From contig NZ_JACHIK010000002.1 in assembly GCF_014203155.1 (NCBI RefSeq), positions 248,001 to 312,000 on the forward strand: 64,000 bases of DNA, read 5' to 3'. The notes under the pieces were generated by a model. The model searched no databases and had not been told where the DNA came from. It worked only from the letters and a program-made list of their open reading frames with translations. The position numbers were made by a program, and so were the translations under genes. Within the stretch, counting starts at the first letter, position 1; each line of letters opens with the position of its first letter. Shown here one piece after another: positions 1 through 64,000 of the stretch. The stretch comes from Shinella fusca. Lineage in GTDB: Bacteria > Pseudomonadota > Alphaproteobacteria > Rhizobiales > Rhizobiaceae.

Positions 1-299
1 CCGAGGAAGGTGCCGCCGTCCTCGATCCAGTGCGTACCGGTCATCTCGCCGTTGCCGTTGAAGCGGTGCACGCCGGCATAGACGGGCACGGGCGTTTGGC
101 TGCCGCTGTGCGGCAGGATGGCGGTGACGCCGGTGCGTACCGGCAGCTTGCGGCCGGGCCGCGGCACCTCCTCGCGGATGGTGCGGAAGCCGACGGCGAC
201 GCCTTCGACATCCGTGATCGCATTGAAGGGGCCGGTGCGGCCGGAAAAGGGCAGGCCGAGTTCGCGGGCGCGGGGTTTCGTCTTTTCGTTCATGATCAT
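1..299 (-). CDS. Peptidase family S58 (DmpA/BapA-like aminopeptidase), 3' part beyond the window
   Basis: Reading leftward from ATG at 299, the first 99 residues are visible. They carry the N-terminal signature of the P1/S58 Ntn-hydrolase family (DmpA L-aminopeptidase/D-esterase, BapA beta-aminopeptidase): RELGLPFSG, FNAITDVEGVAVG, VRTGVTAILP and HRFNGNGEMTGTHWIE. The family self-cleaves before a catalytic Ser that lies in the missing part, so activity cannot be judged. The ATG overlaps the stop of the upstream permease gene as ATGA, so the two are translationally coupled; a second ATG at 293 is possible. Placement as last gene of a polyamine-type ABC transporter operon suggests it processes an imported amide or peptide-like compound (inference). 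Confidence 0.85.
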   Translation of the reverse strand, partial: MIMNEKTKPRARELGLPFSGRTGPFNAITDVEGVAVGFRTIREEVPRPGRKLPVRTGVTAILPHSGSQTPVPVYAGVHRFNGNGEMTGTHWIEDGGTFL

Positions 300-1126
300 T
301 TCTGCCGGGAGCGAAGGTAGAGGCCGAGGGAGGCGATGACGAAGGAGAAGGACAGCATCATCACGGCGATGGCGTTGATCTCCGGCTTGATGCCGCGCCG
401 GAGCATGGCGAAGATGAACATCGGCAGCGTCGTCACGTCGACGCCCGCGATGAAATAGGTGATGACGAGATCGTCCATCGAGATGATGAAGGCGAGCAGC
501 GCGCCGCCGAGGATGCCGGGCAGGAGCTGCGGGAAGACCACCTTGCGGAAGGTCGTCCATTCGTTTGCGCCGAGATCGGCCGAGGCGTGTTCCAGCGTGC
601 GGTCCATGCCGGAGAGCCGGGCGGAGACGACGATGAAGACATAGGAGGTCAGGAACGTGCACTGGCCGATGATGATGGTCTTGAGGCCGAGATTGATGCC
701 CGAATTGACGAAGAAGATGAGGAGCGCGATGCCGAGCACGATGTCCGGCATCAGCATCGGCATGAACAGGACGACGCGGTAGAAGCGCCGGCCGAAGAAA
801 TCGAAGTGATAGAGCGCGATGGCGATCGACGTGCCGAAGACGGTGGCGATGAGCGTCGTCGAGGCGGCGATCTTCAGGCTGTTGAAGACGGCCTGCACGA
901 GCTGGTCGGTCGATTCGACATAGAAGGCGTCGCCCGTGATGGCCGTCTTGTAGCCGAGGACCTGGGCATACCAGTCGGTGGTGAAGCCCGACCAGGTCAT
1001 CATGTTGATCGGGTTGGCGTTGAACGAGTAGACCGCGATCAGCACCAGCGGGATGTAGATGAAGGCGAAGAAGAGCGCGGTATAGGCGACGAGGCTGCCG
1101 CGGGCGAGGGAGGCGAAGATCTTCAT
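296..1126 (-). CDS. Polyamine-type ABC transporter permease (PotC-like)
   Basis: A 276-residue inner-membrane permease with about six hydrophobic segments, the first at residues 10-30. The cytoplasmic EAA loop that docks on the ATPase is present (EHASADLGANEWTTFRKVVF). It matches the PotC/YdcV type of spermidine/putrescine permeases. ATG at 1126 was chosen because the preceding permease stops at 1138, leaving an 11-bp gap; longer readings into that gene are shadows. It forms the permease pair with the upstream gene. The substrate could be a polyamine, but this family also carries other small amines and opine-like compounds, so the substrate is unassigned. Confidence 0.92.
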   Translation of the reverse strand: MKIFASLARGSLVAYTALFFAFIYIPLVLIAVYSFNANPINMMTWSGFTTDWYAQVLGYKTAITGDAFYVESTDQLVQAVFNSLKIAASTTLIATVFGTSIAIALYHFDFFGRRFYRVVLFMPMLMPDIVLGIALLIFFVNSGINLGLKTIIIGQCTFLTSYVFIVVSARLSGMDRTLEHASADLGANEWTTFRKVVFPQLLPGILGGALLAFIISMDDLVITYFIAGVDVTTLPMFIFAMLRRGIKPEINAIAVMMLSFSFVIASLGLYLRSRQK

Positions 1127-1137
1127 CGCGGGCCTCC

Positions 1138-2040
1138 TCAGCGTCCCGGCGCGGCGTCGAGGCCGCGGCGGCTGGAGACGACGACATAGGAAAAGAGCAG
1201 GACGAGCATCACGCTCATCACCATCATGGCGAGCGCCGAGCCGAAGGGCCAGTTGCGCGCGGCGAGGAACTGCTGCTCGATGAGGTTGCCGAGCATCATC
1301 ACCTTCGCGCCGCCGAGAATGGCCGGCACGACGAAATTGCCGAGCGCGGGAATGAAGACGATGACCGCGCCGCCCGCAATGCCGGGCGCCGTCAGCGGCA
1401 GGATGATGCGCAGGAACGTGCGAATAGGCCCTGCACCGAGATCGAGCGAGGCGCGCACCAGCGTCCAGTCGAGCTTTTCGACGCTCGCATAGACCGGCAT
1501 GAACATGAACGGAATGAAGACGTAGACCATGCCGAGGATGATCGCGCCTTCCGTATAGATGAGGTCGACGGGGCGGTCGATGATGCCGGTCTGCAGCAGC
1601 ACGTTGTTGACGAGCCCGGTCTGGCGCAGGAGCAGGACCCAGACGAAGAGCCGCACGATGAGGCTGGCGAAGAAAGGCAGCGTGATGAGGAAGAGGCAAA
1701 AACTCTTCCAGCGGTCGGAAAGCCGGCTGATGCAGAAGGCGGCCGGGTAGCAGACGAGAAGCGTCGCAACGACGGTCAGCGCCGCGATCTTCAGCGAGCG
1801 CAGGAAGATCGCGATATAGACCGGGTCGAACTCCTCGAACATCGGATCGGCAAAGCCGAGGATGCGGCCGTAATTGTGCGGATACCAGGTCCATTCCACG
1901 CCGCCGTAAAGACCGGGGGCAAGGAAGCTCGTCACGATCATGATGGCGAGCGGGCCGAGGAAGAAGACGGCGAGGAACAGCGAGGCCGGGCCGAGCAGGA
2001 TGGCAAGCTGGGCACGGCGGCGGGCGGTGATCGTCAGCAT
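1138..2040 (-). CDS. Polyamine-type ABC transporter permease (PotB-like)
   Basis: A 300-residue integral membrane protein of the PotB/YdcU type. Hydrophobic segments start at about residues 12-35, and an EAA loop is present (RASLDLGAGPIRTFLRIILP). It starts at ATG 2040, one base after the stop of the ATPase gene, so the two are almost certainly cotranscribed and coupled. With the following PotC-like gene it would form the heterodimeric membrane channel of the importer. The extended loop after the first membrane segment, rich in Trp, Tyr and Phe, is usual for PotB-type permeases. Confidence 0.92.
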   Translation of the reverse strand: MLTITARRRAQLAILLGPASLFLAVFFLGPLAIMIVTSFLAPGLYGGVEWTWYPHNYGRILGFADPMFEEFDPVYIAIFLRSLKIAALTVVATLLVCYPAAFCISRLSDRWKSFCLFLITLPFFASLIVRLFVWVLLLRQTGLVNNVLLQTGIIDRPVDLIYTEGAIILGMVYVFIPFMFMPVYASVEKLDWTLVRASLDLGAGPIRTFLRIILPLTAPGIAGGAVIVFIPALGNFVVPAILGGAKVMMLGNLIEQQFLAARNWPFGSALAMMVMSVMLVLLFSYVVVSSRRGLDAAPGR

Positions 2041-2041
2041 G

Positions 2042-3124
2042 TCAGGCCGCCTCCGCCGGGATGAGGTGGACGGCGGACGGATCGTAGGAAAGGCGCGCGC
2101 GGCGCGATTGCTCGATCTCGCCGACGAGGCCGCGCCGCATCGCCGGGATTTCCGCGATGACGCGCCGGCCCGTCGCCGTGCGGCCGAAAAGCTCGAAGGT
2201 AGAGCCGACGAAGACGATCTGCTCGAGATCGACGTCGAGGATCGGGCCGGCCTGTCCGGGGTCCGCGAGGAAGAACTGCTCCGGGCGGATGAGCGCGGTC
2301 GCCGCGCCCGTCGAGCCCTGCTCTCCGTGGGAAATGGCGATGCCGTCCGTCGTGACGAGCCGGCCGGCGGCGGCCTCGCCCTCGAAGAGGTTGCTCGCCC
2401 CGACGAAGGTCGCGACGAAGCTGTTCCTCGGCTTGTCGTAGATGGCGCGGGGCGTGTCGAGCTGCTGGATGCGCCCGCCCGAGAGCACGGCGACGCGGTC
2501 CGACATGGTCAGCGCCTCCTGCTGGTCGTGCGTGACGAAGATGAAGGAGATTCCGAGCTCGTGCTGGAGCGTCTTCAGCTCGATCTGCATGGCCTGGCGC
2601 AGGTTCTTGTCGAGCGCGGACAGCGGCTCGTCGAGGAGCAGCAGCTTGGGCCGGGCGATGATGGCGCGGGCGAGCGCCACGCGCTGCTGCTGGCCGCCGG
2701 AAAGCTGGCGCGGCTTGCGGCCCTCCAGGCCTTCGAGGCCGACCATGCGCAGGGCCTCGGCAACGCGCCTTGCCCGGTCCTGCCGCCCGATGCCGGCGAC
2801 CTCCAGCGCATAGCCGGTGTTCTCCCCCACGCTCATGTGCGGGAAAAGGGCGTAGTTCTGAAACACGGTGTTGACCGGGCGGCGATAGGGCGGGCGGTCC
2901 GTCATGTCTTCGCCGTCGATCAGGATGCGTCCCGAATCGAGCTCGACGAAGCCGCTGATCGCCTGGAGGAGGGTGGTCTTGCCGCAGCCCGACGGCCCCA
3001 GCAGCGTCAGGAATTCGTTGCGCCGGACATCGAGGTCGATCCCGCCCAGCGCGGTGATCGTCTGGCCTTCGGGCGTGGCGAAGGTCTTCGCCGCCTTTTC
3101 CATGCGGACTATGGATTCTCGCAT
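2042..3124 (-). CDS. Polyamine-type ABC transporter ATP-binding protein (PotA-like)
   Basis: About 360 residues. The N-terminal ABC ATPase domain has Walker A GPSGCGKT, signature [14 protein letters not shown] and Walker [15 protein letters not shown]-terminal TOBE-type domain typical of PotA/MalK ATPases follows from about residue 270. ATG at 3124 is chosen because it opens directly onto the divergent promoter region; the in-frame extension upstream runs across that promoter and has no family similarity. First gene of the leftward operon ATPase-PotB-PotC-S58 peptidase. Confidence 0.93.
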
Positions 3125-3140
3125 CGTCGTTCCCCAAAAT

Positions 3141-3154
3141 GTTATAAAAATAAC
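3141..3154. promoter_or_regulatory. Candidate operator in the divergent transporter promoter
   Basis: A perfect inverted repeat, GTTAT and ATAAC with a 4-bp A-rich spacer, in an AT-rich patch unlike the surrounding GC-rich DNA. It lies 17 bp upstream of the ATPase start in the 161-bp gap between the divergent operons. The adjacent RpiR-family gene is the obvious candidate regulator (inference). Confidence 0.45.
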
Positions 3155-3285
3155 GCTTGTGCGATTTAGATATATGGATACCATTTGCCCATCCAAGTCA
3201 ACGGCCGCAGAAGCCGGGACGGGAACAGGCGGCGCAAAGGAAAGCGCCGGGCCAGGACGGCCGAACCACCAGAGGAGAATATTCG

Positions 3286-4356
3286 ATGACGAAAACCGAT
3301 CGCGCCGGCGCATCCGGCTTCCGCGCCTGGACGCGCCGCACCGCCCTTTCGCTTGCCGCCCTCGCGGCGACGGCCGGAATGGCGAGCGCCGCCGAACTCA
3401 ACGTCTACAACTGGGGCGAATACATCAATCCGGAAGTGCTGAAGAAATTCGAGGAGGAGACCAAGATCAAGGTCAATCTCTCGACCTATTCCTCCAACGA
3501 GGAGATGCTGGCGAAGATCCAGGGCGGCGCGACGGGCTATGACATCGTCTTCCCGTCCGTGCACATGCAGGACATCATGGCCAAGCTCGATCTTCTGGAG
3601 AAGACCGACATCAACAAATACGAGGGCTTCAAGAACATCGATCCCGCGTTCCTGAGGGCAAAGAGCGACCCGAACGGCGAATATTGCCTGCCCTACGCCT
3701 GGGGTTCGGTCGGTATCTTCTACAACCGCAAGGTCCTCGGCAAGGACGTGACCGGCTGGAAGGACCTGATCGAGACGGTCAAGGCCAAGGGCCTGAAGTT
3801 CACCCTGCTCGACGATATGCGCGAGGTGCTCGCCGTCGGCCTCATCCTCAACGGCCACAAGATCAATTCCACCGATCCGGCCGAGCTCCAGGAGGCGGCC
3901 GACACGATCATCGCCATGAAACCCTATGTCGCGGCCTTCACCTATGACGAGCGGCCGATGGTGCAGGCGGGCGACGTTGCAGCCGGCCACGCCTTCGTCG
4001 GCGCCATGGTGGACGTCTTCGGCAACGAGAAGGATCTCGGCTACGTGATCCCCGAGGAGGGGGCGACCATGTACCAGGAGGACATCTGCGTCCTGAAGAG
4101 CGCGCCGAACAAGGAGAACGCGCTGAAGTTCCTGCAGTTCTACACGCAGCCGGAAATCGTCGCGCTCAACGTCTCGCAGCAGACCAACGGCACGGCCAAC
4201 GTGCCGGCACGGCAATTGACCACGGAAAAGATCAAGAATAGCAAGGAAATCAACCCGCCGGCCGAGACGATGGCACGTCTGCAGATCTTCGAGGACCTGG
4301 GCCCGGCGCTGCGTCAGGTGGACCGCGTCTGGACGCGGGTCAAGACCGCGCAGTGA
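3286..4356 (+). CDS. Polyamine-type ABC transporter substrate-binding protein (PotD-like)
   Basis: A 356-residue periplasmic binding protein. The N-terminus has a twin-arginine-like signal ([14 protein letters not shown]) with likely cleavage after MASAA. Mature-protein features of the PotD/PotF family follow: [45 protein letters not shown] 3286 has AGAGGAG 8 bp upstream. It is divergent from the ATPase/permease operon, so the importer is split over two transcripts sharing one control region. It supplies ligand recognition for the transporter; the ligand is not evident from the sequence. Confidence 0.93.
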
Positions 4357-4412
4357 GGACGAACGATCCCCGCCCGTCACCGGACGGGCGGGATTTCGAG
4401 GAGAGGGGCGAC

Positions 4413-5267
4413 GTGTCGAAACGCATTCTGAAGCTCGTTCAGTCCGACGACCTCAGGCGGTCGAAATCCGACAAGCTGCTGGCGCATTACATCGAGCGCA
4501 ACATCGCGGACCTTCCCTTCGAGACGGCGCGCTCCATCGCCCAGCGCCTGCAGCTCTCGCCGATGACCGTCGGCCGCTACCTGCGCCGCATGGGCTTCGA
4601 CGGCCTCGACGAGTTGAAGAACGAACTCCGGCACGGCAGCGCCAATCCGGCCTGGCAGGTCAAGGGACGTTTCGAGGGGCTGGAGCAGGACCGCCAGGAA
4701 GGCAAGCTGCTCGCCGGCCTCATCCAGCAGCAGATCGACAATCTCACGCAGATCTACGGCGTGGTCCAGTCGCCGGAATGGCAGAAGACCATCGATGCGC
4801 TGATAGGCGCCACGGAAGTCTATGTCGCCGCCTACCAGAACGTGCGCGGCGTCGCGCAGTATTTCGCCAGCCAGCTTTCCTATACGCGCCCGCGCGTGCA
4901 GTTCGTCGACGGCCTCAACGGCACCTATTCCGAACTGCTCGACGGCTCGGTGGAGGGCCGGCTGCTCTTCCTGCACGACGTTCGCCGTTTTGCCGCCAAG
5001 GCGAGGCCGCTGGCACAGGAGGCCCGGCGCGCCGGCGTGAAGGTCGTGCTCCTGACCGACGAATTCTGCCCCTGGGGGCCGGAGGTCTCGGATATCTGCC
5101 TCATCGTGCCGGGCTCGCACGGTCCCCTCTGGGACGGCGCTGCCACCATGACGGCCGTCATGGACCTCATGCTTTCCAACATCATCGTCGTCCTCGGCGA
5201 GGAAGTGAACGAGCGCGTGGAGACCCTGACGCGCCTCCAGGACATCTTCGGCGATTTCGAGGCCTGA
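4413..5267 (+). CDS. RpiR/MurR-family transcriptional regulator (HTH + SIS)
   Basis: 284 residues. The N-terminal HTH-6 domain (ARSIAQRLQLSPMTVGRYLRRMGF, about residues 35-60) is followed by a C-terminal SIS domain, which in this family binds phosphosugars or similar effectors (YVAAYQNVRGVAQYFASQL onward). GTG at 4413 is chosen because GAGGAGAGGGG lies just upstream; an in-frame GTG at 4353 overlaps the previous stop and has no better ribosome site. It lies 56 bp after the PotD-like gene on the same strand, so it probably senses a product of the imported compound and controls this locus. RpiR members linked to polyamine-type transporters are common in rhizobia. Confidence 0.88.
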   Translation: MSKRILKLVQSDDLRRSKSDKLLAHYIERNIADLPFETARSIAQRLQLSPMTVGRYLRRMGFDGLDELKNELRHGSANPAWQVKGRFEGLEQDRQEGKLLAGLIQQQIDNLTQIYGVVQSPEWQKTIDALIGATEVYVAAYQNVRGVAQYFASQLSYTRPRVQFVDGLNGTYSELLDGSVEGRLLFLHDVRRFAAKARPLAQEARRAGVKVVLLTDEFCPWGPEVSDICLIVPGSHGPLWDGAATMTAVMDLMLSNIIVVLGEEVNERVETLTRLQDIFGDFEA

Positions 5268-5271
5268 AGGC

Positions 5272-6009
5272 CTATTTCTCCTCGCTTTCGGGCTCGACCG
5301 TCAGCTTGACGCGGTCGGCGGCAAGGCGCGTGCGGGAGAACTGGATCGGCCGGCCGGCAAGATCGGTATTGATCGCCGTCGCCACGAGGATGATCGCGCC
5401 CGGCGAAAGCTTCAGGTGGCGGATGTCCTCGCCCTCGGCATGGATGGCGGAAATCTCCGTCGAGCGGCGCACATAGTCCGGCACGCCGAGTTCGCGGAAG
5501 GCGGCGGTGATGGAGCGCGTCCGCTCATAGGCCGCCGCGATATCGGCGAAGCGGTCGGCCGGGAAATAGTGCGTGGCGCGCGAGATCGGCCGCTTGTCGG
5601 CGCTGTTTACGGTTTCGAGCCGCACGCAGGCCGTTCCCGCCGCAAGACCCAGCGCGTCGGCGACCACGATGGAGGCGGGCTCCGTCGCCGAGCCGAGCAG
5701 CCGCCCCTCCAGTTCCTTCGCCTGGTTGCCGAGGCCCTGCGAGAAGCGGGTGCGGCGCGAGATCGGAAAGCGCAGCCGGTCGCGCCGTTCGATGCGCGTG
5801 CCGATGCCCTGGATCGGCCGGACGATGCCTTCCTCCGCAAGCGATGCCATGGCGCTGCGCACCGTATGCCGGTTGACGCCGAAGCGGGCGGCGAGCGCCG
5901 TTTCCGGCGGCATCATGCCGGTCTCGTCGAAGTCGCCGTTGTTGATCGCAAGGCGCATGCGGTCGGCGATCTGCCGCCAGAGCGCCACGCCCGATTGCCG
6001 TTCCACCAT
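5272..6009 (-). CDS. phnF: Phosphonate operon repressor PhnF (GntR/HutC family)
   Basis: 245 residues. The N-terminal GntR winged helix includes PPETALAARFGVNRHTVRSAMASL, and a C-terminal UTRA (HutC-type) effector domain follows. It is divergent from phnG, the classic PhnF position. ATG 6009 is used, with AGGGG 5 bp upstream; an in-frame GTG at 6036 lies inside the promoter region and is less likely. It converges with the RpiR gene, leaving only 4 bp, and a 5-bp stem (AGGCC/GGCCT) spans the junction. It is presumed to repress phn genes through the palindrome at 6082-6099. Confidence 0.9.
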   Translation of the reverse strand: MVERQSGVALWRQIADRMRLAINNGDFDETGMMPPETALAARFGVNRHTVRSAMASLAEEGIVRPIQGIGTRIERRDRLRFPISRRTRFSQGLGNQAKELEGRLLGSATEPASIVVADALGLAAGTACVRLETVNSADKRPISRATHYFPADRFADIAAAYERTRSITAAFRELGVPDYVRRSTEISAIHAEGEDIRHLKLSPGAIILVATAINTDLAGRPIQFSRTRLAADRVKLTVEPESEEK

Positions 6010-6018
6010 TTTCGCCCC

Positions 6019-6047
6019 TGCAATTGCCCCTGTCACACCCTTGTCAT
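6019..6047 (+). promoter_or_regulatory. Pho box (three 7-bp repeats) upstream of phnG
   Basis: Three direct repeats spaced exactly 11 bp: CTGCAAT (6019), CTGTCAC (6030) and TTGTCAT (6041). The PhoB consensus is CTGTCAT repeated with 4-bp spacers; the last two repeats match 6 of 7 each. The box ends 67 bp before the phnG start and faces phnG. It predicts induction of the C-P lyase operon under phosphate starvation. Confidence 0.75.
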
Positions 6048-6081
6048 TCCGGCCGTTTAAGAGGAGACTTAGATGTATAGT

Positions 6082-6099
6082 TGTCTAGATTAATAGACA
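6082..6099. promoter_or_regulatory. Candidate PhnF operator
   Basis: Perfect 6-bp inverted repeat TGTCTA...TAGACA with a 6-bp AT spacer, 16 bp before phnG and downstream of the Pho box. Its position between phnF and phnG, overlapping the likely phnG transcription start region, suits a GntR/HutC-family repressor. The regulator assignment is inferred. Confidence 0.55.
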
Positions 6100-6114
6100 T
6101 TTGGGAGCGTGGCA

Positions 6115-6567
6115 ATGGTATCGGATGGACATTTCGAAGGACGGCAGAAGGCGATGGGCCTCCTGGCGAAGGCGAGCCGGGCCGAACTGCAGGCGGCCTT
6201 CGACGCGCTCGACGGCAAGCCGGCGGTCGAGCCGGTACGCGGACCCGAAACGGGCCTCGTCATGGTGCGCGGGCGCATCGGCGGCGGCGGTGCGCCGTTC
6301 AATCTCGGCGAGGCGACGGTGAGCCGCGCGAGCGTCCGTCTCGACGACGGCACGGTCGGCCACGGCCAGGCGCTCGGCACGGACGGCGCCAAGGCACGGC
6401 TCGCGGCGATTTTCGACGCGCTGTTCCAGCAGCCGGCGCGTGCCGGCGAGGTCGAGGCGCTGCTTGCCGCCGTCGAGGCGCGCATTGCTGGAGAAGACGC
6501 CGGGAAGGCTCGCCAGACGGCCGCCACCCGCGTCGATTTCTTTACCATGGTCCGGGGAGAGGATTGA
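6115..6567 (+). CDS. phnG: C-P lyase core subunit PhnG
   Basis: 150 residues, the same length as E. coli PhnG. Family motifs are present: RGRIGGGGAPFNLGEATV, then VGHGQALGTDGAKARLAAI. PhnG is part of the PhnGHIJ core complex and with PhnI and PhnH transfers the phosphonate to the C1 of the ATP ribose. ATG 6115 is preceded by GGGAG at 7-bp spacing; the in-frame GTG at 6109 is too close to that site. It is first gene of the rightward phn operon, and its stop overlaps the phnH start by one base (TGATG). Confidence 0.95.
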   Translation: MVSDGHFEGRQKAMGLLAKASRAELQAAFDALDGKPAVEPVRGPETGLVMVRGRIGGGGAPFNLGEATVSRASVRLDDGTVGHGQALGTDGAKARLAAIFDALFQQPARAGEVEALLAAVEARIAGEDAGKARQTAATRVDFFTMVRGED

Positions 6568-7175
6568 TGCCTCACGATACGCTCGCCTTTACCGGCGGTT
6601 TCAGGGAGCCGGTCTTCGAGGCCCAGTCCGTCTTCCGCACGCTGATGGATTGCATGGCTCGCCCGGGCACGGTCGGCTCCGCGGCTGTTGCCGTCGCTCC
6701 GCCCGCGCCGCTTTGCGCGGCCGTCGGTGCCGTCGCGCTGACGCTCTGCGACAACGACACCCCCGTCTGGCTGACGCCGGCGCTCGCCGCGTCCGCTCTG
6801 CCCGGCTGGCTCGCCTTCCACGCCGGCGCGAGTGTGACCGACGATCGGCAGGCCGCCCGTTTCGCCTTTGTCGAGAAAGGCGCGATGCTGCCCGATCCGG
6901 GTCTTTTCGCGCAGGGCACGCAGGAATACCCGGATCGCTCCACGACGCTGGTGGTCGAGATCGAAGCCTTCACGGGCGGTCGGCCGCTGACGCTGACGGG
7001 GCCGGGCATCCGCACCGAGGAAGAGTTCGCGCCGGTCGGCCTGCCGGACATGTTCGTGTATTTCCGGGCGGAGAACCGGCAGAATTTCCCGCGCGGCGTC
7101 GACCTGATCCTCGTTGCCGGCGATGCCGTCCTCTGCCTGCCCCGCACCACCGTCGTCCGCGTGAAGGAGGCCTGA
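6567..7175 (+). CDS. phnH: C-P lyase core subunit PhnH
   Basis: 202 residues, close to the usual 194. Typical opening: GGFREPVFEAQSVFRTLMD followed by CMARPGTVG. The C-terminal part contains LPDMFVYFRAENRQNFPRGV. PhnH is a non-PLP member of the aminotransferase fold that joins the PhnGIJ core. Start overlaps the phnG stop; GGGGAGAGG provides the ribosome site inside phnG. Three bases separate it from phnI. Confidence 0.95.
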   Translation: MPHDTLAFTGGFREPVFEAQSVFRTLMDCMARPGTVGSAAVAVAPPAPLCAAVGAVALTLCDNDTPVWLTPALAASALPGWLAFHAGASVTDDRQAARFAFVEKGAMLPDPGLFAQGTQEYPDRSTTLVVEIEAFTGGRPLTLTGPGIRTEEEFAPVGLPDMFVYFRAENRQNFPRGVDLILVAGDAVLCLPRTTVVRVKEA

Positions 7176-7178
7176 GCC

Positions 7179-8279
7179 ATGTATGTTGCCGTCAAGGGTG
7201 GCGAAGCCGCCATTTCCAACGCCCATCGACTTCTCGCCGACCGCCGCCGTGGCGACCGTTCGCTGCCGGCGATACGCATCGAGCAGATCGTCGCCCAGCT
7301 CGGCCTTGCCGTCGACCGGGTGATGGCGGAGGCCTCGCTCTACGACCGGGCGCTCGCCGCGCTCGCCGTCCGGCAGGCGCGCGGCGACATGATCGAGGCG
7401 ATCTTCATCCTGCGCGCCTATCGCACGACGCTGCCGCGCTTCGGCTATTCCAGGCCGGTCGAGACGGGCGCCATGCTCGTCGAGCGCCGCGTCTCGGCGA
7501 CCTACAAGGACCTGCCGGGCGGCCAGCTCCTCGGCCCCACCTTCGACTATACCCACCGTCTGCTCGACCCGTCGCTCCTGACGGACCAAGAGGTGGAGGC
7601 GCCGCTGGAGCGCGAGGAAGCCGGCGAGCCCGTCATGCGCGTTTCCGACATCCTTGCCGGCGAAGGTCTCGTCGAGGACGACGGCAGCCTGCCGGAGGGC
7701 CATGTGCCGGGGGACCTCACCCGCGAGCCGCTGGAATTTCCGATGGCGCGGGACCTGCGCCTCCAGGCGCTTTCCCGCGGCGACGAGGGTTTTTTGCTGG
7801 CGCTCGGCTACTCCACCCAGCGCGGCTATGCCCGCACCCATCCCTTCGTCGGCGAGGTGCGCATCGGCGAGGTCGAGGTGGAGCTGGACATGCCGGAGCT
7901 CGGCTTTGCCGTCTCGCTCGGCCGCATCCAGGTTACCGAGTGCCAGATGATCGCCCAGTTCAAGGGCTCGGCGAAGAACCCGCCGCAGTTCACCCGCGGC
8001 TACGGCCTCGTCTTCGGCCAGAGCGAACGCAAGGCCATGGCCATGTCGCTGGTCGACCGGGCGCTGCGCGCCGAGGAGTTCGGCGAGGATATCGTCGCCC
8101 CGGCGCAGGACGAGGAGTTCGTCATCTCCCATTCCGACAACGTGCAGGCGACCGGCTTCGTCGAGCACCTGAAGCTCCCGCATTACGTGGATTTCCAGGC
8201 CGAGCTCGACCTCGTGCGGCGCATGCGGCGCGACTATGAGGCCGCGCAGGACAAGGACCTTCCGGAGGCCGCAGAATGA
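7179..8279 (+). CDS. phnI: C-P lyase core subunit PhnI (nucleosidase)
   Basis: 366 residues, slightly longer than E. coli PhnI. The N-terminus MYVAVKGGEAAISNAHRLL is diagnostic. PhnI provides the nucleosidase activity that displaces adenine from ATP so that the phosphonate becomes linked to ribose triphosphate, acting with PhnG, PhnH and PhnL. The stop overlaps the phnJ start as ATGA, which fits the tight stoichiometry of the core complex. Confidence 0.96.
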   Translation: MYVAVKGGEAAISNAHRLLADRRRGDRSLPAIRIEQIVAQLGLAVDRVMAEASLYDRALAALAVRQARGDMIEAIFILRAYRTTLPRFGYSRPVETGAMLVERRVSATYKDLPGGQLLGPTFDYTHRLLDPSLLTDQEVEAPLEREEAGEPVMRVSDILAGEGLVEDDGSLPEGHVPGDLTREPLEFPMARDLRLQALSRGDEGFLLALGYSTQRGYARTHPFVGEVRIGEVEVELDMPELGFAVSLGRIQVTECQMIAQFKGSAKNPPQFTRGYGLVFGQSERKAMAMSLVDRALRAEEFGEDIVAPAQDEEFVISHSDNVQATGFVEHLKLPHYVDFQAELDLVRRMRRDYEAAQDKDLPEAAE

Positions 8280-9160
8280 CGACCGCAGACCTTGCGACCT
8301 ACAATTTCGCCTATCTCGACGAGCAGACGAAGCGCATGATCCGCCGCGCGATCCTGAAGGCGATCGCCATTCCCGGCTATCAGGTGCCCTTCGCCTCGCG
8401 CGAAATGCCCATGCCCTACGGCTGGGGCACCGGCGGCGTGCAGGTGACAGCGGCGATCCTCGGTCCAAAGGACGTGCTGAAGGTCATCGACCAGGGGGCG
8501 GACGACACGACCAACGCCGTCTCTATCCGGGCCTTCTTCCAGAAGGTCGCCAATGTGGCGGTGACGACGAAGACGCGCGCGGCAACGATCATCCAGACGC
8601 GCCACCGTATCCCCGAGGAAAAGCTGACGTCCGGCCAGACGCTCGTCTACCAGGTGCCGATCCCCGAGCCCTTGCGTTTCCTCGAACCGCGCGAGACCGA
8701 GACGCGCAAGATGCATGCACTGGAGGAATACGGCCTGATGCATGTGAAGCTCTACGAGGACATCGCCCGCAACGGCCATATCGCCACGACCTATGCCTAT
8801 CCGGTGAAGGTGGAGGGCCGCTATGTCATGGATCCGTCGCCGACGCCGAAATTCGACAATCCGAAGATGCACATGTCTGAAGCGCTCCAGCTCTTCGGCG
8901 CGGGCCGCGAGAAGCGCATCTACGCCGTGCCGCCCTATACGGAGGTCGTCAGCCTCGATTTCGAGGACCATCCCTTCGAGATCCAGACCTTCGACAAGCC
9001 CTGCGCGCTCTGCGGTGCGCAGGACGTCTATCTCGACGAAGTGGTGCTCGACGACAGGGGCGGGCGGATGTTCGTCTGCTCGGACACCGACCATTGCGAA
9101 CAACGCTGCGCGAGCGGTCACCGCGGCCACCTCGCCCATGACAAGGAGGCTGCGGAATGA
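8276..9160 (+). CDS. phnJ: C-P lyase catalytic subunit PhnJ (radical SAM)
   Basis: 294 residues. This radical SAM enzyme cleaves the carbon-phosphorus bond of ribosyl phosphonates, releasing a hydrocarbon and a ribose 1,2-cyclic phosphate 5-phosphate. The cysteine cluster is intact and has E. coli spacing: Cys243-x2-Cys246-x21-Cys268-x5-Cys274. The first three bind the 4Fe-4S cluster and the fourth corresponds to the thiyl-radical cysteine. The ending is HCEQRCASGHRGHLAHD. The next gene, phnK, is 214 bp away behind a palindromic repeat element. Confidence 0.97.
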   Translation: MTTADLATYNFAYLDEQTKRMIRRAILKAIAIPGYQVPFASREMPMPYGWGTGGVQVTAAILGPKDVLKVIDQGADDTTNAVSIRAFFQKVANVAVTTKTRAATIIQTRHRIPEEKLTSGQTLVYQVPIPEPLRFLEPRETETRKMHALEEYGLMHVKLYEDIARNGHIATTYAYPVKVEGRYVMDPSPTPKFDNPKMHMSEALQLFGAGREKRIYAVPPYTEVVSLDFEDHPFEIQTFDKPCALCGAQDVYLDEVVLDDRGGRMFVCSDTDHCEQRCASGHRGHLAHDKEAAE

Positions 9161-9186
9161 CTCCTCGTTACGTCATGGCCCGGCGC

Positions 9187-9343
9187 CACCCCCCTCTGTC
9201 CTGCCGGACATATCCCCCTCAAGGGGGGAGATCGGCAAGTAGTGCGATCCTAGCTCGAATTGCAACGTTGGAGATGGGCGGGACCTTGCCCCATCCAATC
9301 TCCCCCCTTGAGGGGGAGATGCCCGGCAGGGCAGAGGGGGGTG
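9187..9343. repeat. RIME-like intergenic palindromic element
   Basis: Two 46-bp arms (9187-9232 and 9298-9343) form an inverted repeat with about 43 matching positions. Each arm also has its own small palindrome, TCCCCCTCAAGGGGGGA-like. Arms begin and end with CACCCCCCTCTG and CAGAGGGGGGTG. Elements of this look are scattered between rhizobial genes (the Rhizobium intergenic mosaic element type). The class name is from memory of the pattern; the inverted repeat is directly visible. It interrupts the phn operon between phnJ and phnK. Confidence 0.75.
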
Positions 9344-9374
9344 CCACAGCCTCTCGCACCCCGGAGGCCGTCCG

Positions 9375-10151
9375 ATGACCGACGCCCCGCTTCTCAAGGT
9401 CCGCGACATCTCGAAATTCTACGGCGCGCGCATCGGCTGCCGGAACGTCTCCTTCGACCTCTGGCCGGGCGAGGTGCTGGCGGTCGTCGGCGAATCCGGC
9501 TCCGGCAAGACGACGCTGCTCAATTGCCTCGCCACCCGCCTCATGCCGACCTCCGGCTCGGTCGAGTACCGCATGCGCGACGGCACCATGCGCGACCTTG
9601 CCCGCATGAGCGAGGCGGAGCGCCGCTTCCTGATGCGCACGGACTGGGGCTTCGTTCACCAGAACCCGGCGGACGGGCTGCGCATGGCGGTCTCGGCCGG
9701 GGCCAATGTCGGCGAGCGGCTGATGGCCGTCGGCGAGCGCCATTACGGCAATATCCGCGAGACGGCCGGCGATTGGCTCGGCCGGGTCGAGATCAGCGCC
9801 GACCGTATCGACGACCAGCCGCGCGCCTTTTCCGGCGGCATGCGCCAGCGCCTGCAGATCGCTCGCAACCTCGTCACCTCGCCGCGCCTCGTCTTCATGG
9901 ACGAGCCGACCGGCGGCCTCGACGTCTCGGTGCAGGCGCGCCTGCTCGATCTCCTGCGCGGCCTCGTGCAGGATCTCGGCCTCTCGGCCATCGTCGTCAC
10001 GCATGACCTTGCCGTCGCGCGCCTCCTGTCGCACCGCATGATGGTGATGAAGGACGGCCTCGTCATCGAGCAGGGACTGACCGACCGCGTGCTCGACGAT
10101 CCGCGCGAAGCCTATACCCAGCTCCTCGTTTCCTCGATCCTTCAGGTGTGA
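9375..10151 (+). CDS. phnK: C-P lyase ABC subunit PhnK
   Basis: 258 residues, an ABC-type ATPase that binds the PhnGHIJ core rather than a membrane transporter. Walker A GESGSGKT (39-46), signature FSGGMRQRLQIARNL, Walker B LVFMDEPTGGLD and H-loop VVTHDLAVARLL are all intact. Order phnJ-phnK-phnL matches known C-P lyase operons. It is separated from phnJ by the palindromic repeat, and phnL follows after 2 bp. Confidence 0.95.
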   Translation: MTDAPLLKVRDISKFYGARIGCRNVSFDLWPGEVLAVVGESGSGKTTLLNCLATRLMPTSGSVEYRMRDGTMRDLARMSEAERRFLMRTDWGFVHQNPADGLRMAVSAGANVGERLMAVGERHYGNIRETAGDWLGRVEISADRIDDQPRAFSGGMRQRLQIARNLVTSPRLVFMDEPTGGLDVSVQARLLDLLRGLVQDLGLSAIVVTHDLAVARLLSHRMMVMKDGLVIEQGLTDRVLDDPREAYTQLLVSSILQV

Positions 10152-10153
10152 CC

Positions 10154-10858
10154 ATGCCGACCCCCCTCGTCGTTTCCGAAGTGGCGAAGAGCTTCACCAT
10201 GCATCTTCGCGACGGCCTCCGCCTGCCGGTGGTCTCGAACGTCGCCTTCTCGGTCAAGGCCGGCGAATGCGTCGTGCTGGGCGGTCCGTCCGGCATCGGC
10301 AAGAGCTCGCTTTTGAAGATGGTCTACGGCAACTATGCCGTCGATAGCGGCCAGATCCTTATCGAGCACGAGGGCCGGGTGGTCGATCTTGCGGGTGCCG
10401 ACCCGCGCACGATCCTTGCCGTGCGCCGCGCTACGCTCGGCTATGTCAGCCAGTTCCTGCGCACCGTGCCGCGAGTCGCCGCCGTCGACGTCGTCGCCGA
10501 GCCGCTGCTTGCGCGCGGCGTCGCCCCGGCGGAGGCGCGGGATGCGGCCGAGGCGATGCTCGACCGGCTCAACCTGCCGCGCGAGCTCTGGCAGCTTCCG
10601 CCCGCCACCTTCTCCGGCGGCGAGCAGCAGCGCGTCAACATCGCCCGCGGCTTCATCACCGATCACCGCATCCTGCTGCTCGACGAGCCGACCGCCTCGC
10701 TCGACGCGACGAACCGCGCCGTCGTCGTTGCCATGATCGCGGAGAAGAAGGCGGCCGGCGTCGCCCTCCTCGGCATCTTCCACGACGAGGACGTGCGCGC
10801 GAAGGTGGCCGACCGCATCGTCGACGTCTCGGCCTTCTCGCCGCGCAAGGCGGCATGA
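10154..10858 (+). CDS. phnL: C-P lyase ABC subunit PhnL
   Basis: 234 residues, an ABC ATPase needed for the first C-P lyase step. Walker A is GPSGIGKS (44-51), signature FSGGEQQRVNIARGF, Walker B ILLLDEPTASLD. An in-frame GTG at 10148 overlapping the phnK stop is an alternative start; ATG 10154 is preferred since it begins MPTPLVVSEVAKSF like other PhnL proteins. It ends this transcription block; the next gene, phnC, has its own Pho box. Confidence 0.94.
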   Translation: MPTPLVVSEVAKSFTMHLRDGLRLPVVSNVAFSVKAGECVVLGGPSGIGKSSLLKMVYGNYAVDSGQILIEHEGRVVDLAGADPRTILAVRRATLGYVSQFLRTVPRVAAVDVVAEPLLARGVAPAEARDAAEAMLDRLNLPRELWQLPPATFSGGEQQRVNIARGFITDHRILLLDEPTASLDATNRAVVVAMIAEKKAAGVALLGIFHDEDVRAKVADRIVDVSAFSPRKAA

Positions 10859-10893
10859 CCGCCCGCGGATGGCGGAATTTCAGGCCCTGTGGA

Positions 10894-10922
10894 CTGTAAT
10901 CTTTCCGACATCGAACTGACAT
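10894..10922 (+). promoter_or_regulatory. Pho box (three 7-bp repeats) upstream of phnC
   Basis: Direct repeats at exact 11-bp period: CTGTAAT (10894), CCGACAT (10905) and CTGACAT (10916), matching CTGTCAT at 6, 5 and 6 of 7 positions with 4-bp spacers. It lies 87 bp before phnC in the 151-bp gap after phnL. It indicates that the importer genes have their own PhoB-dependent promoter. Confidence 0.72.
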
Positions 10923-11009
10923 CGCCCCTTCATCGACAGCGTTTAGAGCCAATCCGGAAAACGACACGAGGCCCCTCGGGGACCGGACGCCCGGAAGGAA
11001 GGACCTGCC

Positions 11010-11858
<849 letters not shown>

Positions 11859-11938
11859 GCCCGCCGGGATCGAACGGCCCGCGTCAAGGGCCATAACCTT
11901 TCGAGGTCCGGCGACGCCGGCCAAACAGGAGAAAGATC

Positions 11939-12844
11939 ATGCTGAAGAAAGCCCTTCTCGGCGCCGTCGCGCTCATCGCGCTTGCCGGCCACGTCCAGGC
12001 CGAGGACCTCAAGGAATTCCGCGTCGGCATCATCGGCGGCGAGAACGAAGCCGATCGCCTGCGCAACTACCAGTGCCTTGGCGATCACCTGAAGGCAGAG
12101 CTCGGCTTCCAGAAGGTCTCCTTCTTCCCGGCCGCCGACTACGACGGCGTCATCCAGGGCCTGCTCGGCGGCACGCTCGACTATGCCGAGCTCGGCGCCT
12201 CGGGCTTCGCCAAGATCTACCTTGCCGATCCGAAGGCCGTCGAGCCGATCCTGACGACGGTGCAGACGGACGGCTCGACCGGCTATCATTCCATCATGGT
12301 CGCCCGCAAGGATTCAGGCATCACCAAGCTGGAAGACCTCAAGGGCAGGAAGCTCGGCTTCGCCGACCCGGATTCCACCTCCGGCTATCTCATCCCGCTC
12401 GTCACGCTGCCGGAGGCGATCGGCGCGCCGGTCAAGGAATATTTCGCCGAGACCGGCTTCGGCGGCGGCCACGAGAACCTCGTCCTCGAAGTCATGAAGG
12501 GCACCTTCGATGCCGGCACGACCTTTGGCTCGGGCGTCGGCGCGTGGAAGGACGGCTACACGTCCGGCAACCTGCACAAGATGGTCGAGAAGGGCATTCT
12601 CGACATGAACGACCTCGTCGAGGTCTGGAAATCGCCGCTCATTCCGAATGGCCCGATCGTCGTGCGGACCTCCATGGACAACGACATGAAGACGAAGTTC
12701 AAGCAGTTCATGCTCGACCTGCCGAAGAAGGACGCCGCCTGCTTCTCTGCCGTCATGGGCGGCGATTTCACCGCCTTCACGGAAGTCAATGTCGATTTCT
12801 ACAAGCCGATCATCGACGTCCGCAAGGCGACGATCGGCGGCTGA
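11939..12844 (+). CDS. phnD: Phosphonate-binding protein PhnD
   Basis: 301 residues. Signal peptide MLKKALLGAVALIALAGHVQA, then LKEFRVGIIGGENEADRLRN. The periplasmic-binding fold contains YAELGASGFAKIYL and YHSIMVARKDSGI, typical of PhnD. It delivers phosphonates or phosphate esters to PhnE/E2. ATG 11939 is preceded by AGGAGAAAG. A strong terminator-like hairpin follows the stop, so most transcripts probably end after phnD and the binding protein is expressed above the permeases. Confidence 0.94.
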   Translation: MLKKALLGAVALIALAGHVQAEDLKEFRVGIIGGENEADRLRNYQCLGDHLKAELGFQKVSFFPAADYDGVIQGLLGGTLDYAELGASGFAKIYLADPKAVEPILTTVQTDGSTGYHSIMVARKDSGITKLEDLKGRKLGFADPDSTSGYLIPLVTLPEAIGAPVKEYFAETGFGGGHENLVLEVMKGTFDAGTTFGSGVGAWKDGYTSGNLHKMVEKGILDMNDLVEVWKSPLIPNGPIVVRTSMDNDMKTKFKQFMLDLPKKDAACFSAVMGGDFTAFTEVNVDFYKPIIDVRKATIGG

Positions 12845-12849
12845 CAGGA

Positions 12850-12886
12850 GCACCGGCGCTGGCCGCAAGCCGGCCGGTGCCTTTTC
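12850..12886 (+). terminator. Hairpin with T-run after phnD
   Basis: Perfect 8-bp stem GCACCGGC / GCCGGTGC with a partly paired 15-nt loop, followed by CTTTTCT. It begins 5 bp after the phnD stop. It is likely an attenuator allowing some read-through into phnE. Confidence 0.7.
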
Positions 12887-12912
12887 TGTCAATAACGTTG
12901 CCCCACCCACAA

Positions 12913-12986
12913 CGTCATCCTCGGCCTTGAGCCGAGGATCCACGCCACATCCGGAGCATGGATGGTCGGGTCAAGCCCGACCATGA
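12913..12986. repeat. Paired palindromic intergenic element
   Basis: Two 9-bp hairpins: ATCCTCGGC/GCCGAGGAT (12917-12939, loop CTTGA) and ATGGTCGGG/CCCGACCAT (12962-12984, loop TCAAG). The outer ends CGTCAT and ATGACG are also complementary, so the unit is palindromic overall. The look is that of short repeats dispersed between genes in Rhizobiales. Located between phnD and phnE. Confidence 0.6.
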
Positions 12987-13056
12987 CGGAAGAGAGGTTG
13001 CGGGCCTTGTCGATAATCAGACGAGCATACAGAACTCTGCCGAGGCGCAATAAACC

Positions 13057-14019
13057 ATGGCCATGACCACGCTTCACGACGGCTTCAGCGAGAAGGGCGC
13101 GCTCATCGAGCAGCACTTCCAGGAGCTGAGCGCCCGCCGCCGGCTCTATACCTGGTTCGGCCTTGCCGCTCTCGTGGTCGCACTCGGCGGCTCGCTATGG
13201 TTCGCCAACGAGACGAATGCGGGAAAATTCCTCGACCGCCTGCCGCATTTCTTCGACTTCGTCGGCGACATGGTGCCGCGCGACGGCTGGGAGGTCTTCC
13301 GCGCGCTGTTCGACCTGCCGTCGCCCTATGACGACGGCAGCTTCAAGTACGATTATCCGGAAGGCCGGCTCTACGTGATCGGCAGCCTCTATGTGCCGGA
13401 ATATTTCCACAAGATGCTGGAAACGCTGAATATCGCGTTCTTTTCCACCGTCATCGGCATGGTCTTCGGCTTCCTGCTTTCCTTCCTCGCGGCAAAGAAC
13501 CTCGTCGCAAACCGGATCGTTCGCGGTTCGGTGCGCCGCTTCATGGAGGTGCTGCGCGCCTTTCCCGAGGTGGTGCTTGCCGGCTTCTTTCTCGCGATCC
13601 TGTCGATCGGGCCGCTGCCGGCCGTCATCGCCGTCTCGATCCATACCGTCGGGGCGCTCGGCAAGCTGTTCTTCGAGGCGGTCGAGAATGTCGACATGAA
13701 GGCCGAGGAGGGGCTTCGCGCGGTCGGGGCGAGCTGGGTGGAGCGCGTCTGGTTCGCCATCGTGCCGCAGGTGGCGCCGAACTTCATGAGCTATTTCCTC
13801 CTGCGCCTCGAAATCAACGTCCGCGCCTCGACCATCATCGGCGCGGTCGGCGGCGGCGGCATCGGCGAATTGCTGCGACTTTCTATCGGGCAGGGCCACG
13901 CGGCCAAGACGCTCGCCATCGTGCTTCTCCTGCTTCTCACCATCGTTGCCGTCGATCAGGTCTCCGCCTGGCTGCGCCGCCGTCTCGTCGGCGACCAGGC
14001 CTTCCGGTCGGCCGCATAG
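13057..14019 (+). CDS. phnE: Phosphonate importer permease PhnE (first copy)
   Basis: 320 residues with about six hydrophobic segments, the first near residues 30-50. The ABC permease loop reads ENVDMKAEEGLRAVGASWVERV, and the C-terminal half has STIIGAVGGGGIGELL, both characteristic of PhnE. ATG 13057 is used; ATG 13063 is in frame and possible. It pairs with the second permease 9 bp downstream, and PhnC energises the pair. Confidence 0.94.
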   Translation: MAMTTLHDGFSEKGALIEQHFQELSARRRLYTWFGLAALVVALGGSLWFANETNAGKFLDRLPHFFDFVGDMVPRDGWEVFRALFDLPSPYDDGSFKYDYPEGRLYVIGSLYVPEYFHKMLETLNIAFFSTVIGMVFGFLLSFLAAKNLVANRIVRGSVRRFMEVLRAFPEVVLAGFFLAILSIGPLPAVIAVSIHTVGALGKLFFEAVENVDMKAEEGLRAVGASWVERVWFAIVPQVAPNFMSYFLLRLEINVRASTIIGAVGGGGIGELLRLSIGQGHAAKTLAIVLLLLLTIVAVDQVSAWLRRRLVGDQAFRSAA

Positions 14020-14028
14020 GAGTGCGTC

Positions 14029-15528
14029 ATGACGACCCTCAATCCCGCACGGAGGGACGAGATCGCGGCGCGCCATCCCGCCGTCCTCGACCGCCCGGTC
14101 CGGCAGCGCTTCCGCATTCCCCTCATTGCCGGGGGCTTGGCGCTCTACGTGGTCTATTGCTGGTGGTTCTTCGCCATCGGCCATGTGCTCGGTACCGCCA
14201 ACTGGGGCATTGCCGGAACCTATCTCGCCGACTGGGTCTCCTACGAGGTGCGCCCGGAGGTGACGATCCACGCGGACGGCTCGATGGAGCTCGGCTATCC
14301 GCGCTTCTCGCCCCTCGGCCCCAATGCCGAGCCGGACTGGGTGGAGATCGAGCGGGGCACGATGACCCGCACGGTTCCCGCGGCTCGCGTCGCTGCAAAG
14401 ACAGACGAAAAGCCCGCCTCGATGGGCTTCATGGGTGCGGGCGGCAGCGTCGGCGGCACGGCCGCCGCGGCCGGGGCAGACGCGACTGCGACGCGCGAGG
14501 AAGAGGTGGTCAGGCGCGCGAAGATCATCCTCAATTCCTCCACCAGCGTCGAGGTCCTGCCGTCGCGCGTGACCGTGGAGCATGGCGGCGAGCGGTTGGC
14601 CGTCGATATCGGCGGCGGCACGGCAAGAGCCGAGGGCGCCTTGCCCGGCTGGGCGGTGCAGAAGGAGCCGGGCGGCAAGATCACGGTCTCCTTCGGCCTT
14701 TCCGGCTGGGGTGAGATCGAGGCCGACGACGTCACGATCCGCCGCCGCTTTCCCGGCTGGGTGAACTTCCTGTTCGACACGAACTCGCCCTTCCACGGCA
14801 GGCCCCTGCCGGAGGTCTTCTCGCTGGTGACGTCCGGCGAGCGGATCGATCCGACCCGGTCGAACCTCGCGCTTGCCTGGGACAACATCCTCTACAATGG
14901 CGAATGGCAGCATCTCGACGTCTGGACGAAGCTGCTCCAGACGATCGTGATGGCTTTCGTCGGCACGCTCTTCGCGATGCTCCTTGCCTTCCCGCTGTCC
15001 TTCCTTGCCGCGCGCAACATCACGCGCAGCCGGCTTTCCAATCAGGTGACGAAGCGGCTCTTCGATTTCCTGCGCTCGGTCGACATGCTCATCTGGGCGC
15101 TGTTCTTCACGCGCGCCTTCGGCCCCGGGCCGCTTGCCGGCATGTCGGCGATCTTCTTCACGGATACGGGCACGCTCGGCAAGCTCTATTCCGAGGCGCT
15201 GGAGAATATCGACGACAGGCAGCGCGAGGGCGTAAAGTCGGTCGGTGCCGCGCCCGTCGCGGTGCAGCGCTTCGGCGTGCTGCCGCAGGTCCTGCCGCTC
15301 TTCGCCTCGCAGGCGCTTTATTTCTGGGAATCGAACACCCGCTCGGCCACCATCATCGGCGCGGTGGGCGCAGGCGGCATCGGCCTGAAACTCTGGGAGG
15401 CGATGCGCACGAATTCGGACTGGGAGAACGTCGCCTACATGGTTCTCCTCATTCTCGCCGTCGTCTTCGTCTTCGACGGCATATCCAACGCGCTGCGCTC
15501 GCGCCTGATGGGCAGGCCGGCGCATTAA
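14029..15528 (+). CDS. Phosphonate importer permease PhnE2 with large extra domain
   Basis: 499 residues, against about 260-320 for a usual PhnE. The first membrane segment is at residues 29-52. About 240 extra residues follow (roughly 55-295), including a Gly/Ala-rich linker near 134-155 and predicted beta-rich stretches. A standard PhnE core starts near residue 300, with loop ENIDDRQREGVKSVGAAP and STRSATIIGAVGAGGIG-like motifs (TRSATIIGAVGAGGIGLKLW). By topology the insert should be periplasmic. ATG 14029 has AGGAG just upstream. The core is confidently PhnE; the insert's role is unknown. Confidence 0.93.
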   Translation: MTTLNPARRDEIAARHPAVLDRPVRQRFRIPLIAGGLALYVVYCWWFFAIGHVLGTANWGIAGTYLADWVSYEVRPEVTIHADGSMELGYPRFSPLGPNAEPDWVEIERGTMTRTVPAARVAAKTDEKPASMGFMGAGGSVGGTAAAAGADATATREEEVVRRAKIILNSSTSVEVLPSRVTVEHGGERLAVDIGGGTARAEGALPGWAVQKEPGGKITVSFGLSGWGEIEADDVTIRRRFPGWVNFLFDTNSPFHGRPLPEVFSLVTSGERIDPTRSNLALAWDNILYNGEWQHLDVWTKLLQTIVMAFVGTLFAMLLAFPLSFLAARNITRSRLSNQVTKRLFDFLRSVDMLIWALFFTRAFGPGPLAGMSAIFFTDTGTLGKLYSEALENIDDRQREGVKSVGAAPVAVQRFGVLPQVLPLFASQALYFWESNTRSATIIGAVGAGGIGLKLWEAMRTNSDWENVAYMVLLILAVVFVFDGISNALRSRLMGRPAH

Positions 15529-15622
15529 TCGGCGTGGCGGCATGGTGCTGCCACACGAATCCCGTCACTATGCGGCGCCGCCTTCCGGCGGCGCCGCAGA
15601 CTTCCCACAGGAACAGCCCCCC

Positions 15623-16330
15623 GTGCGTTACGCCCTCTATTTCACCCCGCCCGCAAGCGATCCCTTGACCCTGACCGCCGCGGCCTGGCTGGGGCGCAAT
15701 GCCTTTACCGGCGCGCCGCTGGAGCAGCCGGCCGTCGCCGGCTTCGACGCGGCGACGCTTGCCGGGCTGACGGCCGATCCGCGGCGCTACGGCTTCCACG
15801 CCACGCTGAAGGCGCCGTTCACGCTTGCCGAGGGCCGCAGCGAGGCCGAACTCGTAACCGAGATCGGCCGTTTTTCCGCCGAAGCCGCGACCTTTGAAAT
15901 CCCGGAGGTCATCGTCGGCCGGCTCGGCTCCTTCTTCGCGCTGGTGCCGGGCGATCATTGCGAGGATCTGCAAGCCTTCGCCGGCGAGGTGGTGCGCCGC
16001 TTCGAGCGGTTCCGCGCCCCGCTCACTTCCGCCGACATCGCCCGCCGCAGGCCGGACGAACTGTCCGCCGAAGAGCGCCAGAACCTCGTGCAATGGGGCT
16101 ACCCTTACGTCTTCGACACGTTCCGCTTCCACATGACGCTGACCGGGCGCGTTCCAGCCGAGCGGCGCGATGCCGTGGAAGCCGTGCTTCTCGACCGTTT
16201 CTCCGCCTTCCACGGCCGGCCGCTGCCCATCGGCGGGCTCGCACTCTTCCGCGAGCCTGCGCGCGGCGCCGATTTCACCGTTCATTCCCTCTTCCCGCTC
16301 GGGGGAGAAGCCAACAGAAAGACCGCCTGA
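15623..16330 (+). CDS. DUF1045 phosphonate-operon protein (2H phosphoesterase fold)
   Basis: 235 residues. Two HxT motifs, His59-Ala-Thr in GFHATLKAPF and His170-Met-Thr in FRFHMTLTGR, mark the 2H phosphoesterase superfamily. The family is known almost only from phn operons. GTG 15623 is chosen, with AGGA 10 bp upstream; earlier ATG 15542 would add a Pro/Gly-rich segment unlike the family. It sits 1 bp before phnM. A role as a phosphodiesterase acting on the cyclic ribose phosphate made by C-P lyase is plausible, since no phnP is present in this locus, but that is inference. Confidence 0.85.
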   Translation: MRYALYFTPPASDPLTLTAAAWLGRNAFTGAPLEQPAVAGFDAATLAGLTADPRRYGFHATLKAPFTLAEGRSEAELVTEIGRFSAEAATFEIPEVIVGRLGSFFALVPGDHCEDLQAFAGEVVRRFERFRAPLTSADIARRRPDELSAEERQNLVQWGYPYVFDTFRFHMTLTGRVPAERRDAVEAVLLDRFSAFHGRPLPIGGLALFREPARGADFTVHSLFPLGGEANRKTA

Positions 16331-16331
16331 C

Positions 16332-17471
16332 ATGACCCGCGAAACCGTTCTTTCCAATGCCCGCATCGTGCTGGAGGACAAGATCCTCGACGGCACGCTC
16401 GTGCTGCGCGACGGCCTTGTCGCCGACATCTGCGAAGGCCCTTCCGCCAATGGCGAGGACATGGAGGGGGATTTCCTCATCCCCGGCCTCGTCGAGTTGC
16501 ATACCGACCATCTCGAAGCGCATTATTCGCCGCGTCCCGGCGTGCGCTGGGGCAAGACGGCGGCGATCCAGTCGCATGACGCGCAGGTCGTCACCTCCGG
16601 CATCACCACCGTCTTCGATTGTCTGCGCATGGGCTCGGATGCGGACGGCGGCTTCGAGAAGGGCGAGATGCGCGCCATGGCCGACGCCATCGCCGCGGCG
16701 CAGGACGAGGACCGGCTGCGCGCCCAGCACCTCATCCACCTGCGCTGCGAGGTCTCGACCGAAAACGTGCTCGACCACTACGAGGAATTCGAGAACGACC
16801 CGCTCGTGCGCCTCGTCTCGCTGATGGATCATGCGCCCGGCCAGCGCCAGTTCCAGACGATGGATCAGTACATCCTCTACTACAAGAAGAAGCGCGGCCT
16901 GACGGACGACGAGTTCGCCGACTTCTGCAAGCGCCAGCAGGCGCTTTCCGCCCGCTATGCCAAGCCCCACCGCGATGCCATCGCCGCCTCCTGCGCCGCC
17001 CGCAACATCTCGGTCGCAAGCCACGACGACGCGACGCTGGAGCATGTCGAGGAGGCGATCGGCTATGGCATCCGCCTTGCCGAGTTCCCGACGAGCGTCG
17101 AGGCGGCGAAGGCCTCGCACGGGGCGGGCATGAGCGTCCTGATGGGCGCGCCGAACATCGTGCGCGGCAAGTCGCATTCCGGCAACATCGCCGCCCGCGA
17201 CCTTGCCGGCATGGGCGTGCTGGATGTGCTCTCCTCCGACTACGTGCCCTTCAGCCTGATGCACGCTCCCTTCATCCTCGCCGACGAGGTGGAGGATATC
17301 GACCTGACGAAGGCGATCTCGATGGTCTCCGCAACGCCTGCCCGCACGGTCGGGCTCGACGACCGCGGCACAATCGCGCCGGGCCTTCGCGCCGACATCG
17401 TGCGCGTGCGCCGGCCCTCCGGCGTGCCGGTCGTGCGCTCCGTCTGGCGGCAGGGCAGGCGGGTGGCATGA
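16332..17471 (+). CDS. phnM: Alpha-D-ribose 1-methylphosphonate 5-triphosphate diphosphatase PhnM
   Basis: 379 residues, an amidohydrolase-superfamily enzyme that removes pyrophosphate from the ribosyl phosphonate triphosphate before PhnJ acts. The metal-binding strand reads PGLVELHTDHLEAH. The lysine-region ISVASHDDATLEHVEEA and the C-terminal YVPFSLMHAPF are family-typical. E. coli PhnM has 378 residues. The stop overlaps the phnN start as ATGA. Confidence 0.95.
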   Translation: MTRETVLSNARIVLEDKILDGTLVLRDGLVADICEGPSANGEDMEGDFLIPGLVELHTDHLEAHYSPRPGVRWGKTAAIQSHDAQVVTSGITTVFDCLRMGSDADGGFEKGEMRAMADAIAAAQDEDRLRAQHLIHLRCEVSTENVLDHYEEFENDPLVRLVSLMDHAPGQRQFQTMDQYILYYKKKRGLTDDEFADFCKRQQALSARYAKPHRDAIAASCAARNISVASHDDATLEHVEEAIGYGIRLAEFPTSVEAAKASHGAGMSVLMGAPNIVRGKSHSGNIAARDLAGMGVLDVLSSDYVPFSLMHAPFILADEVEDIDLTKAISMVSATPARTVGLDDRGTIAPGLRADIVRVRRPSGVPVVRSVWRQGRRVA

Positions 17472-18040
17472 ACATGGTGGACGAAGGGGCGATGGTCGTC
17501 GTCGTCGGCCCGAGCGGGGCGGGCAAGGACAGCGTCATGGCCTATGCCGCCCGGCATTTTTCCGGGGAAAGCCGTGTGGCTTTCGTGCGCCGCGTCATCA
17601 CCCGCCCGGCCGATGCCGGCGGCGAGGCGCATGAGGCGATCGATGCGGACGGGTTCCGCAGGCGCGCGGCCGAGGGCGCCTTCGCCGTCTCCTGGGAGGC
17701 GCACGGCCTTTCCTACGGCATTCCGCGCGAGACGCTGGACCGGCTTACGAACGGCATGACGCTGATCGCCAACGGCAGCCGCTCGGCCTTGCCGGATTTC
17801 GCCGAGACCTTTCCGCGGCTGAAGGTCGTTCTGATCACCGCCCGCCCGGATGTGCTGGCCGCGCGCCTTGCCGCCCGCGGCCGGGAGAGCGGCGAGGCGA
17901 TCGCCCGGCGCCTTGAGCGCGCGGTGCCGGAGATCGTCATTACCGCCGATACGGTCGTCATCGACAATAGCGGCCCGCTCGAAGCGGCGGGAGAGGCCTT
18001 CGTCGAATTGCTGGCCTCCACCCTTGCAGGCAGGGGGTGA
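17468..18040 (+). CDS. phnN: Ribose 1,5-bisphosphate phosphokinase PhnN
   Basis: 190 residues of the guanylate-kinase fold. P-loop VVVVGPSGAGKDS (residues 11-22), then RRVITRPADAGGEAHEAID and GLSYGIPRE. It phosphorylates ribose 1,5-bisphosphate to PRPP, the end of the C-P lyase pathway. Last gene of the phn locus; it converges with a DUF454 gene 2 bp away and no terminator is obvious between them. Confidence 0.94.
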   Translation: MNMVDEGAMVVVVGPSGAGKDSVMAYAARHFSGESRVAFVRRVITRPADAGGEAHEAIDADGFRRRAAEGAFAVSWEAHGLSYGIPRETLDRLTNGMTLIANGSRSALPDFAETFPRLKVVLITARPDVLAARLAARGRESGEAIARRLERAVPEIVITADTVVIDNSGPLEAAGEAFVELLASTLAGRG

Positions 18041-18042
18041 GA

Positions 18043-18414
18043 CTACCGCGTGCCGCCCCGGGGCAGGGGGCGGGTGAGAATGAAGAGCGCGCTTGCCGAA
18101 AGCACGAGGCCGACGGCGACGGCCGCAAGCGGCGAGGGCTGGGTGCGATACCAGAAGAAGCCGTAGCTTGCGGCGATCAGGCAGACCGCGACGACCTTCG
18201 TGCGTGCGGAGATCGCGCCCTCGCGCTGCCAGTTCACCAGAGGCGGGCCGAGCGTGCGATGATTGAGCAGCCAGTGCTCCAGGCGGGGAGACGAGCGCGA
18301 GAAGCACCAGATGGCAACGAGCAGGAAAGGCGTCGTCGGCAGCAACGGCAGGAAGGCGCCGACAATGCCGAGCGCCGTCATCACAAGGCCGGCGGTCATA
18401 TAGATCGCGCGCAC
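18043..18414 (-). CDS. DUF454 (YbaN-like) small inner-membrane protein
   Basis: 123 residues with two N-terminal hydrophobic stretches (GLVMTALGIVGAFLPLLP then PFLLVAIWCFSR) and a third near residues 75-110. The pattern LPLLPTTPFLLVAIWCFSRSS is diagnostic for DUF454/YbaN. GTG 18414 with GGGGG upstream is preferred over ATG 18399, which lacks a ribosome site. Function unknown; the family is common in proteobacteria, often as a lone gene. Confidence 0.85.
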   Translation of the reverse strand: MRAIYMTAGLVMTALGIVGAFLPLLPTTPFLLVAIWCFSRSSPRLEHWLLNHRTLGPPLVNWQREGAISARTKVVAVCLIAASYGFFWYRTQPSPLAAVAVGLVLSASALFILTRPLPRGGTR

Positions 18415-18501
18415 CCAAACCCCCGTCGAAAACGCCGTGCCGCCCAGATAGAGTGTTTTGCCGGTGCCTCCAAGGGGCCCGAATGCCGCAGGACCGGTCC
18501 C

Positions 18502-18789
18502 TCAGGCCAGCTTGCTCTCGACGGTCCCCTTGGCCGGTTTCGCCTTCGCCGCCGCCTTGGCGGTCTTTGCCGCCGAAGCGGCCTTGGCCTGCGTCGTGCC
18601 GGCGATTTCGATCAGCGGCTTCTTCGTCTTTGCCGGCGCCGTCTCGGTGCCGAGCGCCACGCGCTCGAACTCCTCGCGCTCGCGCACGGCCTGTTCCCAG
18701 TGCTCGCCGTCGTGTCCGTGCGGCCGGCCGGCTGCTTCCCACAGCGCATAGGCCCGCTTGCTGATCCATTCCCTTCGCGCATCCGTCAT
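18502..18789 (-). CDS. DUF2934 domain protein
   Basis: 95 residues. The N-terminal 45 residues (REWISKRAYALWEAAGRPHG then HWEQAVREREEFE) match DUF2934, a short helical domain found in many rhizobial proteins. The C-terminal half is a low-complexity Lys/Ala tail (AAKTAKAAAKAKPAKG) resembling histone-H1-like tails, so nucleic acid binding is possible but unproven. ATG 18789. Separate from the DUF454 gene by 87 bp. Confidence 0.8.
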   Translation of the reverse strand: MTDARREWISKRAYALWEAAGRPHGHDGEHWEQAVREREEFERVALGTETAPAKTKKPLIEIAGTTQAKAASAAKTAKAAAKAKPAKGTVESKLA

Positions 18790-19141
18790 GGTCTGTCCTC
18801 GTTCAAGGTGAAGTGACGCCGTGCCGGTACGCTACGGGTTTCTCGGGCAGGAACCGGAACACGGAACTCGCCGGACGGCCGGGAACCTTCCGCGGCGGGT
18901 CCGGATATTCAACGCACCATACGCTCCGGGCGATACCCTCGGGCGGAGCAGGTCTGCTTCATGCGATTCGCACCGTCAGGATGCGCCCAAAGCGCGGGGC
19001 CTTCAAGCTGGCGGGGTGCGACAGGATGGCTCGCCCCGCCATGACGGAAAAACACCCTCCGGCTGCGACGAAACGGCCGAATTTCGCAAAAGTTTCACCG
19101 CTCCGGGTGGACAGCGCCGATCTCGCCAACGTATTGTCCGC
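18790..19141. other. Intergenic stretch, no supported gene
   Basis: About 350 bp between the DUF2934 gene and the next small gene. Open frames here are continuations of neighbouring frames without ribosome sites or recognisable protein. It must hold the promoter for the DUF2934 gene and perhaps for the following genes; no clear box was seen. Confidence 0.4.
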
Positions 19142-19567
19142 ATGAGAGAATATTCACCGCGAACGGCAAAGCGAGAGGCAAGGCGTTTGGCAGCATCAAG
19201 GCGACAGCATCGACCGATCCGTCGGGCGCTTTGCCTTTTCTGCACCGGATTGGCCTGTCTGCTCCTGCTGGTGGCCTCGCCCTCGATTTCCATTGCGGCC
19301 GGCATCCCGGCAAAGGCGTTTCGCTGCGGCGCGCAGAAGGCGGCGGGCCAGTCGGCAGGGCTCGAAGGCCTGCAATGCCGCACGCGGATCGCCGGCGAGG
19401 CGCCGCCGCCCGGTTCCGCCGGTCTCCTGGAGCCGTTCGAAGCGGTTTCCGCCCTTCCGGCGAAAGCCGGCGCCGTGCCCGCTTCGGCTTCCGTCCACAG
19501 GATCGACACGCGGCGCCCGGCAACGGCGGGCGCGCGGGCGCCTCCGGTGTGGCGGATACCTGCCTGA
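19142..19567 (+). CDS. Hypothetical secreted or membrane-anchored protein
   Basis: 141 residues. A basic N-terminus is followed by a hydrophobic segment (LCLFCTGLACLLLLVAS, about residues 31-47) and a likely cleavage site near SIAAG, then an Ala/Pro/Arg-rich tail without recognisable domain. ATG 19142 has no convincing ribosome site, and longer in-frame readings exist, so both start and reality are uncertain. It lies 94 bp before the antiporter operon on the same strand. The high-GC tail could be a random open frame. Confidence 0.35.
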   Translation: MREYSPRTAKREARRLAASRRQHRPIRRALCLFCTGLACLLLLVASPSISIAAGIPAKAFRCGAQKAAGQSAGLEGLQCRTRIAGEAPPPGSAGLLEPFEAVSALPAKAGAVPASASVHRIDTRRPATAGARAPPVWRIPA

Positions 19568-19661
19568 CGGCTGCGCCGCCTTGTCGGTCGCGCGCAGCCT
19601 TCCCCGATGCCGGCCTGCCGGATGAGAGAAGTTCTGACGTTCGAAAGCGATCGACCCAACG

Positions 19662-22579
<2,918 letters not shown>

Positions 22580-22580
<1 letters not shown>

Positions 22581-22918
22581 TGGAACTCGTCCTATCGATC
22601 GGCATCGGCATCATGACGGGCTCCGGCGTCTGGCTCATCCTGCGCCCGCGCACCTATCAGGTCATCGTCGGGCTCTCGCTGCTCTCCTATGCGGTCAATC
22701 TCTTCATCTTCGCCGTCGGCGGCGTGAAGTCGGACGCCGCGCCGCTCCTGGAGGAGGGCGTCGCCGTTTCCACCATGACCGACCCCGTGCCGCACGCACT
22801 GGTGCTGACGGCCATCGTCATCGGCTTTGCCACGACCGCGCTCTTCCTCGTGGTGCTGCTCGCGGCCCGCGGCCTTACCGGCACGGACCATGTCGACGGC
22901 AGGGAGCAGCCGAAATGA
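22580..22918 (+). CDS. mrpC: Mrp/Pha antiporter subunit C
   Basis: 112 residues, three membrane segments, NuoK-like. Signature LIGSGVWLILRPRTYQVIVG-like opening (MTGSGVWLILRPRTYQVI) and SYAVNLFIF, then DPVPHALVLTAIVIGFATTA. Start overlaps the A/B stop and the stop overlaps the D start (ATGA). Confidence 0.95.
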
Positions 22919-24549
22919 GCGGGTGGCAGCAGCATCTCATCATCGCGCCCATCGTCATCCCGCTCGTCGCGGGCGCGCTTCTCCTGTTCTTCGACGAGCG
23001 CGAGCGCGTGCTCAAGGCGATGATCAGCCTCGTGTCGTGCCTTGCGCTCGCCGCCGTCGCCATCAGCCTGTTCCGGCTTGCCGGCGGCGCGGAGGGCTTC
23101 GAGGGCGTCTACCTCCTCGGCAACTGGCCGGCGCCCTTCGGCATCGTGCTGGTGGTGGACCGGCTCTCGGCGCTGATGCTCGTCCTCGCCTCGATCCTCG
23201 CCATCCCGACATTGGTTTATGCGCTTGCCCGCTGGCACGCCGCGGGCGCGCATTTCCACTCGCTGTTCCAGTTCCTGCTGATGGGCCTCAACGGCGCGTT
23301 CCTGACGGGCGACCTCTTCAACCTCTTCGTCTTCTTCGAGGTGATGCTGGCAGCCTCCTACGGCCTCCTGATGCACGGCTCCGGCTCCATGCGCGTCAAG
23401 GCGGGCATGCATTACATTGCCGTCAACCTTGCCGCCGCGCTCTGCTTCCTCATCGGCGTCAGTGCCATCTACGGCTCGGCCGGCACGCTCAACATGGCCG
23501 ACCTTGCGGTGCGCATCGGCGAGATCGAGGGCGAGCGGCGCATGCTCTTGGAGGCGGGCGCCGGCATCCTCGGCATCGTCTTCCTCATCAAGGCGGGCAT
23601 GTGGCCCCTGAACTTCTGGCTGCCGGGCGCCTATAGCGCGGCGACAGCGCCCGTCGCCGGCATCTTCGCCATCATGAGCAAGGTCGGCATCTACGTCATC
23701 CTGCGCCTGTCGCTGCTCGTCTTCGGGCAGGGGGCCTCCGCCGGCCTCGGCCTCAACGTGCTGCTCTACGGCGGCATGGCGACCATCGCCTTCGGCACGA
23801 TCGGGGTCCTCGCCTCGCAGGCGCTCGGACGGCTTGCGAGCTATTCGGTGCTCGTCTCCTCCGGCACGCTGCTGGCCGTCCTCGGCCTCAACAACGGCGT
23901 GGTGACGGCGGGCGCGCTCTTCTACATGGTCAGCTCCACGCTGACGATCGGCGCGTTCTTCCTGCTCATCGAACTGGTCGAGCGCGGGCAGGATGCCGGC
24001 GCCTCGGTCCTCGCCGTGACGATGGAAGCCTATGGCGATGCCGACGAGGAGGAGGAAGAGGTCGAGGTGGGCGTCACCATGCCCGGCACCATCGCCGTGC
24101 TCGGCACCTGCTTTGCCGCCTGCGGCATCCTCCTGTCGGGCCTGCCGCCGCTTTCCGGCTTCGTGGCGAAGTTCGCCATGCTGACGGGCATGATCGGCAC
24201 GGGCGTTACGGGCGAGGGGCCGATCCCGGCCTCCGTCTGGTGGATCGTCGCCCTCCTCATCCTGTCGGGGCTCGCCGCGCTCATCTCGATGACCCGCGCC
24301 GGCATCCGCACCTTCTGGGCCTCGATGGAGGGCACGGTGCCGCGCGTGCTCGTCATGGAAATGGCGCCGGTCATGCTGCTGATCGCCCTGACGCTGGCGC
24401 TCACCGTCAAGGCCGGCCCGGCAATGACCTATATGGAGGAAACGGTCCGCAACCTGCATGAGCCCGCCGCCTATATCGATGCGGTCATGAACGCACGGCG
24501 CGCCGGCGTTGCCGAGCCGAGCGGGCCGGACGGCGGGGGAGGGATCTGA
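22915..24549 (+). CDS. mrpD: Mrp/Pha antiporter subunit D
   Basis: 544 residues, ND2/ND4-like proton-pumping-type subunit with about 14 membrane segments. Motifs include GDLFNLFVFFEVMLAASYGL and FLIKAGMWPLNFWLPGAYSA. An acidic insert, DADEEEEEVEVG, lies near residues 375-388 in a loop; similar loops occur in other rhizobial PhaD proteins. It forms part of the membrane antiporter with subunits A and C. ATGA overlap with subunit C upstream. Confidence 0.95.
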   Translation: MSGWQQHLIIAPIVIPLVAGALLLFFDERERVLKAMISLVSCLALAAVAISLFRLAGGAEGFEGVYLLGNWPAPFGIVLVVDRLSALMLVLASILAIPTLVYALARWHAAGAHFHSLFQFLLMGLNGAFLTGDLFNLFVFFEVMLAASYGLLMHGSGSMRVKAGMHYIAVNLAAALCFLIGVSAIYGSAGTLNMADLAVRIGEIEGERRMLLEAGAGILGIVFLIKAGMWPLNFWLPGAYSAATAPVAGIFAIMSKVGIYVILRLSLLVFGQGASAGLGLNVLLYGGMATIAFGTIGVLASQALGRLASYSVLVSSGTLLAVLGLNNGVVTAGALFYMVSSTLTIGAFFLLIELVERGQDAGASVLAVTMEAYGDADEEEEEVEVGVTMPGTIAVLGTCFAACGILLSGLPPLSGFVAKFAMLTGMIGTGVTGEGPIPASVWWIVALLILSGLAALISMTRAGIRTFWASMEGTVPRVLVMEMAPVMLLIALTLALTVKAGPAMTYMEETVRNLHEPAAYIDAVMNARRAGVAEPSGPDGGGGI

Positions 24550-24550
24550 C

Positions 24551-25027
24551 ATGCTGCCCTATCCGCTGCTTTCCGCCTCGCTCGTCCTGATGTGGCTTGC
24601 GCTCAACGGCTTCACGCTCGGCCATCTCCTCCTCGGCTGCATCGTCTCGGTCTTCGCCTCCTGGGGCATGGCGGCGTTGCGCCCCGCCGAGCCGCACTTC
24701 GGCAAATGGTATCTCCTGCCGAAGCTCTTTGCCGTCGTGCTCTACGATATCGTGCTCTCCAACATCGCCGTGGTCTGGCTGATCGTCACCGGCGGGCGGC
24801 GTGAGCGAAGATCCGGCTTCGTCACCGTGCCGCTCGACCTTGAGAACCCCATCGGGCTGGCGGTGCTCGCCGTCGTGGTGACGAGCACGCCGGGTACGGC
24901 CTGGCTCGAATACAATTCGGTGCGCCGGACGGTGCTGATCCACGTCCTCGACCTCGTCGACGAGGCGGAGTGGCAGCACCTGATCAAGACGCGCTACGAG
25001 GCGCTGCTGATGGAGATCTTCCGATGA
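24551..25027 (+). CDS. mrpE: Mrp/Pha antiporter subunit E
   Basis: 158 residues. Two or three N-terminal hydrophobic segments (residues 5-40 and 55-80), then the MrpE soluble part with TVPLDLENPIGLAVLAV and TPGTAWLEYN. It starts 1 bp after the subunit D stop, and its stop overlaps subunit F (ATGA). Confidence 0.93.
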   Translation: MLPYPLLSASLVLMWLALNGFTLGHLLLGCIVSVFASWGMAALRPAEPHFGKWYLLPKLFAVVLYDIVLSNIAVVWLIVTGGRRERRSGFVTVPLDLENPIGLAVLAVVVTSTPGTAWLEYNSVRRTVLIHVLDLVDEAEWQHLIKTRYEALLMEIFR

Positions 25028-25305
25028 GCCACACGATCCTCCTCTGGTCCGTCGCCTTCGCGCAGGTGTGCCTCGCCATCGCCATGGCGCTCGCGGCGCT
25101 GCGGATGTTCCGGGGCCCGCGTGCCCAGGACCGGGTGCTCGCGCTCGACACGCTCTACGTCAATTCCATGCTGCTGCTGATGGTGTTCGGCATCCGCACC
25201 GGCAAGACGATCTATTTCGAGGCCTCGCTGGTCATCGGCATGCTCGGCTTCGTGGCGACCGTGGCGCTCGCCAAATTCCTCATGCGCGGGGAGGTGATCG
25301 AATGA
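25024..25305 (+). CDS. mrpF: Mrp/Pha antiporter subunit F
   Basis: 93 residues, three membrane segments, with the conserved RMFRGPRAQDRVLALDTLYV motif of MrpF. ATGA overlaps on both sides. The subunit is required for assembly or activity of Mrp antiporters. Confidence 0.93.
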   Translation: MSHTILLWSVAFAQVCLAIAMALAALRMFRGPRAQDRVLALDTLYVNSMLLLMVFGIRTGKTIYFEASLVIGMLGFVATVALAKFLMRGEVIE

Positions 25306-25682
25306 GCACGATGGAACATGCCGGCGACCTGCCGGGCTGGGTGGCCCTTCTCGTCTCCGCCTTCCTCGTGATCGGCGCGGGGCTGACGCTCGTCGGCACG
25401 ATCGGCTTTGCCCGCCTGCCGACCTTCTACGAGCGCATCCACGCCCCGACGCTCGGCACGAGCTGGGGAACGGGCGGCATCGTCATGGCGTCGATGATCT
25501 TCTTCACGGTGCTTTCGACCCGGCCCGTCGTGCACGAGATCCTCATCGGCATCTTCGTGACCGTCACCACGCCGGTGACGTTGATGCTGCTCGCCCGTGC
25601 CGCCCTCCACCGGGATCGCTCGGAGGGCAATCCGAACGTGCCGGCCGAAGCGCCCGCTGAGGATCCCGTTCCCGGCGAGTGA
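25302..25682 (+). CDS. mrpG: Mrp/Pha antiporter subunit G
   Basis: 126 residues, three membrane segments. Typical GTIGFARLPTFYERIHAPTL and GTGGIVMASMIFFTVL motifs. The C-terminus is a Pro/Glu-rich cytoplasmic tail. Last gene of the antiporter operon; a large GC hairpin follows at 25707. Confidence 0.93.
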   Translation: MSTMEHAGDLPGWVALLVSAFLVIGAGLTLVGTIGFARLPTFYERIHAPTLGTSWGTGGIVMASMIFFTVLSTRPVVHEILIGIFVTVTTPVTLMLLARAALHRDRSEGNPNVPAEAPAEDPVPGE

Positions 25683-25706
25683 CGCTTTCTCGCGAATTTT
25701 TTTGCG

Positions 25707-25730
25707 CCGGCCGCGACCCCTCGCGGCCGG
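25707..25730. other. Strong hairpin after the antiporter operon
   Basis: Perfect 10-bp stem CCGGCCGCGA/TCGCGGCCGG with a CCCC loop, 24 bp after the mrpG stop. No T-run follows it on the plus strand; the T-run (AATTTTTTTG) comes before it. It may stabilise the transcript end rather than act as an intrinsic terminator. Confidence 0.5.
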
Positions 25731-25854
25731 GCGAAACGGTGGCTCGAAGCGGGATCGTCACGAGGATTCTGCTGTCCTCCAAAGACATTGTTAACCTTCA
25801 TTTCCTAACCATCTACGCATCCCTATCGGCAATGATCGTCGAGTTTGCAGGTTC

Positions 25855-28503
<2,649 letters not shown>

Positions 28504-28576
28504 GACGGTCGTCCGCGGCGATTGCCCGATCAACGGGCAATTGTCCTACTTATTTGAATTGGATGGTTTTTTCCGG

Positions 28577-28605
28577 TCCGGCGCGCGAAAGCGGGCCGGA
28601 TTTTT
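28577..28605 (+). terminator. Intrinsic terminator after the ftsK-like gene
   Basis: Nine base pairs with one mismatch, TCCGGC..CGC closing a GAAA tetraloop with GCG..GCCGGA, followed at once by TTTTT. Confidence 0.8.
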
Positions 28606-28748
28606 ACCCTGTCCACGAGAAATTTCCGCTTGCTGCTCCATTTAATCGATTTGGCTTGCGGCGGGCTCCGTGAGCCCTGTTGCATATGGCGGACGATGTG
28701 TGAATAGTGCCGCCAATGCCGCGAAATCTGCGGCCAAGGAGGACAGGA

Positions 28749-29792
28749 ATGGCATTGATCACCATGCGGCAACTGCTCGATCACGCAGCGGAGAACGACT
28801 ATGCGCTGCCCGCATTCAACGTCAACAATCTGGAATATGTCCAGGCGGTGATGCGTGCGGCGGATGCGACGGATTCGCCGGTGATCCTCCAGGCAAGCCG
28901 CGGTGCGCGCTCCTATGCGGGCGATGCGTTCCTGCGTCACCTCATCCTCGGCGCCGCCGAGGAATATCCGCATATCCCGGTCTGCCTGCACCTCGACCAC
29001 GGCGACCAGCCCTCCACCTGCATTTCCGCCATCACCAACGGCTTCACCTCCGTGATGATGGACGGCTCGCTGCTCGCCGACGGCAAGACGGTCGCCAGCT
29101 ACGATTACAATGTCGGCGTGACGGCGGAAGTGGTGAAGATCGCCCATGCTGCCGGCGTCTCGGTCGAAGGCGAGCTTGGCTGTCTCGGCAACCTGGAAAC
29201 GGGCGCCGGCGACAAGGAGGACGGCCACGGCTTCGAAGGCAAGCTCTCGCGCGACGAGCTCCTGACCGATCCGGACCAGGCGCTCGACTTCGTCACCAGG
29301 ACGGGCGTGGATGCACTCGCCGTCGCCATCGGCACCAGCCACGGCGCCTACAAGTTCACCCGCGCGCCGGACGGCGAGATCCTGTCGATCGAGACGATCG
29401 CCAAGATCCACGCCAAGCTGCCGAACACCCACCTCGTCATGCACGGCTCCTCCTCGGTGCCGCAGGACCTTCAGGACCTCTTCACCGCCTATGGCGGCGA
29501 GATGAAGCAGACCTGGGGTGTGCCGGTCGCCGAAATCCAGAAGGGCATCCCGCTCGGCGTGCGCAAGGTCAATATCGACACGGACCTGCGCCTTGCCATG
29601 ACCGGCTCGATCCGCAAGAACTTCAAGGAAAAGCCGGACAATTTCGACCCGCGCAATTACCTGAAGCCGGCCACCGCGCGCATGATGGAAGTCTGCAAGG
29701 AGCGCTTCGAGGCCTTCCGCACCGCCGGCAAGGCATCCGGCATCCGCGTCAAGCGCCTGCCCGACATGGCGAAATTCTACGCCGCGCAATAA
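28749..29792 (+). CDS. fba: Class II fructose-bisphosphate aldolase
   Basis: 347 residues, the size of the Calvin-cycle subtype of class II aldolases. Catalytic Asp83 and zinc ligand His84 lie in [17 protein letters not shown] and HGSSSVPQ are the other substrate and metal regions; [13 protein letters not shown] binds the phosphate. It reversibly cleaves fructose 1,6-bisphosphate in glycolysis and gluconeogenesis. ATG 28749 is fixed by a strong AAGGAGG site. It has its own transcription unit, between two terminators, and does not sit with other glycolytic genes. Confidence 0.95.
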
Positions 29793-29814
29793 GCGCCGTC
29801 GGCACCCTCCGTTT

Positions 29815-29847
29815 CCTCCCGGCCCCGCCGGGAGGCCCCTGCCTTTT
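29815..29847 (+). terminator. Intrinsic terminator after the aldolase gene
   Basis: Perfect 9-bp stem CCTCCCGGC/GCCGGGAGG with a CCC loop, followed within 8 bp by TTTTT. Confidence 0.8.
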
Positions 29848-29956
29848 TCTCATGGCCCGGCGGCAGGAATCCGTTGCGGGCAACCGTCCCTCCTCGTAAA
29901 AGATGGCGACCCGGACGCGTCGGCGCTCCGGTAGAAGGCGATCGAGCGAGGACGAC

Positions 29957-31105
29957 ATGAGCGTGGAACAGGCCCTGACAATCGCAGACCTCAAGGAACA
30001 GGCGCGCCGCCGCGTGCCGAAAATGTTCTTCGACTATGCCGATTCCGGTGCCTGGACCGAAGGCACATACCGCTCCAACGAAGACGACTTCCACAAGATC
30101 AAGCTGCGTCAGCGCGTGCTCGTCGACATGACGAACAGGTCGCTGGCAAGCGAGATGATCGGTGAGACGGTTTCCATGCCCATCGCGCTGTCGCCGACGG
30201 GTCTCACGGGCATGCAGCACGCCGACGGCGAGATGCTCGCCGCGCAGGCGGCCGAGGAGGCGGGCGTGCCCTTCACGCTGTCGACGATGAGCATCTGCTC
30301 CATCGAGGACGTGCGCTCCGTCACCACGAGGCCCTTCTGGTTCCAGCTCTACGTGATGCGCGACAAGGATTTCGTGCGCAACCTCATCGGCCGCGCCAAG
30401 GCGGCCGGCTGCTCGGCGCTGATCCTGACGCTCGACCTCCAGATCCTCGGCCAGCGCCACAAGGACCTGCGCAACGGCCTTTCCGCCCCGCCGAAATTCA
30501 CGCCGAAGCACATCTGGCAGATGGCGACGCGGCCCTTCTGGTGCCTCGACATGCTCGGCACGAAGCGCCGAAGCTTCGGCAACATCGTCGGCCACGCCAA
30601 GGGCGTGACGGACCTCTCCTCGCTTTCGTCCTGGACGGCCGAGCAGTTCGACCCGCAGCTTTCGTGGAAAGACATCGAATGGATCCGGGACCTGTGGGGC
30701 GGCAAGCTGATCCTCAAGGGCATCCTCGACGAGGAGGACGCCCGCATGTCGCTGGAGAGCGGCGCGGACGCCATCATCGTCTCGAACCACGGCGGCCGCC
30801 AGCTTGACGGCGCGCCGTCCTCGATCAGCATGCTGCCGCGCATCGTCGATGCGGTCGGCGATCGGATGGAAGTCCATCTCGATGGCGGTATCCGCTCCGG
30901 CCAGGACGTGCTGAAGGCGCTCTGCTACGGCGCCAAGGGCACCCATATCGGCCGCCCCTTCCTCTACGGTCTCGGCGCCGGCGGCAAGGCCGGCGTGCGA
31001 CGTGCCATCGAGATCATCCGCAAGGAGCTCGACACGACCATGGCGCTCTGCGGCGAGCGCGACGTGAAGAACCTCTCGCGCAACAACCTGCACAAGGACG
31101 TGTGA
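29957..31105 (+). CDS. lldD: FMN-dependent L-lactate dehydrogenase (alpha-hydroxy acid oxidase family)
   Basis: 382 residues. Fold and motifs of the LldD/glycolate oxidase family: FDYADSGAWTEGTYRSNEDD, SPTGLTGMQHADGE, and the active-site SNHGGRQLDGAPSS with catalytic His278 and Arg281. It oxidises L-lactate to pyruvate at the membrane, passing electrons to the quinone pool. ATG 29957 follows a purine-rich GAGCGAGGACGAC. The family also includes mandelate and other hydroxyacid dehydrogenases, so the exact substrate is likely but not certain. No lactate regulator or permease gene is adjacent. Confidence 0.88.
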   Translation: MSVEQALTIADLKEQARRRVPKMFFDYADSGAWTEGTYRSNEDDFHKIKLRQRVLVDMTNRSLASEMIGETVSMPIALSPTGLTGMQHADGEMLAAQAAEEAGVPFTLSTMSICSIEDVRSVTTRPFWFQLYVMRDKDFVRNLIGRAKAAGCSALILTLDLQILGQRHKDLRNGLSAPPKFTPKHIWQMATRPFWCLDMLGTKRRSFGNIVGHAKGVTDLSSLSSWTAEQFDPQLSWKDIEWIRDLWGGKLILKGILDEEDARMSLESGADAIIVSNHGGRQLDGAPSSISMLPRIVDAVGDRMEVHLDGGIRSGQDVLKALCYGAKGTHIGRPFLYGLGAGGKAGVRRAIEIIRKELDTTMALCGERDVKNLSRNNLHKDV

Positions 31106-31111
31106 GGCCGT

Positions 31112-32500
31112 TTACACGATCTCGCCGTAAAGCGTGCGTTCGAGGGCGGTCACTTCGCTGGCGAAGCGGCGGTATTCGGCGCGCTTGAGGGCGAGGAAGA
31201 CGTGGTGCAGGCGCTCGCCGAGGGCGTCCTTCAGGAACGCGGAGCGGGTCGCCGTCTCGATGGTGCTGCGCCAGTCGGGCGGCAGGTCGTCGCTTGCGGT
31301 TTCGGCATAGGCGGTCGTCTCGGGGCCGGGATCGGCCTTTGCGAGGATGCCCTTGCGCATGCCGGCAAGGACCGTCGCGCCGACGAGGTAGGGGTTGGAA
31401 TCGATGCCGGCGGCGCGCTGTTCGAGATGGCGGCCGGCGGGCGCGCCTGCCGGAATGCGCACGGCGACACTGCGGTTGTTGGTGCCCCAGGTCGGCGTGG
31501 TCGGGGCATAGCTCTGGGCCGAGAAACGCCGCCAGGAATTGAGATGCGGGGCGAAGACGAGCATGGATTCGTGCATCGTCTCGAGAAGCCCGGCAACGGC
31601 GTGTTTCAGCAGCGGGGCAAGCGTTTCATCCCGGTCGGCGAAGAGGTTGTTGCCGGCTGCGTCGGCAAGGCTGGCATGGACATGCATGCCGGAGCCAGCG
31701 CGTCCGGCGAAAGGCTTCGCCATGAACGAGGCCATCATGCCGTGGCGCAGGGCGAGGGCGCGCAGGAGGCGCTTCAGCATGGCGAGGTCGTCGGCGGCCC
31801 GCAGCGCATCGCCGTGGTGCAAGGTCAGCTCGAACTGGCCCTGCGCATATTCCGATATCATCGTCTCGACGGGCAGGCCCTGCGCCTCCGCGCCGCGATA
31901 GACGGCGTCGATGAAAGGCTCCAGCCGGTCGAGTTCGCTGATGCCGTAGACCTGGATGCCCTCCGGCCGTTCGCCGGAGAGCGGCAGGCGCAGCGGCTGG
32001 AAATTGCCGTCCGCGGTGCGCTCGCGGTCGAGAAGGTAGAATTCCAGCTCGTAGGCGAGGATCGGGTGGAAGCCGTCGCTCTCAAGGCGGTTCACCTGCC
32101 GGGCAAGCGCATGGCGCGGATCGGCCGCCATCGGCGTGCCGTCGAGCTCGAAAAGGGCAAGCCGCACCTCGCCGCGCGGCGGCGACGTCCACGGCAAGGG
32201 CACGAGCGAACCGGGTATGGGCCATGCCCGCCGGTCCGCATCGCCGTCCGACCAGACGAGGCCGGTCTCCTCCACGTCCTCGCCGGTGACGTCGAGGCCG
32301 AGGATGGAGCCGGGAAGATGCCGCCCGGAGCGGAAGATAGCCAGCAATTCGTGCCGCCGGACGATCTTGCCGCGGGCGATGCCGTTGAGGTCGATCAGCA
32401 CGAGATCGAAGGCGCTGATCTCCGGATGGGCGGCAAGAAAGGCCTCCGCCTCGGCGATGTCGGCGGCTTCGGGCGGACGGGCGGCAAGGTCGCGGCTCAC
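31112..32500 (-). CDS. Glutamine synthetase-family ligase (PuuA-like gamma-glutamyl ligase)
   Basis: 462 residues of the GS catalytic fold. N-terminal beta-grasp part (AFDLVLIDLNGIARGKIVRR), then LAYELEFYLLD, GSGMHVHASL and APTTPTWGTNNRSVAVRIP. The GIARGK and GTNNRSVA signatures point to the gamma-glutamylpolyamine synthetase group, not to ammonia-assimilating GlnA. GTG 32500 overlaps the aminotransferase stop as GTGA, so the two enzymes are coupled. It probably gamma-glutamylates an amine before or after transamination; the substrate is unknown. Confidence 0.87.
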   Translation of the reverse strand: MSRDLAARPPEAADIAEAEAFLAAHPEISAFDLVLIDLNGIARGKIVRRHELLAIFRSGRHLPGSILGLDVTGEDVEETGLVWSDGDADRRAWPIPGSLVPLPWTSPPRGEVRLALFELDGTPMAADPRHALARQVNRLESDGFHPILAYELEFYLLDRERTADGNFQPLRLPLSGERPEGIQVYGISELDRLEPFIDAVYRGAEAQGLPVETMISEYAQGQFELTLHHGDALRAADDLAMLKRLLRALALRHGMMASFMAKPFAGRAGSGMHVHASLADAAGNNLFADRDETLAPLLKHAVAGLLETMHESMLVFAPHLNSWRRFSAQSYAPTTPTWGTNNRSVAVRIPAGAPAGRHLEQRAAGIDSNPYLVGATVLAGMRKGILAKADPGPETTAYAETASDDLPPDWRSTIETATRSAFLKDALGERLHHVFLALKRAEYRRFASEVTALERTLYGEIV

Positions 32501-33870
32501 GCGGCGGCCCTCCGCTCGGAAAGGCGGCCGAGGACGGTCGCGAAGGCCGCGACGAGCCCGTCGGCCTGGCTCTCAGAAAGGGCGGGGCTGACGAGCACCA
32601 TGTTGTGGAACGGCGTCAGCAGGTAGCCGAGATTGAGCATGGAAAGATGCAGCGCCGCCTCGATCGTGTCGGACGCGGCCGCGCGGGCCTCCGCGGCATT
32701 CCTGACCGGCACGGGCGAGAAGACGACCTCCAGCCGCGCGCCGACGCGCGAGACGGTCCAGTCGAGCCCGGCGGCGGCGATGGCGGCGGTGAAGCCAGCC
32801 TCGATGCGGTCGGCATTGGCCTGCATCCTGCCGTAGGCCTCCTCGGTCATCACCTGTTCGAGGCAGGCGCGCAGGCAGGCAAGTTGCAGCGCGCTGCCGG
32901 AAAGCGTCGTGCCGATGCCGGAATGGCCGTGGCCGCTCTGCTCGCGGCGGATGACGTGCAGCCGGTCGGAGATCGCCTGCGTCATGCCCCAGACGCTGAC
33001 CGGAACGCCGCCGCCGATCGGCTTGCCCATGACCATGAGGTCGGGTTCGAGCCCATGCACCGCCGTATAACCGCCGAGGCCCGTGGAGATCGTATGCGTC
33101 TCGTCGATGAGGAGCAGCGTGCCGGCGGCCCGCGTCAGCCGGCGCAGCGCGTCGTGGAAGCCGGGCGCGGGCGGGATCATGCCGCAATTGGTCATCACCG
33201 GCTCGGCGAGCACGCAGGCGATGTCGTGGCCGGCAAGCGCCTTTTCCAGCGCCGTTTCGTCGTTGAAGGGAATGGAAACGGTGAGTTCGCCGAGGTCGCG
33301 GACCTGGCCGAGCAGGTTGCGGCGCGAGACGGTCCTGCCGTCGACAAGATCGACCAGCGTGTCGTCCACCGCGCCGTGGTAGCAACCGTCGAAGACCAGC
33401 AGCTTCGCCCGGCCGGTGACGGCGCGCGCGACGCGGATGGCGAAACGGTTGGCATCGCTCGCCGTCGCGCCGAGCTGCCAGCGCGGCAGGCCGAAGCGTT
33501 CGACCAGCAGGCGGCCGACGACGGCGGCGTCCGAGGATGGCAGCATGGTGGTGAGGCCGCGCGTGCCGGCATTCCTCAGCGCTTCAAGGACCGGCGCGGG
33601 GCCATGGCCGAACATCGCACCCGTATCGCCGAGGCAGACGTCGACGATGCGGTTGCCGTCGAGATCGACGAGCTCGGCCCCGCTTGCCTGATCGACGACG
33701 AGGGGAAAGGGCGTTGGCCAGTCGAGCATCCAGTGCTGCGGCACGCCGTCGAAGAAGCCGGAGGTCGCCTCGTCATGTGCGGCTGCCGAGCGCGGCCGTT
33801 TTGCGCGGAAAACCTCCGCCTCCGCCTCGATCAGCGCGCGGGCGCGCGCCTCCAGCTTCTCCCTCTCCAT
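32497..33870 (-). CDS. Class III aminotransferase (PLP), glutamate-semialdehyde aminomutase-like
   Basis: 457 residues. Features of fold type I class III enzymes: LGATASDANRFAIRVARAVT, DGCYHGAVDD, LLLIDETHTI and the PLP lysine Lys283 in LMVMGKPIGGGVP. It resembles glutamate-1-semialdehyde 2,1-aminomutase-like proteins used in catabolic clusters rather than HemL itself, which would not sit with an AraC gene and a PuuA-like ligase. ATG 33870 has GGAG 10 bp upstream. First gene of a two-gene catabolic operon. Confidence 0.87.
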   Translation of the reverse strand: MEREKLEARARALIEAEAEVFRAKRPRSAAAHDEATSGFFDGVPQHWMLDWPTPFPLVVDQASGAELVDLDGNRIVDVCLGDTGAMFGHGPAPVLEALRNAGTRGLTTMLPSSDAAVVGRLLVERFGLPRWQLGATASDANRFAIRVARAVTGRAKLLVFDGCYHGAVDDTLVDLVDGRTVSRRNLLGQVRDLGELTVSIPFNDETALEKALAGHDIACVLAEPVMTNCGMIPPAPGFHDALRRLTRAAGTLLLIDETHTISTGLGGYTAVHGLEPDLMVMGKPIGGGVPVSVWGMTQAISDRLHVIRREQSGHGHSGIGTTLSGSALQLACLRACLEQVMTEEAYGRMQANADRIEAGFTAAIAAAGLDWTVSRVGARLEVVFSPVPVRNAAEARAAASDTIEAALHLSMLNLGYLLTPFHNMVLVSPALSESQADGLVAAFATVLGRLSERRAAA

Positions 33871-33894
33871 CCCGTTCTCCAGCTGCTCCCCAAA

Positions 33895-33906
33895 ATGTGA
33901 TCACAT
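33895..33906. promoter_or_regulatory. Candidate operator upstream of the aminotransferase gene
   Basis: Perfect 12-bp palindrome ATGTGATCACAT, 25 bp before the aminotransferase start, with an extra half-site ATGTGAT at 33915-33921. It lies in the 76-bp gap between the AraC gene and the aminotransferase gene. The regulator binding it is not identified. Confidence 0.5.
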
Positions 33907-33946
33907 ATTGGTTGATGTGATTTCAAGTGTCAAACGGCAAGATGGC

Positions 33947-34996
33947 CTACAGCGAGCCGACGATGCGCAGCCAGTCGTGCACCGTGGCGGCGGCCCGCCG
34001 TTCCGCCGAACCGCGGGCGAGGGGCTTCCTGGCGTCCAGGCCGCGCACCTCGCTCGGGCTCATGGCGAATTGCTGGCGGAAGGCGCGCGAGAAGGCGGAG
34101 ATATCGGCAAAGCCGCAGGCATAGGCGACCTCGCCCACCGTCCGCTTGCCATCGTCGACGAGCATGTCGAAGGCCGCGCGCAGACGGCGCGTGCGGATGT
34201 GGTCGGTGACGCCGCCGAACGGCTCGAAAAGCCGGTAGAGCGAGGCGCGGGAGAGGCCGAAGACCTTGCAGAGATGATCGGGGTCGAGATCGGGCCGGGC
34301 GATGTTCTGCTCGATATAGCGCCGGATTTCCATGATGGCCGCGCCGCGCACGGTCGGCGAGGGCTGGCTGCGCGCGGCGACCTGCGGCGCGATGAGCGTG
34401 GCGACGAGATTGGCCGTGGCGGTGACGATCGCCGGGGCTTCGGCCTGGCTGATATCCGCAAGGTCCTCGAAAAGGGTGCGCAGATGGTTGCCGATCAGCC
34501 GGGCCGGACTGGTGGAGCGCTTGAGCACAAGGCCATGCAGGGCATCGTTCTGCGCCTCCCTGCTGAAAAGCAGGTGGCGGGGCAGGACGAGCGTGAGGTT
34601 GCGGCAATGCGGCGTTTCCGCATGGAGCGGGCGCGAGAGATCGAAGAAGGAGACGTCGCCCGCCTCCACCAGCACCGTCTCGTTGCCGATGGTGCGCAGG
34701 TCGCTGCCTTCAAGCGTCACCTGCACGAAGATGAGGTCGAGCCCGCTGCGCGCGATGCGGCCGGGATCCCGCGAGAACGTATAGGTCGTGCCCACCATGT
34801 CGGCGGCGAAGAACAGCGCGGGACCCATGAAATAGGAGGAAAGGCGGGTGCGGAAGTCGGCGAGCCGCTCCGGCGTCTGCACCGTCGCGCGGAAGATCGG
34901 GTCGAGCGTTTCGGCAAAAAGCTGGCTCCGGCGCCTGCATTCGGGGCCGGCTTCCACGACGATGGCGTTCGAGGGCAACTTGTCTTCGGTGCTCAT
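33947..34996 (-). CDS. AraC-family transcriptional regulator
   Basis: About 349 residues. An N-terminal cupin-like AraC-binding-2 domain is followed by a C-terminal double HTH (LCKVFGLSRASLYRLFEPFG, then VGEVAYACGFADISAFSRAF). ATG 34996 is used; an in-frame GTG at 35023 adds nine residues and neither has a strong ribosome site. Same strand and immediately upstream of the aminotransferase-ligase operon, so it is the likely activator of those genes. Confidence 0.87.
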   Translation of the reverse strand: MSTEDKLPSNAIVVEAGPECRRRSQLFAETLDPIFRATVQTPERLADFRTRLSSYFMGPALFFAADMVGTTYTFSRDPGRIARSGLDLIFVQVTLEGSDLRTIGNETVLVEAGDVSFFDLSRPLHAETPHCRNLTLVLPRHLLFSREAQNDALHGLVLKRSTSPARLIGNHLRTLFEDLADISQAEAPAIVTATANLVATLIAPQVAARSQPSPTVRGAAIMEIRRYIEQNIARPDLDPDHLCKVFGLSRASLYRLFEPFGGVTDHIRTRRLRAAFDMLVDDGKRTVGEVAYACGFADISAFSRAFRQQFAMSPSEVRGLDARKPLARGSAERRAAATVHDWLRIVGSL

Positions 34997-35242
34997 GGCG
35001 CTCGCGATGTTCGAAAGAGACACATGACCGATTCAAGGGGTGAAAAGGCCAGAAGTTCCCGGGCATCTGCCCGGCTGCCGGGCAGGTATGTCTTTGCACT
35101 CTGTATCATTCTTTTGACGCCTCGTCTCATATTGAGGCATCGGGCGCGCCTTGCGATTGACAGGCGAAGCCGGCTGCAACCCCATGGAAAATAATGGGTC
35201 CATTCGGATCCGCGGCGCGGCGGAAAGGCGCCGGATAGGGGC

Positions 35243-36127
35243 ATGGCAGGCATGGATCAGGTTGCATTCGACGGCGGTTCGGTGGGGTTCCGGGTGTCGC
35301 CGGACGAATTTCTTCGCGCGCCGCAATTTGCGGCCGCGCGGGACGAGGTGATCGAAGGAAAGCTGTCGCTCTATGAAGGCAGCCACCTGTTCAACCGGCT
35401 GATCCTGGAAGAGGGCCGCCTGCTGTGTCATCTCGCAGCCCTGTCGCTCCATGCCGCGCAGGACATGGCAAAGCCCGCGACCTGGCTGACGCTGGGCCGC
35501 CTGCAGCGCGAGGTGACGGAGCTGGGGGTTGCAAGCCGCAACCGGGTGGAGGCGCAGGTCTCCTGTCTTCGCAGATACGGTTTCCTCACGCAGCAACCCC
35601 ACGCCTCGGATCGCCGCGTCCGTCTCCTCGTGCCCAACGAGGCGCTGCTTGCACGCGATGCCGGTGTCCTGGGCGTGCTTTTGAACGGGCTTGCGCTTTT
35701 CGGCCTGTCGCCGCCCGCCGGGCAGCCGGGCGCGCCGGATGCGGCGCTGCACAGGGCGCTGCGGCGCGCGACGCTGCCGCGTCTTCCCGCCCTCAGCCGG
35801 CTGATCCGCCGCCATCTGCCGCTTGCGCCCTTCTTTGCCCATGACTGCGGCTACATGATCCTGCTGCTCCTCCTGCGCGGCGCCCGGCAGAACGGTGATG
35901 GTGGGATCGCGACGGGATACCAGTGGCTCGCCATGCAGACAGGCGTGTCGCGCACCCATGTCCGCCGCCTCCTGGAGGCCGCGAGGAGCGCGGGCCTGCT
36001 GACGATGGAAACGCGCGGCGGCCATGACATAAGGCTGGCGCCGGCGATGTGGCAGGCGGCGGACCGCTGGTTTGCCGACCAGTTCGCCTTCATGGACCTC
36101 CTGCTGCGCGAGGCGCTTGCCGCCTAG
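35243..36127 (+). CDS. Hypothetical protein with two winged-helix domains
   Basis: 294 residues, no family name recognised. Two MarR-like winged-helix segments are visible: about 80-135 (TLGRLQREVTELGVASRNRV, then YGFLTQQPHASDRRVRLLVP) and about 225-270 (YQWLAMQTGVSRTHVRRLLE, then AGLLTMETRGGHDIRLAP). Both have the recognition helix followed by a hairpin with basic residues, so the protein looks like an internal duplication and a DNA binder. ATG 35243 has AGGGG 4 bp upstream; ATG 35252 is possible. It stands alone, divergent from the AraC gene and convergent with the epimerase gene. Confidence 0.72.
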   Translation: MAGMDQVAFDGGSVGFRVSPDEFLRAPQFAAARDEVIEGKLSLYEGSHLFNRLILEEGRLLCHLAALSLHAAQDMAKPATWLTLGRLQREVTELGVASRNRVEAQVSCLRRYGFLTQQPHASDRRVRLLVPNEALLARDAGVLGVLLNGLALFGLSPPAGQPGAPDAALHRALRRATLPRLPALSRLIRRHLPLAPFFAHDCGYMILLLLLRGARQNGDGGIATGYQWLAMQTGVSRTHVRRLLEAARSAGLLTMETRGGHDIRLAPAMWQAADRWFADQFAFMDLLLREALAA

Positions 36128-36285
36128 CCGGCGGCCGATCCTTGCCTGCCGCCAGCCGGTCCGTCTGGAACAGGAAGTCCGCCGGGAAATGCTTGAGGAG
36201 GAACGCCGCCGAGGCGGCGGCGATCCGGAAGGTCGGGATCTGGTCCGGTATGTCGATCATCCGCGCCGTGCCGCCCGGCCGGGCA

Positions 36286-37527
36286 TCAGCGGACGCCGGA
36301 CTCGACGATGCCCTTGGTCAGGCTTCCCGTCGCCGGATAGAGCGGGATCAGGCAGGCCTGAAGCGCATGGTAAAGGTCGCCCTTGCCGGCGAACAGGGTG
36401 TAGCTCGGGACAAGGTCTTCCGTCAGCTCTTCATGCCAGCCGCCGCGATCCTGATCGAGGAAATGGCGGGCGATGCCGTCCCAGATCCTGCGATACCACG
36501 TCTCATGGAAATCGTCCGGCAGGTGTTCGCACAGGAATGCGGCAGCGCCCGCGCCTTCGGCCATGGGCCACCAGAGCTTGTTGCGCTTGGCCGGTTCGTC
36601 GTTCCAGTCGAGCGTATAGAAGAAGCCGCCCTTCTCCTTGTCCCAGCCAAGTGCGATCGACTGTGCGAAGAGCGCCTTCGCCGCCTCCGGCATCCATGCG
36701 TGCCTGCCGCCGCCGAGCGCGTGGAGCTGAAGGATGAGGCGGGCCCATTCCAGCCAGTGGCCGGGCGTGGTGCCGGACGGGCGGAACATTTCGTTGCCCT
36801 GGTAGCCCTTGTCGAGCACCCAGTTCTCATCGAAATGCTCCGGCACGCGGAAGCCGTTTTCGCCGGCGCGACGGCGGATGATGAGATCGGCGATGCTGAC
36901 GGCCTTGTCGAGATAGCCCTTCTCGCCGGTCGCCTCGTAGGCGGCCATCAGCGCCTCGGTGAGGTGCATGTTGGAGTTCTGCCCGCGGTAGCCCGGAACG
37001 GGCGTCCAGTCGGCTTCGAATTCCTCGGCGATGGCACCGTGCCTGTCGTCCCAGAAACGGGTTTCCAGCACGTCGGTGACGTCGGCGATCATGCGGTCGG
37101 CGTCCGGATGGCCCGCGACCTTGGCGCTGGAGGCGGCGAGCAGCACGAAGGCGTGGCCGTAGCCCTGCTTGCTGGCGTCGAGCAGGCCAGCATTGTCGAG
37201 CGACCAGTGGTAGCCGCCGCGCTCATGGTCGCGGTGCTTCTCCCAGAGATATTTCATGCCGTGGTCGACGATGTCGTCGGAGCCGGGGCGGCCGAGCAGG
37301 CTGCCGATGGAAAAGCAATGCACCATGCGCGCCGTGGAATGAATCCCGCGCACCGGATTGCCCGGATTGATCGGCCGGCCTTCGGCGTCCAGTTCATGGA
37401 AGCCGCCGAGCGGATTGAAGGTCCGGTTCTGGAAGAAATCGAAGAGGCGGTTTGCCTCCCGCCAGAGCCATTGGCGGTGATAGTCGCGCTTGCGCCAGGC
37501 CGTGCCGAGATGTCCCGTTGCGCCCAT
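36286..37527 (-). CDS. AGE-family sugar epimerase/isomerase
   Basis: 413 residues of the (alpha/alpha)6 barrel N-acylglucosamine 2-epimerase family. Motifs: GGFHELDAEGRP, GYGHAFVLLAAS, TTPGHWLEWARLILQL (containing a conserved catalytic His) and GWHEELTEDLVPS. This type includes YihS-like aldose-ketose isomerases and mannose isomerases; no nearby gene tells which sugar. ATG 37527 is chosen from AAGGAG 10 bp upstream; longer frames upstream cover the promoter and are Arg/Pro-rich nonsense. Confidence 0.88.
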   Translation of the reverse strand: MGATGHLGTAWRKRDYHRQWLWREANRLFDFFQNRTFNPLGGFHELDAEGRPINPGNPVRGIHSTARMVHCFSIGSLLGRPGSDDIVDHGMKYLWEKHRDHERGGYHWSLDNAGLLDASKQGYGHAFVLLAASSAKVAGHPDADRMIADVTDVLETRFWDDRHGAIAEEFEADWTPVPGYRGQNSNMHLTEALMAAYEATGEKGYLDKAVSIADLIIRRRAGENGFRVPEHFDENWVLDKGYQGNEMFRPSGTTPGHWLEWARLILQLHALGGGRHAWMPEAAKALFAQSIALGWDKEKGGFFYTLDWNDEPAKRNKLWWPMAEGAGAAAFLCEHLPDDFHETWYRRIWDGIARHFLDQDRGGWHEELTEDLVPSYTLFAGKGDLYHALQACLIPLYPATGSLTKGIVESGVR

Positions 37528-37904
37528 GTTGGGGGTCTCCTTTTGTAAGCGGTCCGCATTGCCTGCCCGATGGGGACCGGCCGGAGCGTGGGAAACGATG
37601 CCGTGGCGCGGGGATGCGCACGGCCCGCAACGCTCGCAATGACGGCTGGCCTCGGACGGGCGGGGAGGGGATTTATGGCCCAGAACGATCGGCCCCGCAA
37701 CCCGCCGCACCCTGCGCGGCGGCATCCGCGTGCGGCGGGGGCCTTCATGGCGGGAAGTGTGAAAGGCCAATTCATCATTGTGGCGAAAATGAGAAAAAAT
37801 ATCCTACCAATCTTATAGGGAAAATGTATAAATGATCGAAAGAACGGCGGAATGACACTCCGCCCGCAGAGCCGGAGACCGGCCTGCCAGCAAGGGATGA
37901 TGGC
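37528..37904. other. Intergenic region with an AT-rich patch
   Basis: A 377-bp gap between the divergent epimerase and small-membrane-protein genes. No gene is supported. Bases 37769-37853 are markedly AT-rich compared with all surrounding DNA and probably hold the promoters, including TTATAGGGAAAATGTATAAA-like sequence (37813-37832). Confidence 0.5.
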
Positions 37905-38066
37905 ATGAGCAATGCGAAACTCGGCGGCCACTCCAGCCACGGTTGCCTCGGTCCTGCCGGCAACCGCAGGATCCGCCGCGCCGAACGGCAGGTTCTCGTC
38001 AACAACATCGCCGTCGTCGGCGCCTTCCTCTTCGTCAGCGCCGTCGTCCTCGGCTTCATCGGCTGA
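37905..38066 (+). CDS. Small single-span membrane protein, 53 residues
   Basis: Starts MSNAKLGGHSSHGCLGPAGN, has a basic stretch (RRIRRAERQ), then one hydrophobic helix of about 20 residues ending VVLGFIG at the C-terminus. ATG 37905 has AAGGGA 8 bp upstream. The basic-then-hydrophobic layout predicts an N-in, tail-anchored inner-membrane peptide. A CCCCGG/CCGGGG hairpin at 38127-38140 could end the transcript. Function unknown. Confidence 0.6.
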   Translation: MSNAKLGGHSSHGCLGPAGNRRIRRAERQVLVNNIAVVGAFLFVSAVVLGFIG

Positions 38067-38216
38067 CGCATCAAACCGTAAACAGCAAGGAAATCGCGTG
38101 CTTCGCAGGCTTTTCGGCCACGAAGCCCCCGGAGCCGGGGCGTTTCGCCGGCCAGTCTGAACGCCTGCCCACCATATAGACCTCGCGAGGCGATCCTATG
38201 ACGGGCAGGCCGCAGG

Positions 38217-39020
38217 TTACATCAGCATCAACTTGTCGTTCAGCGCCATCCAGCCGCCCGGCTCCCGGATCAGGGCAGCAGTGTCGTGCTTGCCGAAGAT
38301 GCGGGTGAAGCTGCGCTTGGTGAATATCTCGTAGAACATCGCCGAGGCGGGGCCGACCGGGCCGGCGCGGCTGCTCAGCACGCTGGAGATCACCGTTTCC
38401 TGGTAGGCGCGCCAGTGGACTTCCATCGCCGTGCGGGCGACGAGCTTGCTCAGCGTCACCTTGATGCCGAGCTTGGCCACCGTCGTGGCGACGCTGGTGG
38501 CAAGGCCGACAGCGGGGATCGGGATGGCGGCGCCTGCAAGGCCCACGCCGCGCACGCCGATCTTGGCGACCTTCGCCTTCAGCATCGCGTCGACCCAGCG
38601 TGTGACCGTCTCGCTCTTCTTGAAGCCCTTGCCGGCCGCCTTGATGCCGACGAGGTGAGCCGCGGTGGTGCCGACGGCGCTGCCTTCCTTCAGGATGCTG
38701 CCGACGTCGACCGCCGTCACGCCCGAAGCAAGGCCGCCCGCGAGGCTGACGGCGCTGCCGCCGAGGCCCTTGAAGGTGCGGCCGGTGAAGTATTTGCGCG
38801 TTCTCGGCGACATGCCGTCATGGCCGTTGGCCAGGAAGGCGGGATTCGGAATGATCTTCTCGTCGGCGTCCGTCGCGCCATAGGCCTCGCGCAGAAAATG
38901 CACGACGGCAACGATGCTGGCGGCGGTATCGTCCATGTCCGCGATGGATTCGACGACACACCAGCACACGTCCTCGGCGTCATCCTTGTCCAGAGCGCCA
39001 AAATTGAAACTGCTCGGCAC
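38217..39020 (-). CDS. Hypothetical T6SS-linked protein with Gly/Ala-rich hydrophobic helices
   Basis: 267 residues, family not recognised. An acidic N-terminal third (LDKDDAEDVCWCVVESIADM) is followed by two long Gly/Ala/Val-rich stretches of amphipathic or membrane-inserting type, at about 90-135 (GLGGSAVSLAGGLASGVTAV) and 155-190 (GVGLAGAAIPIPAVGLATSV), and a basic C-terminal region. GTG 39020 is fixed by GGGGGGAGAAG upstream; a TTG at 39053 is less likely. It is the last gene of the leftward T6SS operon, 203 bp after the phosphatase gene. It could be an effector or membrane accessory protein; this is inferred only from context and composition. Confidence 0.6.
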   Translation of the reverse strand: MPSSFNFGALDKDDAEDVCWCVVESIADMDDTAASIVAVVHFLREAYGATDADEKIIPNPAFLANGHDGMSPRTRKYFTGRTFKGLGGSAVSLAGGLASGVTAVDVGSILKEGSAVGTTAAHLVGIKAAGKGFKKSETVTRWVDAMLKAKVAKIGVRGVGLAGAAIPIPAVGLATSVATTVAKLGIKVTLSKLVARTAMEVHWRAYQETVISSVLSSRAGPVGPASAMFYEIFTKRSFTRIFGKHDTAALIREPGGWMALNDKLMLM

Positions 39021-39223
39021 GATCTTCTCCCCCCTGTTTGCGAGAAGCCCCAAGCGGCAACGCTCCGGTCATGCCGACCGGCGGCCGCTTTACCTCGTTG
39101 TTTTCGCTGGATTTGCGCAGCGTCGCGTGATTCCCCTGCAACGGCCCAAGGCCCGCATGGAGGCTACTTCAAAGTCCGTGGAATTGACAGAGGCAAGTCG
39201 CGTTACGGCTGCATTTTTCGCAG

Positions 39224-40390
39224 CTAGAGCAACCGCCGGACCACCAGCACCGTGATGTCGTCGAATTGCGCCGCGCCGTTGGCAAAGTCCTGCGCCTTGG
39301 CAAGCACGGCGCGGGCGAGCTCACCGGCCGGAAGGCCGCGGTTTGCGGCGATTTCTGCAAGGATGTTCTCCGTGCCGAACTGGGCCTGATCGGCGTCCTG
39401 CATGTCGGAAAGGCCGTCGGACGTCAGGAAAAGGCAGTCCCCGACGGCAAGGACAAGCTCGTGGTCGCGGAAATCCAGTCCCTCGATGACGCCGAGCGCC
39501 GGATCGGGCTGTGTCGCCAGTTCCGCGACGGAGGCCGCGTTGCTGAGGATCGGATAGACGTGGCCGGCATTGCAATAGGACAGGCGGCCGGTCGAAAGCT
39601 CGTAGAAGGCGAGGAAGAGCGTGACGAAGCGGGATTGCGGGTTGTTCTTGTTGAGCTCGTCATTGACGAGGGCGACGATCTCGGAGGGGCGCGGCACGCG
39701 GCCGGAAACGGCGTGGAACTGCAGCGTGCCGGCGCGCAGGAGGCTGCGCGTGCGGGCCATGAACAGCGCGGCCGAGGCACCCTTGCCGGCGACGTCGCCG
39801 ATCGCCAGGGCGATGAGGCCGGGTGCCACCTCGAAGACGTCGTAGAGATCGCCGCCCACCTCGAGCGCCGGATCGACGCTGGCGAAGATGTCGAGCTGTC
39901 CGGGATCGACCGGAAAGTCGCTCGGCAGCATGGATTGCTGGCAGAGCCAGGCTTCGGCGAGCTCCTGCTCGAGCCGTTCGAGCTGGCGCCGGTTCATGTC
40001 GCGCAGGAGCTTTCGCTCCAGCACCGCACCGACACGGGCGGCCAGCAGCGCCGGGTTGAACGGCTTGGGCAGGTAGTCTTCGGCGCCGAGCTCGATGCAG
40101 CGCACCACGGTCTCGATTTCCGATGCGGCGGAAATCATCACGACCGAGGAGGTCCGCAGCCAGCCTTCCTCCTTCAGGGCCTGCAACGCATCGATGCCGT
40201 TCATGCGCGGCATCATCACGTCGAGCAGGATGAGGTCGAAGGGCTCGGCGCGGACCTTGTCGAGTGCTTCGAGGCCGTCGCTTGCCTCCTGGACGTGGAC
40301 GAGCCCCTGCCGCCGCAGGCGGCGCGCAAGCACATCGCGGTTGTCCTCGACATCGTCGACGATGAGGATTTTCGCCTGTGAGAAATCCAA
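39224..40390 (-). CDS. Response regulator fused to PP2C/SpoIIE-type phosphatase (RsbU-like)
   Basis: About 388 residues. Receiver domain, residues 5-120, with the acidic pair at 12-13, phospho-acceptor Asp57 (DLILLDVMMPRMNG) and Lys109. A PP2C-type SpoIIE domain, from about 165 on, keeps the metal-binding aspartates: VGGDLYDVFE, IGDVAGKGASAALFMA, LTSDGLSDMQDAD, QFDDITVLVVRR. It should dephosphorylate a STAS protein when the receiver is phosphorylated. TTG 40390 with GAGG at 6-bp spacing is the best start; the frame stays open to a TTG at 40462. It follows tssE by 85 bp in the same direction. Confidence 0.85.
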   Translation of the reverse strand: MDFSQAKILIVDDVEDNRDVLARRLRRQGLVHVQEASDGLEALDKVRAEPFDLILLDVMMPRMNGIDALQALKEEGWLRTSSVVMISAASEIETVVRCIELGAEDYLPKPFNPALLAARVGAVLERKLLRDMNRRQLERLEQELAEAWLCQQSMLPSDFPVDPGQLDIFASVDPALEVGGDLYDVFEVAPGLIALAIGDVAGKGASAALFMARTRSLLRAGTLQFHAVSGRVPRPSEIVALVNDELNKNNPQSRFVTLFLAFYELSTGRLSYCNAGHVYPILSNAASVAELATQPDPALGVIEGLDFRDHELVLAVGDCLFLTSDGLSDMQDADQAQFGTENILAEIAANRGLPAGELARAVLAKAQDFANGAAQFDDITVLVVRRLL

Positions 40391-40475
40391 GGAGGGCCTC
40401 GTGATTGCTATGCGGAAGCGGTGCTCCGCCCCGCACGTTACGCCAAACGCGCTTTGTTGCAAGACGCCGGAGCGT

Positions 40476-40955
40476 CTAGCGTCCGTTGATCGACAGCATG
40501 CCGGTGACGGGATCGATCGCGGTGTTGAAGACCACCGCCTCGCTGGAGGACTCCGTTTCGAGCAGCGCGTTGATCTGGAAGCGCAGCACGCGCTCGACCT
40601 GGTTCTCCGGAACGATCAGCGCGACGGAGAGCTCGCGGAAGCGCGGCTCGAAGCGGCGGATGACTTCTTCGAGGTGCTTGCGGAACTGCTCCTGCTGCGT
40701 TGGGGAGGCGAGGTGCTGGCTCTGCACCTCCTGCAGGCCGTAGGAGAGGATCGACTGCTGAAGCTCCGCCAGCCGGGTATCGCCGGGCAGGCGGCCGGGG
40801 CGGGTGTTGAAGAGGATTTCGAGGTCGCGGCGCACGGATTCGTGCAATTCCTGCATGGCGCGGTCGACGCTGCGATCCGTCTCGATGCTGTCGCCCTGCA
40901 GCAGCCGGTCGAAAAGCGGCAGGCGGGGCGGGACCTTGTTGGGGGTGCGGGCCAT
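40476..40955 (-). CDS. tssE: T6SS baseplate protein TssE (gp25-like)
   Basis: 159 residues. The gp25/lysozyme-like baseplate fold is shown by VRRDLEILFNTRPGRLPGD-like motif (RRDLEILFNTRPG), the central YGLQEVQ, and the terminal RVLRFQINALLETE. TssE forms baseplate wedges with TssF and TssG; neither of those is in the window and they are probably beyond the right edge. It follows the second tssC-like gene by 9 bp. Confidence 0.93.
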   Translation of the reverse strand: MARTPNKVPPRLPLFDRLLQGDSIETDRSVDRAMQELHESVRRDLEILFNTRPGRLPGDTRLAELQQSILSYGLQEVQSQHLASPTQQEQFRKHLEEVIRRFEPRFRELSVALIVPENQVERVLRFQINALLETESSSEAVVFNTAIDPVTGMLSINGR

Positions 40956-40964
40956 GGCTCTTCC

Positions 40965-42494
40965 CTACCGCGTCCGCAACGTCTGCACTTCCGTGCGCAT
41001 GCGAAAGCCCGAGACGACCTGGTCGAACTGGAAATGCGGCTGGAGATGGAGCACGCAGTTCATGACGCCGTGGCGGCCGCTGACCTCGTTCATCTCGATG
41101 CGCGCGCCGGCAAGCGGATAGCGGGCCTTCAACTCGTCGCCGGCATCGGTGTTGCCGATCGTGTAGCCGCGCAGCCAGTCTTCGAGATAGCGTTCCAGCT
41201 CGTGCGGCGCCGTATAGGCGCCGACCCGGTCGCGGGCCATGATCTTCACGTAATGAGCGAAGCGGCTCATGCACATGACATAGTGCAGCATGGCCGAGAG
41301 CCGTCCGTTGACCTGCGCGGGCAGGTCGTTGTCGGCGGGTGCCGCATAGAGCGACTGGGCGCCGAGAAAGACGACGGAGCGATCGAAATTGCACGGGGTC
41401 AATGCGATGAAGCCGAGCGCTTCGAGGATCTTCTGCTTCTTGTCGGTCAGCTCCACTTCGAGCGGACGGCGATAGGCGACGGCCTCGCCGGTGGAGAAAT
41501 TCGCCACGGGAAGCTGGGAGACCACGCCGCCGGAATCGCGCTGGACGCCGCGCGTGCCGCACATGTCGGCGAACCAGCCGCGCTCGCGGAAGGCGCGGAT
41601 GGCGATGACGCCGAAGGCGAAGGCGGCATTGCCCCAGAGCCAGGAATCGACGCCCGTGCCGCCCTCGCTGTAGCGGAAACCGTCGAGCCGCGCGGCGCTG
41701 TCGCGGTAGCGGTCGCGCAGGAGGACGCGCGGCATGGCGATGCCGAGGAAGCGGCTGTCCTCGAGATCGCGCAACTGCCGCCAGCGATGGTATTCGCCGA
41801 GCTGGAAACCGGAATCCAGCCGCTGCGCATAGGAAAGGTCCGCGAAGGTGGTGACGCCGAAGAGCTCCGGCGCCGCACCGAGGATGCAGGGCGAGAACGC
41901 GGCGGCCGCGACCTGCGCCAGGCCCGTCAGCGTGCCGACGTCGTCCTGCGCGCCGCTGCCCGGCGCCGGGCGGTGCCGCACGGCATGGTCGCAGAGGAGA
42001 AGACCGTAGGGCACGCCACCGGGCATGCCGTATTCCTCGTTATACACCTTGGCGAAAAGCGTGCTCTGGTCGAATTCGATGGCGCGGTCGAAGTCGCGCG
42101 ACAATTCCGTCCAGGTGGCGTTGAAGAGCTTGACGCGGACCTTGTCGTCATTGCCGGTCTCGGAGAGCAGGAGGTCGACGCCGCGCCAGGAGGCTTCGAG
42201 GCGCTTGAATTCCGGCCGGTGGATGATGGCGTCGATCTGGTCGCCGAGAAGGACGTCGATGGCTGCGATGTCGCGCGTCAGCACCGCACGGCGCGTGGCG
42301 CGCGGGCCGAACCAGAGGCGAAGGCACTCTTCCGGGTCGTCGCTTGCAAGGAAGTGGTCGAGCGCGGCAGCCTCCTCGTCCGTGCCGCGGCCGAGCGCGG
42401 CGGCGACGATGCGAAGCCGGAGCCCGGCTTCGCTTTGTCTTGCACCATCGCCGCCGGAAGCGGCGTCCACGGCGATGGCGGCGTCTTCGTTCAT
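40965..42494 (-). CDS. Second TssC-like sheath protein (ImpD-type)
   Basis: 509 residues, clearly paralogous to the TssC upstream: matching segments include FKRLEASWRGVDLLLSETG, FDRAIEFDQSTLFAKVYNEE, MPGGVPYGLLL and SRFAHYVKIMARDRVGAYT. It differs by a longer N-terminal region (residues 1-80, with LALDHFLASDDPEECLRLWF-like AALDHFLASDDPEECLRLWF) and a distinct C-terminus. Rhizobial imp-type T6SS loci are known to carry such a second copy. Seven bp after tssC. It may cap the sheath or form mixed sheaths (inference). Confidence 0.88.
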   Translation of the reverse strand: MNEDAAIAVDAASGGDGARQSEAGLRLRIVAAALGRGTDEEAAALDHFLASDDPEECLRLWFGPRATRRAVLTRDIAAIDVLLGDQIDAIIHRPEFKRLEASWRGVDLLLSETGNDDKVRVKLFNATWTELSRDFDRAIEFDQSTLFAKVYNEEYGMPGGVPYGLLLCDHAVRHRPAPGSGAQDDVGTLTGLAQVAAAAFSPCILGAAPELFGVTTFADLSYAQRLDSGFQLGEYHRWRQLRDLEDSRFLGIAMPRVLLRDRYRDSAARLDGFRYSEGGTGVDSWLWGNAAFAFGVIAIRAFRERGWFADMCGTRGVQRDSGGVVSQLPVANFSTGEAVAYRRPLEVELTDKKQKILEALGFIALTPCNFDRSVVFLGAQSLYAAPADNDLPAQVNGRLSAMLHYVMCMSRFAHYVKIMARDRVGAYTAPHELERYLEDWLRGYTIGNTDAGDELKARYPLAGARIEMNEVSGRHGVMNCVLHLQPHFQFDQVVSGFRMRTEVQTLRTR

Positions 42495-42501
42495 CCGGGC
42501 G

Positions 42502-43995
42502 TCAGCCCATCTGCGGAATGCGTGCGACGAGGCGCATGGAAGCGGTCAGCTCTTCCATCTGCAGCCACGGGCGCAGGTAGGCGACGGCATTGTAGGCGCC
42601 CGGCGAACCCGGGATCTCCTTCACCGTGACCTGGGCTTCGGCCAGCGGATACTGCGCTTTCATCTCGGCGCTCGCATCCGGATTGCCGTTGACGAAGTTG
42701 CGGATCCAGTTGTTGAGCCAGGTCTCGCAATCGCTGACCTCGAGGAAGGAGCCGATCTTGTCGCGGCCCATGACCTTGAGGTAGTGCGAGAAGCGCGAGG
42801 TCGCCATGATGTAGGGCAGGCGGGCGGAGATCGCCGCGTTGGCCGTCGCATCCGGCTTGTCGTACTTCTTGGGACGCTGCGTCGTCTGGGCGCCGAAGAA
42901 CACCGCATAGTCCGTGCTCTTGTAGTGGCAGAGCGGCAGGAAGCCGAGCTTGGAGAGTTCGGCTTCGCGGCGGTCGGTAATGCCGATTTCCGTCGGGCAC
43001 TGCTGGTCGGCATCGCCGTCGTCGCTGGTGAAGGTGAAGGTCGGCAGGTTCTCCACCTTGCCGCCGCCTTCGGCGCCGCGGATGGCGACGCACCAGCCGT
43101 ACTTGGCGAAGGCCGAGGTCAGGCGCTCGCCAAGCGCATAGGACGCGTTCATCCAGGAGAACTCGTCCGACTTCATCTTCGAGACGACGCCGTTGGCGTC
43201 GATCGGCGCTTCCTCGAACTTGAACTCCTCGATCTGCTTGCCCTGCGAGCCGTAGGGAACGCGGGCGAGAACGCGCGGCATGGTGAGCGTGACGAAGCGG
43301 CTGTCCTCGCTGTCACGGAAACCGCGCCACTTGATGTATTCCGAGCTGTCGAAGATCTTTTCGAGATCGCGCGGCTTGGACAGTTCCGTGAAATTTTCCA
43401 GACCGAACATCTTCGGGCTCGCGGCCGAGATGAAGGGCGCGAAGGAGGCGGCGGCGACGTTCGACATGCCCTGCAGCACTTCGAGGTCTTCCGTGCCGTT
43501 GCCGAACTCGAAATCGCCGATCAGCGCGCCGTAGGGCTCGCCGCCGGGCGTGCCGAATTCGTTCTCGTAGAGCTTCTTGAAGATCTGGCTCTGGTCGAAT
43601 TCGACGGCCTTGGTCAGGTCCTTGTGCAGTTCCTTCTTCGTCATGTTGAGAACGCGGATCTTCAGCGTGGAGCTGGTCTCCGAGTTCTTGACGAGATAAT
43701 TGAGGCCGCGCCAGGAGCCTTCCAGTTTCTGGAATTCCTCGTTGTGCATGATCGCGGTGAGCTGCTTGGAAAGCTTCTCGTCGATCGCGGCGATGGCCTT
43801 GTTGAAGGTCTGCGTCAGGTTCTTGCTGAAGGTGACGGTGCCCGAAAGGGCTTCCGACGTCAGTGTGCGCAGGAGGTCCTGGATCTCGTCCGGCTCGGCC
43901 GTCTTGGTGACCTGGATGGCCTGGTCGAGAAGGCTCAGGGAGCCGGTTTCTTCGGCGACAGCGGCGCTGCCGGCTGCTTGGGTCTCGGCGCTCAT
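42502..43995 (-). CDS. tssC: T6SS contractile sheath large subunit TssC (VipB)
   Basis: 497 residues. Typical TssC motifs: [40 protein letters not shown] and [23 protein letters not shown] 43995 is chosen for AGGAG 8 bp upstream; the frame extends to a TTG at 44019 inside tssB. Together with TssB it forms the sheath whose contraction drives the Hcp tube. Gap to tssB is 4 bp, so expression is coupled. Confidence 0.95.
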
Positions 43996-43999
43996 TCCC

Positions 44000-44503
44000 T
44001 TACTCCTTTTCTGCGCCAAGCTCGCCGGCCAGAGCCGTCAGCTTGTCGGTGTTCTGCAGCACTTCCTCGAGCAGGCTTTCCAGCTCTTCGGAACGGTCGA
44101 CCTTGGACATCAGGTCGCGCAGCTTGTTGCGCACGGCCAGCAGCTTGCGCAGCGGCTCGACCTGGTCGACGATCGCGCCGGGCTCGAAGTCGTCGATCGA
44201 CTTGAACTTCAGCGAGACCGGCAGCAACGATTCGTCGCCCGCCAGCGTGTTCTCGACCTTGAACTCCGCGCCGGGCGTCATGCGCTGCATGACGTCGTCG
44301 AAATTGTCGCGGTCGACCTGGATGAACTTGCGGTCGCGCAGCGGCTTCTGCGGCTCGTAGGGCTTGCCGGAAAAGTCACCGATCACGCCGACGACGAAGG
44401 GTAGCTCCTTGCGGACCTGTGCGCCTTCCGTCTCCACGTCGTAGGTGATGTGGACGCGCGGTGCGCGCACTCTCTTCAGTTTCTGTTGAACGCTTTCTGC
44501 CAT
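44000..44503 (-). CDS. tssB: T6SS contractile sheath small subunit TssB (VipA)
   Basis: 167 residues. Family motifs [17 protein letters not shown] and [15 protein letters not shown], followed by [20 protein letters not shown], and the C-terminal helix that binds ClpV/TssC. ATG 44503. It precedes tssC and follows tssA by 42 bp. Confidence 0.96.
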
Positions 44504-44545
44504 GGCGGCCCCCTCTTCAAGCGGTGGATTTTCTGCAACTCGTCA

Positions 44546-45676
44546 TCAGTAACTCTGTTCGGCCGGCTCCGGCGGCTTGATGCCGGCCGCCAGCAGGATC
44601 CGCTGCAGGTGGGACGGATCCTCGACCAGTTCCAGCAGCAGTTCGGGCAGGCTCATGCGCGCTCGCCGGACGGCGTCGTCGAGCGTATAGGACATGGGCG
44701 AATGGGGCTCCGTCTTGCGGAAGTATGCGGCGATGCGGGACAGTTCCGCCAACGCCTCCTCACGCGACTGGTAGCCCTCGATCCTGCGCACGACGACGGT
44801 GGTTTCCCCCGCCGCCGTCGTTCCGGCTTCGCCCTCTTCCGCCGGGCCGGTCTCCTCGCTATCGGCAGAATAGTTCGCGACCGCGAGCTTGTCAGCGGCG
44901 AAATGGGTGATGGAGCGGGAGATTTCCTCCAGAAGCTCGCGCAGCGCCGAGACGGGCGGGGCATCCATGCCGGCGACCGCATCGAAGGCCGTGGACATGT
45001 CGGCAAGCGCGGCGAGCGCCTCGACGATGGCCGACTGGGTTTCGGCGAAGAAGCTGGCCGGCGTATCGGCCACGCTCTCCATGAACTGCTCCATCGTCAC
45101 GGCGCCGTTGTCGATGCGCTCCTGCCGGCGGGTGCTGTCGGTGACCTTGGAGAGGTCGGTCGCCTGCTCGTAATTCCACAGCGAGAAGCTGCCCTGCGAG
45201 CCGTTTGTGATCGGCACGAGGCGGATCGGCTGGATGAGAGTGCCGACGGCGCCCGAGCCGTTGAGGCCGGCGACCGCGGAAACCTTGCCTTCGACACCGT
45301 CCTCGTCGAGCTCGGGGAAGCAGGTTTCCCAGAAGCCGGTGACGATGCCCGTCATGACCTTCAGGCCGTCGCGCAGGCCCGCAAAGCCCTCCTGGCGCAG
45401 CAGCGCCTCGATCAGCCAGGCGGCGATTTCGAGGTCCTTGCCGTGCGCGCCGAGAATCTCCGTCGCCGTCTCGGCCACCGTATCCCATTCCTCCGGCGGC
45501 GCGCCGCCGATTTCCACGGTGGCGCGCTCGGCCGAGCGGGCGGCGTTGCGGGCATCCTTGGTGCGGTAGTAGAGCGAGGTGGGAGAGCTATCCGAACGCG
45601 GATCCTTTCCGGAAGGCGCATCTTCCGAAATCGGCTGGAGCAGAGCATCGATATCGATAACCTGCGGCAGAGCCAT
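44546..45676 (-). CDS. tssA: T6SS cap/baseplate protein TssA (ImpA N-terminal domain)
   Basis: 376 residues. The ImpA_N domain is visible in IDIDALLQPISEDAPSGKDP and SLYYRTKDARNAAR, and in KDLEIAAWLIEALLRQEGFAG. A C-terminal segment with YQSREEALAELSRIAAYFRK is the TssA extension, followed by SPMSYTLDDAVRRARMSLP. TssA primes baseplate and sheath assembly. ATG 45676 begins the family-conserved part; a GTG at 45745 in frame is possible. First of tssA-B-C-C2-E after a 172-bp gap from the preceding T6SS gene that may contain a promoter. Confidence 0.92.
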   Translation of the reverse strand: MALPQVIDIDALLQPISEDAPSGKDPRSDSSPTSLYYRTKDARNAARSAERATVEIGGAPPEEWDTVAETATEILGAHGKDLEIAAWLIEALLRQEGFAGLRDGLKVMTGIVTGFWETCFPELDEDGVEGKVSAVAGLNGSGAVGTLIQPIRLVPITNGSQGSFSLWNYEQATDLSKVTDSTRRQERIDNGAVTMEQFMESVADTPASFFAETQSAIVEALAALADMSTAFDAVAGMDAPPVSALRELLEEISRSITHFAADKLAVANYSADSEETGPAEEGEAGTTAAGETTVVVRRIEGYQSREEALAELSRIAAYFRKTEPHSPMSYTLDDAVRRARMSLPELLLELVEDPSHLQRILLAAGIKPPEPAEQSY

Positions 45677-45848
45677 GGGTAGAGATCCCTTCTTCCCTCG
45701 CGGGACGGTCACGGAGGCATCGGCCGCAAGCCGCTTCCACCGCACGTAAAAACAGAATTCTAACTCGGATACCGCTACTCATGCGGGCTGGCGAATGATG
45801 CTTAGCCCCAAATACTTAATCGACCTTGAAGCGAACCTTGCGATTCCT

Positions 45849-46466
45849 TCAGGATCCGTTCGCGCCCGTCGGGCGCTCGCCGGGCAGCCAGCCGTTGCCG
45901 CCGTTGGCGACGTTCACGGCCCGCACGACCGCCGTCTCGAAACGGTCGGCCAGCGTCGTCGCATCGCCCGCCGTGATCGACAGCAGCACCGACGCCCCGA
46001 CGCCGATCGGCCCGAGGCGCGGATCGGCTTCCGCGTCCGGCATGCCCTCCGGCGCCAGGCTTCCGCCCGACCAGAAGACGGCGAGCGCGGCATAAGCCGC
46101 CGCTCCGGTGAAATTGGCCGATTCGGCGCATTCCATGCAAGAGCGGCGACGGGCTTCGTCCGGCGCGTAGACCCAGGCGGCCGCCCGTTCGAGGCACAGG
46201 AGTTCCAGTTCCGTCGGAGCGTGGAGACTGGTCTTCGCCACCACATAGGCCCACCAGACCGCCTCGCGGATCGGCAGGGCGAAGGCGAGGAAGCGGATGG
46301 AATCCCCGATGTTCTCCGCATCGACGAGCAGCGACAGGAAGCCCTGCGGCGACAGGTCGGGCAGGAGGAAGGGCCGCGCCTCGGCAGACAGGTCCGCCCG
46401 GCCGCAGATCTCCTGCGCCGTTTCGGCCGTCACCTTGCGGAAGGCTTCCGTCTGGATCTTCACCAT
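45849..46466 (-). CDS. T6SS-associated hypothetical protein (TagX/DUF6931-like)
   Basis: 205 residues. The motif VFWSGGSLAPEG near residue 130 and the Cys/Ala-rich RRSCMECAESANFTGAAAYA resemble a family seen beside vgrG and hcp in T6SS loci (I place it with DUF6931 from memory, uncertain). The central LAFALPIREAVWWAYVV looks like a helical region. Its role is unknown; adaptors and accessory factors occur at this position. ATG 46466 has GAAGGG 4 bp upstream. It lies 49 bp after vgrG in the same operon. Confidence 0.62.
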   Translation of the reverse strand: MVKIQTEAFRKVTAETAQEICGRADLSAEARPFLLPDLSPQGFLSLLVDAENIGDSIRFLAFALPIREAVWWAYVVAKTSLHAPTELELLCLERAAAWVYAPDEARRRSCMECAESANFTGAAAYAALAVFWSGGSLAPEGMPDAEADPRLGPIGVGASVLLSITAGDATTLADRFETAVVRAVNVANGGNGWLPGERPTGANGS

Positions 46467-46515
46467 CTGCCCTTCGTTCCAGCAATTCCGGTTGCGCCCT
46501 CGCGCGGGAATTGTC

Positions 46516-48552
46516 TCAGTTGATCTTCACCATGCCGCCCTTGAGGATGGCCATGCCGTCGCCGGCGACATTGACGATCGGGCCCTTCACGTCGGTCTTG
46601 GCGGAGCCCTCGATCGAAAGGGTGACGCCCTTCATGGTGATCCCGCCCGGGGTGAGCTCCACCGTGCTGCCGCCGCATTTGAGGGTGATGCCCTGCATCG
46701 CCTCCAGCGTGATCTTGCCGGTGCTCGCCTTCGTCGTCTGGTTGCCCTGGTTGAGCGTCAGGCTGTCATTGCCCATCGTCAGCGTCACCGATCGGTCGCC
46801 CTGTTTCAGCGTCAGCGTGTCGTTGCCGGCCGAAAGCGTCTCGGTGCGATCGCCCTTGTCGATGTCGAGCGTGTCGTTGCCCGTCTCGATCTTTTGCGTC
46901 CGGTTGCCCTTCTTGATCGTCAGGCCGTCATTGCCCTCGGTGATCGTCGTGGTGCGGTCGTTCTTGATCGTGCGCTTCTGGTCGTGGCCGACATCCAGCG
47001 TGTCGTCGTTCTCCACCTCGCGCAGGAAATCCTTCTCGGCGTGGAAGGTGATCTTCTCCTCGCCCTTCTTGTCCTCGAAGGAAAGCTCGTTGGCGTTCGC
47101 CGTCTGGCCGGATTTGGTGCTGCGGGTCAGCAGCCCGCTCTTCGTCATGTTGCCGGGCAGGGCCCAGGGCGGCATGTTGTCGGCATTGTAGACGGCGCCC
47201 GTCACCAGCGGCCGGTCCGGGTCGCCGTCGAGGAACTGCACCACCACCTCCATGCCTATGCGCGGCACGAAGACCGAGCCCCAGTTGCTTCCGGCGAGCG
47301 ATTGCGCCACACGCACGAAGCAGGAGCTTTTCTCGTTCTTCTTGCCGTAGCGGTCCCAGTGGAACTGGACGCGGATGCGGCCGTACTTGTCCGTGTGGAT
47401 CTCCTCGCCCGACGGGCCGACGACGACGGCGGTCTGCGGCCCCTGCACGACGGGCTTCAGCATCGGCAGCGGATTGCGGGCGATGCGCGAGGCGGGCATG
47501 CAGGTGAAGCTGCTGCGGTAATAGGGCTTCACCTCGGCGCCGGGGCGCGTGGTGAAATGGGCGCGGTCGACCGCCTCGTGATGCACCTCGGTGAGGACGA
47601 GGCGGCGGTTTTCCGCGGCGACCGGATGGCCTTTCAACGTGAAGGCGTGGCCGCTGGTGAAGCTCGCGCAGGTGCCGGCGCCCGTCGCCGTCTCGAAACC
47701 CGCCTCGGCGGCATCGATGGCGACGGCGGCGAACTGCTTGAGGCTGTCCGCCTTCACGGAGGCGCCGGGGAAGCGGTAGTGCTCCCATTTCTTGCCCGAG
47801 GCCGGCTGCTGGTTCGTCTTGCGCTCGCCCTCGATATTGTTGGCGGGCTTTTCGAAATCGTAGTCCTCGATGTGCCAGACGGCATCGGTGAGGCTCGCGC
47901 CGGTATCGAAGACGTGCACGCTGTCGACGGCGTCTTCCTGCGCCTGGCGGTACTCCACCGTCGCCTGCGCGCAATCGGCATAGGCCGAGGTATTGTCGGC
48001 CAGCACCAGCTTGTGCTCGCCGTTCTTGTGCTTGAAGAAATAGAAGATGCCCTCTTCGGCGAGGATGCGCTGGAGGAAGGCGAAATCCGTTTCGCCGAAC
48101 TGCACGCGGTATTCCGATGTCTCGTAGGTGCCGTTGAGCTTCTTTTCGAAGGACACGTCGTTATCGCCGAGCACCTGTTCGGCGATGGCCACGACCGTCT
48201 TTTCCTGGAAGACCTTGTAGTCGGAGGTGCGCTGCAGCACCCACAGGCTCGGCGAGATCACGAGCGTATAGAGCCGGTAGTCGTTGCGCGTGAAGGCGCC
48301 GGCCGAAAAGGAGGTGACGATCCCGTTGACGAAGCGGCGCTTGCCGCCGGGCCGGGCAAGCGAGAGCGTCACGCTCTTGCCGAGCAGGTCCTTCGGATCG
48401 ATCGACTTGCGGGGGGAAAGGGCGCTGACCGTGAAGGAGAACAGGGTGGAAATGCCTTCGGTGCCGCGCGCTTCCGTCGCGACGAAGGCGTTCTCCCCGA
48501 GAGGTGTCTCGAGGGTGATCCAGCGGTCCTCTTGAACTAGGGTCGTCGCCAT
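46516..48552 (-). CDS. vgrG: T6SS spike protein VgrG (TssI)
   Basis: 678 residues. The gp27-like part (TLFSFTVSALSPRKSIDPKD, then FGETDFAFLQRILAEEGIFY) is followed by the OB-fold/gp5 core (GRIRVQFHWDRYGKKNEKSS, VRVAQSLAGSNWGSVFVPRI, FLDGDPDRPLVTGAVYNA) and a beta-helical tail made of 18-residue repeats. It ends without an added effector domain, so effectors would bind through PAAR or accessory proteins. The spike tip caps the Hcp tube. ATG 48552. Located between hcp and a TagX-like gene. Confidence 0.96.
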   Translation of the reverse strand: MATTLVQEDRWITLETPLGENAFVATEARGTEGISTLFSFTVSALSPRKSIDPKDLLGKSVTLSLARPGGKRRFVNGIVTSFSAGAFTRNDYRLYTLVISPSLWVLQRTSDYKVFQEKTVVAIAEQVLGDNDVSFEKKLNGTYETSEYRVQFGETDFAFLQRILAEEGIFYFFKHKNGEHKLVLADNTSAYADCAQATVEYRQAQEDAVDSVHVFDTGASLTDAVWHIEDYDFEKPANNIEGERKTNQQPASGKKWEHYRFPGASVKADSLKQFAAVAIDAAEAGFETATGAGTCASFTSGHAFTLKGHPVAAENRRLVLTEVHHEAVDRAHFTTRPGAEVKPYYRSSFTCMPASRIARNPLPMLKPVVQGPQTAVVVGPSGEEIHTDKYGRIRVQFHWDRYGKKNEKSSCFVRVAQSLAGSNWGSVFVPRIGMEVVVQFLDGDPDRPLVTGAVYNADNMPPWALPGNMTKSGLLTRSTKSGQTANANELSFEDKKGEEKITFHAEKDFLREVENDDTLDVGHDQKRTIKNDRTTTITEGNDGLTIKKGNRTQKIETGNDTLDIDKGDRTETLSAGNDTLTLKQGDRSVTLTMGNDSLTLNQGNQTTKASTGKITLEAMQGITLKCGGSTVELTPGGITMKGVTLSIEGSAKTDVKGPIVNVAGDGMAILKGGMVKIN
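46717..46932 (-). repeat. Four 54-bp coding repeats in the VgrG beta-helix
   Basis: Residues 541-612 are four consecutive 18-residue units, each beginning ND[GTS]L and carrying a G[DN][RQ] turn, for example NDTLDIDKGDRTETLSAG. They correspond to rungs of the gp5-like triple-stranded beta-helix; the preceding segment with KNDRTTTITEG looks like a degenerate fifth unit. Confidence 0.8.
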
Positions 48553-48616
48553 GGGGTATTACTGCCCGATGGATGCGCGTCGGGCGCGCATCGCCGCACG
48601 AAATGCCGTCGAGATC

Positions 48617-48653
48617 GGGGCACGGCCGCGGCGCCGGGCGGCGGCCGTGCCCC
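48617..48653. other. Very strong hairpin between hcp and vgrG
   Basis: Perfect 13-bp inverted repeat GGGGCACGGCCGC/GCGGCCGTGCCCC with an 11-nt loop, 19 bp after the hcp stop in transcription order. There is no T-run on the minus strand, so it is more likely a processing or stabilising structure that raises hcp mRNA above vgrG. Confidence 0.65.
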
Positions 48654-48672
48654 GAAGGGTCTTGAAAGGATA

Positions 48673-49149
48673 TCAGCCGCTCTTCGTCGAGGTGAGGTCG
48701 TAGTTGACCGTGACCGGCGTGCCGCCCTTGTTCTTGTCGTCGTAGGGAATGAACTTGAACTCGATCTTGGTGAAGTTGATCGAGATCGATTCCGACGGAC
48801 GGTCGCCGCCGGACGAGATGCTGTAGCCCGAGATGAGGCCGTTGGTCAGCACGTATTCGACATAGGTGTTGCCCGGGTTGCCGGTGCTGACGAGGTGGAT
48901 TTCCACCTTCTTGCCGGCGGTGCCCGTCACCGATTCGGTGAACAGCTTCGGCGAGGCGCCGTCGAGCTGCTTGGTGACGACGACTTCACTGATGTTCGGC
49001 TCGCTCGCTTCGCGGTTGGCGGTCGAGCCGGCCGGGGTGGAAATGCCGCGGCCGGTGCCGAACGTCAGCGACGTGATGTCGATCCATTTCTTGTGGGTAT
49101 CGTGCGTCGCTTCCCCGTCGATGCCTTCGTATTTCAGGTAGATTGCCAT
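48673..49149 (-). CDS. hcp: T6SS tube protein Hcp (TssD)
   Basis: 158 residues. Opening MAIYLKYEGIDGEAT and the pattern EVVVTKQLDGASPKLFTESV and EIHLVSTGNPGNTYVEYVL are characteristic of Hcp, which stacks into hexameric rings. No extended effector domain. ATG 49149 has the strong site AAGGGAG at 6-bp spacing, as expected for a highly made structural protein. It follows clpV by 72 bp. Confidence 0.97.
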   Translation of the reverse strand: MAIYLKYEGIDGEATHDTHKKWIDITSLTFGTGRGISTPAGSTANREASEPNISEVVVTKQLDGASPKLFTESVTGTAGKKVEIHLVSTGNPGNTYVEYVLTNGLISGYSISSGGDRPSESISINFTKIEFKFIPYDDKNKGGTPVTVNYDLTSTKSG

Positions 49150-49221
49150 GGTGCGCTCCCTTCGTATTCGGATTGAGTTCGATCGATGTGCCGCGGCGGC
49201 GCAAGGGCCGCCCGGTATGCC

Positions 49222-51936
<2,715 letters not shown>

Positions 51937-52073
51937 GAAAGCCCCCCAGCTTTTGCCGCACCGACCAGACGACCACAGATCAGCGCAATTGACGAATCAC
52001 ATCAAATCACATGTGAGCGGAATTGTTACCCACTTAATTCCGAGTTCCCGCAAAAGTCCACGCCCGAGCCGCT

Positions 52074-52403
52074 TCAACCGGCGAGTGCGGCCTCGACATT
52101 GGCATAAATCGGAAACAACCTTAAGAAACCGCTCATCTCGAACACCAGCCGGATACGGCTGTTGAGGCCTGCCAGGACCATGCTGCCGCCGGCCGCGCGG
52201 ACCTTCTTGGCGGCCGAAAGGAAGGCGGAAAGCCCGGTGCTGCTGATATAGTCGAGGCCTGTCAGATCGATGACGAGGTGAACATCCCCCCGTTCGACGA
52301 CCGCCGTCAGGTGCCGGTCGAAAACGGGCGAGGTCTGGCTGTCGATCCGCCCCGTGGGGGTGACGACGAGCTTGCTGCCTTGCCGGGCCTCGGTGATGTT
52401 CAT
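52074..52403 (-). CDS. STAS-domain anti-sigma-factor antagonist (RsbV/SpoIIAA-like)
   Basis: 109 residues, a single STAS domain. The phosphorylation motif LDYISSTGLSAFLSAAKK has the conserved serine at 54-55. RsbV-type proteins switch partners: unphosphorylated they bind and neutralise a HATPase kinase, phosphorylated they release it. ATG 52403 is used with AAGG 10 bp upstream; a GTG at 52436 is in frame. First gene of the leftward T6SS operon, 137 bp before clpV, and divergent from the matching kinase gene. Confidence 0.85.
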   Translation of the reverse strand: MNITEARQGSKLVVTPTGRIDSQTSPVFDRHLTAVVERGDVHLVIDLTGLDYISSTGLSAFLSAAKKVRAAGGSMVLAGLNSRIRLVFEMSGFLRLFPIYANVEAALAG

Positions 52404-52532
52404 GATGATATTGACCTTACGCTTTTCGTTGATCACTCTGGCATTTCGCCGGACGGCGTCGAATGCAGGCGATGATTCCAGAAAGTCGTATCACTTGCCA
52501 CAACGTTTTTTGAAACCTAGCGGTGTGCCGGC
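52404..52532. promoter_or_regulatory. Divergent T6SS promoter region
   Basis: 129 bp between the STAS gene and the kinase gene, from which both T6SS operons diverge. It contains a T-run patch (ACAACGTTTTTTGAAACCTA, 52500-52519). No sigma-54 type GG/GC pair was recognised. Confidence 0.5.
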
Positions 52533-53549
52533 GTGACGGCGGGCGACCCTCTGTCGGAGGACGGCCTGGTCGCGCAGCTTCGCGCGCTGCTTGCACCGCA
52601 GCGCTTTCCCGTACGGCGCGAGGTCGAACTCGAGGGCGGTGCGCACGACGCAGGCGGCGCGATCTCCTTTCATGATCACTTCTGGCCGGCGCGCTCGGTT
52701 CTGGCCGTCAGCGCCGTGCGGGTGGCAGGCGGCGACGTTGCCGCGGCCTTGCGCGCGGCCGGCGTCAAGCAGTTGATTCGGGCCGTTCTCGCCACGGCGC
52801 GCACGGCGGATGAAGCCCTGGACGTCCTTGCCGCACGAACCGACGCAACCGGCCTCGACATCGCGCTGGTCGTGCTCGACGTGGTCGCCGGCACGGCCTC
52901 CGGCGCTTTCCGCGGAAAGGCGGCGGTGACGCTGGCGGGCGAGGGGCGTCTTGCGGCCGGCGACATGCTGTGGCTGACGGCCGGCGGCATGGACATTCCG
53001 CAGGAGGCGACGGCCGCGCCGGTGGAGGGCATGGCCGCCCTTGTCCGCGCCCGCATCGGCCATGGCGCGTCCGGCGCCGTCTGCGCCGTGCTTTTCAAGG
53101 CGCGCGGGCGGCTCGCCGAGGAGACCGTCTTTTCGATCGGCAATACGCATGGCGATATTCAGGCCGCGGGTGAGAAGGCACGCCGCTTCCTGGAGATGCA
53201 CGGCGCCTGCGAGGCGGATCTGACCGGCATCGACGTCGCGCTCGACGAGGTGCTGACCAATGCCGTCAACTATGGCTTCGAGGACGGCAATGCGCATGAG
53301 ATCCTGCTGGCGCTCTCGATCGCGAGAGGATCCCTGACCATCGAGGTACAGGACGACGGCCGGCCGTTCGACCCGCTCGGCATTCCCGCGCCCGATCTCG
53401 ATGCGGACCTCGAAAGCCGGCAGATCGGCGGGCTCGGCATGCATTTCGTCCGCACGCTGCTTGACAGGGTTTCCTATGAGCGCCGTAATGGCTGGAACGT
53501 GTTGAAACTGGAAAAGCAGCTCGCCGGCCTGGCTGAGAGGGCATCATGA
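52533..53549 (+). CDS. HATPase anti-sigma-type kinase with degenerate PP2C domain (RsbW-like)
   Basis: 338 residues. The C-terminal third (about 220-330) is a HATPase_c kinase of the RsbW/SpoIIAB type: N box DVALDEVLTNAVNYGFEDGN, G1 DDGRPFDP, G2 GGLGMHFV. The N-terminal part (about 45-160) aligns in order with SpoIIE phosphatases (an AVRVAGGDVAAALRAA segment, then LAAGDMLWLTAGG) but lacks the metal-binding aspartates, so it is probably a non-catalytic regulatory module. GTG 52533 has no strong ribosome site. The stop overlaps the PAAR start as ATGA: kinase and spike tip are translationally coupled. Confidence 0.82.
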   Translation: MTAGDPLSEDGLVAQLRALLAPQRFPVRREVELEGGAHDAGGAISFHDHFWPARSVLAVSAVRVAGGDVAAALRAAGVKQLIRAVLATARTADEALDVLAARTDATGLDIALVVLDVVAGTASGAFRGKAAVTLAGEGRLAAGDMLWLTAGGMDIPQEATAAPVEGMAALVRARIGHGASGAVCAVLFKARGRLAEETVFSIGNTHGDIQAAGEKARRFLEMHGACEADLTGIDVALDEVLTNAVNYGFEDGNAHEILLALSIARGSLTIEVQDDGRPFDPLGIPAPDLDADLESRQIGGLGMHFVRTLLDRVSYERRNGWNVLKLEKQLAGLAERAS

Positions 53550-53926
53550 ACGCCGCACGCATGGGAGACCTGGTCAAGCAGGACGCGCCGCATTGCCATG
53601 CGCCGATCCATCCGGCCGCGCTCGTGCCGACGCCCGTTCCCCATCCCGCTTTGCCGCTCGCCATCATCGGCGGCCTGCCGACGGTGATGATCGGCAACAT
53701 GCCGGCTGCCCGCGTCACGGACATGACCATTCTCTGCTCGCTGCCGAGCTGCGTTCCCGGCGGGCCGGGCATGATCTCGAAGGGCTCCTCCACGGTCCTC
53801 ATCGGCAACCTGCCGGCCGCAAGGGTCAACGACCTGACGCTGCATGCGGCCTGCGTCGCGCCGATCCCCAGTCCCGTGGGCAAGATCCTGCCGCCCGGCT
53901 GCCCGACCGTGATGATCGGCGGCTGA
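53546..53926 (+). CDS. PAAR-domain spike-tip protein
   Basis: 126 residues. It is a stand-alone PAAR protein made of near-repeat strands TVMIGNMPAARVTDMTILCS, TVLIGNLPAARVNDLTLHAA and TVMIGG. N-terminal HCHAPIHP and later Cys/His residues could bind the tip metal. It caps VgrG and sharpens the spike, and may recruit effectors. Start overlaps the kinase gene (ATGA) and the methyltransferase gene follows after 1 bp. Confidence 0.88.
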   Translation: MNAARMGDLVKQDAPHCHAPIHPAALVPTPVPHPALPLAIIGGLPTVMIGNMPAARVTDMTILCSLPSCVPGGPGMISKGSSTVLIGNLPAARVNDLTLHAACVAPIPSPVGKILPPGCPTVMIGG

Positions 53927-53927
53927 C

Positions 53928-55004
53928 GTGCGCCTTTCCCATTTCGAGAAACTGCGGCCGGTCTGCCCGGTCTGCCGGCTGAGCGGACAGGACAATGGAC
54001 TGGCGCTCACCACTGTCGAAGCCGAGGCGGCCGGCGACGTCCGGATGGGCATTCTCGCCTGCCAAGGCTGCGGCTCGGAATTCCCCATTGTCGACGGCAT
54101 GCCGATCATCGTGCCGGAGGTGCGCCGCTTCGTACAGGAGAACCTGTTCTACCTCCTGGCGCGCAACGACCTGACGCCTGCCGTGGAAAGCCTGCTCGGC
54201 GATGCGGCGGGTCCGGGCAGCGGTCTTGAATCGATCCGCCAGCATGTCTCCTCCTATGCCTGGGACCATTGGGGCGACCAGGATCCGTCGCCCTTTGCGC
54301 CGGTGCCGGGTGGCGGTGCGCCCGGCGCGGTGGCGCGCAATCTCGGTGAAGCCCTCGACAGGCTCGGCGACCTGCCGGAGGGGCCGGTGCTCGACATCGG
54401 CTGCGCGGCGGGCCGTACCGTGACGGAAGCTGCCGAGCGGCTCGGCCGGGATGTCGTCGGCATCGATCTTTCCGTGCCGCTGGCGCGCATTGGCCGGCAG
54501 GCCGTGGTCGGCGGCCGCATCGACTATGGCCTTCGGCGCGTCGGCCTCGTCTACGACCGGCGGTCCTATGCGCTCCGCCACGGGGCAGGCGCGCGCGGCG
54601 ACGTCTGGCTCTGCGATGCGCTGGCGCTGCCCTTTTCCGCCGGCACCTTCGCGCTCGCCATCGGCATGAACGTCGTCGACTGCATGCGCGATCCGCGCGC
54701 CGGGCTCGTCGAGGTCAGCCGCGTCCTGGCGGACGAGGGACGGGCGGTATTCTCCATTCCCTTCGACTGGGCAGGGCAGGTGACGCCGGTGGAAGCCTGG
54801 CTCGGAGGCCACTCGCAACGCTCCGGCCATGCCGGCAGTCCCGAGGCGATCCTCGATCTTCTGCTTTCCGAGGGACCGCTTGCCGCCGGAAGCCTTCGCC
54901 GCATCGGAGCGGTCGGGGAAGTGCCCTGGCACGTCCGGCTGCACGACCGCTCCTGCATGTATTATTCCGCCTATCTGGTAGTCGCCCGCAAGGCGGTGGG
55001 GTAA
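53928..55004 (+). CDS. SAM-dependent methyltransferase with N-terminal zinc ribbon
   Basis: 358 residues. An N-terminal Cys4 zinc ribbon (Cys13, Cys16, Cys45, Cys48) of the Trm112/RNA-polymerase type is followed by a Rossmann methyltransferase with SAM motif VLDIGCAAGRT from residue 154 and VVGIDLS; MNVVDCMRDP and AGLVEVSRVLADEGR follow. GTG 53928. It is inside the T6SS operon between PAAR and FHA genes, so the methyl acceptor may be a T6SS component or an effector (inference). It could also be involved in small-molecule methylation. Confidence 0.75.
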   Translation: MRLSHFEKLRPVCPVCRLSGQDNGLALTTVEAEAAGDVRMGILACQGCGSEFPIVDGMPIIVPEVRRFVQENLFYLLARNDLTPAVESLLGDAAGPGSGLESIRQHVSSYAWDHWGDQDPSPFAPVPGGGAPGAVARNLGEALDRLGDLPEGPVLDIGCAAGRTVTEAAERLGRDVVGIDLSVPLARIGRQAVVGGRIDYGLRRVGLVYDRRSYALRHGAGARGDVWLCDALALPFSAGTFALAIGMNVVDCMRDPRAGLVEVSRVLADEGRAVFSIPFDWAGQVTPVEAWLGGHSQRSGHAGSPEAILDLLLSEGPLAAGSLRRIGAVGEVPWHVRLHDRSCMYYSAYLVVARKAVG

Positions 55005-55070
55005 CATCCGCTGACCAGCGATTCTGCGTGTCCGTTCCGGCGGGAAGGCGGATCGTCAGAGGGGGTGGAT

Positions 55071-55829
55071 ATGCGATTGCGACTCGTACTCAAGGGGCCC
55101 GAGCGCCTGACGTCCGGTTTGCGGGAGAAAACCGTCGAGACGGGGTCCATCGTCATCGGCCGGTCGCAAGAGGCCGACTGGGTTCTCGCAGACCCCGAGC
55201 GCATCGTTTCCAAGCGCCATTGCCGCGTCGAACGCCAGGCAGGCGGTTTCCTGCTCACCGACATGTCCACCAACGGCGTCCTGGTCAACGGCATCCCGCT
55301 CGGTCGAGAGGCCTCCCGCCTGCTGGTCGACCGGGACGTGCTGACGCTCGGCGACGCGATCATCGCCGTCTTCCTCGAAACGGATGCGCCGGCGCAGGAT
55401 GTCAAGGCCCCGCAGCCCGTCGTTGCGGACGATCCCTTCCCCGAGGGGCCGTTCGGTTTCGATACCGTGGCCGCGGAGGCTGCAACGGCGGTCGTTCTGC
55501 CGGAAACGGCGGCGGAGAATGCCAGGGGCAAGGTTGCGGTCTTACAGGACTGGTGGATTCCCGATGCGACGGACCGGCATGGCGAGCCGAAATCTGTGGA
55601 TATCCCCGGGGGCATGGGGAATGCCTCGAATGCACATACCATTGCGCTGGGGGAGGCGGTAGCCTCGCCGCTCAATGGGGAATCGAATCTCGTCGCGCAG
55701 GCGGAAGGGCTGGACGTGGCGGTGTTCGCCAGGGCTGTTGAAGCGGCGATGTCGGTCTTGTCGGTAGACGAAAAGCGTAGGCTTGAGGGGCGGTTGCGTG
55801 ACCTCCTTCGCAAGGAGAAGGCGGGTTGA
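55071..55829 (+). CDS. T6SS FHA-domain protein (Fha-like)
   Basis: 252 residues. The N-terminal FHA domain is complete: IVIGRSQEADWVLADPE, ERIVSKRHCRVE and LLTDMSTNGVLVNG, the phosphothreonine-recognition loops. A non-conserved linker and a C-terminal helical region (AEGLDVAVFARAVEAAMSVL) follow. FHA proteins of T6SS are scaffolds that respond to threonine phosphorylation. ATG 55071 with GGGGG 5 bp upstream is preferred over GTG 55065. The stop overlaps the tssJ start. Confidence 0.85.
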   Translation: MRLRLVLKGPERLTSGLREKTVETGSIVIGRSQEADWVLADPERIVSKRHCRVERQAGGFLLTDMSTNGVLVNGIPLGREASRLLVDRDVLTLGDAIIAVFLETDAPAQDVKAPQPVVADDPFPEGPFGFDTVAAEAATAVVLPETAAENARGKVAVLQDWWIPDATDRHGEPKSVDIPGGMGNASNAHTIALGEAVASPLNGESNLVAQAEGLDVAVFARAVEAAMSVLSVDEKRRLEGRLRDLLRKEKAG

Positions 55830-56386
55830 CGACTGGAATGTCTCCAGTGGTGTGGTGGCCGACAAGGGCGTGCGCGGCCGTTTCGCGCCCTTTGGCGCTT
55901 CTCCTGTGCGCGTGCCTGCTTGCCTTGCCTCTTTCCGGTTGCGGCCTGATACCGAAGAAGCCGCCGCCGAAGGAGATCGAGATCAAGCCGGCGCCGGCCG
56001 CGGCGAGCCTCGACGTCATCGCCGTCGCCTCGCCGCTCGTCAATCCGGGGCCTGACGGCCTGCCGCAGCCCGTGGTCATGCGGCTCTACCAGCTTAACGG
56101 CGAGACGGCATTCGCCAATGCCAGCTTTCGCCAGCTCTGGGAGGCCGATGCCGAGACGCTCGGGCCGACGATGCTGGGCAAGACGGAGCTCTATTTCGCA
56201 CCGGGCGAGGTGCAAAGGGTGAAGGCGAACCTGATCGAGGGCACGACGATCGTTGCCGTCGTGGTCGGGTTCCGCAATTTCGAGGAGGCCAAGTGGCGCG
56301 CGATGGTCGGGCTTCAGGGGGACAAGCGCTTCAAGCTCAAGGCCGAGCTGAAGACGCTGTCCATCGAACTGGGGCCGCAGGACTGA
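55826..56386 (+). CDS. tssJ: T6SS outer-membrane lipoprotein TssJ
   Basis: 186 residues. Hydrophobic signal (ALLLCACLLALPLSGCG) with a lipobox LPLSGC, so it is anchored in the outer membrane. The beta-sandwich part contains QPVVMRLYQLNGETAFANAS and YFAPGEVQRVKANL. TTG at 55826 is taken because AAGGAG lies 8 bp upstream and it overlaps the FHA stop; ATG 55838 is possible. TssJ links TssM to the outer membrane in the membrane complex. Confidence 0.88.
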   Translation: MTTGMSPVVWWPTRACAAVSRPLALLLCACLLALPLSGCGLIPKKPPPKEIEIKPAPAAASLDVIAVASPLVNPGPDGLPQPVVMRLYQLNGETAFANASFRQLWEADAETLGPTMLGKTELYFAPGEVQRVKANLIEGTTIVAVVVGFRNFEEAKWRAMVGLQGDKRFKLKAELKTLSIELGPQD

Positions 56387-56457
56387 GGCACGCCGAGGCG
56401 AGGGGCAAGGCGGCGCGCTGGGCAAGGCCCGCGCCGCCGACGTGAGGAAGGGTACGG

Positions 56458-57789
56458 ATGTCGTTCGATGACAAGGTGATCTGGTCGGAGGGGATGTTTA
56501 TCCGTGCCCAGCACTTCCAGCAGGAGGCGCGCCACTTCGAGCGCCAGCTTCGCGCCCGCACCAAGGGGCTCGTGCCCTATGGCTGGGGCCTGACGGAACT
56601 GCGCCTCAACCGCGAACTCCTCTCCATCGGCCAGTTCGCCGTCGAGCGCGCCTCCGGCATCTTTGCCGACGGCACGCCCTTCTCCCTTCCCGACGACAGC
56701 CTGCGGCTGCCCCCGCTGATGCTGAACGAGAACGTCCGCAATGCCGTCATCTATCTCACGCTGCCGCTGACGGAACCGGGCGGACGCGAGGTGGCCGAAG
56801 CCGAGGCCGAGCTGACGACGCGCTATACGCTCGCCGAGATCGACGTCGCCGACGCCAACAGTTCCGATCTTTCCGCCGCGCCCATCAATGTCGGCAAGCT
56901 GCGCCTGCGCTATGGCCTGGAGACGAGCGATCGCAGCGGCCTCGTCGGCATCGGGCTCGCGCGCATCGTGGAGGTGCGCAGCGACAATTCCGTGGTGCTC
57001 GACGAGAGCTACGTGCCTCCGGCCATGGATTGCGCCGTCTCGCCGATCCTCTCCGGCCTGCTCACCGAGATCGTCGGCCTGCTCAACCATCGCGGCGAGG
57101 CGATCGCCGGGCGGCTGGCCGGCACCAATGTCGGCACGGCGGCGGAAATCACCGACCTGATGATGCTCCAGACCATCAACCGCTGGCAGCCCGTCTTCAC
57201 ACACATGGCCTCCGCCGCCTTCGTGCATCCCGAGCGATTGTTCGTGGCGATGATCGGCCTTGCCGGCGAGCTTGCCACCTTCACGGCGGCCGGTCACCGC
57301 CCGCGGCCGTTCCCGGTCTACGATCACGAGCGCCTGCAGCTTTCCTTCGCGCCGGTCGCCGCTGCCGTGCGCCAGGCGCTCAGCGCGGTGCTGGAACGCA
57401 GCGCCATCACAATCCCGCTTGTCGAGCACCGTTACGGCATCCGCGTCGCCGACGTGCCGGATCGCTCGATCTACTCGAAATATTCCTTCATCCTCGCGGC
57501 CAAGGCCGACATGCCAGCCGATGCGCTGGTGCGCCGGCTCGTCGGCCAGATCAAGATCGGCGCCGCCGAGCAGATCACGGAACTGGTCAATGCGGCGCTG
57601 CCGGGCATCATGCTGCGTGCACTGCCGGTCGCTCCGCGCCAGATCCCCTATCATACCGGAAAGGCGTATTTCGAACTCGACCGCTCCAGCCCGATCTGGA
57701 AGCAGGTCGCCGCCGGCAACGGGCTTGCCATCCACGTCGCCGGCGATTTCCCGGCGCTCGAACTCGACCTTTGGGCCGTGAAGGATTGA
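56458..57789 (+). CDS. tssK: T6SS baseplate protein TssK
   Basis: 443 residues. N-terminal signature KVIWSEGMFIRAQHFQQEAR and PYGWGLTELRLNRELL, then AVIYLTLPLTEP and the C-terminal half with RVADVPDRSIYSKYSFILAA. TssK connects the baseplate to the TssL/TssM membrane complex. ATG 56458, 71 bp after tssJ, with an Arg-rich spacer carrying the ribosome site GTGAGGAAGGG. Confidence 0.95.
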   Translation: MSFDDKVIWSEGMFIRAQHFQQEARHFERQLRARTKGLVPYGWGLTELRLNRELLSIGQFAVERASGIFADGTPFSLPDDSLRLPPLMLNENVRNAVIYLTLPLTEPGGREVAEAEAELTTRYTLAEIDVADANSSDLSAAPINVGKLRLRYGLETSDRSGLVGIGLARIVEVRSDNSVVLDESYVPPAMDCAVSPILSGLLTEIVGLLNHRGEAIAGRLAGTNVGTAAEITDLMMLQTINRWQPVFTHMASAAFVHPERLFVAMIGLAGELATFTAAGHRPRPFPVYDHERLQLSFAPVAAAVRQALSAVLERSAITIPLVEHRYGIRVADVPDRSIYSKYSFILAAKADMPADALVRRLVGQIKIGAAEQITELVNAALPGIMLRALPVAPRQIPYHTGKAYFELDRSSPIWKQVAAGNGLAIHVAGDFPALELDLWAVKD

Positions 57790-57799
57790 GGAGGCGGAT

Positions 57800-59269
57800 G
57801 TGAACGATCCCTTCGCCGACTTCCCCGGCGCCGACGATACGATCCGCAGGCCGCTCGGCGGCACGCAGCCGCGCCAGACGACGGGCTTCGGGCAGGAAGG
57901 CACCGGGGGCAACGCCTTTGCTGCCGGCCTTGCGGGCGGGGCGCTTGCCGACGACGGCGGCTTCTTCGCCACCCGCCCGGCGGCCGCGCAGCGGCAGGAC
58001 CTCGATTTCGGCCTCGACGCGCTGCCCGTCGAGCGTGCGCGCCATCGCGGCGACCCGGCCATCGAGAAAGCCTTCGACCTTGCCGCCGTCAACCCGCTGG
58101 TCGGCGCCGCTTCGCCGCTCCTGTGGCTTGCCGGGCGGCTCAACGAAAGTGCGGCCCCCGACGACATCGCCGAGTTCCGCCGCCGCGTGCTGGAGGAGAT
58201 CCGCAATTTCGAGACGGCCGCCATGGCACGCGACACGCCGGACCGGCTGGTGCGCGTATCGCGCTATGCGCTCTGCGCCGTCATCGACGACATCATCCTC
58301 AATACGCGCTGGGGCGCCACGACCGGCTGGGCGAGCCAGAGCCTCGTTTCCATCCTCTACAACGAGACCTGGGGCGGCGAGCGCTTCTACGACCTTCTCC
58401 AGCAGCTTCTCCAGCAGCCCGAGCAGAATATCGATGTCCTGGAACTGATGGCGATCTGCCTCGCCATCGGCTTCAGCGGCAAATACCGCGTCATGGACGG
58501 CGGGCAGGGGCAGTTGTCGCGCCTGCGGCAGGATCTCTACCGCGTCATCCGCCGCGTCCGTGGACCCTACGAGCGCAATCTCTCGCAGGTCTGGCAAAGC
58601 GCGGCCGCGCCGCACCGCGCCCCGCGCAGCATGGCCGCCCCCTGGGCGGCGGCGCTCGCGCTGCTGGCGCTGCTCGCCGTTGTCTGGGCCTTTTCCTCCA
58701 TCAGCCTGCGCTCCAGCATGGAGGAGACCGCCACCGAGATCGCCGCGCTCGTGCCGGGCATCCCGCTGCTCGTCGAACGTGCCGGCATTCCGGCCATTCC
58801 CGATCCCGTGCCGCCGGTGCGCAAGACGCAGATCGAGCGGCTGTCGGAAGCGCTCGCCGCCGAGATTACGGACGGGCGCGTGGAAGTTGCGGGCATCGGC
58901 GACAAGGTCGCCATCCGCATGCTGAAGGCGTCGTTCCCCTCCGGCGGAACGGACCTTGCGCTTGCCGAGGAGCCGCTGATCACCCGCATCGGCGATGCGC
59001 TCGACGCCGAGAGCGGCGCCATCGTCGTCGTCGGCCATACGGACAACATCCCCGTCGGCGCGGGAAGCCCGCTTGGCGACAACATGGCGATCTCGCTTGC
59101 CCGCGCGCGATCGGCTGCGCAGATGTTGCAACGCCATATCGACGATCCCGCCCGCGTCACCTTCGAGGGGCGCGGCGCCAACGATCCGATCCTGCCGAAC
59201 ACAAGCGCGGAGAACCGGGCGCGCAACAGGCGCGTCGAGTTCCAGATACCGGCGGAAAAGACGCAATGA
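57800..59269 (+). CDS. tssL: T6SS membrane protein TssL with OmpA/peptidoglycan-binding domain
   Basis: 489 residues. DotU domain at about 85-265 (NPLVGAASPLLWLAGRLNES, YALCAVIDDIILNTRWGATT, GFSGKYRVMDGG), one membrane segment near 280-300, and a C-terminal OmpA-like domain near 395-485 (VVVGHTDNIPVG, LARARSAAQMLQ, ANDPILPNTSAENRARNRRVE). The extended type anchors the complex to peptidoglycan. GTG 57800 has GAGGAGG upstream. ATGA overlap with the next gene. Confidence 0.95.
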   Translation: MNDPFADFPGADDTIRRPLGGTQPRQTTGFGQEGTGGNAFAAGLAGGALADDGGFFATRPAAAQRQDLDFGLDALPVERARHRGDPAIEKAFDLAAVNPLVGAASPLLWLAGRLNESAAPDDIAEFRRRVLEEIRNFETAAMARDTPDRLVRVSRYALCAVIDDIILNTRWGATTGWASQSLVSILYNETWGGERFYDLLQQLLQQPEQNIDVLELMAICLAIGFSGKYRVMDGGQGQLSRLRQDLYRVIRRVRGPYERNLSQVWQSAAAPHRAPRSMAAPWAAALALLALLAVVWAFSSISLRSSMEETATEIAALVPGIPLLVERAGIPAIPDPVPPVRKTQIERLSEALAAEITDGRVEVAGIGDKVAIRMLKASFPSGGTDLALAEEPLITRIGDALDAESGAIVVVGHTDNIPVGAGSPLGDNMAISLARARSAAQMLQRHIDDPARVTFEGRGANDPILPNTSAENRARNRRVEFQIPAEKTQ

Positions 59270-61056
59270 GGCCATGGCTGCTGCTTTTCTGGCTTCTCGG
59301 ACTTGCGGCCGCCCTGGCCGCGAGCTGGTTTCTGGCGCAGCAGCCTCCCGTCGACGATCCGACCCTGCGCACGTTCCTGCCGCTTGTGCCCGTCGTGCTC
59401 TGGGCGCTCGTGCCGGTGCTCTTCTCACGCTTCTTCCTCAAGCGTGCCGGACCTTCCGAAACGCCGGCGCTGCGCGAACTGCGCCGTCAGGTCGATGCCT
59501 TCCTTGCCGACCGCGGCCTCAAGGGCGCGCGCGGGCGCTATTCCGTGCCCTTCTTCCTCGTCGTCGGTCCGGCGGGCGGCGGCAAGACCTCGCTGCTCGA
59601 AGGATCGGAAATGCGGCTCGGCATGCCGAAGACCATCGGGCCGGCGAGCTGGTGGGTCGGGCCGGACGCCGTCTTCGTCGAGGCGCAGGTCTCCGAAGGG
59701 GCGGGCGAGCTCTTCCGCCTGCTGCGCGCCGTCCGGCCGAAGCTGCCGGTCAACGGCGTCCTCGTCGTCGTCAGCCCTGCCGATCTCGTGCTGGCCGACC
59801 AGCTCGAGCAGCGCATGACCGCCGAGACCATCGCCGCCTGGTTCCGCCAGGCCGACGAGATGCTCGACCAGGCGCTTCCCGCCTATGTGCTGCTCTCGCG
59901 CACCGACCTCGTGCCCGGTTTCCAGGAGATCTTCGAGCGCATCGAGCCGGCCGACCGGGCACAGCCCTGGGGCTTCGCGCTGTCGCACGACGCCCGGCAG
60001 GCAAAGACCGTCGAGGCGCTGCATGCGGAAATCGACGCGGGCTTCGGCGATATCGTCGAAACGATGCGGCGCCGGCATATCGAGCTGCTTTCCCGCGAAG
60101 CCGACGCGATCCGCTGCGGGCATATCCACGGCTTCACCGCACAAATCGCCGCCATCCAGCGCATCGTCATGCCGGCCATCGACGCGATGCTGCCGGCGGG
60201 CAACGGCGTGTGGCGGGGTGTCCTGCTGCGCGGCATCTTCATGACGAGCGCCCGGCAGGAAATGCTCTCCATCGATGCGCTCCTGCCGGAACTCTCGCGC
60301 CGCTTCGCCATGCCGCGCAGCGGCATGCTGCCGCCCGATCTCGGCGTCGACGACGAATTGAATCACGGCTATTTCATCAGCGGCGCGGTCAAGAAGGCGA
60401 TCCTGCCGGAAGCCGGCCTCGTGCTGAAGGAGCGGCAGGGGGCCTCGCACCCCGTGCTGCGCTGGCTGCCGCTTGCGGCTGCGCTTCTCGTCTGCGCGGC
60501 GGGCGGCTATGTCCTGTTCACCACCTTCGACCACGAAATCGGCCTGCGCCGGCAGGTGCAGGAGGCAGTCGGCAATGCCGCGCCGCTCACCAGCCCCGCC
60601 CGGCGCGGCGACGTGCCGGACATGCTCGCCGCCCTCGAACGGCTCGCCGCCGTCGACGCGATGCTGGCCGCCGAGAAGCCGGTGCCGGCCTATGCCTTCT
60701 GGCTCGACAAGCGCGACATGCTGCGAAACGGCATTGCCGGCGCCAAACAGGCGGTCCGGGTCAATGCCCTCGTTCCCGAAGTCATTGCCTGGCTTGAGGC
60801 GGACCTCGTCGACGACGGCAACGATACGGCAGCTCTCAACGACCTGATCACCCTTGCCGAGAAGGCCGGCGATCCCGCCTCGCCGCAATTGAAGGCCTGG
60901 CTTGAAAAACGCGCTCCGGCCATCGCCGGCAAAGGGCATGCGCGCTTCGTCGAAGAGGCACTTGCCGCGGTTACCGAGGCGGGCGGCCTTGCCGTCGATC
61001 CGGCCTATGTCGAGGCGGCGCGCCGGCGCATCGCCTATCGGGAAAGCCTGACGTGA
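59266..61056 (+). CDS. Short IcmF/TssM-like protein
   Basis: 596 residues. Two N-terminal membrane segments (residues 3-25 and 38-60), a P-loop GPAGGGKT (101-108) in an IcmF-type GTPase-like domain (ASWWVGPDAVFVEAQ, LPVNGVLVVVSPADLV), and a third membrane segment near 398-422. The remainder is helical without the long periplasmic TssM tail; a normal TssM exceeds 1100 residues. It looks like a truncated TssM paralogue kept intact as a gene. ATGA overlap with tssL upstream and GTGA overlap with the full tssM downstream, so it is translated as part of the membrane-complex set. Confidence 0.8.
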   Translation: MRPWLLLFWLLGLAAALAASWFLAQQPPVDDPTLRTFLPLVPVVLWALVPVLFSRFFLKRAGPSETPALRELRRQVDAFLADRGLKGARGRYSVPFFLVVGPAGGGKTSLLEGSEMRLGMPKTIGPASWWVGPDAVFVEAQVSEGAGELFRLLRAVRPKLPVNGVLVVVSPADLVLADQLEQRMTAETIAAWFRQADEMLDQALPAYVLLSRTDLVPGFQEIFERIEPADRAQPWGFALSHDARQAKTVEALHAEIDAGFGDIVETMRRRHIELLSREADAIRCGHIHGFTAQIAAIQRIVMPAIDAMLPAGNGVWRGVLLRGIFMTSARQEMLSIDALLPELSRRFAMPRSGMLPPDLGVDDELNHGYFISGAVKKAILPEAGLVLKERQGASHPVLRWLPLAAALLVCAAGGYVLFTTFDHEIGLRRQVQEAVGNAAPLTSPARRGDVPDMLAALERLAAVDAMLAAEKPVPAYAFWLDKRDMLRNGIAGAKQAVRVNALVPEVIAWLEADLVDDGNDTAALNDLITLAEKAGDPASPQLKAWLEKRAPAIAGKGHARFVEEALAAVTEAGGLAVDPAYVEAARRRIAYRESLT

Positions 61057-64000
61057 GCGTGCGGGCACGGATAAGGAAAGGGTTTCGGGTGCTGCGGCGG
61101 CCGGGCGTCATCCTGACGCTCGCCGTCCTGGTGCTGGCGCTTCTCATCTGGTTCGTCGGCCCGCTGATCGCTTTCGGCGAGGTGCGTCCGCTCGGTTCGG
61201 CCGCTTCGCGTCTTGCCCTTCTGCTGGTGCTTGCCCTTGTCTGGGGCGGCCTCGGCTTCTTCATGCGCACCCGGCGCAGCAGCGAGGAGGCCGCGCTGCT
61301 CGCCGCCCTGCGCAAGCAGGAAGAAGAGGCGGCCGCCCGTACCGACAAGGAGAAGGCGGCGACGGAGGTGGAGATTTCCGCCTTTCGCGAGGCCGCCGGC
61401 CGGGCGATGGCGCTCCTGCGCCGCGGCCGTGGCGACCTCTTCGTCAGCGCGCGCTATGCGCTGCCCTGGTACATGCTGCTCGGCACGGACGGGGCGGGAA
61501 AAACCGCGCTGGTGCGCGCAAGCGGCCTCACGCTGCCTTTCGAGGGCGACGGTGCGGTGGAGGCGCCTTCCGCCCGCTTCCATATCAGCGACCAGGCCCT
61601 CCTGATCGAATTCGCCGGCCGGCTGACCGCGAGCGAGGAGCCGCAGGCCCGCCAGCTCTGGCTCGAGGCGCTCCAGCATATCCGCGGGCTTCGCTCCCGC
61701 CAGCCGGTCAACGGCATCGTCGTCGCGGTCAGCGTCGATGAACTCCTCGCCATGCTGCCGGAGCAGGCGGCGGCCTACGCCACCGCCCTTCGCCAGCGGC
61801 TCGACGAGGCCGTGCAGCGCCTGCGTGCCAATGCGCCGGTCTATATCGTCGTCACCAAGCTCGACCGGGTCGTCGGCTTCGAGGAACTGTTCGAGGACCT
61901 GACAAGCGAGGAGCGCGCCGCCGCCTTCGGCCTGCCGATCGCGCCCGATATCGGCGGCGATGCCCGCGGGCCATCGGAAGCGCTCGAGCGGGGCTTTGCG
62001 GGACTCACCGAACGCATCACGCAGCGCCAGTTCGTCTGCCTGCAGGAGGAGCCGGACGAACTGCGCCGCCGCCGTGCCTTCGAGTTCCCCGCGCAGTTCG
62101 CGCTCCTGCGCGAACGTATCCAGCCTTTCGTGCAGCAACTCGCCACGCTGCATCGTTTCGGCACCGCGACCAACCTGCGCGGTGTCTTCTTCGTTTCCTG
62201 CCGGCAGACGGGCGACAATGTCGATGCACTGGGCGGCTCGCTCGCGCCGCTCTTCGGCCGCAGCCCCGCCACGCTCTCGCTGACGCCCGATCCCGGCATG
62301 CGGCGGGTGCGCCCCTTTTTCCTCTACGGTCTCTTCCGCAAGGTCATCCTGCCCGAAGCGGATCTCGGCGGCCTGACGCGGCCGGCGCTGGTCGCCGCAC
62401 GGATGAAGGACCTTGCGATCAACGTGGCGCTCGGTGTCGCCGCCTTCGCCCTCCTCGTCTTCTGGTGGTTCGGCTTCAGCGACGGGCGGGCCTATGTCGC
62501 CGGCCTCAAGGAGCAGACGGCAACGGCGCGCGGCGAGATTGCCGAGGCCGTGCCCGGCGGCACGCTCTCCATGCGCTTCGAGCCGGTGCTGGCCGTGCTC
62601 GACCGGCTGGCGGCCATCGCCAAGGCTGAACCGCGCGGCGCCACCTACGGCCTCTACAGCCCCGCGTCGGCGCAAGGAGAGGCGCGGAAAGCCTACGACA
62701 AGGCGCTCGCCAACCTGTTCTTCCCCTTCGTCTGGCAATATCTGCGGCAGGGCCTCGCCAATCCGGCGACGCCCGCCGCGCTACGCTTCAACCAGTTGAA
62801 GTTCTACCTGATGCTGACCGGCGAGCGCCCGCCGAGGCGCGAGACCGCCGCGCTGCTCGGCCCGGATTTCGCGGCGAACTGGATGCTTTACGATCGCAGC
62901 GCAGCCGTCGACCGCCGTCTTGCCGCGCATTTCTCCGAGCTCGCATCGATTTCGTTCCAGACGCCGGCGGCCGATCCCGTACTGGTGGAAAAGGCGCGCG
63001 CGGACATCACGAACTACAGCCTCGCGCGGCTCGCCTACGACCTCGCGCTGACCCTGCCCGAGGTGAAGGCGATGGCGCCGTGGCGCCCGGTCGACCATAT
63101 GGGGCTTTCCGGTCCCGAGGCGCTGGCGCGGGTCAGCGGCGCGAGCTTCTTCGACGGCATCGAGGGTATCTATACCAAGGCCGGCGTCGGCGTGATGATG
63201 CGTGCCTCCGGAAAGGCCGCCGATACGCTCGCCGACGATCTCTGGGTGATGGGCCGGCCGGATACGGTGCTCGACCGCGAACGCGAGGTGGGGCGTCTGC
63301 GCGATGGCCTCGCCGATCTCTACCGCGTCGCCTATATGGGCCGCTGGGACAGCCTTCTCGCCGATCTCGGCATTGCCGGCGAGACGGACGCCCGGCGCCT
63401 TGCCGATGCCGTGGCGATCGTCGCCGGCAATCCATCGCCCGCCAGGGAACTGCTCGTTGCCATCGCGGCGGAAGTGGACCTCCAGGACCTTTCGACGAGT
63501 GCGGCGGACGCCATCGAGACGCTTGCCGCCGAGCGGCTGTCGCAGGTCACGAAGACCGTTCGTGCACCGCGCCGCGTCGTCAACGTGCCGCAGTCCGTCA
63601 CCAGTCATTTCAAGGCCTTCCACGACGCCGTCGTGCCGGCGGCCGAAGGCCAGCAGGCTCTGCTCGACGACATGCTGGCGGCGCTCGAACCGCTCTATCG
63701 CCAGCTCAACCATGTGGCGGCCGGCGGCGACGTCCTGGAACTCGGCGCAGAGCCGCAGACGCTGCTCGGCCAGTTGACCGACCGCAACGGTAAGCTGCCG
63801 GCGAGCCTCCAGCCCTTCTTCGCCCGTATCCTCGCCCAGGCCGGCGCGATCACCGGGGGAAGCTCGCGTGCGCGGCTCGTGGAGATCTGGAATTCGACGG
63901 TCCTGCCGCTGTGCACCGCCACGACGGTCGGCCGCTATCCCTTCGATCCCGGCAGCATCAACGACACCTCGCTCGACGACTTCTCGCGCCTGCTCGGTCC
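61053..64000 (+). CDS. tssM: T6SS inner-membrane protein TssM (IcmF), 3' end beyond the window
   Basis: 982 residues visible, still open at the right edge. N-terminal membrane helices (about residues 15-35 and 45-65), a cytoplasmic P-loop domain with GTDGAGKT (144-151), another membrane segment near 455-475, then a long periplasmic part with LRFNQLKFYLMLTGERPPRR and LYRVAYMGRWDSLLADL. It spans the envelope and binds TssJ. GTG 61053 overlaps the previous stop. The rest of the T6SS membrane and baseplate genes probably lie further right. Confidence 0.94.
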   Translation, partial: MSVRARIRKGFRVLRRPGVILTLAVLVLALLIWFVGPLIAFGEVRPLGSAASRLALLLVLALVWGGLGFFMRTRRSSEEAALLAALRKQEEEAAARTDKEKAATEVEISAFREAAGRAMALLRRGRGDLFVSARYALPWYMLLGTDGAGKTALVRASGLTLPFEGDGAVEAPSARFHISDQALLIEFAGRLTASEEPQARQLWLEALQHIRGLRSRQPVNGIVVAVSVDELLAMLPEQAAAYATALRQRLDEAVQRLRANAPVYIVVTKLDRVVGFEELFEDLTSEERAAAFGLPIAPDIGGDARGPSEALERGFAGLTERITQRQFVCLQEEPDELRRRRAFEFPAQFALLRERIQPFVQQLATLHRFGTATNLRGVFFVSCRQTGDNVDALGGSLAPLFGRSPATLSLTPDPGMRRVRPFFLYGLFRKVILPEADLGGLTRPALVAARMKDLAINVALGVAAFALLVFWWFGFSDGRAYVAGLKEQTATARGEIAEAVPGGTLSMRFEPVLAVLDRLAAIAKAEPRGATYGLYSPASAQGEARKAYDKALANLFFPFVWQYLRQGLANPATPAALRFNQLKFYLMLTGERPPRRETAALLGPDFAANWMLYDRSAAVDRRLAAHFSELASISFQTPAADPVLVEKARADITNYSLARLAYDLALTLPEVKAMAPWRPVDHMGLSGPEALARVSGASFFDGIEGIYTKAGVGVMMRASGKAADTLADDLWVMGRPDTVLDREREVGRLRDGLADLYRVAYMGRWDSLLADLGIAGETDARRLADAVAIVAGNPSPARELLVAIAAEVDLQDLSTSAADAIETLAAERLSQVTKTVRAPRRVVNVPQSVTSHFKAFHDAVVPAAEGQQALLDDMLAALEPLYRQLNHVAAGGDVLELGAEPQTLLGQLTDRNGKLPASLQPFFARILAQAGAITGGSSRARLVEIWNSTVLPLCTATTVGRYPFDPGSINDTSLDDFSRLLG

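Follow-up and report, generated by a model that had tools for sequence, protein, structure and literature searches.

The closest described relatives of the genes reported here are partner switches that combine a SpoIIE phosphatase, a STAS protein and a HATPase serine kinase, the same three families that make up RsbU/V/W and SpoIIE/AA/AB of Bacillus subtilis. Sigma factors are the usual targets of such switches. In HsbR-HsbA and CrsR-CrsA, a receiver-PP2C-HATPase is paired with a STAS protein, on which the receiver-controlled PP2C acts, and PP2C and HATPase form one protein. A partner switch is tied to a secretion system in Bordetella, where, according to excerpts of PMC7498569 and PMC8256260, BtrU, BtrV and BtrW serve a type III secretion system (T3SS) rather than a type VI secretion system (T6SS), and the btr locus includes genes for the ECF sigma factor BtrS and the secreted anti-sigma factor BtrA. 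Several bacteria trigger their T6SS by threonine phosphorylation and some T6SS are without parts of this pathway (excerpts of PMC10482370); the PpkA/PppA/Fha proteins and TagF, in the parts of PMC10482370 and PMC5995506 that deal with them, likewise represent reversible phosphorylation encoded in a T6SS cluster. Among the matches listed from openly licensed PubMed Central papers, none put a partner switch inside a T6SS gene cluster, and a paper on the Pseudomonas HptB pathway (PMC2904497) contains both T6SS and anti-anti-sigma terms.

We identified a complete T6SS cluster in the soil bacterium Shinella fusca, reaching past the end of the window (the whole stretch of 64,000 nucleotides that was analysed), which carries a STAS protein, an RsbW-like kinase and a receiver-SpoIIE phosphatase. 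The original prediction had treated these genes as one module embedded with structural T6SS genes, and the gene map agrees: tssH, hcp, vgrG, a DUF6931 gene, tssA, tssB, tssC, a second tssC and tssE all lie between the phosphatase and STAS genes.

39224..40462, minus strand: receiver-SpoIIE (PP2C) phosphatase, 412 aa in the longest ORF, start uncertain (PF00072 and PF07228)
40476..40955, minus strand: tssE (TIGR03357)
40965..42494, minus strand: second tssC-like gene (TIGR03355, E 1e-116)
42502..44019, minus strand: tssC (TIGR03355, E 3e-209)
44000..44503, minus strand: tssB (75% identity to annotated TssB)
44546..45745, minus strand: tssA (TIGR03363)
45849..46466, minus strand: DUF6931 protein (PF22011, E 4e-39)
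46516..48552, minus strand: vgrG/tssI (BLAST against annotated TssI)
48673..49149, minus strand: hcp (BLAST against annotated Hcp)
49222..51936, minus strand: tssH/clpV (76% identity to annotated TssH of Aureimonas pAU20a)
52074..52436, minus strand: STAS protein, SpoIIAA/RsbV-like (TIGR00377 and PF01740)
52533..53549, plus strand: kinase fusion, 338 aa, divergent from STAS (PF13581)
53546..53926, plus strand: PAAR protein (PF05488), its start overlapping the kinase stop by 4 bases
53928..55004, plus strand: methyltransferase (PF08241/PF13649)
55065..55829, plus strand: FHA-domain protein, TagH/Fha-like (PF00498; TIGR03354 under its cut-off)
55826..56386, plus strand: tssJ (50% identity to annotated TssJ)
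56458..57789, plus strand: tssK (64% identity to annotated TssK)
57800..59269, plus strand: tssL (49% identity to annotated IcmH/DotU)
59266..61053 (L009:2267-4054), plus strand: IcmF-N-terminal-domain protein (PF14331, E 5e-42)
61053..64000, continuing past the window end (L009:4054-7569), plus strand: predicted tssM, a 1171-aa open frame in the position of annotated TssM in Aureimonas

Beyond the window the cluster continues with the remainder of TssM, then TssF and TssG, a further methyltransferase gene and a Ser/Thr kinase (STK) that is degenerate; the original prediction did not include this part. The STK is followed by a second cluster of two SpoIIE phosphatases, a HATPase and a methyltransferase. 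A scan of 51900-52700 for promoters and terminators found none. The second tssC was considered as an oddity and dropped, as the annotation of related loci likewise has tssC in two copies.

Family matches, alignments and invariant residues support all three switch proteins with their signature residues, as had been claimed. The STAS protein matches TIGR00377 (ant_ant_sig) above its cut-off at E 5e-24 and PF01740 at E 4e-23, and is the sole TIGR00377 hit of its own genome at E <= 1e-10. Its longest ORF encodes 120 aa and the likely start is Met12 (about 52403); the candidate phosphate acceptor is Ser66 of the longest ORF, or Ser55 counted from Met12. This residue aligns with Ser58 of SpoIIAA, in an alignment that also holds RsbV chains, and is identical in 6/6 proteins (five Shinella and Aureimonas), giving the STAS protein the phosphorylatable serine typical of partner switching, while overall identity across the four other Shinella genomes and Aureimonas is 71-92%. 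The phosphatase combines Response_reg with SpoIIE (E 2e-45), and its Asp205, Asp208, Asp223, Asp349, Asp401 and Asp402 are invariant in 9/9 aligned rows, the complete catalytic set of a SpoIIE/PP2C enzyme; identity is 81-87% in the four other Shinella genomes and 58% in Aureimonas. Residues 209-327 of the kinase form an RsbW-like HATPase domain (HATPase_c_2, PF13581, E 6e-23) that aligns with RsbW, N-box residues included. Glu239/Asn243, Asp274-Gly276 and a GGLG box are invariant in 6/6 rows of the kinase alignment, corresponding to the RsbW-type N-box, DxG and GxG motifs. The genome contains one strong HATPase_c_2 match (2e-23), the other 17 being at 6e-8 or weaker.

The original prediction overlooked the first 205 residues of the kinase, which form a degenerate PP2C/SpoIIE-like domain. 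A profile match of this N-terminus to SpoIIE proteins had a probability of 91% and E 1e-6 (controls were run), and the best match in a PDB search with the domain reached only E 0.5. The equivalents of phosphatase D205, D223 and D349 are Ser, Arg/Ser and Gly, respectively, in 6/6 rows, although a shifted alignment at D349 is possible because an Asp stands one place after that position in 4/6 rows. Asp48, the equivalent of D208, is retained; the D401/D402 pair falls outside the profile alignment, and no DD was seen by eye. Read from these residues, the protein is a predicted pseudophosphatase-kinase fusion with three catalytic Asp lost. We rejected a bifunctional kinase/phosphatase on account of the three losses, despite the retained Asp48. 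The fused degenerate PP2C would offer a natural pseudophosphatase for study. In this architecture Shinella differs from HsbR-HsbA and CrsR-CrsA, since its active PP2C and its kinase are two proteins, the kinase keeping a degenerate PP2C.

The kinase was found in 5/21 Shinella genomes, with the same arrangement of switch and T6SS in all five. Since the same genes hold the same places in these five genomes, their co-occurrence goes beyond chance. The arrangement is also kept on the Aureimonas plasmid pAU20a, where the phosphatase lies at another end of the cluster, still inside it. Between Shinella and Aureimonas, STAS identity is 71%, near that of TssB, TssC and TssH (74-76%), and the kinase reaches 42%, with 38% over its PP2C portion and 49% over its HATPase portion. 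Chance similarity of the STAS, kinase and phosphatase genes was rejected in view of this conserved synteny. A contig scan of genomes with two very specific peptides returned only four Shinella loci. Three further genomes (G334, G726 and G208) also have STAS/HATPase genes in a T6SS locus; the original prediction stood to fall if related T6SS loci were without the arrangement, and it holds on this point because the arrangement does occur in such loci.

We consider it somewhat probable that a dedicated partner switch with a non-sigma output gates this T6SS. In this model, the 338-aa fusion would phosphorylate STAS at Ser66 through its HATPase half, while its degenerate PP2C half probably binds STAS or reads whether STAS is phosphorylated. 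Dephosphorylation of STAS would fall to the receiver-SpoIIE protein once a histidine kinase has phosphorylated the receiver. Either STAS or the fusion released from it may then bind a T6SS component or accessory protein, with FHA, TssK/TssL and ClpV as first candidate targets, and such binding would permit or block T6SS assembly. Phosphotransfer, the binding partners, the direction of control and the T6SS as target are what we infer from the genes and their placement; that the switch may control T6SS expression, assembly or firing was also the proposal of the original prediction. If true, this would provide a testable alternative T6SS trigger that ties the T6SS to two-component input, and it would extend non-sigma partner switching from the T3SS (Btr) to the T6SS.

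The output of the switch could instead be transcriptional, the kinase acting as anti-sigma factor for a sigma factor encoded elsewhere, or on another transcription regulator, with the T6SS in the regulon. The STAS and HATPase proteins do show similarity to anti-sigma antagonists and to the RsbW family (the RsbW models stay under their cut-offs), and the 12 sigma70/ECF matches over cut-off in the Shinella genome could be targets. However, a search of the module's own contig restricted to sigma70/ECF genes placed the nearest match about 117 kb away, in agreement with the earlier claim that no sigma gene is visible. By this search the locus lacks the cognate sigma factor of the Rsb/Spo type, which sets it apart from B. 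subtilis, and the ECF sigma factor of the Btr type; it differs from Btr as well in the fusion of the kinase to a degenerate PP2C and in the receiver on the phosphatase. Nor is any sigma factor annotated across a 41-kb Aureimonas stretch, although the Aureimonas annotation does have a sigma-54-dependent regulator about 4.4 kb past tssM. On this evidence, transcriptional output appears unlikely.

It is less probable still that the switch acts on genes next to the T6SS and not on the machine itself; the candidates would be the methyltransferases, an effector (for example a 278-aa orphan) or the second phosphatase/HATPase module, which lies to the right. A methyltransferase does lie two genes after the kinase, and the four genes checked in the second SpoIIE/HATPase cluster beyond the STK are present in 5/5 Shinella genomes with the kinase, but in Aureimonas the 41-kb stretch has the switch and shows no match to the second-cluster HATPase or the orphan.

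Gating of the T6SS by the switch would also bear on the threonine-phosphorylation pathway, whose eroded state in Shinella the original prediction overlooked. TagF is the usual companion of this pathway and has no part in phosphorylation itself. TagF (PF09867, E <= 0.01) was found in 0/5 Shinella genomes versus 3/4 comparison genomes, and PppA-type PP2C_2 (PF13672, E <= 0.001) in 0/5 versus 4/4. The loop of the PpkA-like kinase reads HRD(I/V)KPAH in the five Shinella genomes and HQDLKPAH in Aureimonas, compared with HRDxKPxN; the catalytic Asn is thus missing in 6/6, and it is present in G208, G726, G334 and G075. An FHA protein is shared with the PpkA/PppA/Fha and TagF system, from which Shinella differs in that TagF and PppA were not found by these searches, the PpkA-like kinase is degenerate and the serine switch belongs to another family. 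In Shinella and Aureimonas, the module may now fill the place of the eroded PpkA/PppA/TagF pathway. The full form of this idea, in which the serine switch displaced the threonine pathway as post-translational T6SS trigger, the T6SS machinery is the direct target of the fusion and STAS, and two-component input enters via the receiver-PP2C protein with no sigma factor, is tentative and on balance doubtful. Replacement is not general, because G334, G726 and G208 retain TagF and PP2C_2 alongside the switch.

A neighbourhood survey found the switch in several T6SS loci. In G726, SpoIIE lies directly before tssA, with STAS/HATPase between vgrG and ppkA. In G334, SpoIIE lies upstream of tssH at a distance of 1.3 kb, separated from it by a single ORF on the opposite strand, and HATPase-STAS is 1.4 kb beyond tssJ. 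G208 has STAS divergent from tssH, followed by ppkA and then HATPase, and in the weak case of G075 a gap of about 8 kb separates the end of the HATPase, STAS and SpoIIE genes from FHA, the first recognised T6SS gene. Gene calls in these G-numbered genomes came from a simple GC3-based caller and BLAST against a reference set of small size, and genes without a label in them have no assigned identity. A general rule did not hold: the pair was found in or near the T6SS in only 4/70 T6SS-positive alphaproteobacterial genomes (own included), most surveyed T6SS loci are without the switch, and four plasmid-borne, annotated T6SS loci whose TssC2 proteins are related show no STAS/HATPase gene, their records being absent from tblastn matches with the Shinella STAS or kinase. 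We thus rejected the rule that such T6SS always carry it. For this count, the stretches around the pair were read in G334, G075, G182, G195, G208 and G111, G208 being found by reading its contig and not via distance to TssC; other T6SS-positive genomes of the class with a HATPase hit were judged solely by how far the hit lay from a TssC gene of that contig, and a weak hit 35 kb away in G326 and one 49 kb away in G331 were left uncounted. In this class sample, three co-locations outside the own genome (one weak), against 0.4-0.7 expected by a rough Poisson calculation with the T6SS taken as 30 kb, are only modestly above chance.

Comparable STAS/HATPase pairs lie apart from any T6SS in many alphaproteobacteria, and this frequency of such cassettes, with the modest excess and the G334 cassette whose halves flank the T6SS, would fit a mobile cassette that landed beside the T6SS and was retained by linkage only, a very improbable account given that placement is conserved across five Shinella genomes and another family, that the Aureimonas phosphatase moved within the cluster yet stayed, and that in G726 the switch genes alternate with vgrG, tssA and ppkA.

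The kinase tree (44 rows: 39 HATPase hits with loci, four Shinella and Aureimonas, leaving out S. curvata and weaker HATPase hits without loci, and scoring G075 as T6SS) gave five changes, of which the starred branches force only two. The T6SS-marked kinases are not one clade (AU test, p = 7e-7) but of several lineages, which suggests repeated recruitment of kinases to T6SS loci. A relative of the G334 cassette occurs in G182, where no T6SS genes were recognised on the contig that carries it; because of this relative and the flanking halves, the T6SS may have entered the cassette in G334.

The genome that holds the window (C2:248001-312000; 4.85 Mb) carries a T6SS cluster with a full core gene set, running from about 40.5 kb past the window end. 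The original prediction had placed a STAS antagonist, an RsbW-like kinase and a phosphatase within this locus, and all three were found at the positions given for them. The features are listed below in window coordinates; L009 is the own-genome stretch that continues beyond the window.

39224-40462, minus strand: receiver-SpoIIE phosphatase (receiver-PP2C)
52074-52436, minus strand: STAS protein
52533-53549, plus strand: kinase fusion of 338 aa (residues 1-205 degenerate PP2C, residues 209-327 RsbW-like HATPase)
leftward T6SS genes: tssH, hcp, vgrG, DUF6931, tssA, tssB, tssC, second tssC, tssE
rightward T6SS genes: PAAR, methyltransferase, FHA, tssJ, tssK, tssL, IcmF-N protein, tssM
beyond the window, same cluster: tssF, tssG, methyltransferase, small Ser/Thr kinase
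L009:12086-12868 (about 69085-69867): the small Ser/Thr kinase, PpkA-like, catalytic-loop Asn replaced by His in five Shinella and Aureimonas
L009:13297-19013 (about 70296-76012): second phosphatase cluster

The genes tssM, tssF and tssG were named from reading frame and from gene order in the annotated Aureimonas cluster. The STAS gene is the first of the leftward genes, 137 bp from tssH, and the kinase is the first of the rightward genes, overlapping the PAAR start by 4 bases, while the receiver-SpoIIE gene lies 13 bases after tssE (longest ORF; start uncertain). The signature residues described earlier also hold up in alignment: STAS Ser66 aligns with SpoIIAA Ser58, the HATPase aligns with RsbW, and all nine phosphatase rows share the full Asp set. 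Chain 1tid_B has Ala at the Ser58 place and is presumably the S58A form of SpoIIAA. Judged from sequence, the components of a working switch are present. The gap separating STAS from the kinase contains a T-rich block (52492-52516), conserved in the five Shinella, that gave no sigma70-type match in a promoter scan and is a possible operator or promoter.

The full-length kinase was found in five of 21 genus genomes, including our own (the others being G010, G011, G013 and G014). In all five, STAS is divergent from the kinase with PAAR and the methyltransferase next, and tssE is followed by the receiver-PP2C and a 278-aa orphan; identities are 82-92% for STAS, 81-87% for the receiver-PP2C and 87-93% for the orphan. 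The same cluster occurs on plasmid pAU20a of Aureimonas sp. AU20 (STAS 71%, kinase 42% and receiver-PP2C 58% identical), where the receiver-PP2C is relocated to the tssG/kinase end beside two genes annotated as response regulators. STAS is conserved almost as well as TssB, TssC and TssH (74-76%). The orphan (38217-39053), which lies at the operon tail in 5/5 Shinella, has Gly/Ala-rich stretches, no Pfam family and no match in the Aureimonas stretch; it is possibly a T6SS cargo.

The N-terminal part of the kinase (residues 1-205) has no Pfam match. When a profile of six kinase N-termini was compared with a profile of nine SpoIIE proteins, the match had a probability of 91% (E 1e-6, score 52.6), against scores of at most 21.5 for column-shuffled profiles (20/20), 18.3 and 20.0 for reversed profiles and 8.2 for a STAS profile. 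Asp205, Asp223 and Asp349 of the active phosphatase align with Ser45, Arg63 and Gly151, and none of the six rows has Asp at these places; Asp48, matching Asp208, is kept in 6/6, and in 4/6 an Asp immediately follows the Asp349 position. The final Asp pair is not covered by the alignment, and inspection by eye showed no DD in that region. Apart from our own gene, all HATPase hits listed in the surveys of class and order start at query position 162 or later, so among the genomes searched the fusion appears only in Shinella and Aureimonas.

Within the class sample, TssC was present in 70 of 385 genomes, of which 22 had HATPase_c_2 (31 hits) and 20 had TIGR00377 STAS (both E <= 1e-10). The STAS/HATPase pair lay in or near a T6SS in four of the 70 (our own, G334, G208 and, weakly, G075). 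Leaving out our own genome, the three observed cases compare with 0.43 expected for a 12-kb flank (P 0.010) and 0.72 for a 30-kb flank (P 0.037), as rough Poisson estimates. The order sample, in which 10/397 genomes had a HATPase hit at E <= 1e-25, added G726, the strongest case outside our own lineage. Here a HAMP-SpoIIE protein immediately precedes tssA-tssB-tssC...tssF-tssG (TssC about 40% identical), with vgrG and then overlapping STAS and HATPase genes on the opposite strand and PpkA 1.4 kb further. G208 has hcp, hcp and tssH leftward and STAS, PpkA and HATPase rightward. In G334, SpoIIE lies 1.3 kb upstream of tssH with one opposite-strand ORF between, and HATPase-STAS beyond tssJ. A relative of the G334 cassette in genome G182 (STAS 73%, SpoIIE 48%, neighbour 46%) sits on a 10.7-kb contig with no recognised T6SS gene, so a T6SS may have entered a cassette in G334. 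The separate IcmF N-terminal domain protein immediately before tssM (59266-61053) is annotated in Aureimonas too and was found in G334, and the PAAR-methyltransferase pair (53546-55004) recurs in T6SS loci from Aureimonas, G334 and G075.

Among 39 HATPase hits from the class and order searches, 26 have a STAS gene within about 1.5 kb and 12 have a SpoIIE-type PP2C, indicating that many are partner-switch genes; only 11 of 41 genomes carrying such hits have TssC. In a tree of 44 HATPase rows, 5 changes are required to place the nine T6SS-marked rows (mean after shuffling, 8.3), starred branches alone force 2, and a single clade of T6SS-marked kinases is rejected (AU p 7e-7). The Shinella and Aureimonas kinases group together (93/83, unstarred). 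No STAS or HATPase gene is annotated in four plasmid T6SS loci that carry related TssC2 proteins (Azospirillum argentinense, Pseudoroseomonas cervicalis, Tistrella mobilis and Rhizobium johnstonii), and none of these four records is among the 12 (kinase) and 36 (STAS) matched by tblastn. The stretches shown have annotated TagF in 4/4, PP2C in 3/4 and a Ser/Thr kinase in 3/4.

The threonine pathway (PpkA and PppA, usually accompanied by TagF) appears eroded in Shinella. TagF_N (PF09867) was found in none of the five Shinella genomes versus three of the four comparison genomes (G334, G726, G208 and G075), and PP2C_2 (PF13672) in none versus all four. Searching the Shinella and Aureimonas loci with TagF and PppA by tblastn returned only 38-residue PppA fragments (E 0.003-0.012), located within the adjacent SpoIIE gene in Shinella. 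The catalytic loop of the PpkA-like kinase, which is likely a pseudokinase, is HRDIKPAH or HRDVKPAH in the five Shinella and HQDLKPAH, with DLG in place of DFG, in Aureimonas; the catalytic Asn is retained in two annotated plasmid kinases and in 4/4 comparison genomes.

Because the placement of the switch is conserved, kinases of more than one lineage lie in T6SS loci, and TagF, PppA and PpkA function appear lost in the same lineage, gating of the T6SS, directly or indirectly, would be its most likely role, a reading we favour with moderate confidence. Control of a sigma factor or of transcription is a less likely alternative, weighted slightly higher because the sigma70/ECF search covered our own genome only. 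That search gave 14 matches (12 above cut-off); in agreement with the claim that no sigma gene is visible at the locus, the closest one on C2, at 418257, lies about 117 kb away from the kinase. Under T6SS gating, free STAS may either activate or release inhibition. The terms partner, anti-sigma, STAS, SpoIIE and serine kinase do not occur in a 2023 review of T6SS regulation, the terms tried are all absent from Boyer 2009, and a STAS-only review makes no mention of T6SS and, in the passages found, speaks of type III secretion. Among the openly licensed PubMed Central papers listed, none was seen to place a partner switch within a T6SS locus, and an earlier description elsewhere is possible.

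Related genes were also seen in other settings. On a Sphingomonas paeninsulae plasmid (L069:11474-12866), STAS and HATPase are divergent as in Shinella and adjoin a SET-domain methyltransferase, with no T6SS gene annotated in the surrounding stretch. In genome G195 (L122:9953-17979), genes for a membrane-fusion-type protein and for an ABC exporter whose N-terminus looks peptidase-like by eye come after STAS, a SpoIIE sensor and a HATPase; the switch may serve another export system there too. The second cluster beside our T6SS comprises a HATPase protein (weak DUF6272 match), a Cache-HAMP-SpoIIE phosphatase, another SpoIIE phosphatase, a methyltransferase whose N-terminus resembles STAS by eye, and a 232-aa protein without family. 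The four genes tested (the two phosphatases, the HATPase and the 232-aa protein) are kept in 5/5 Shinella loci.
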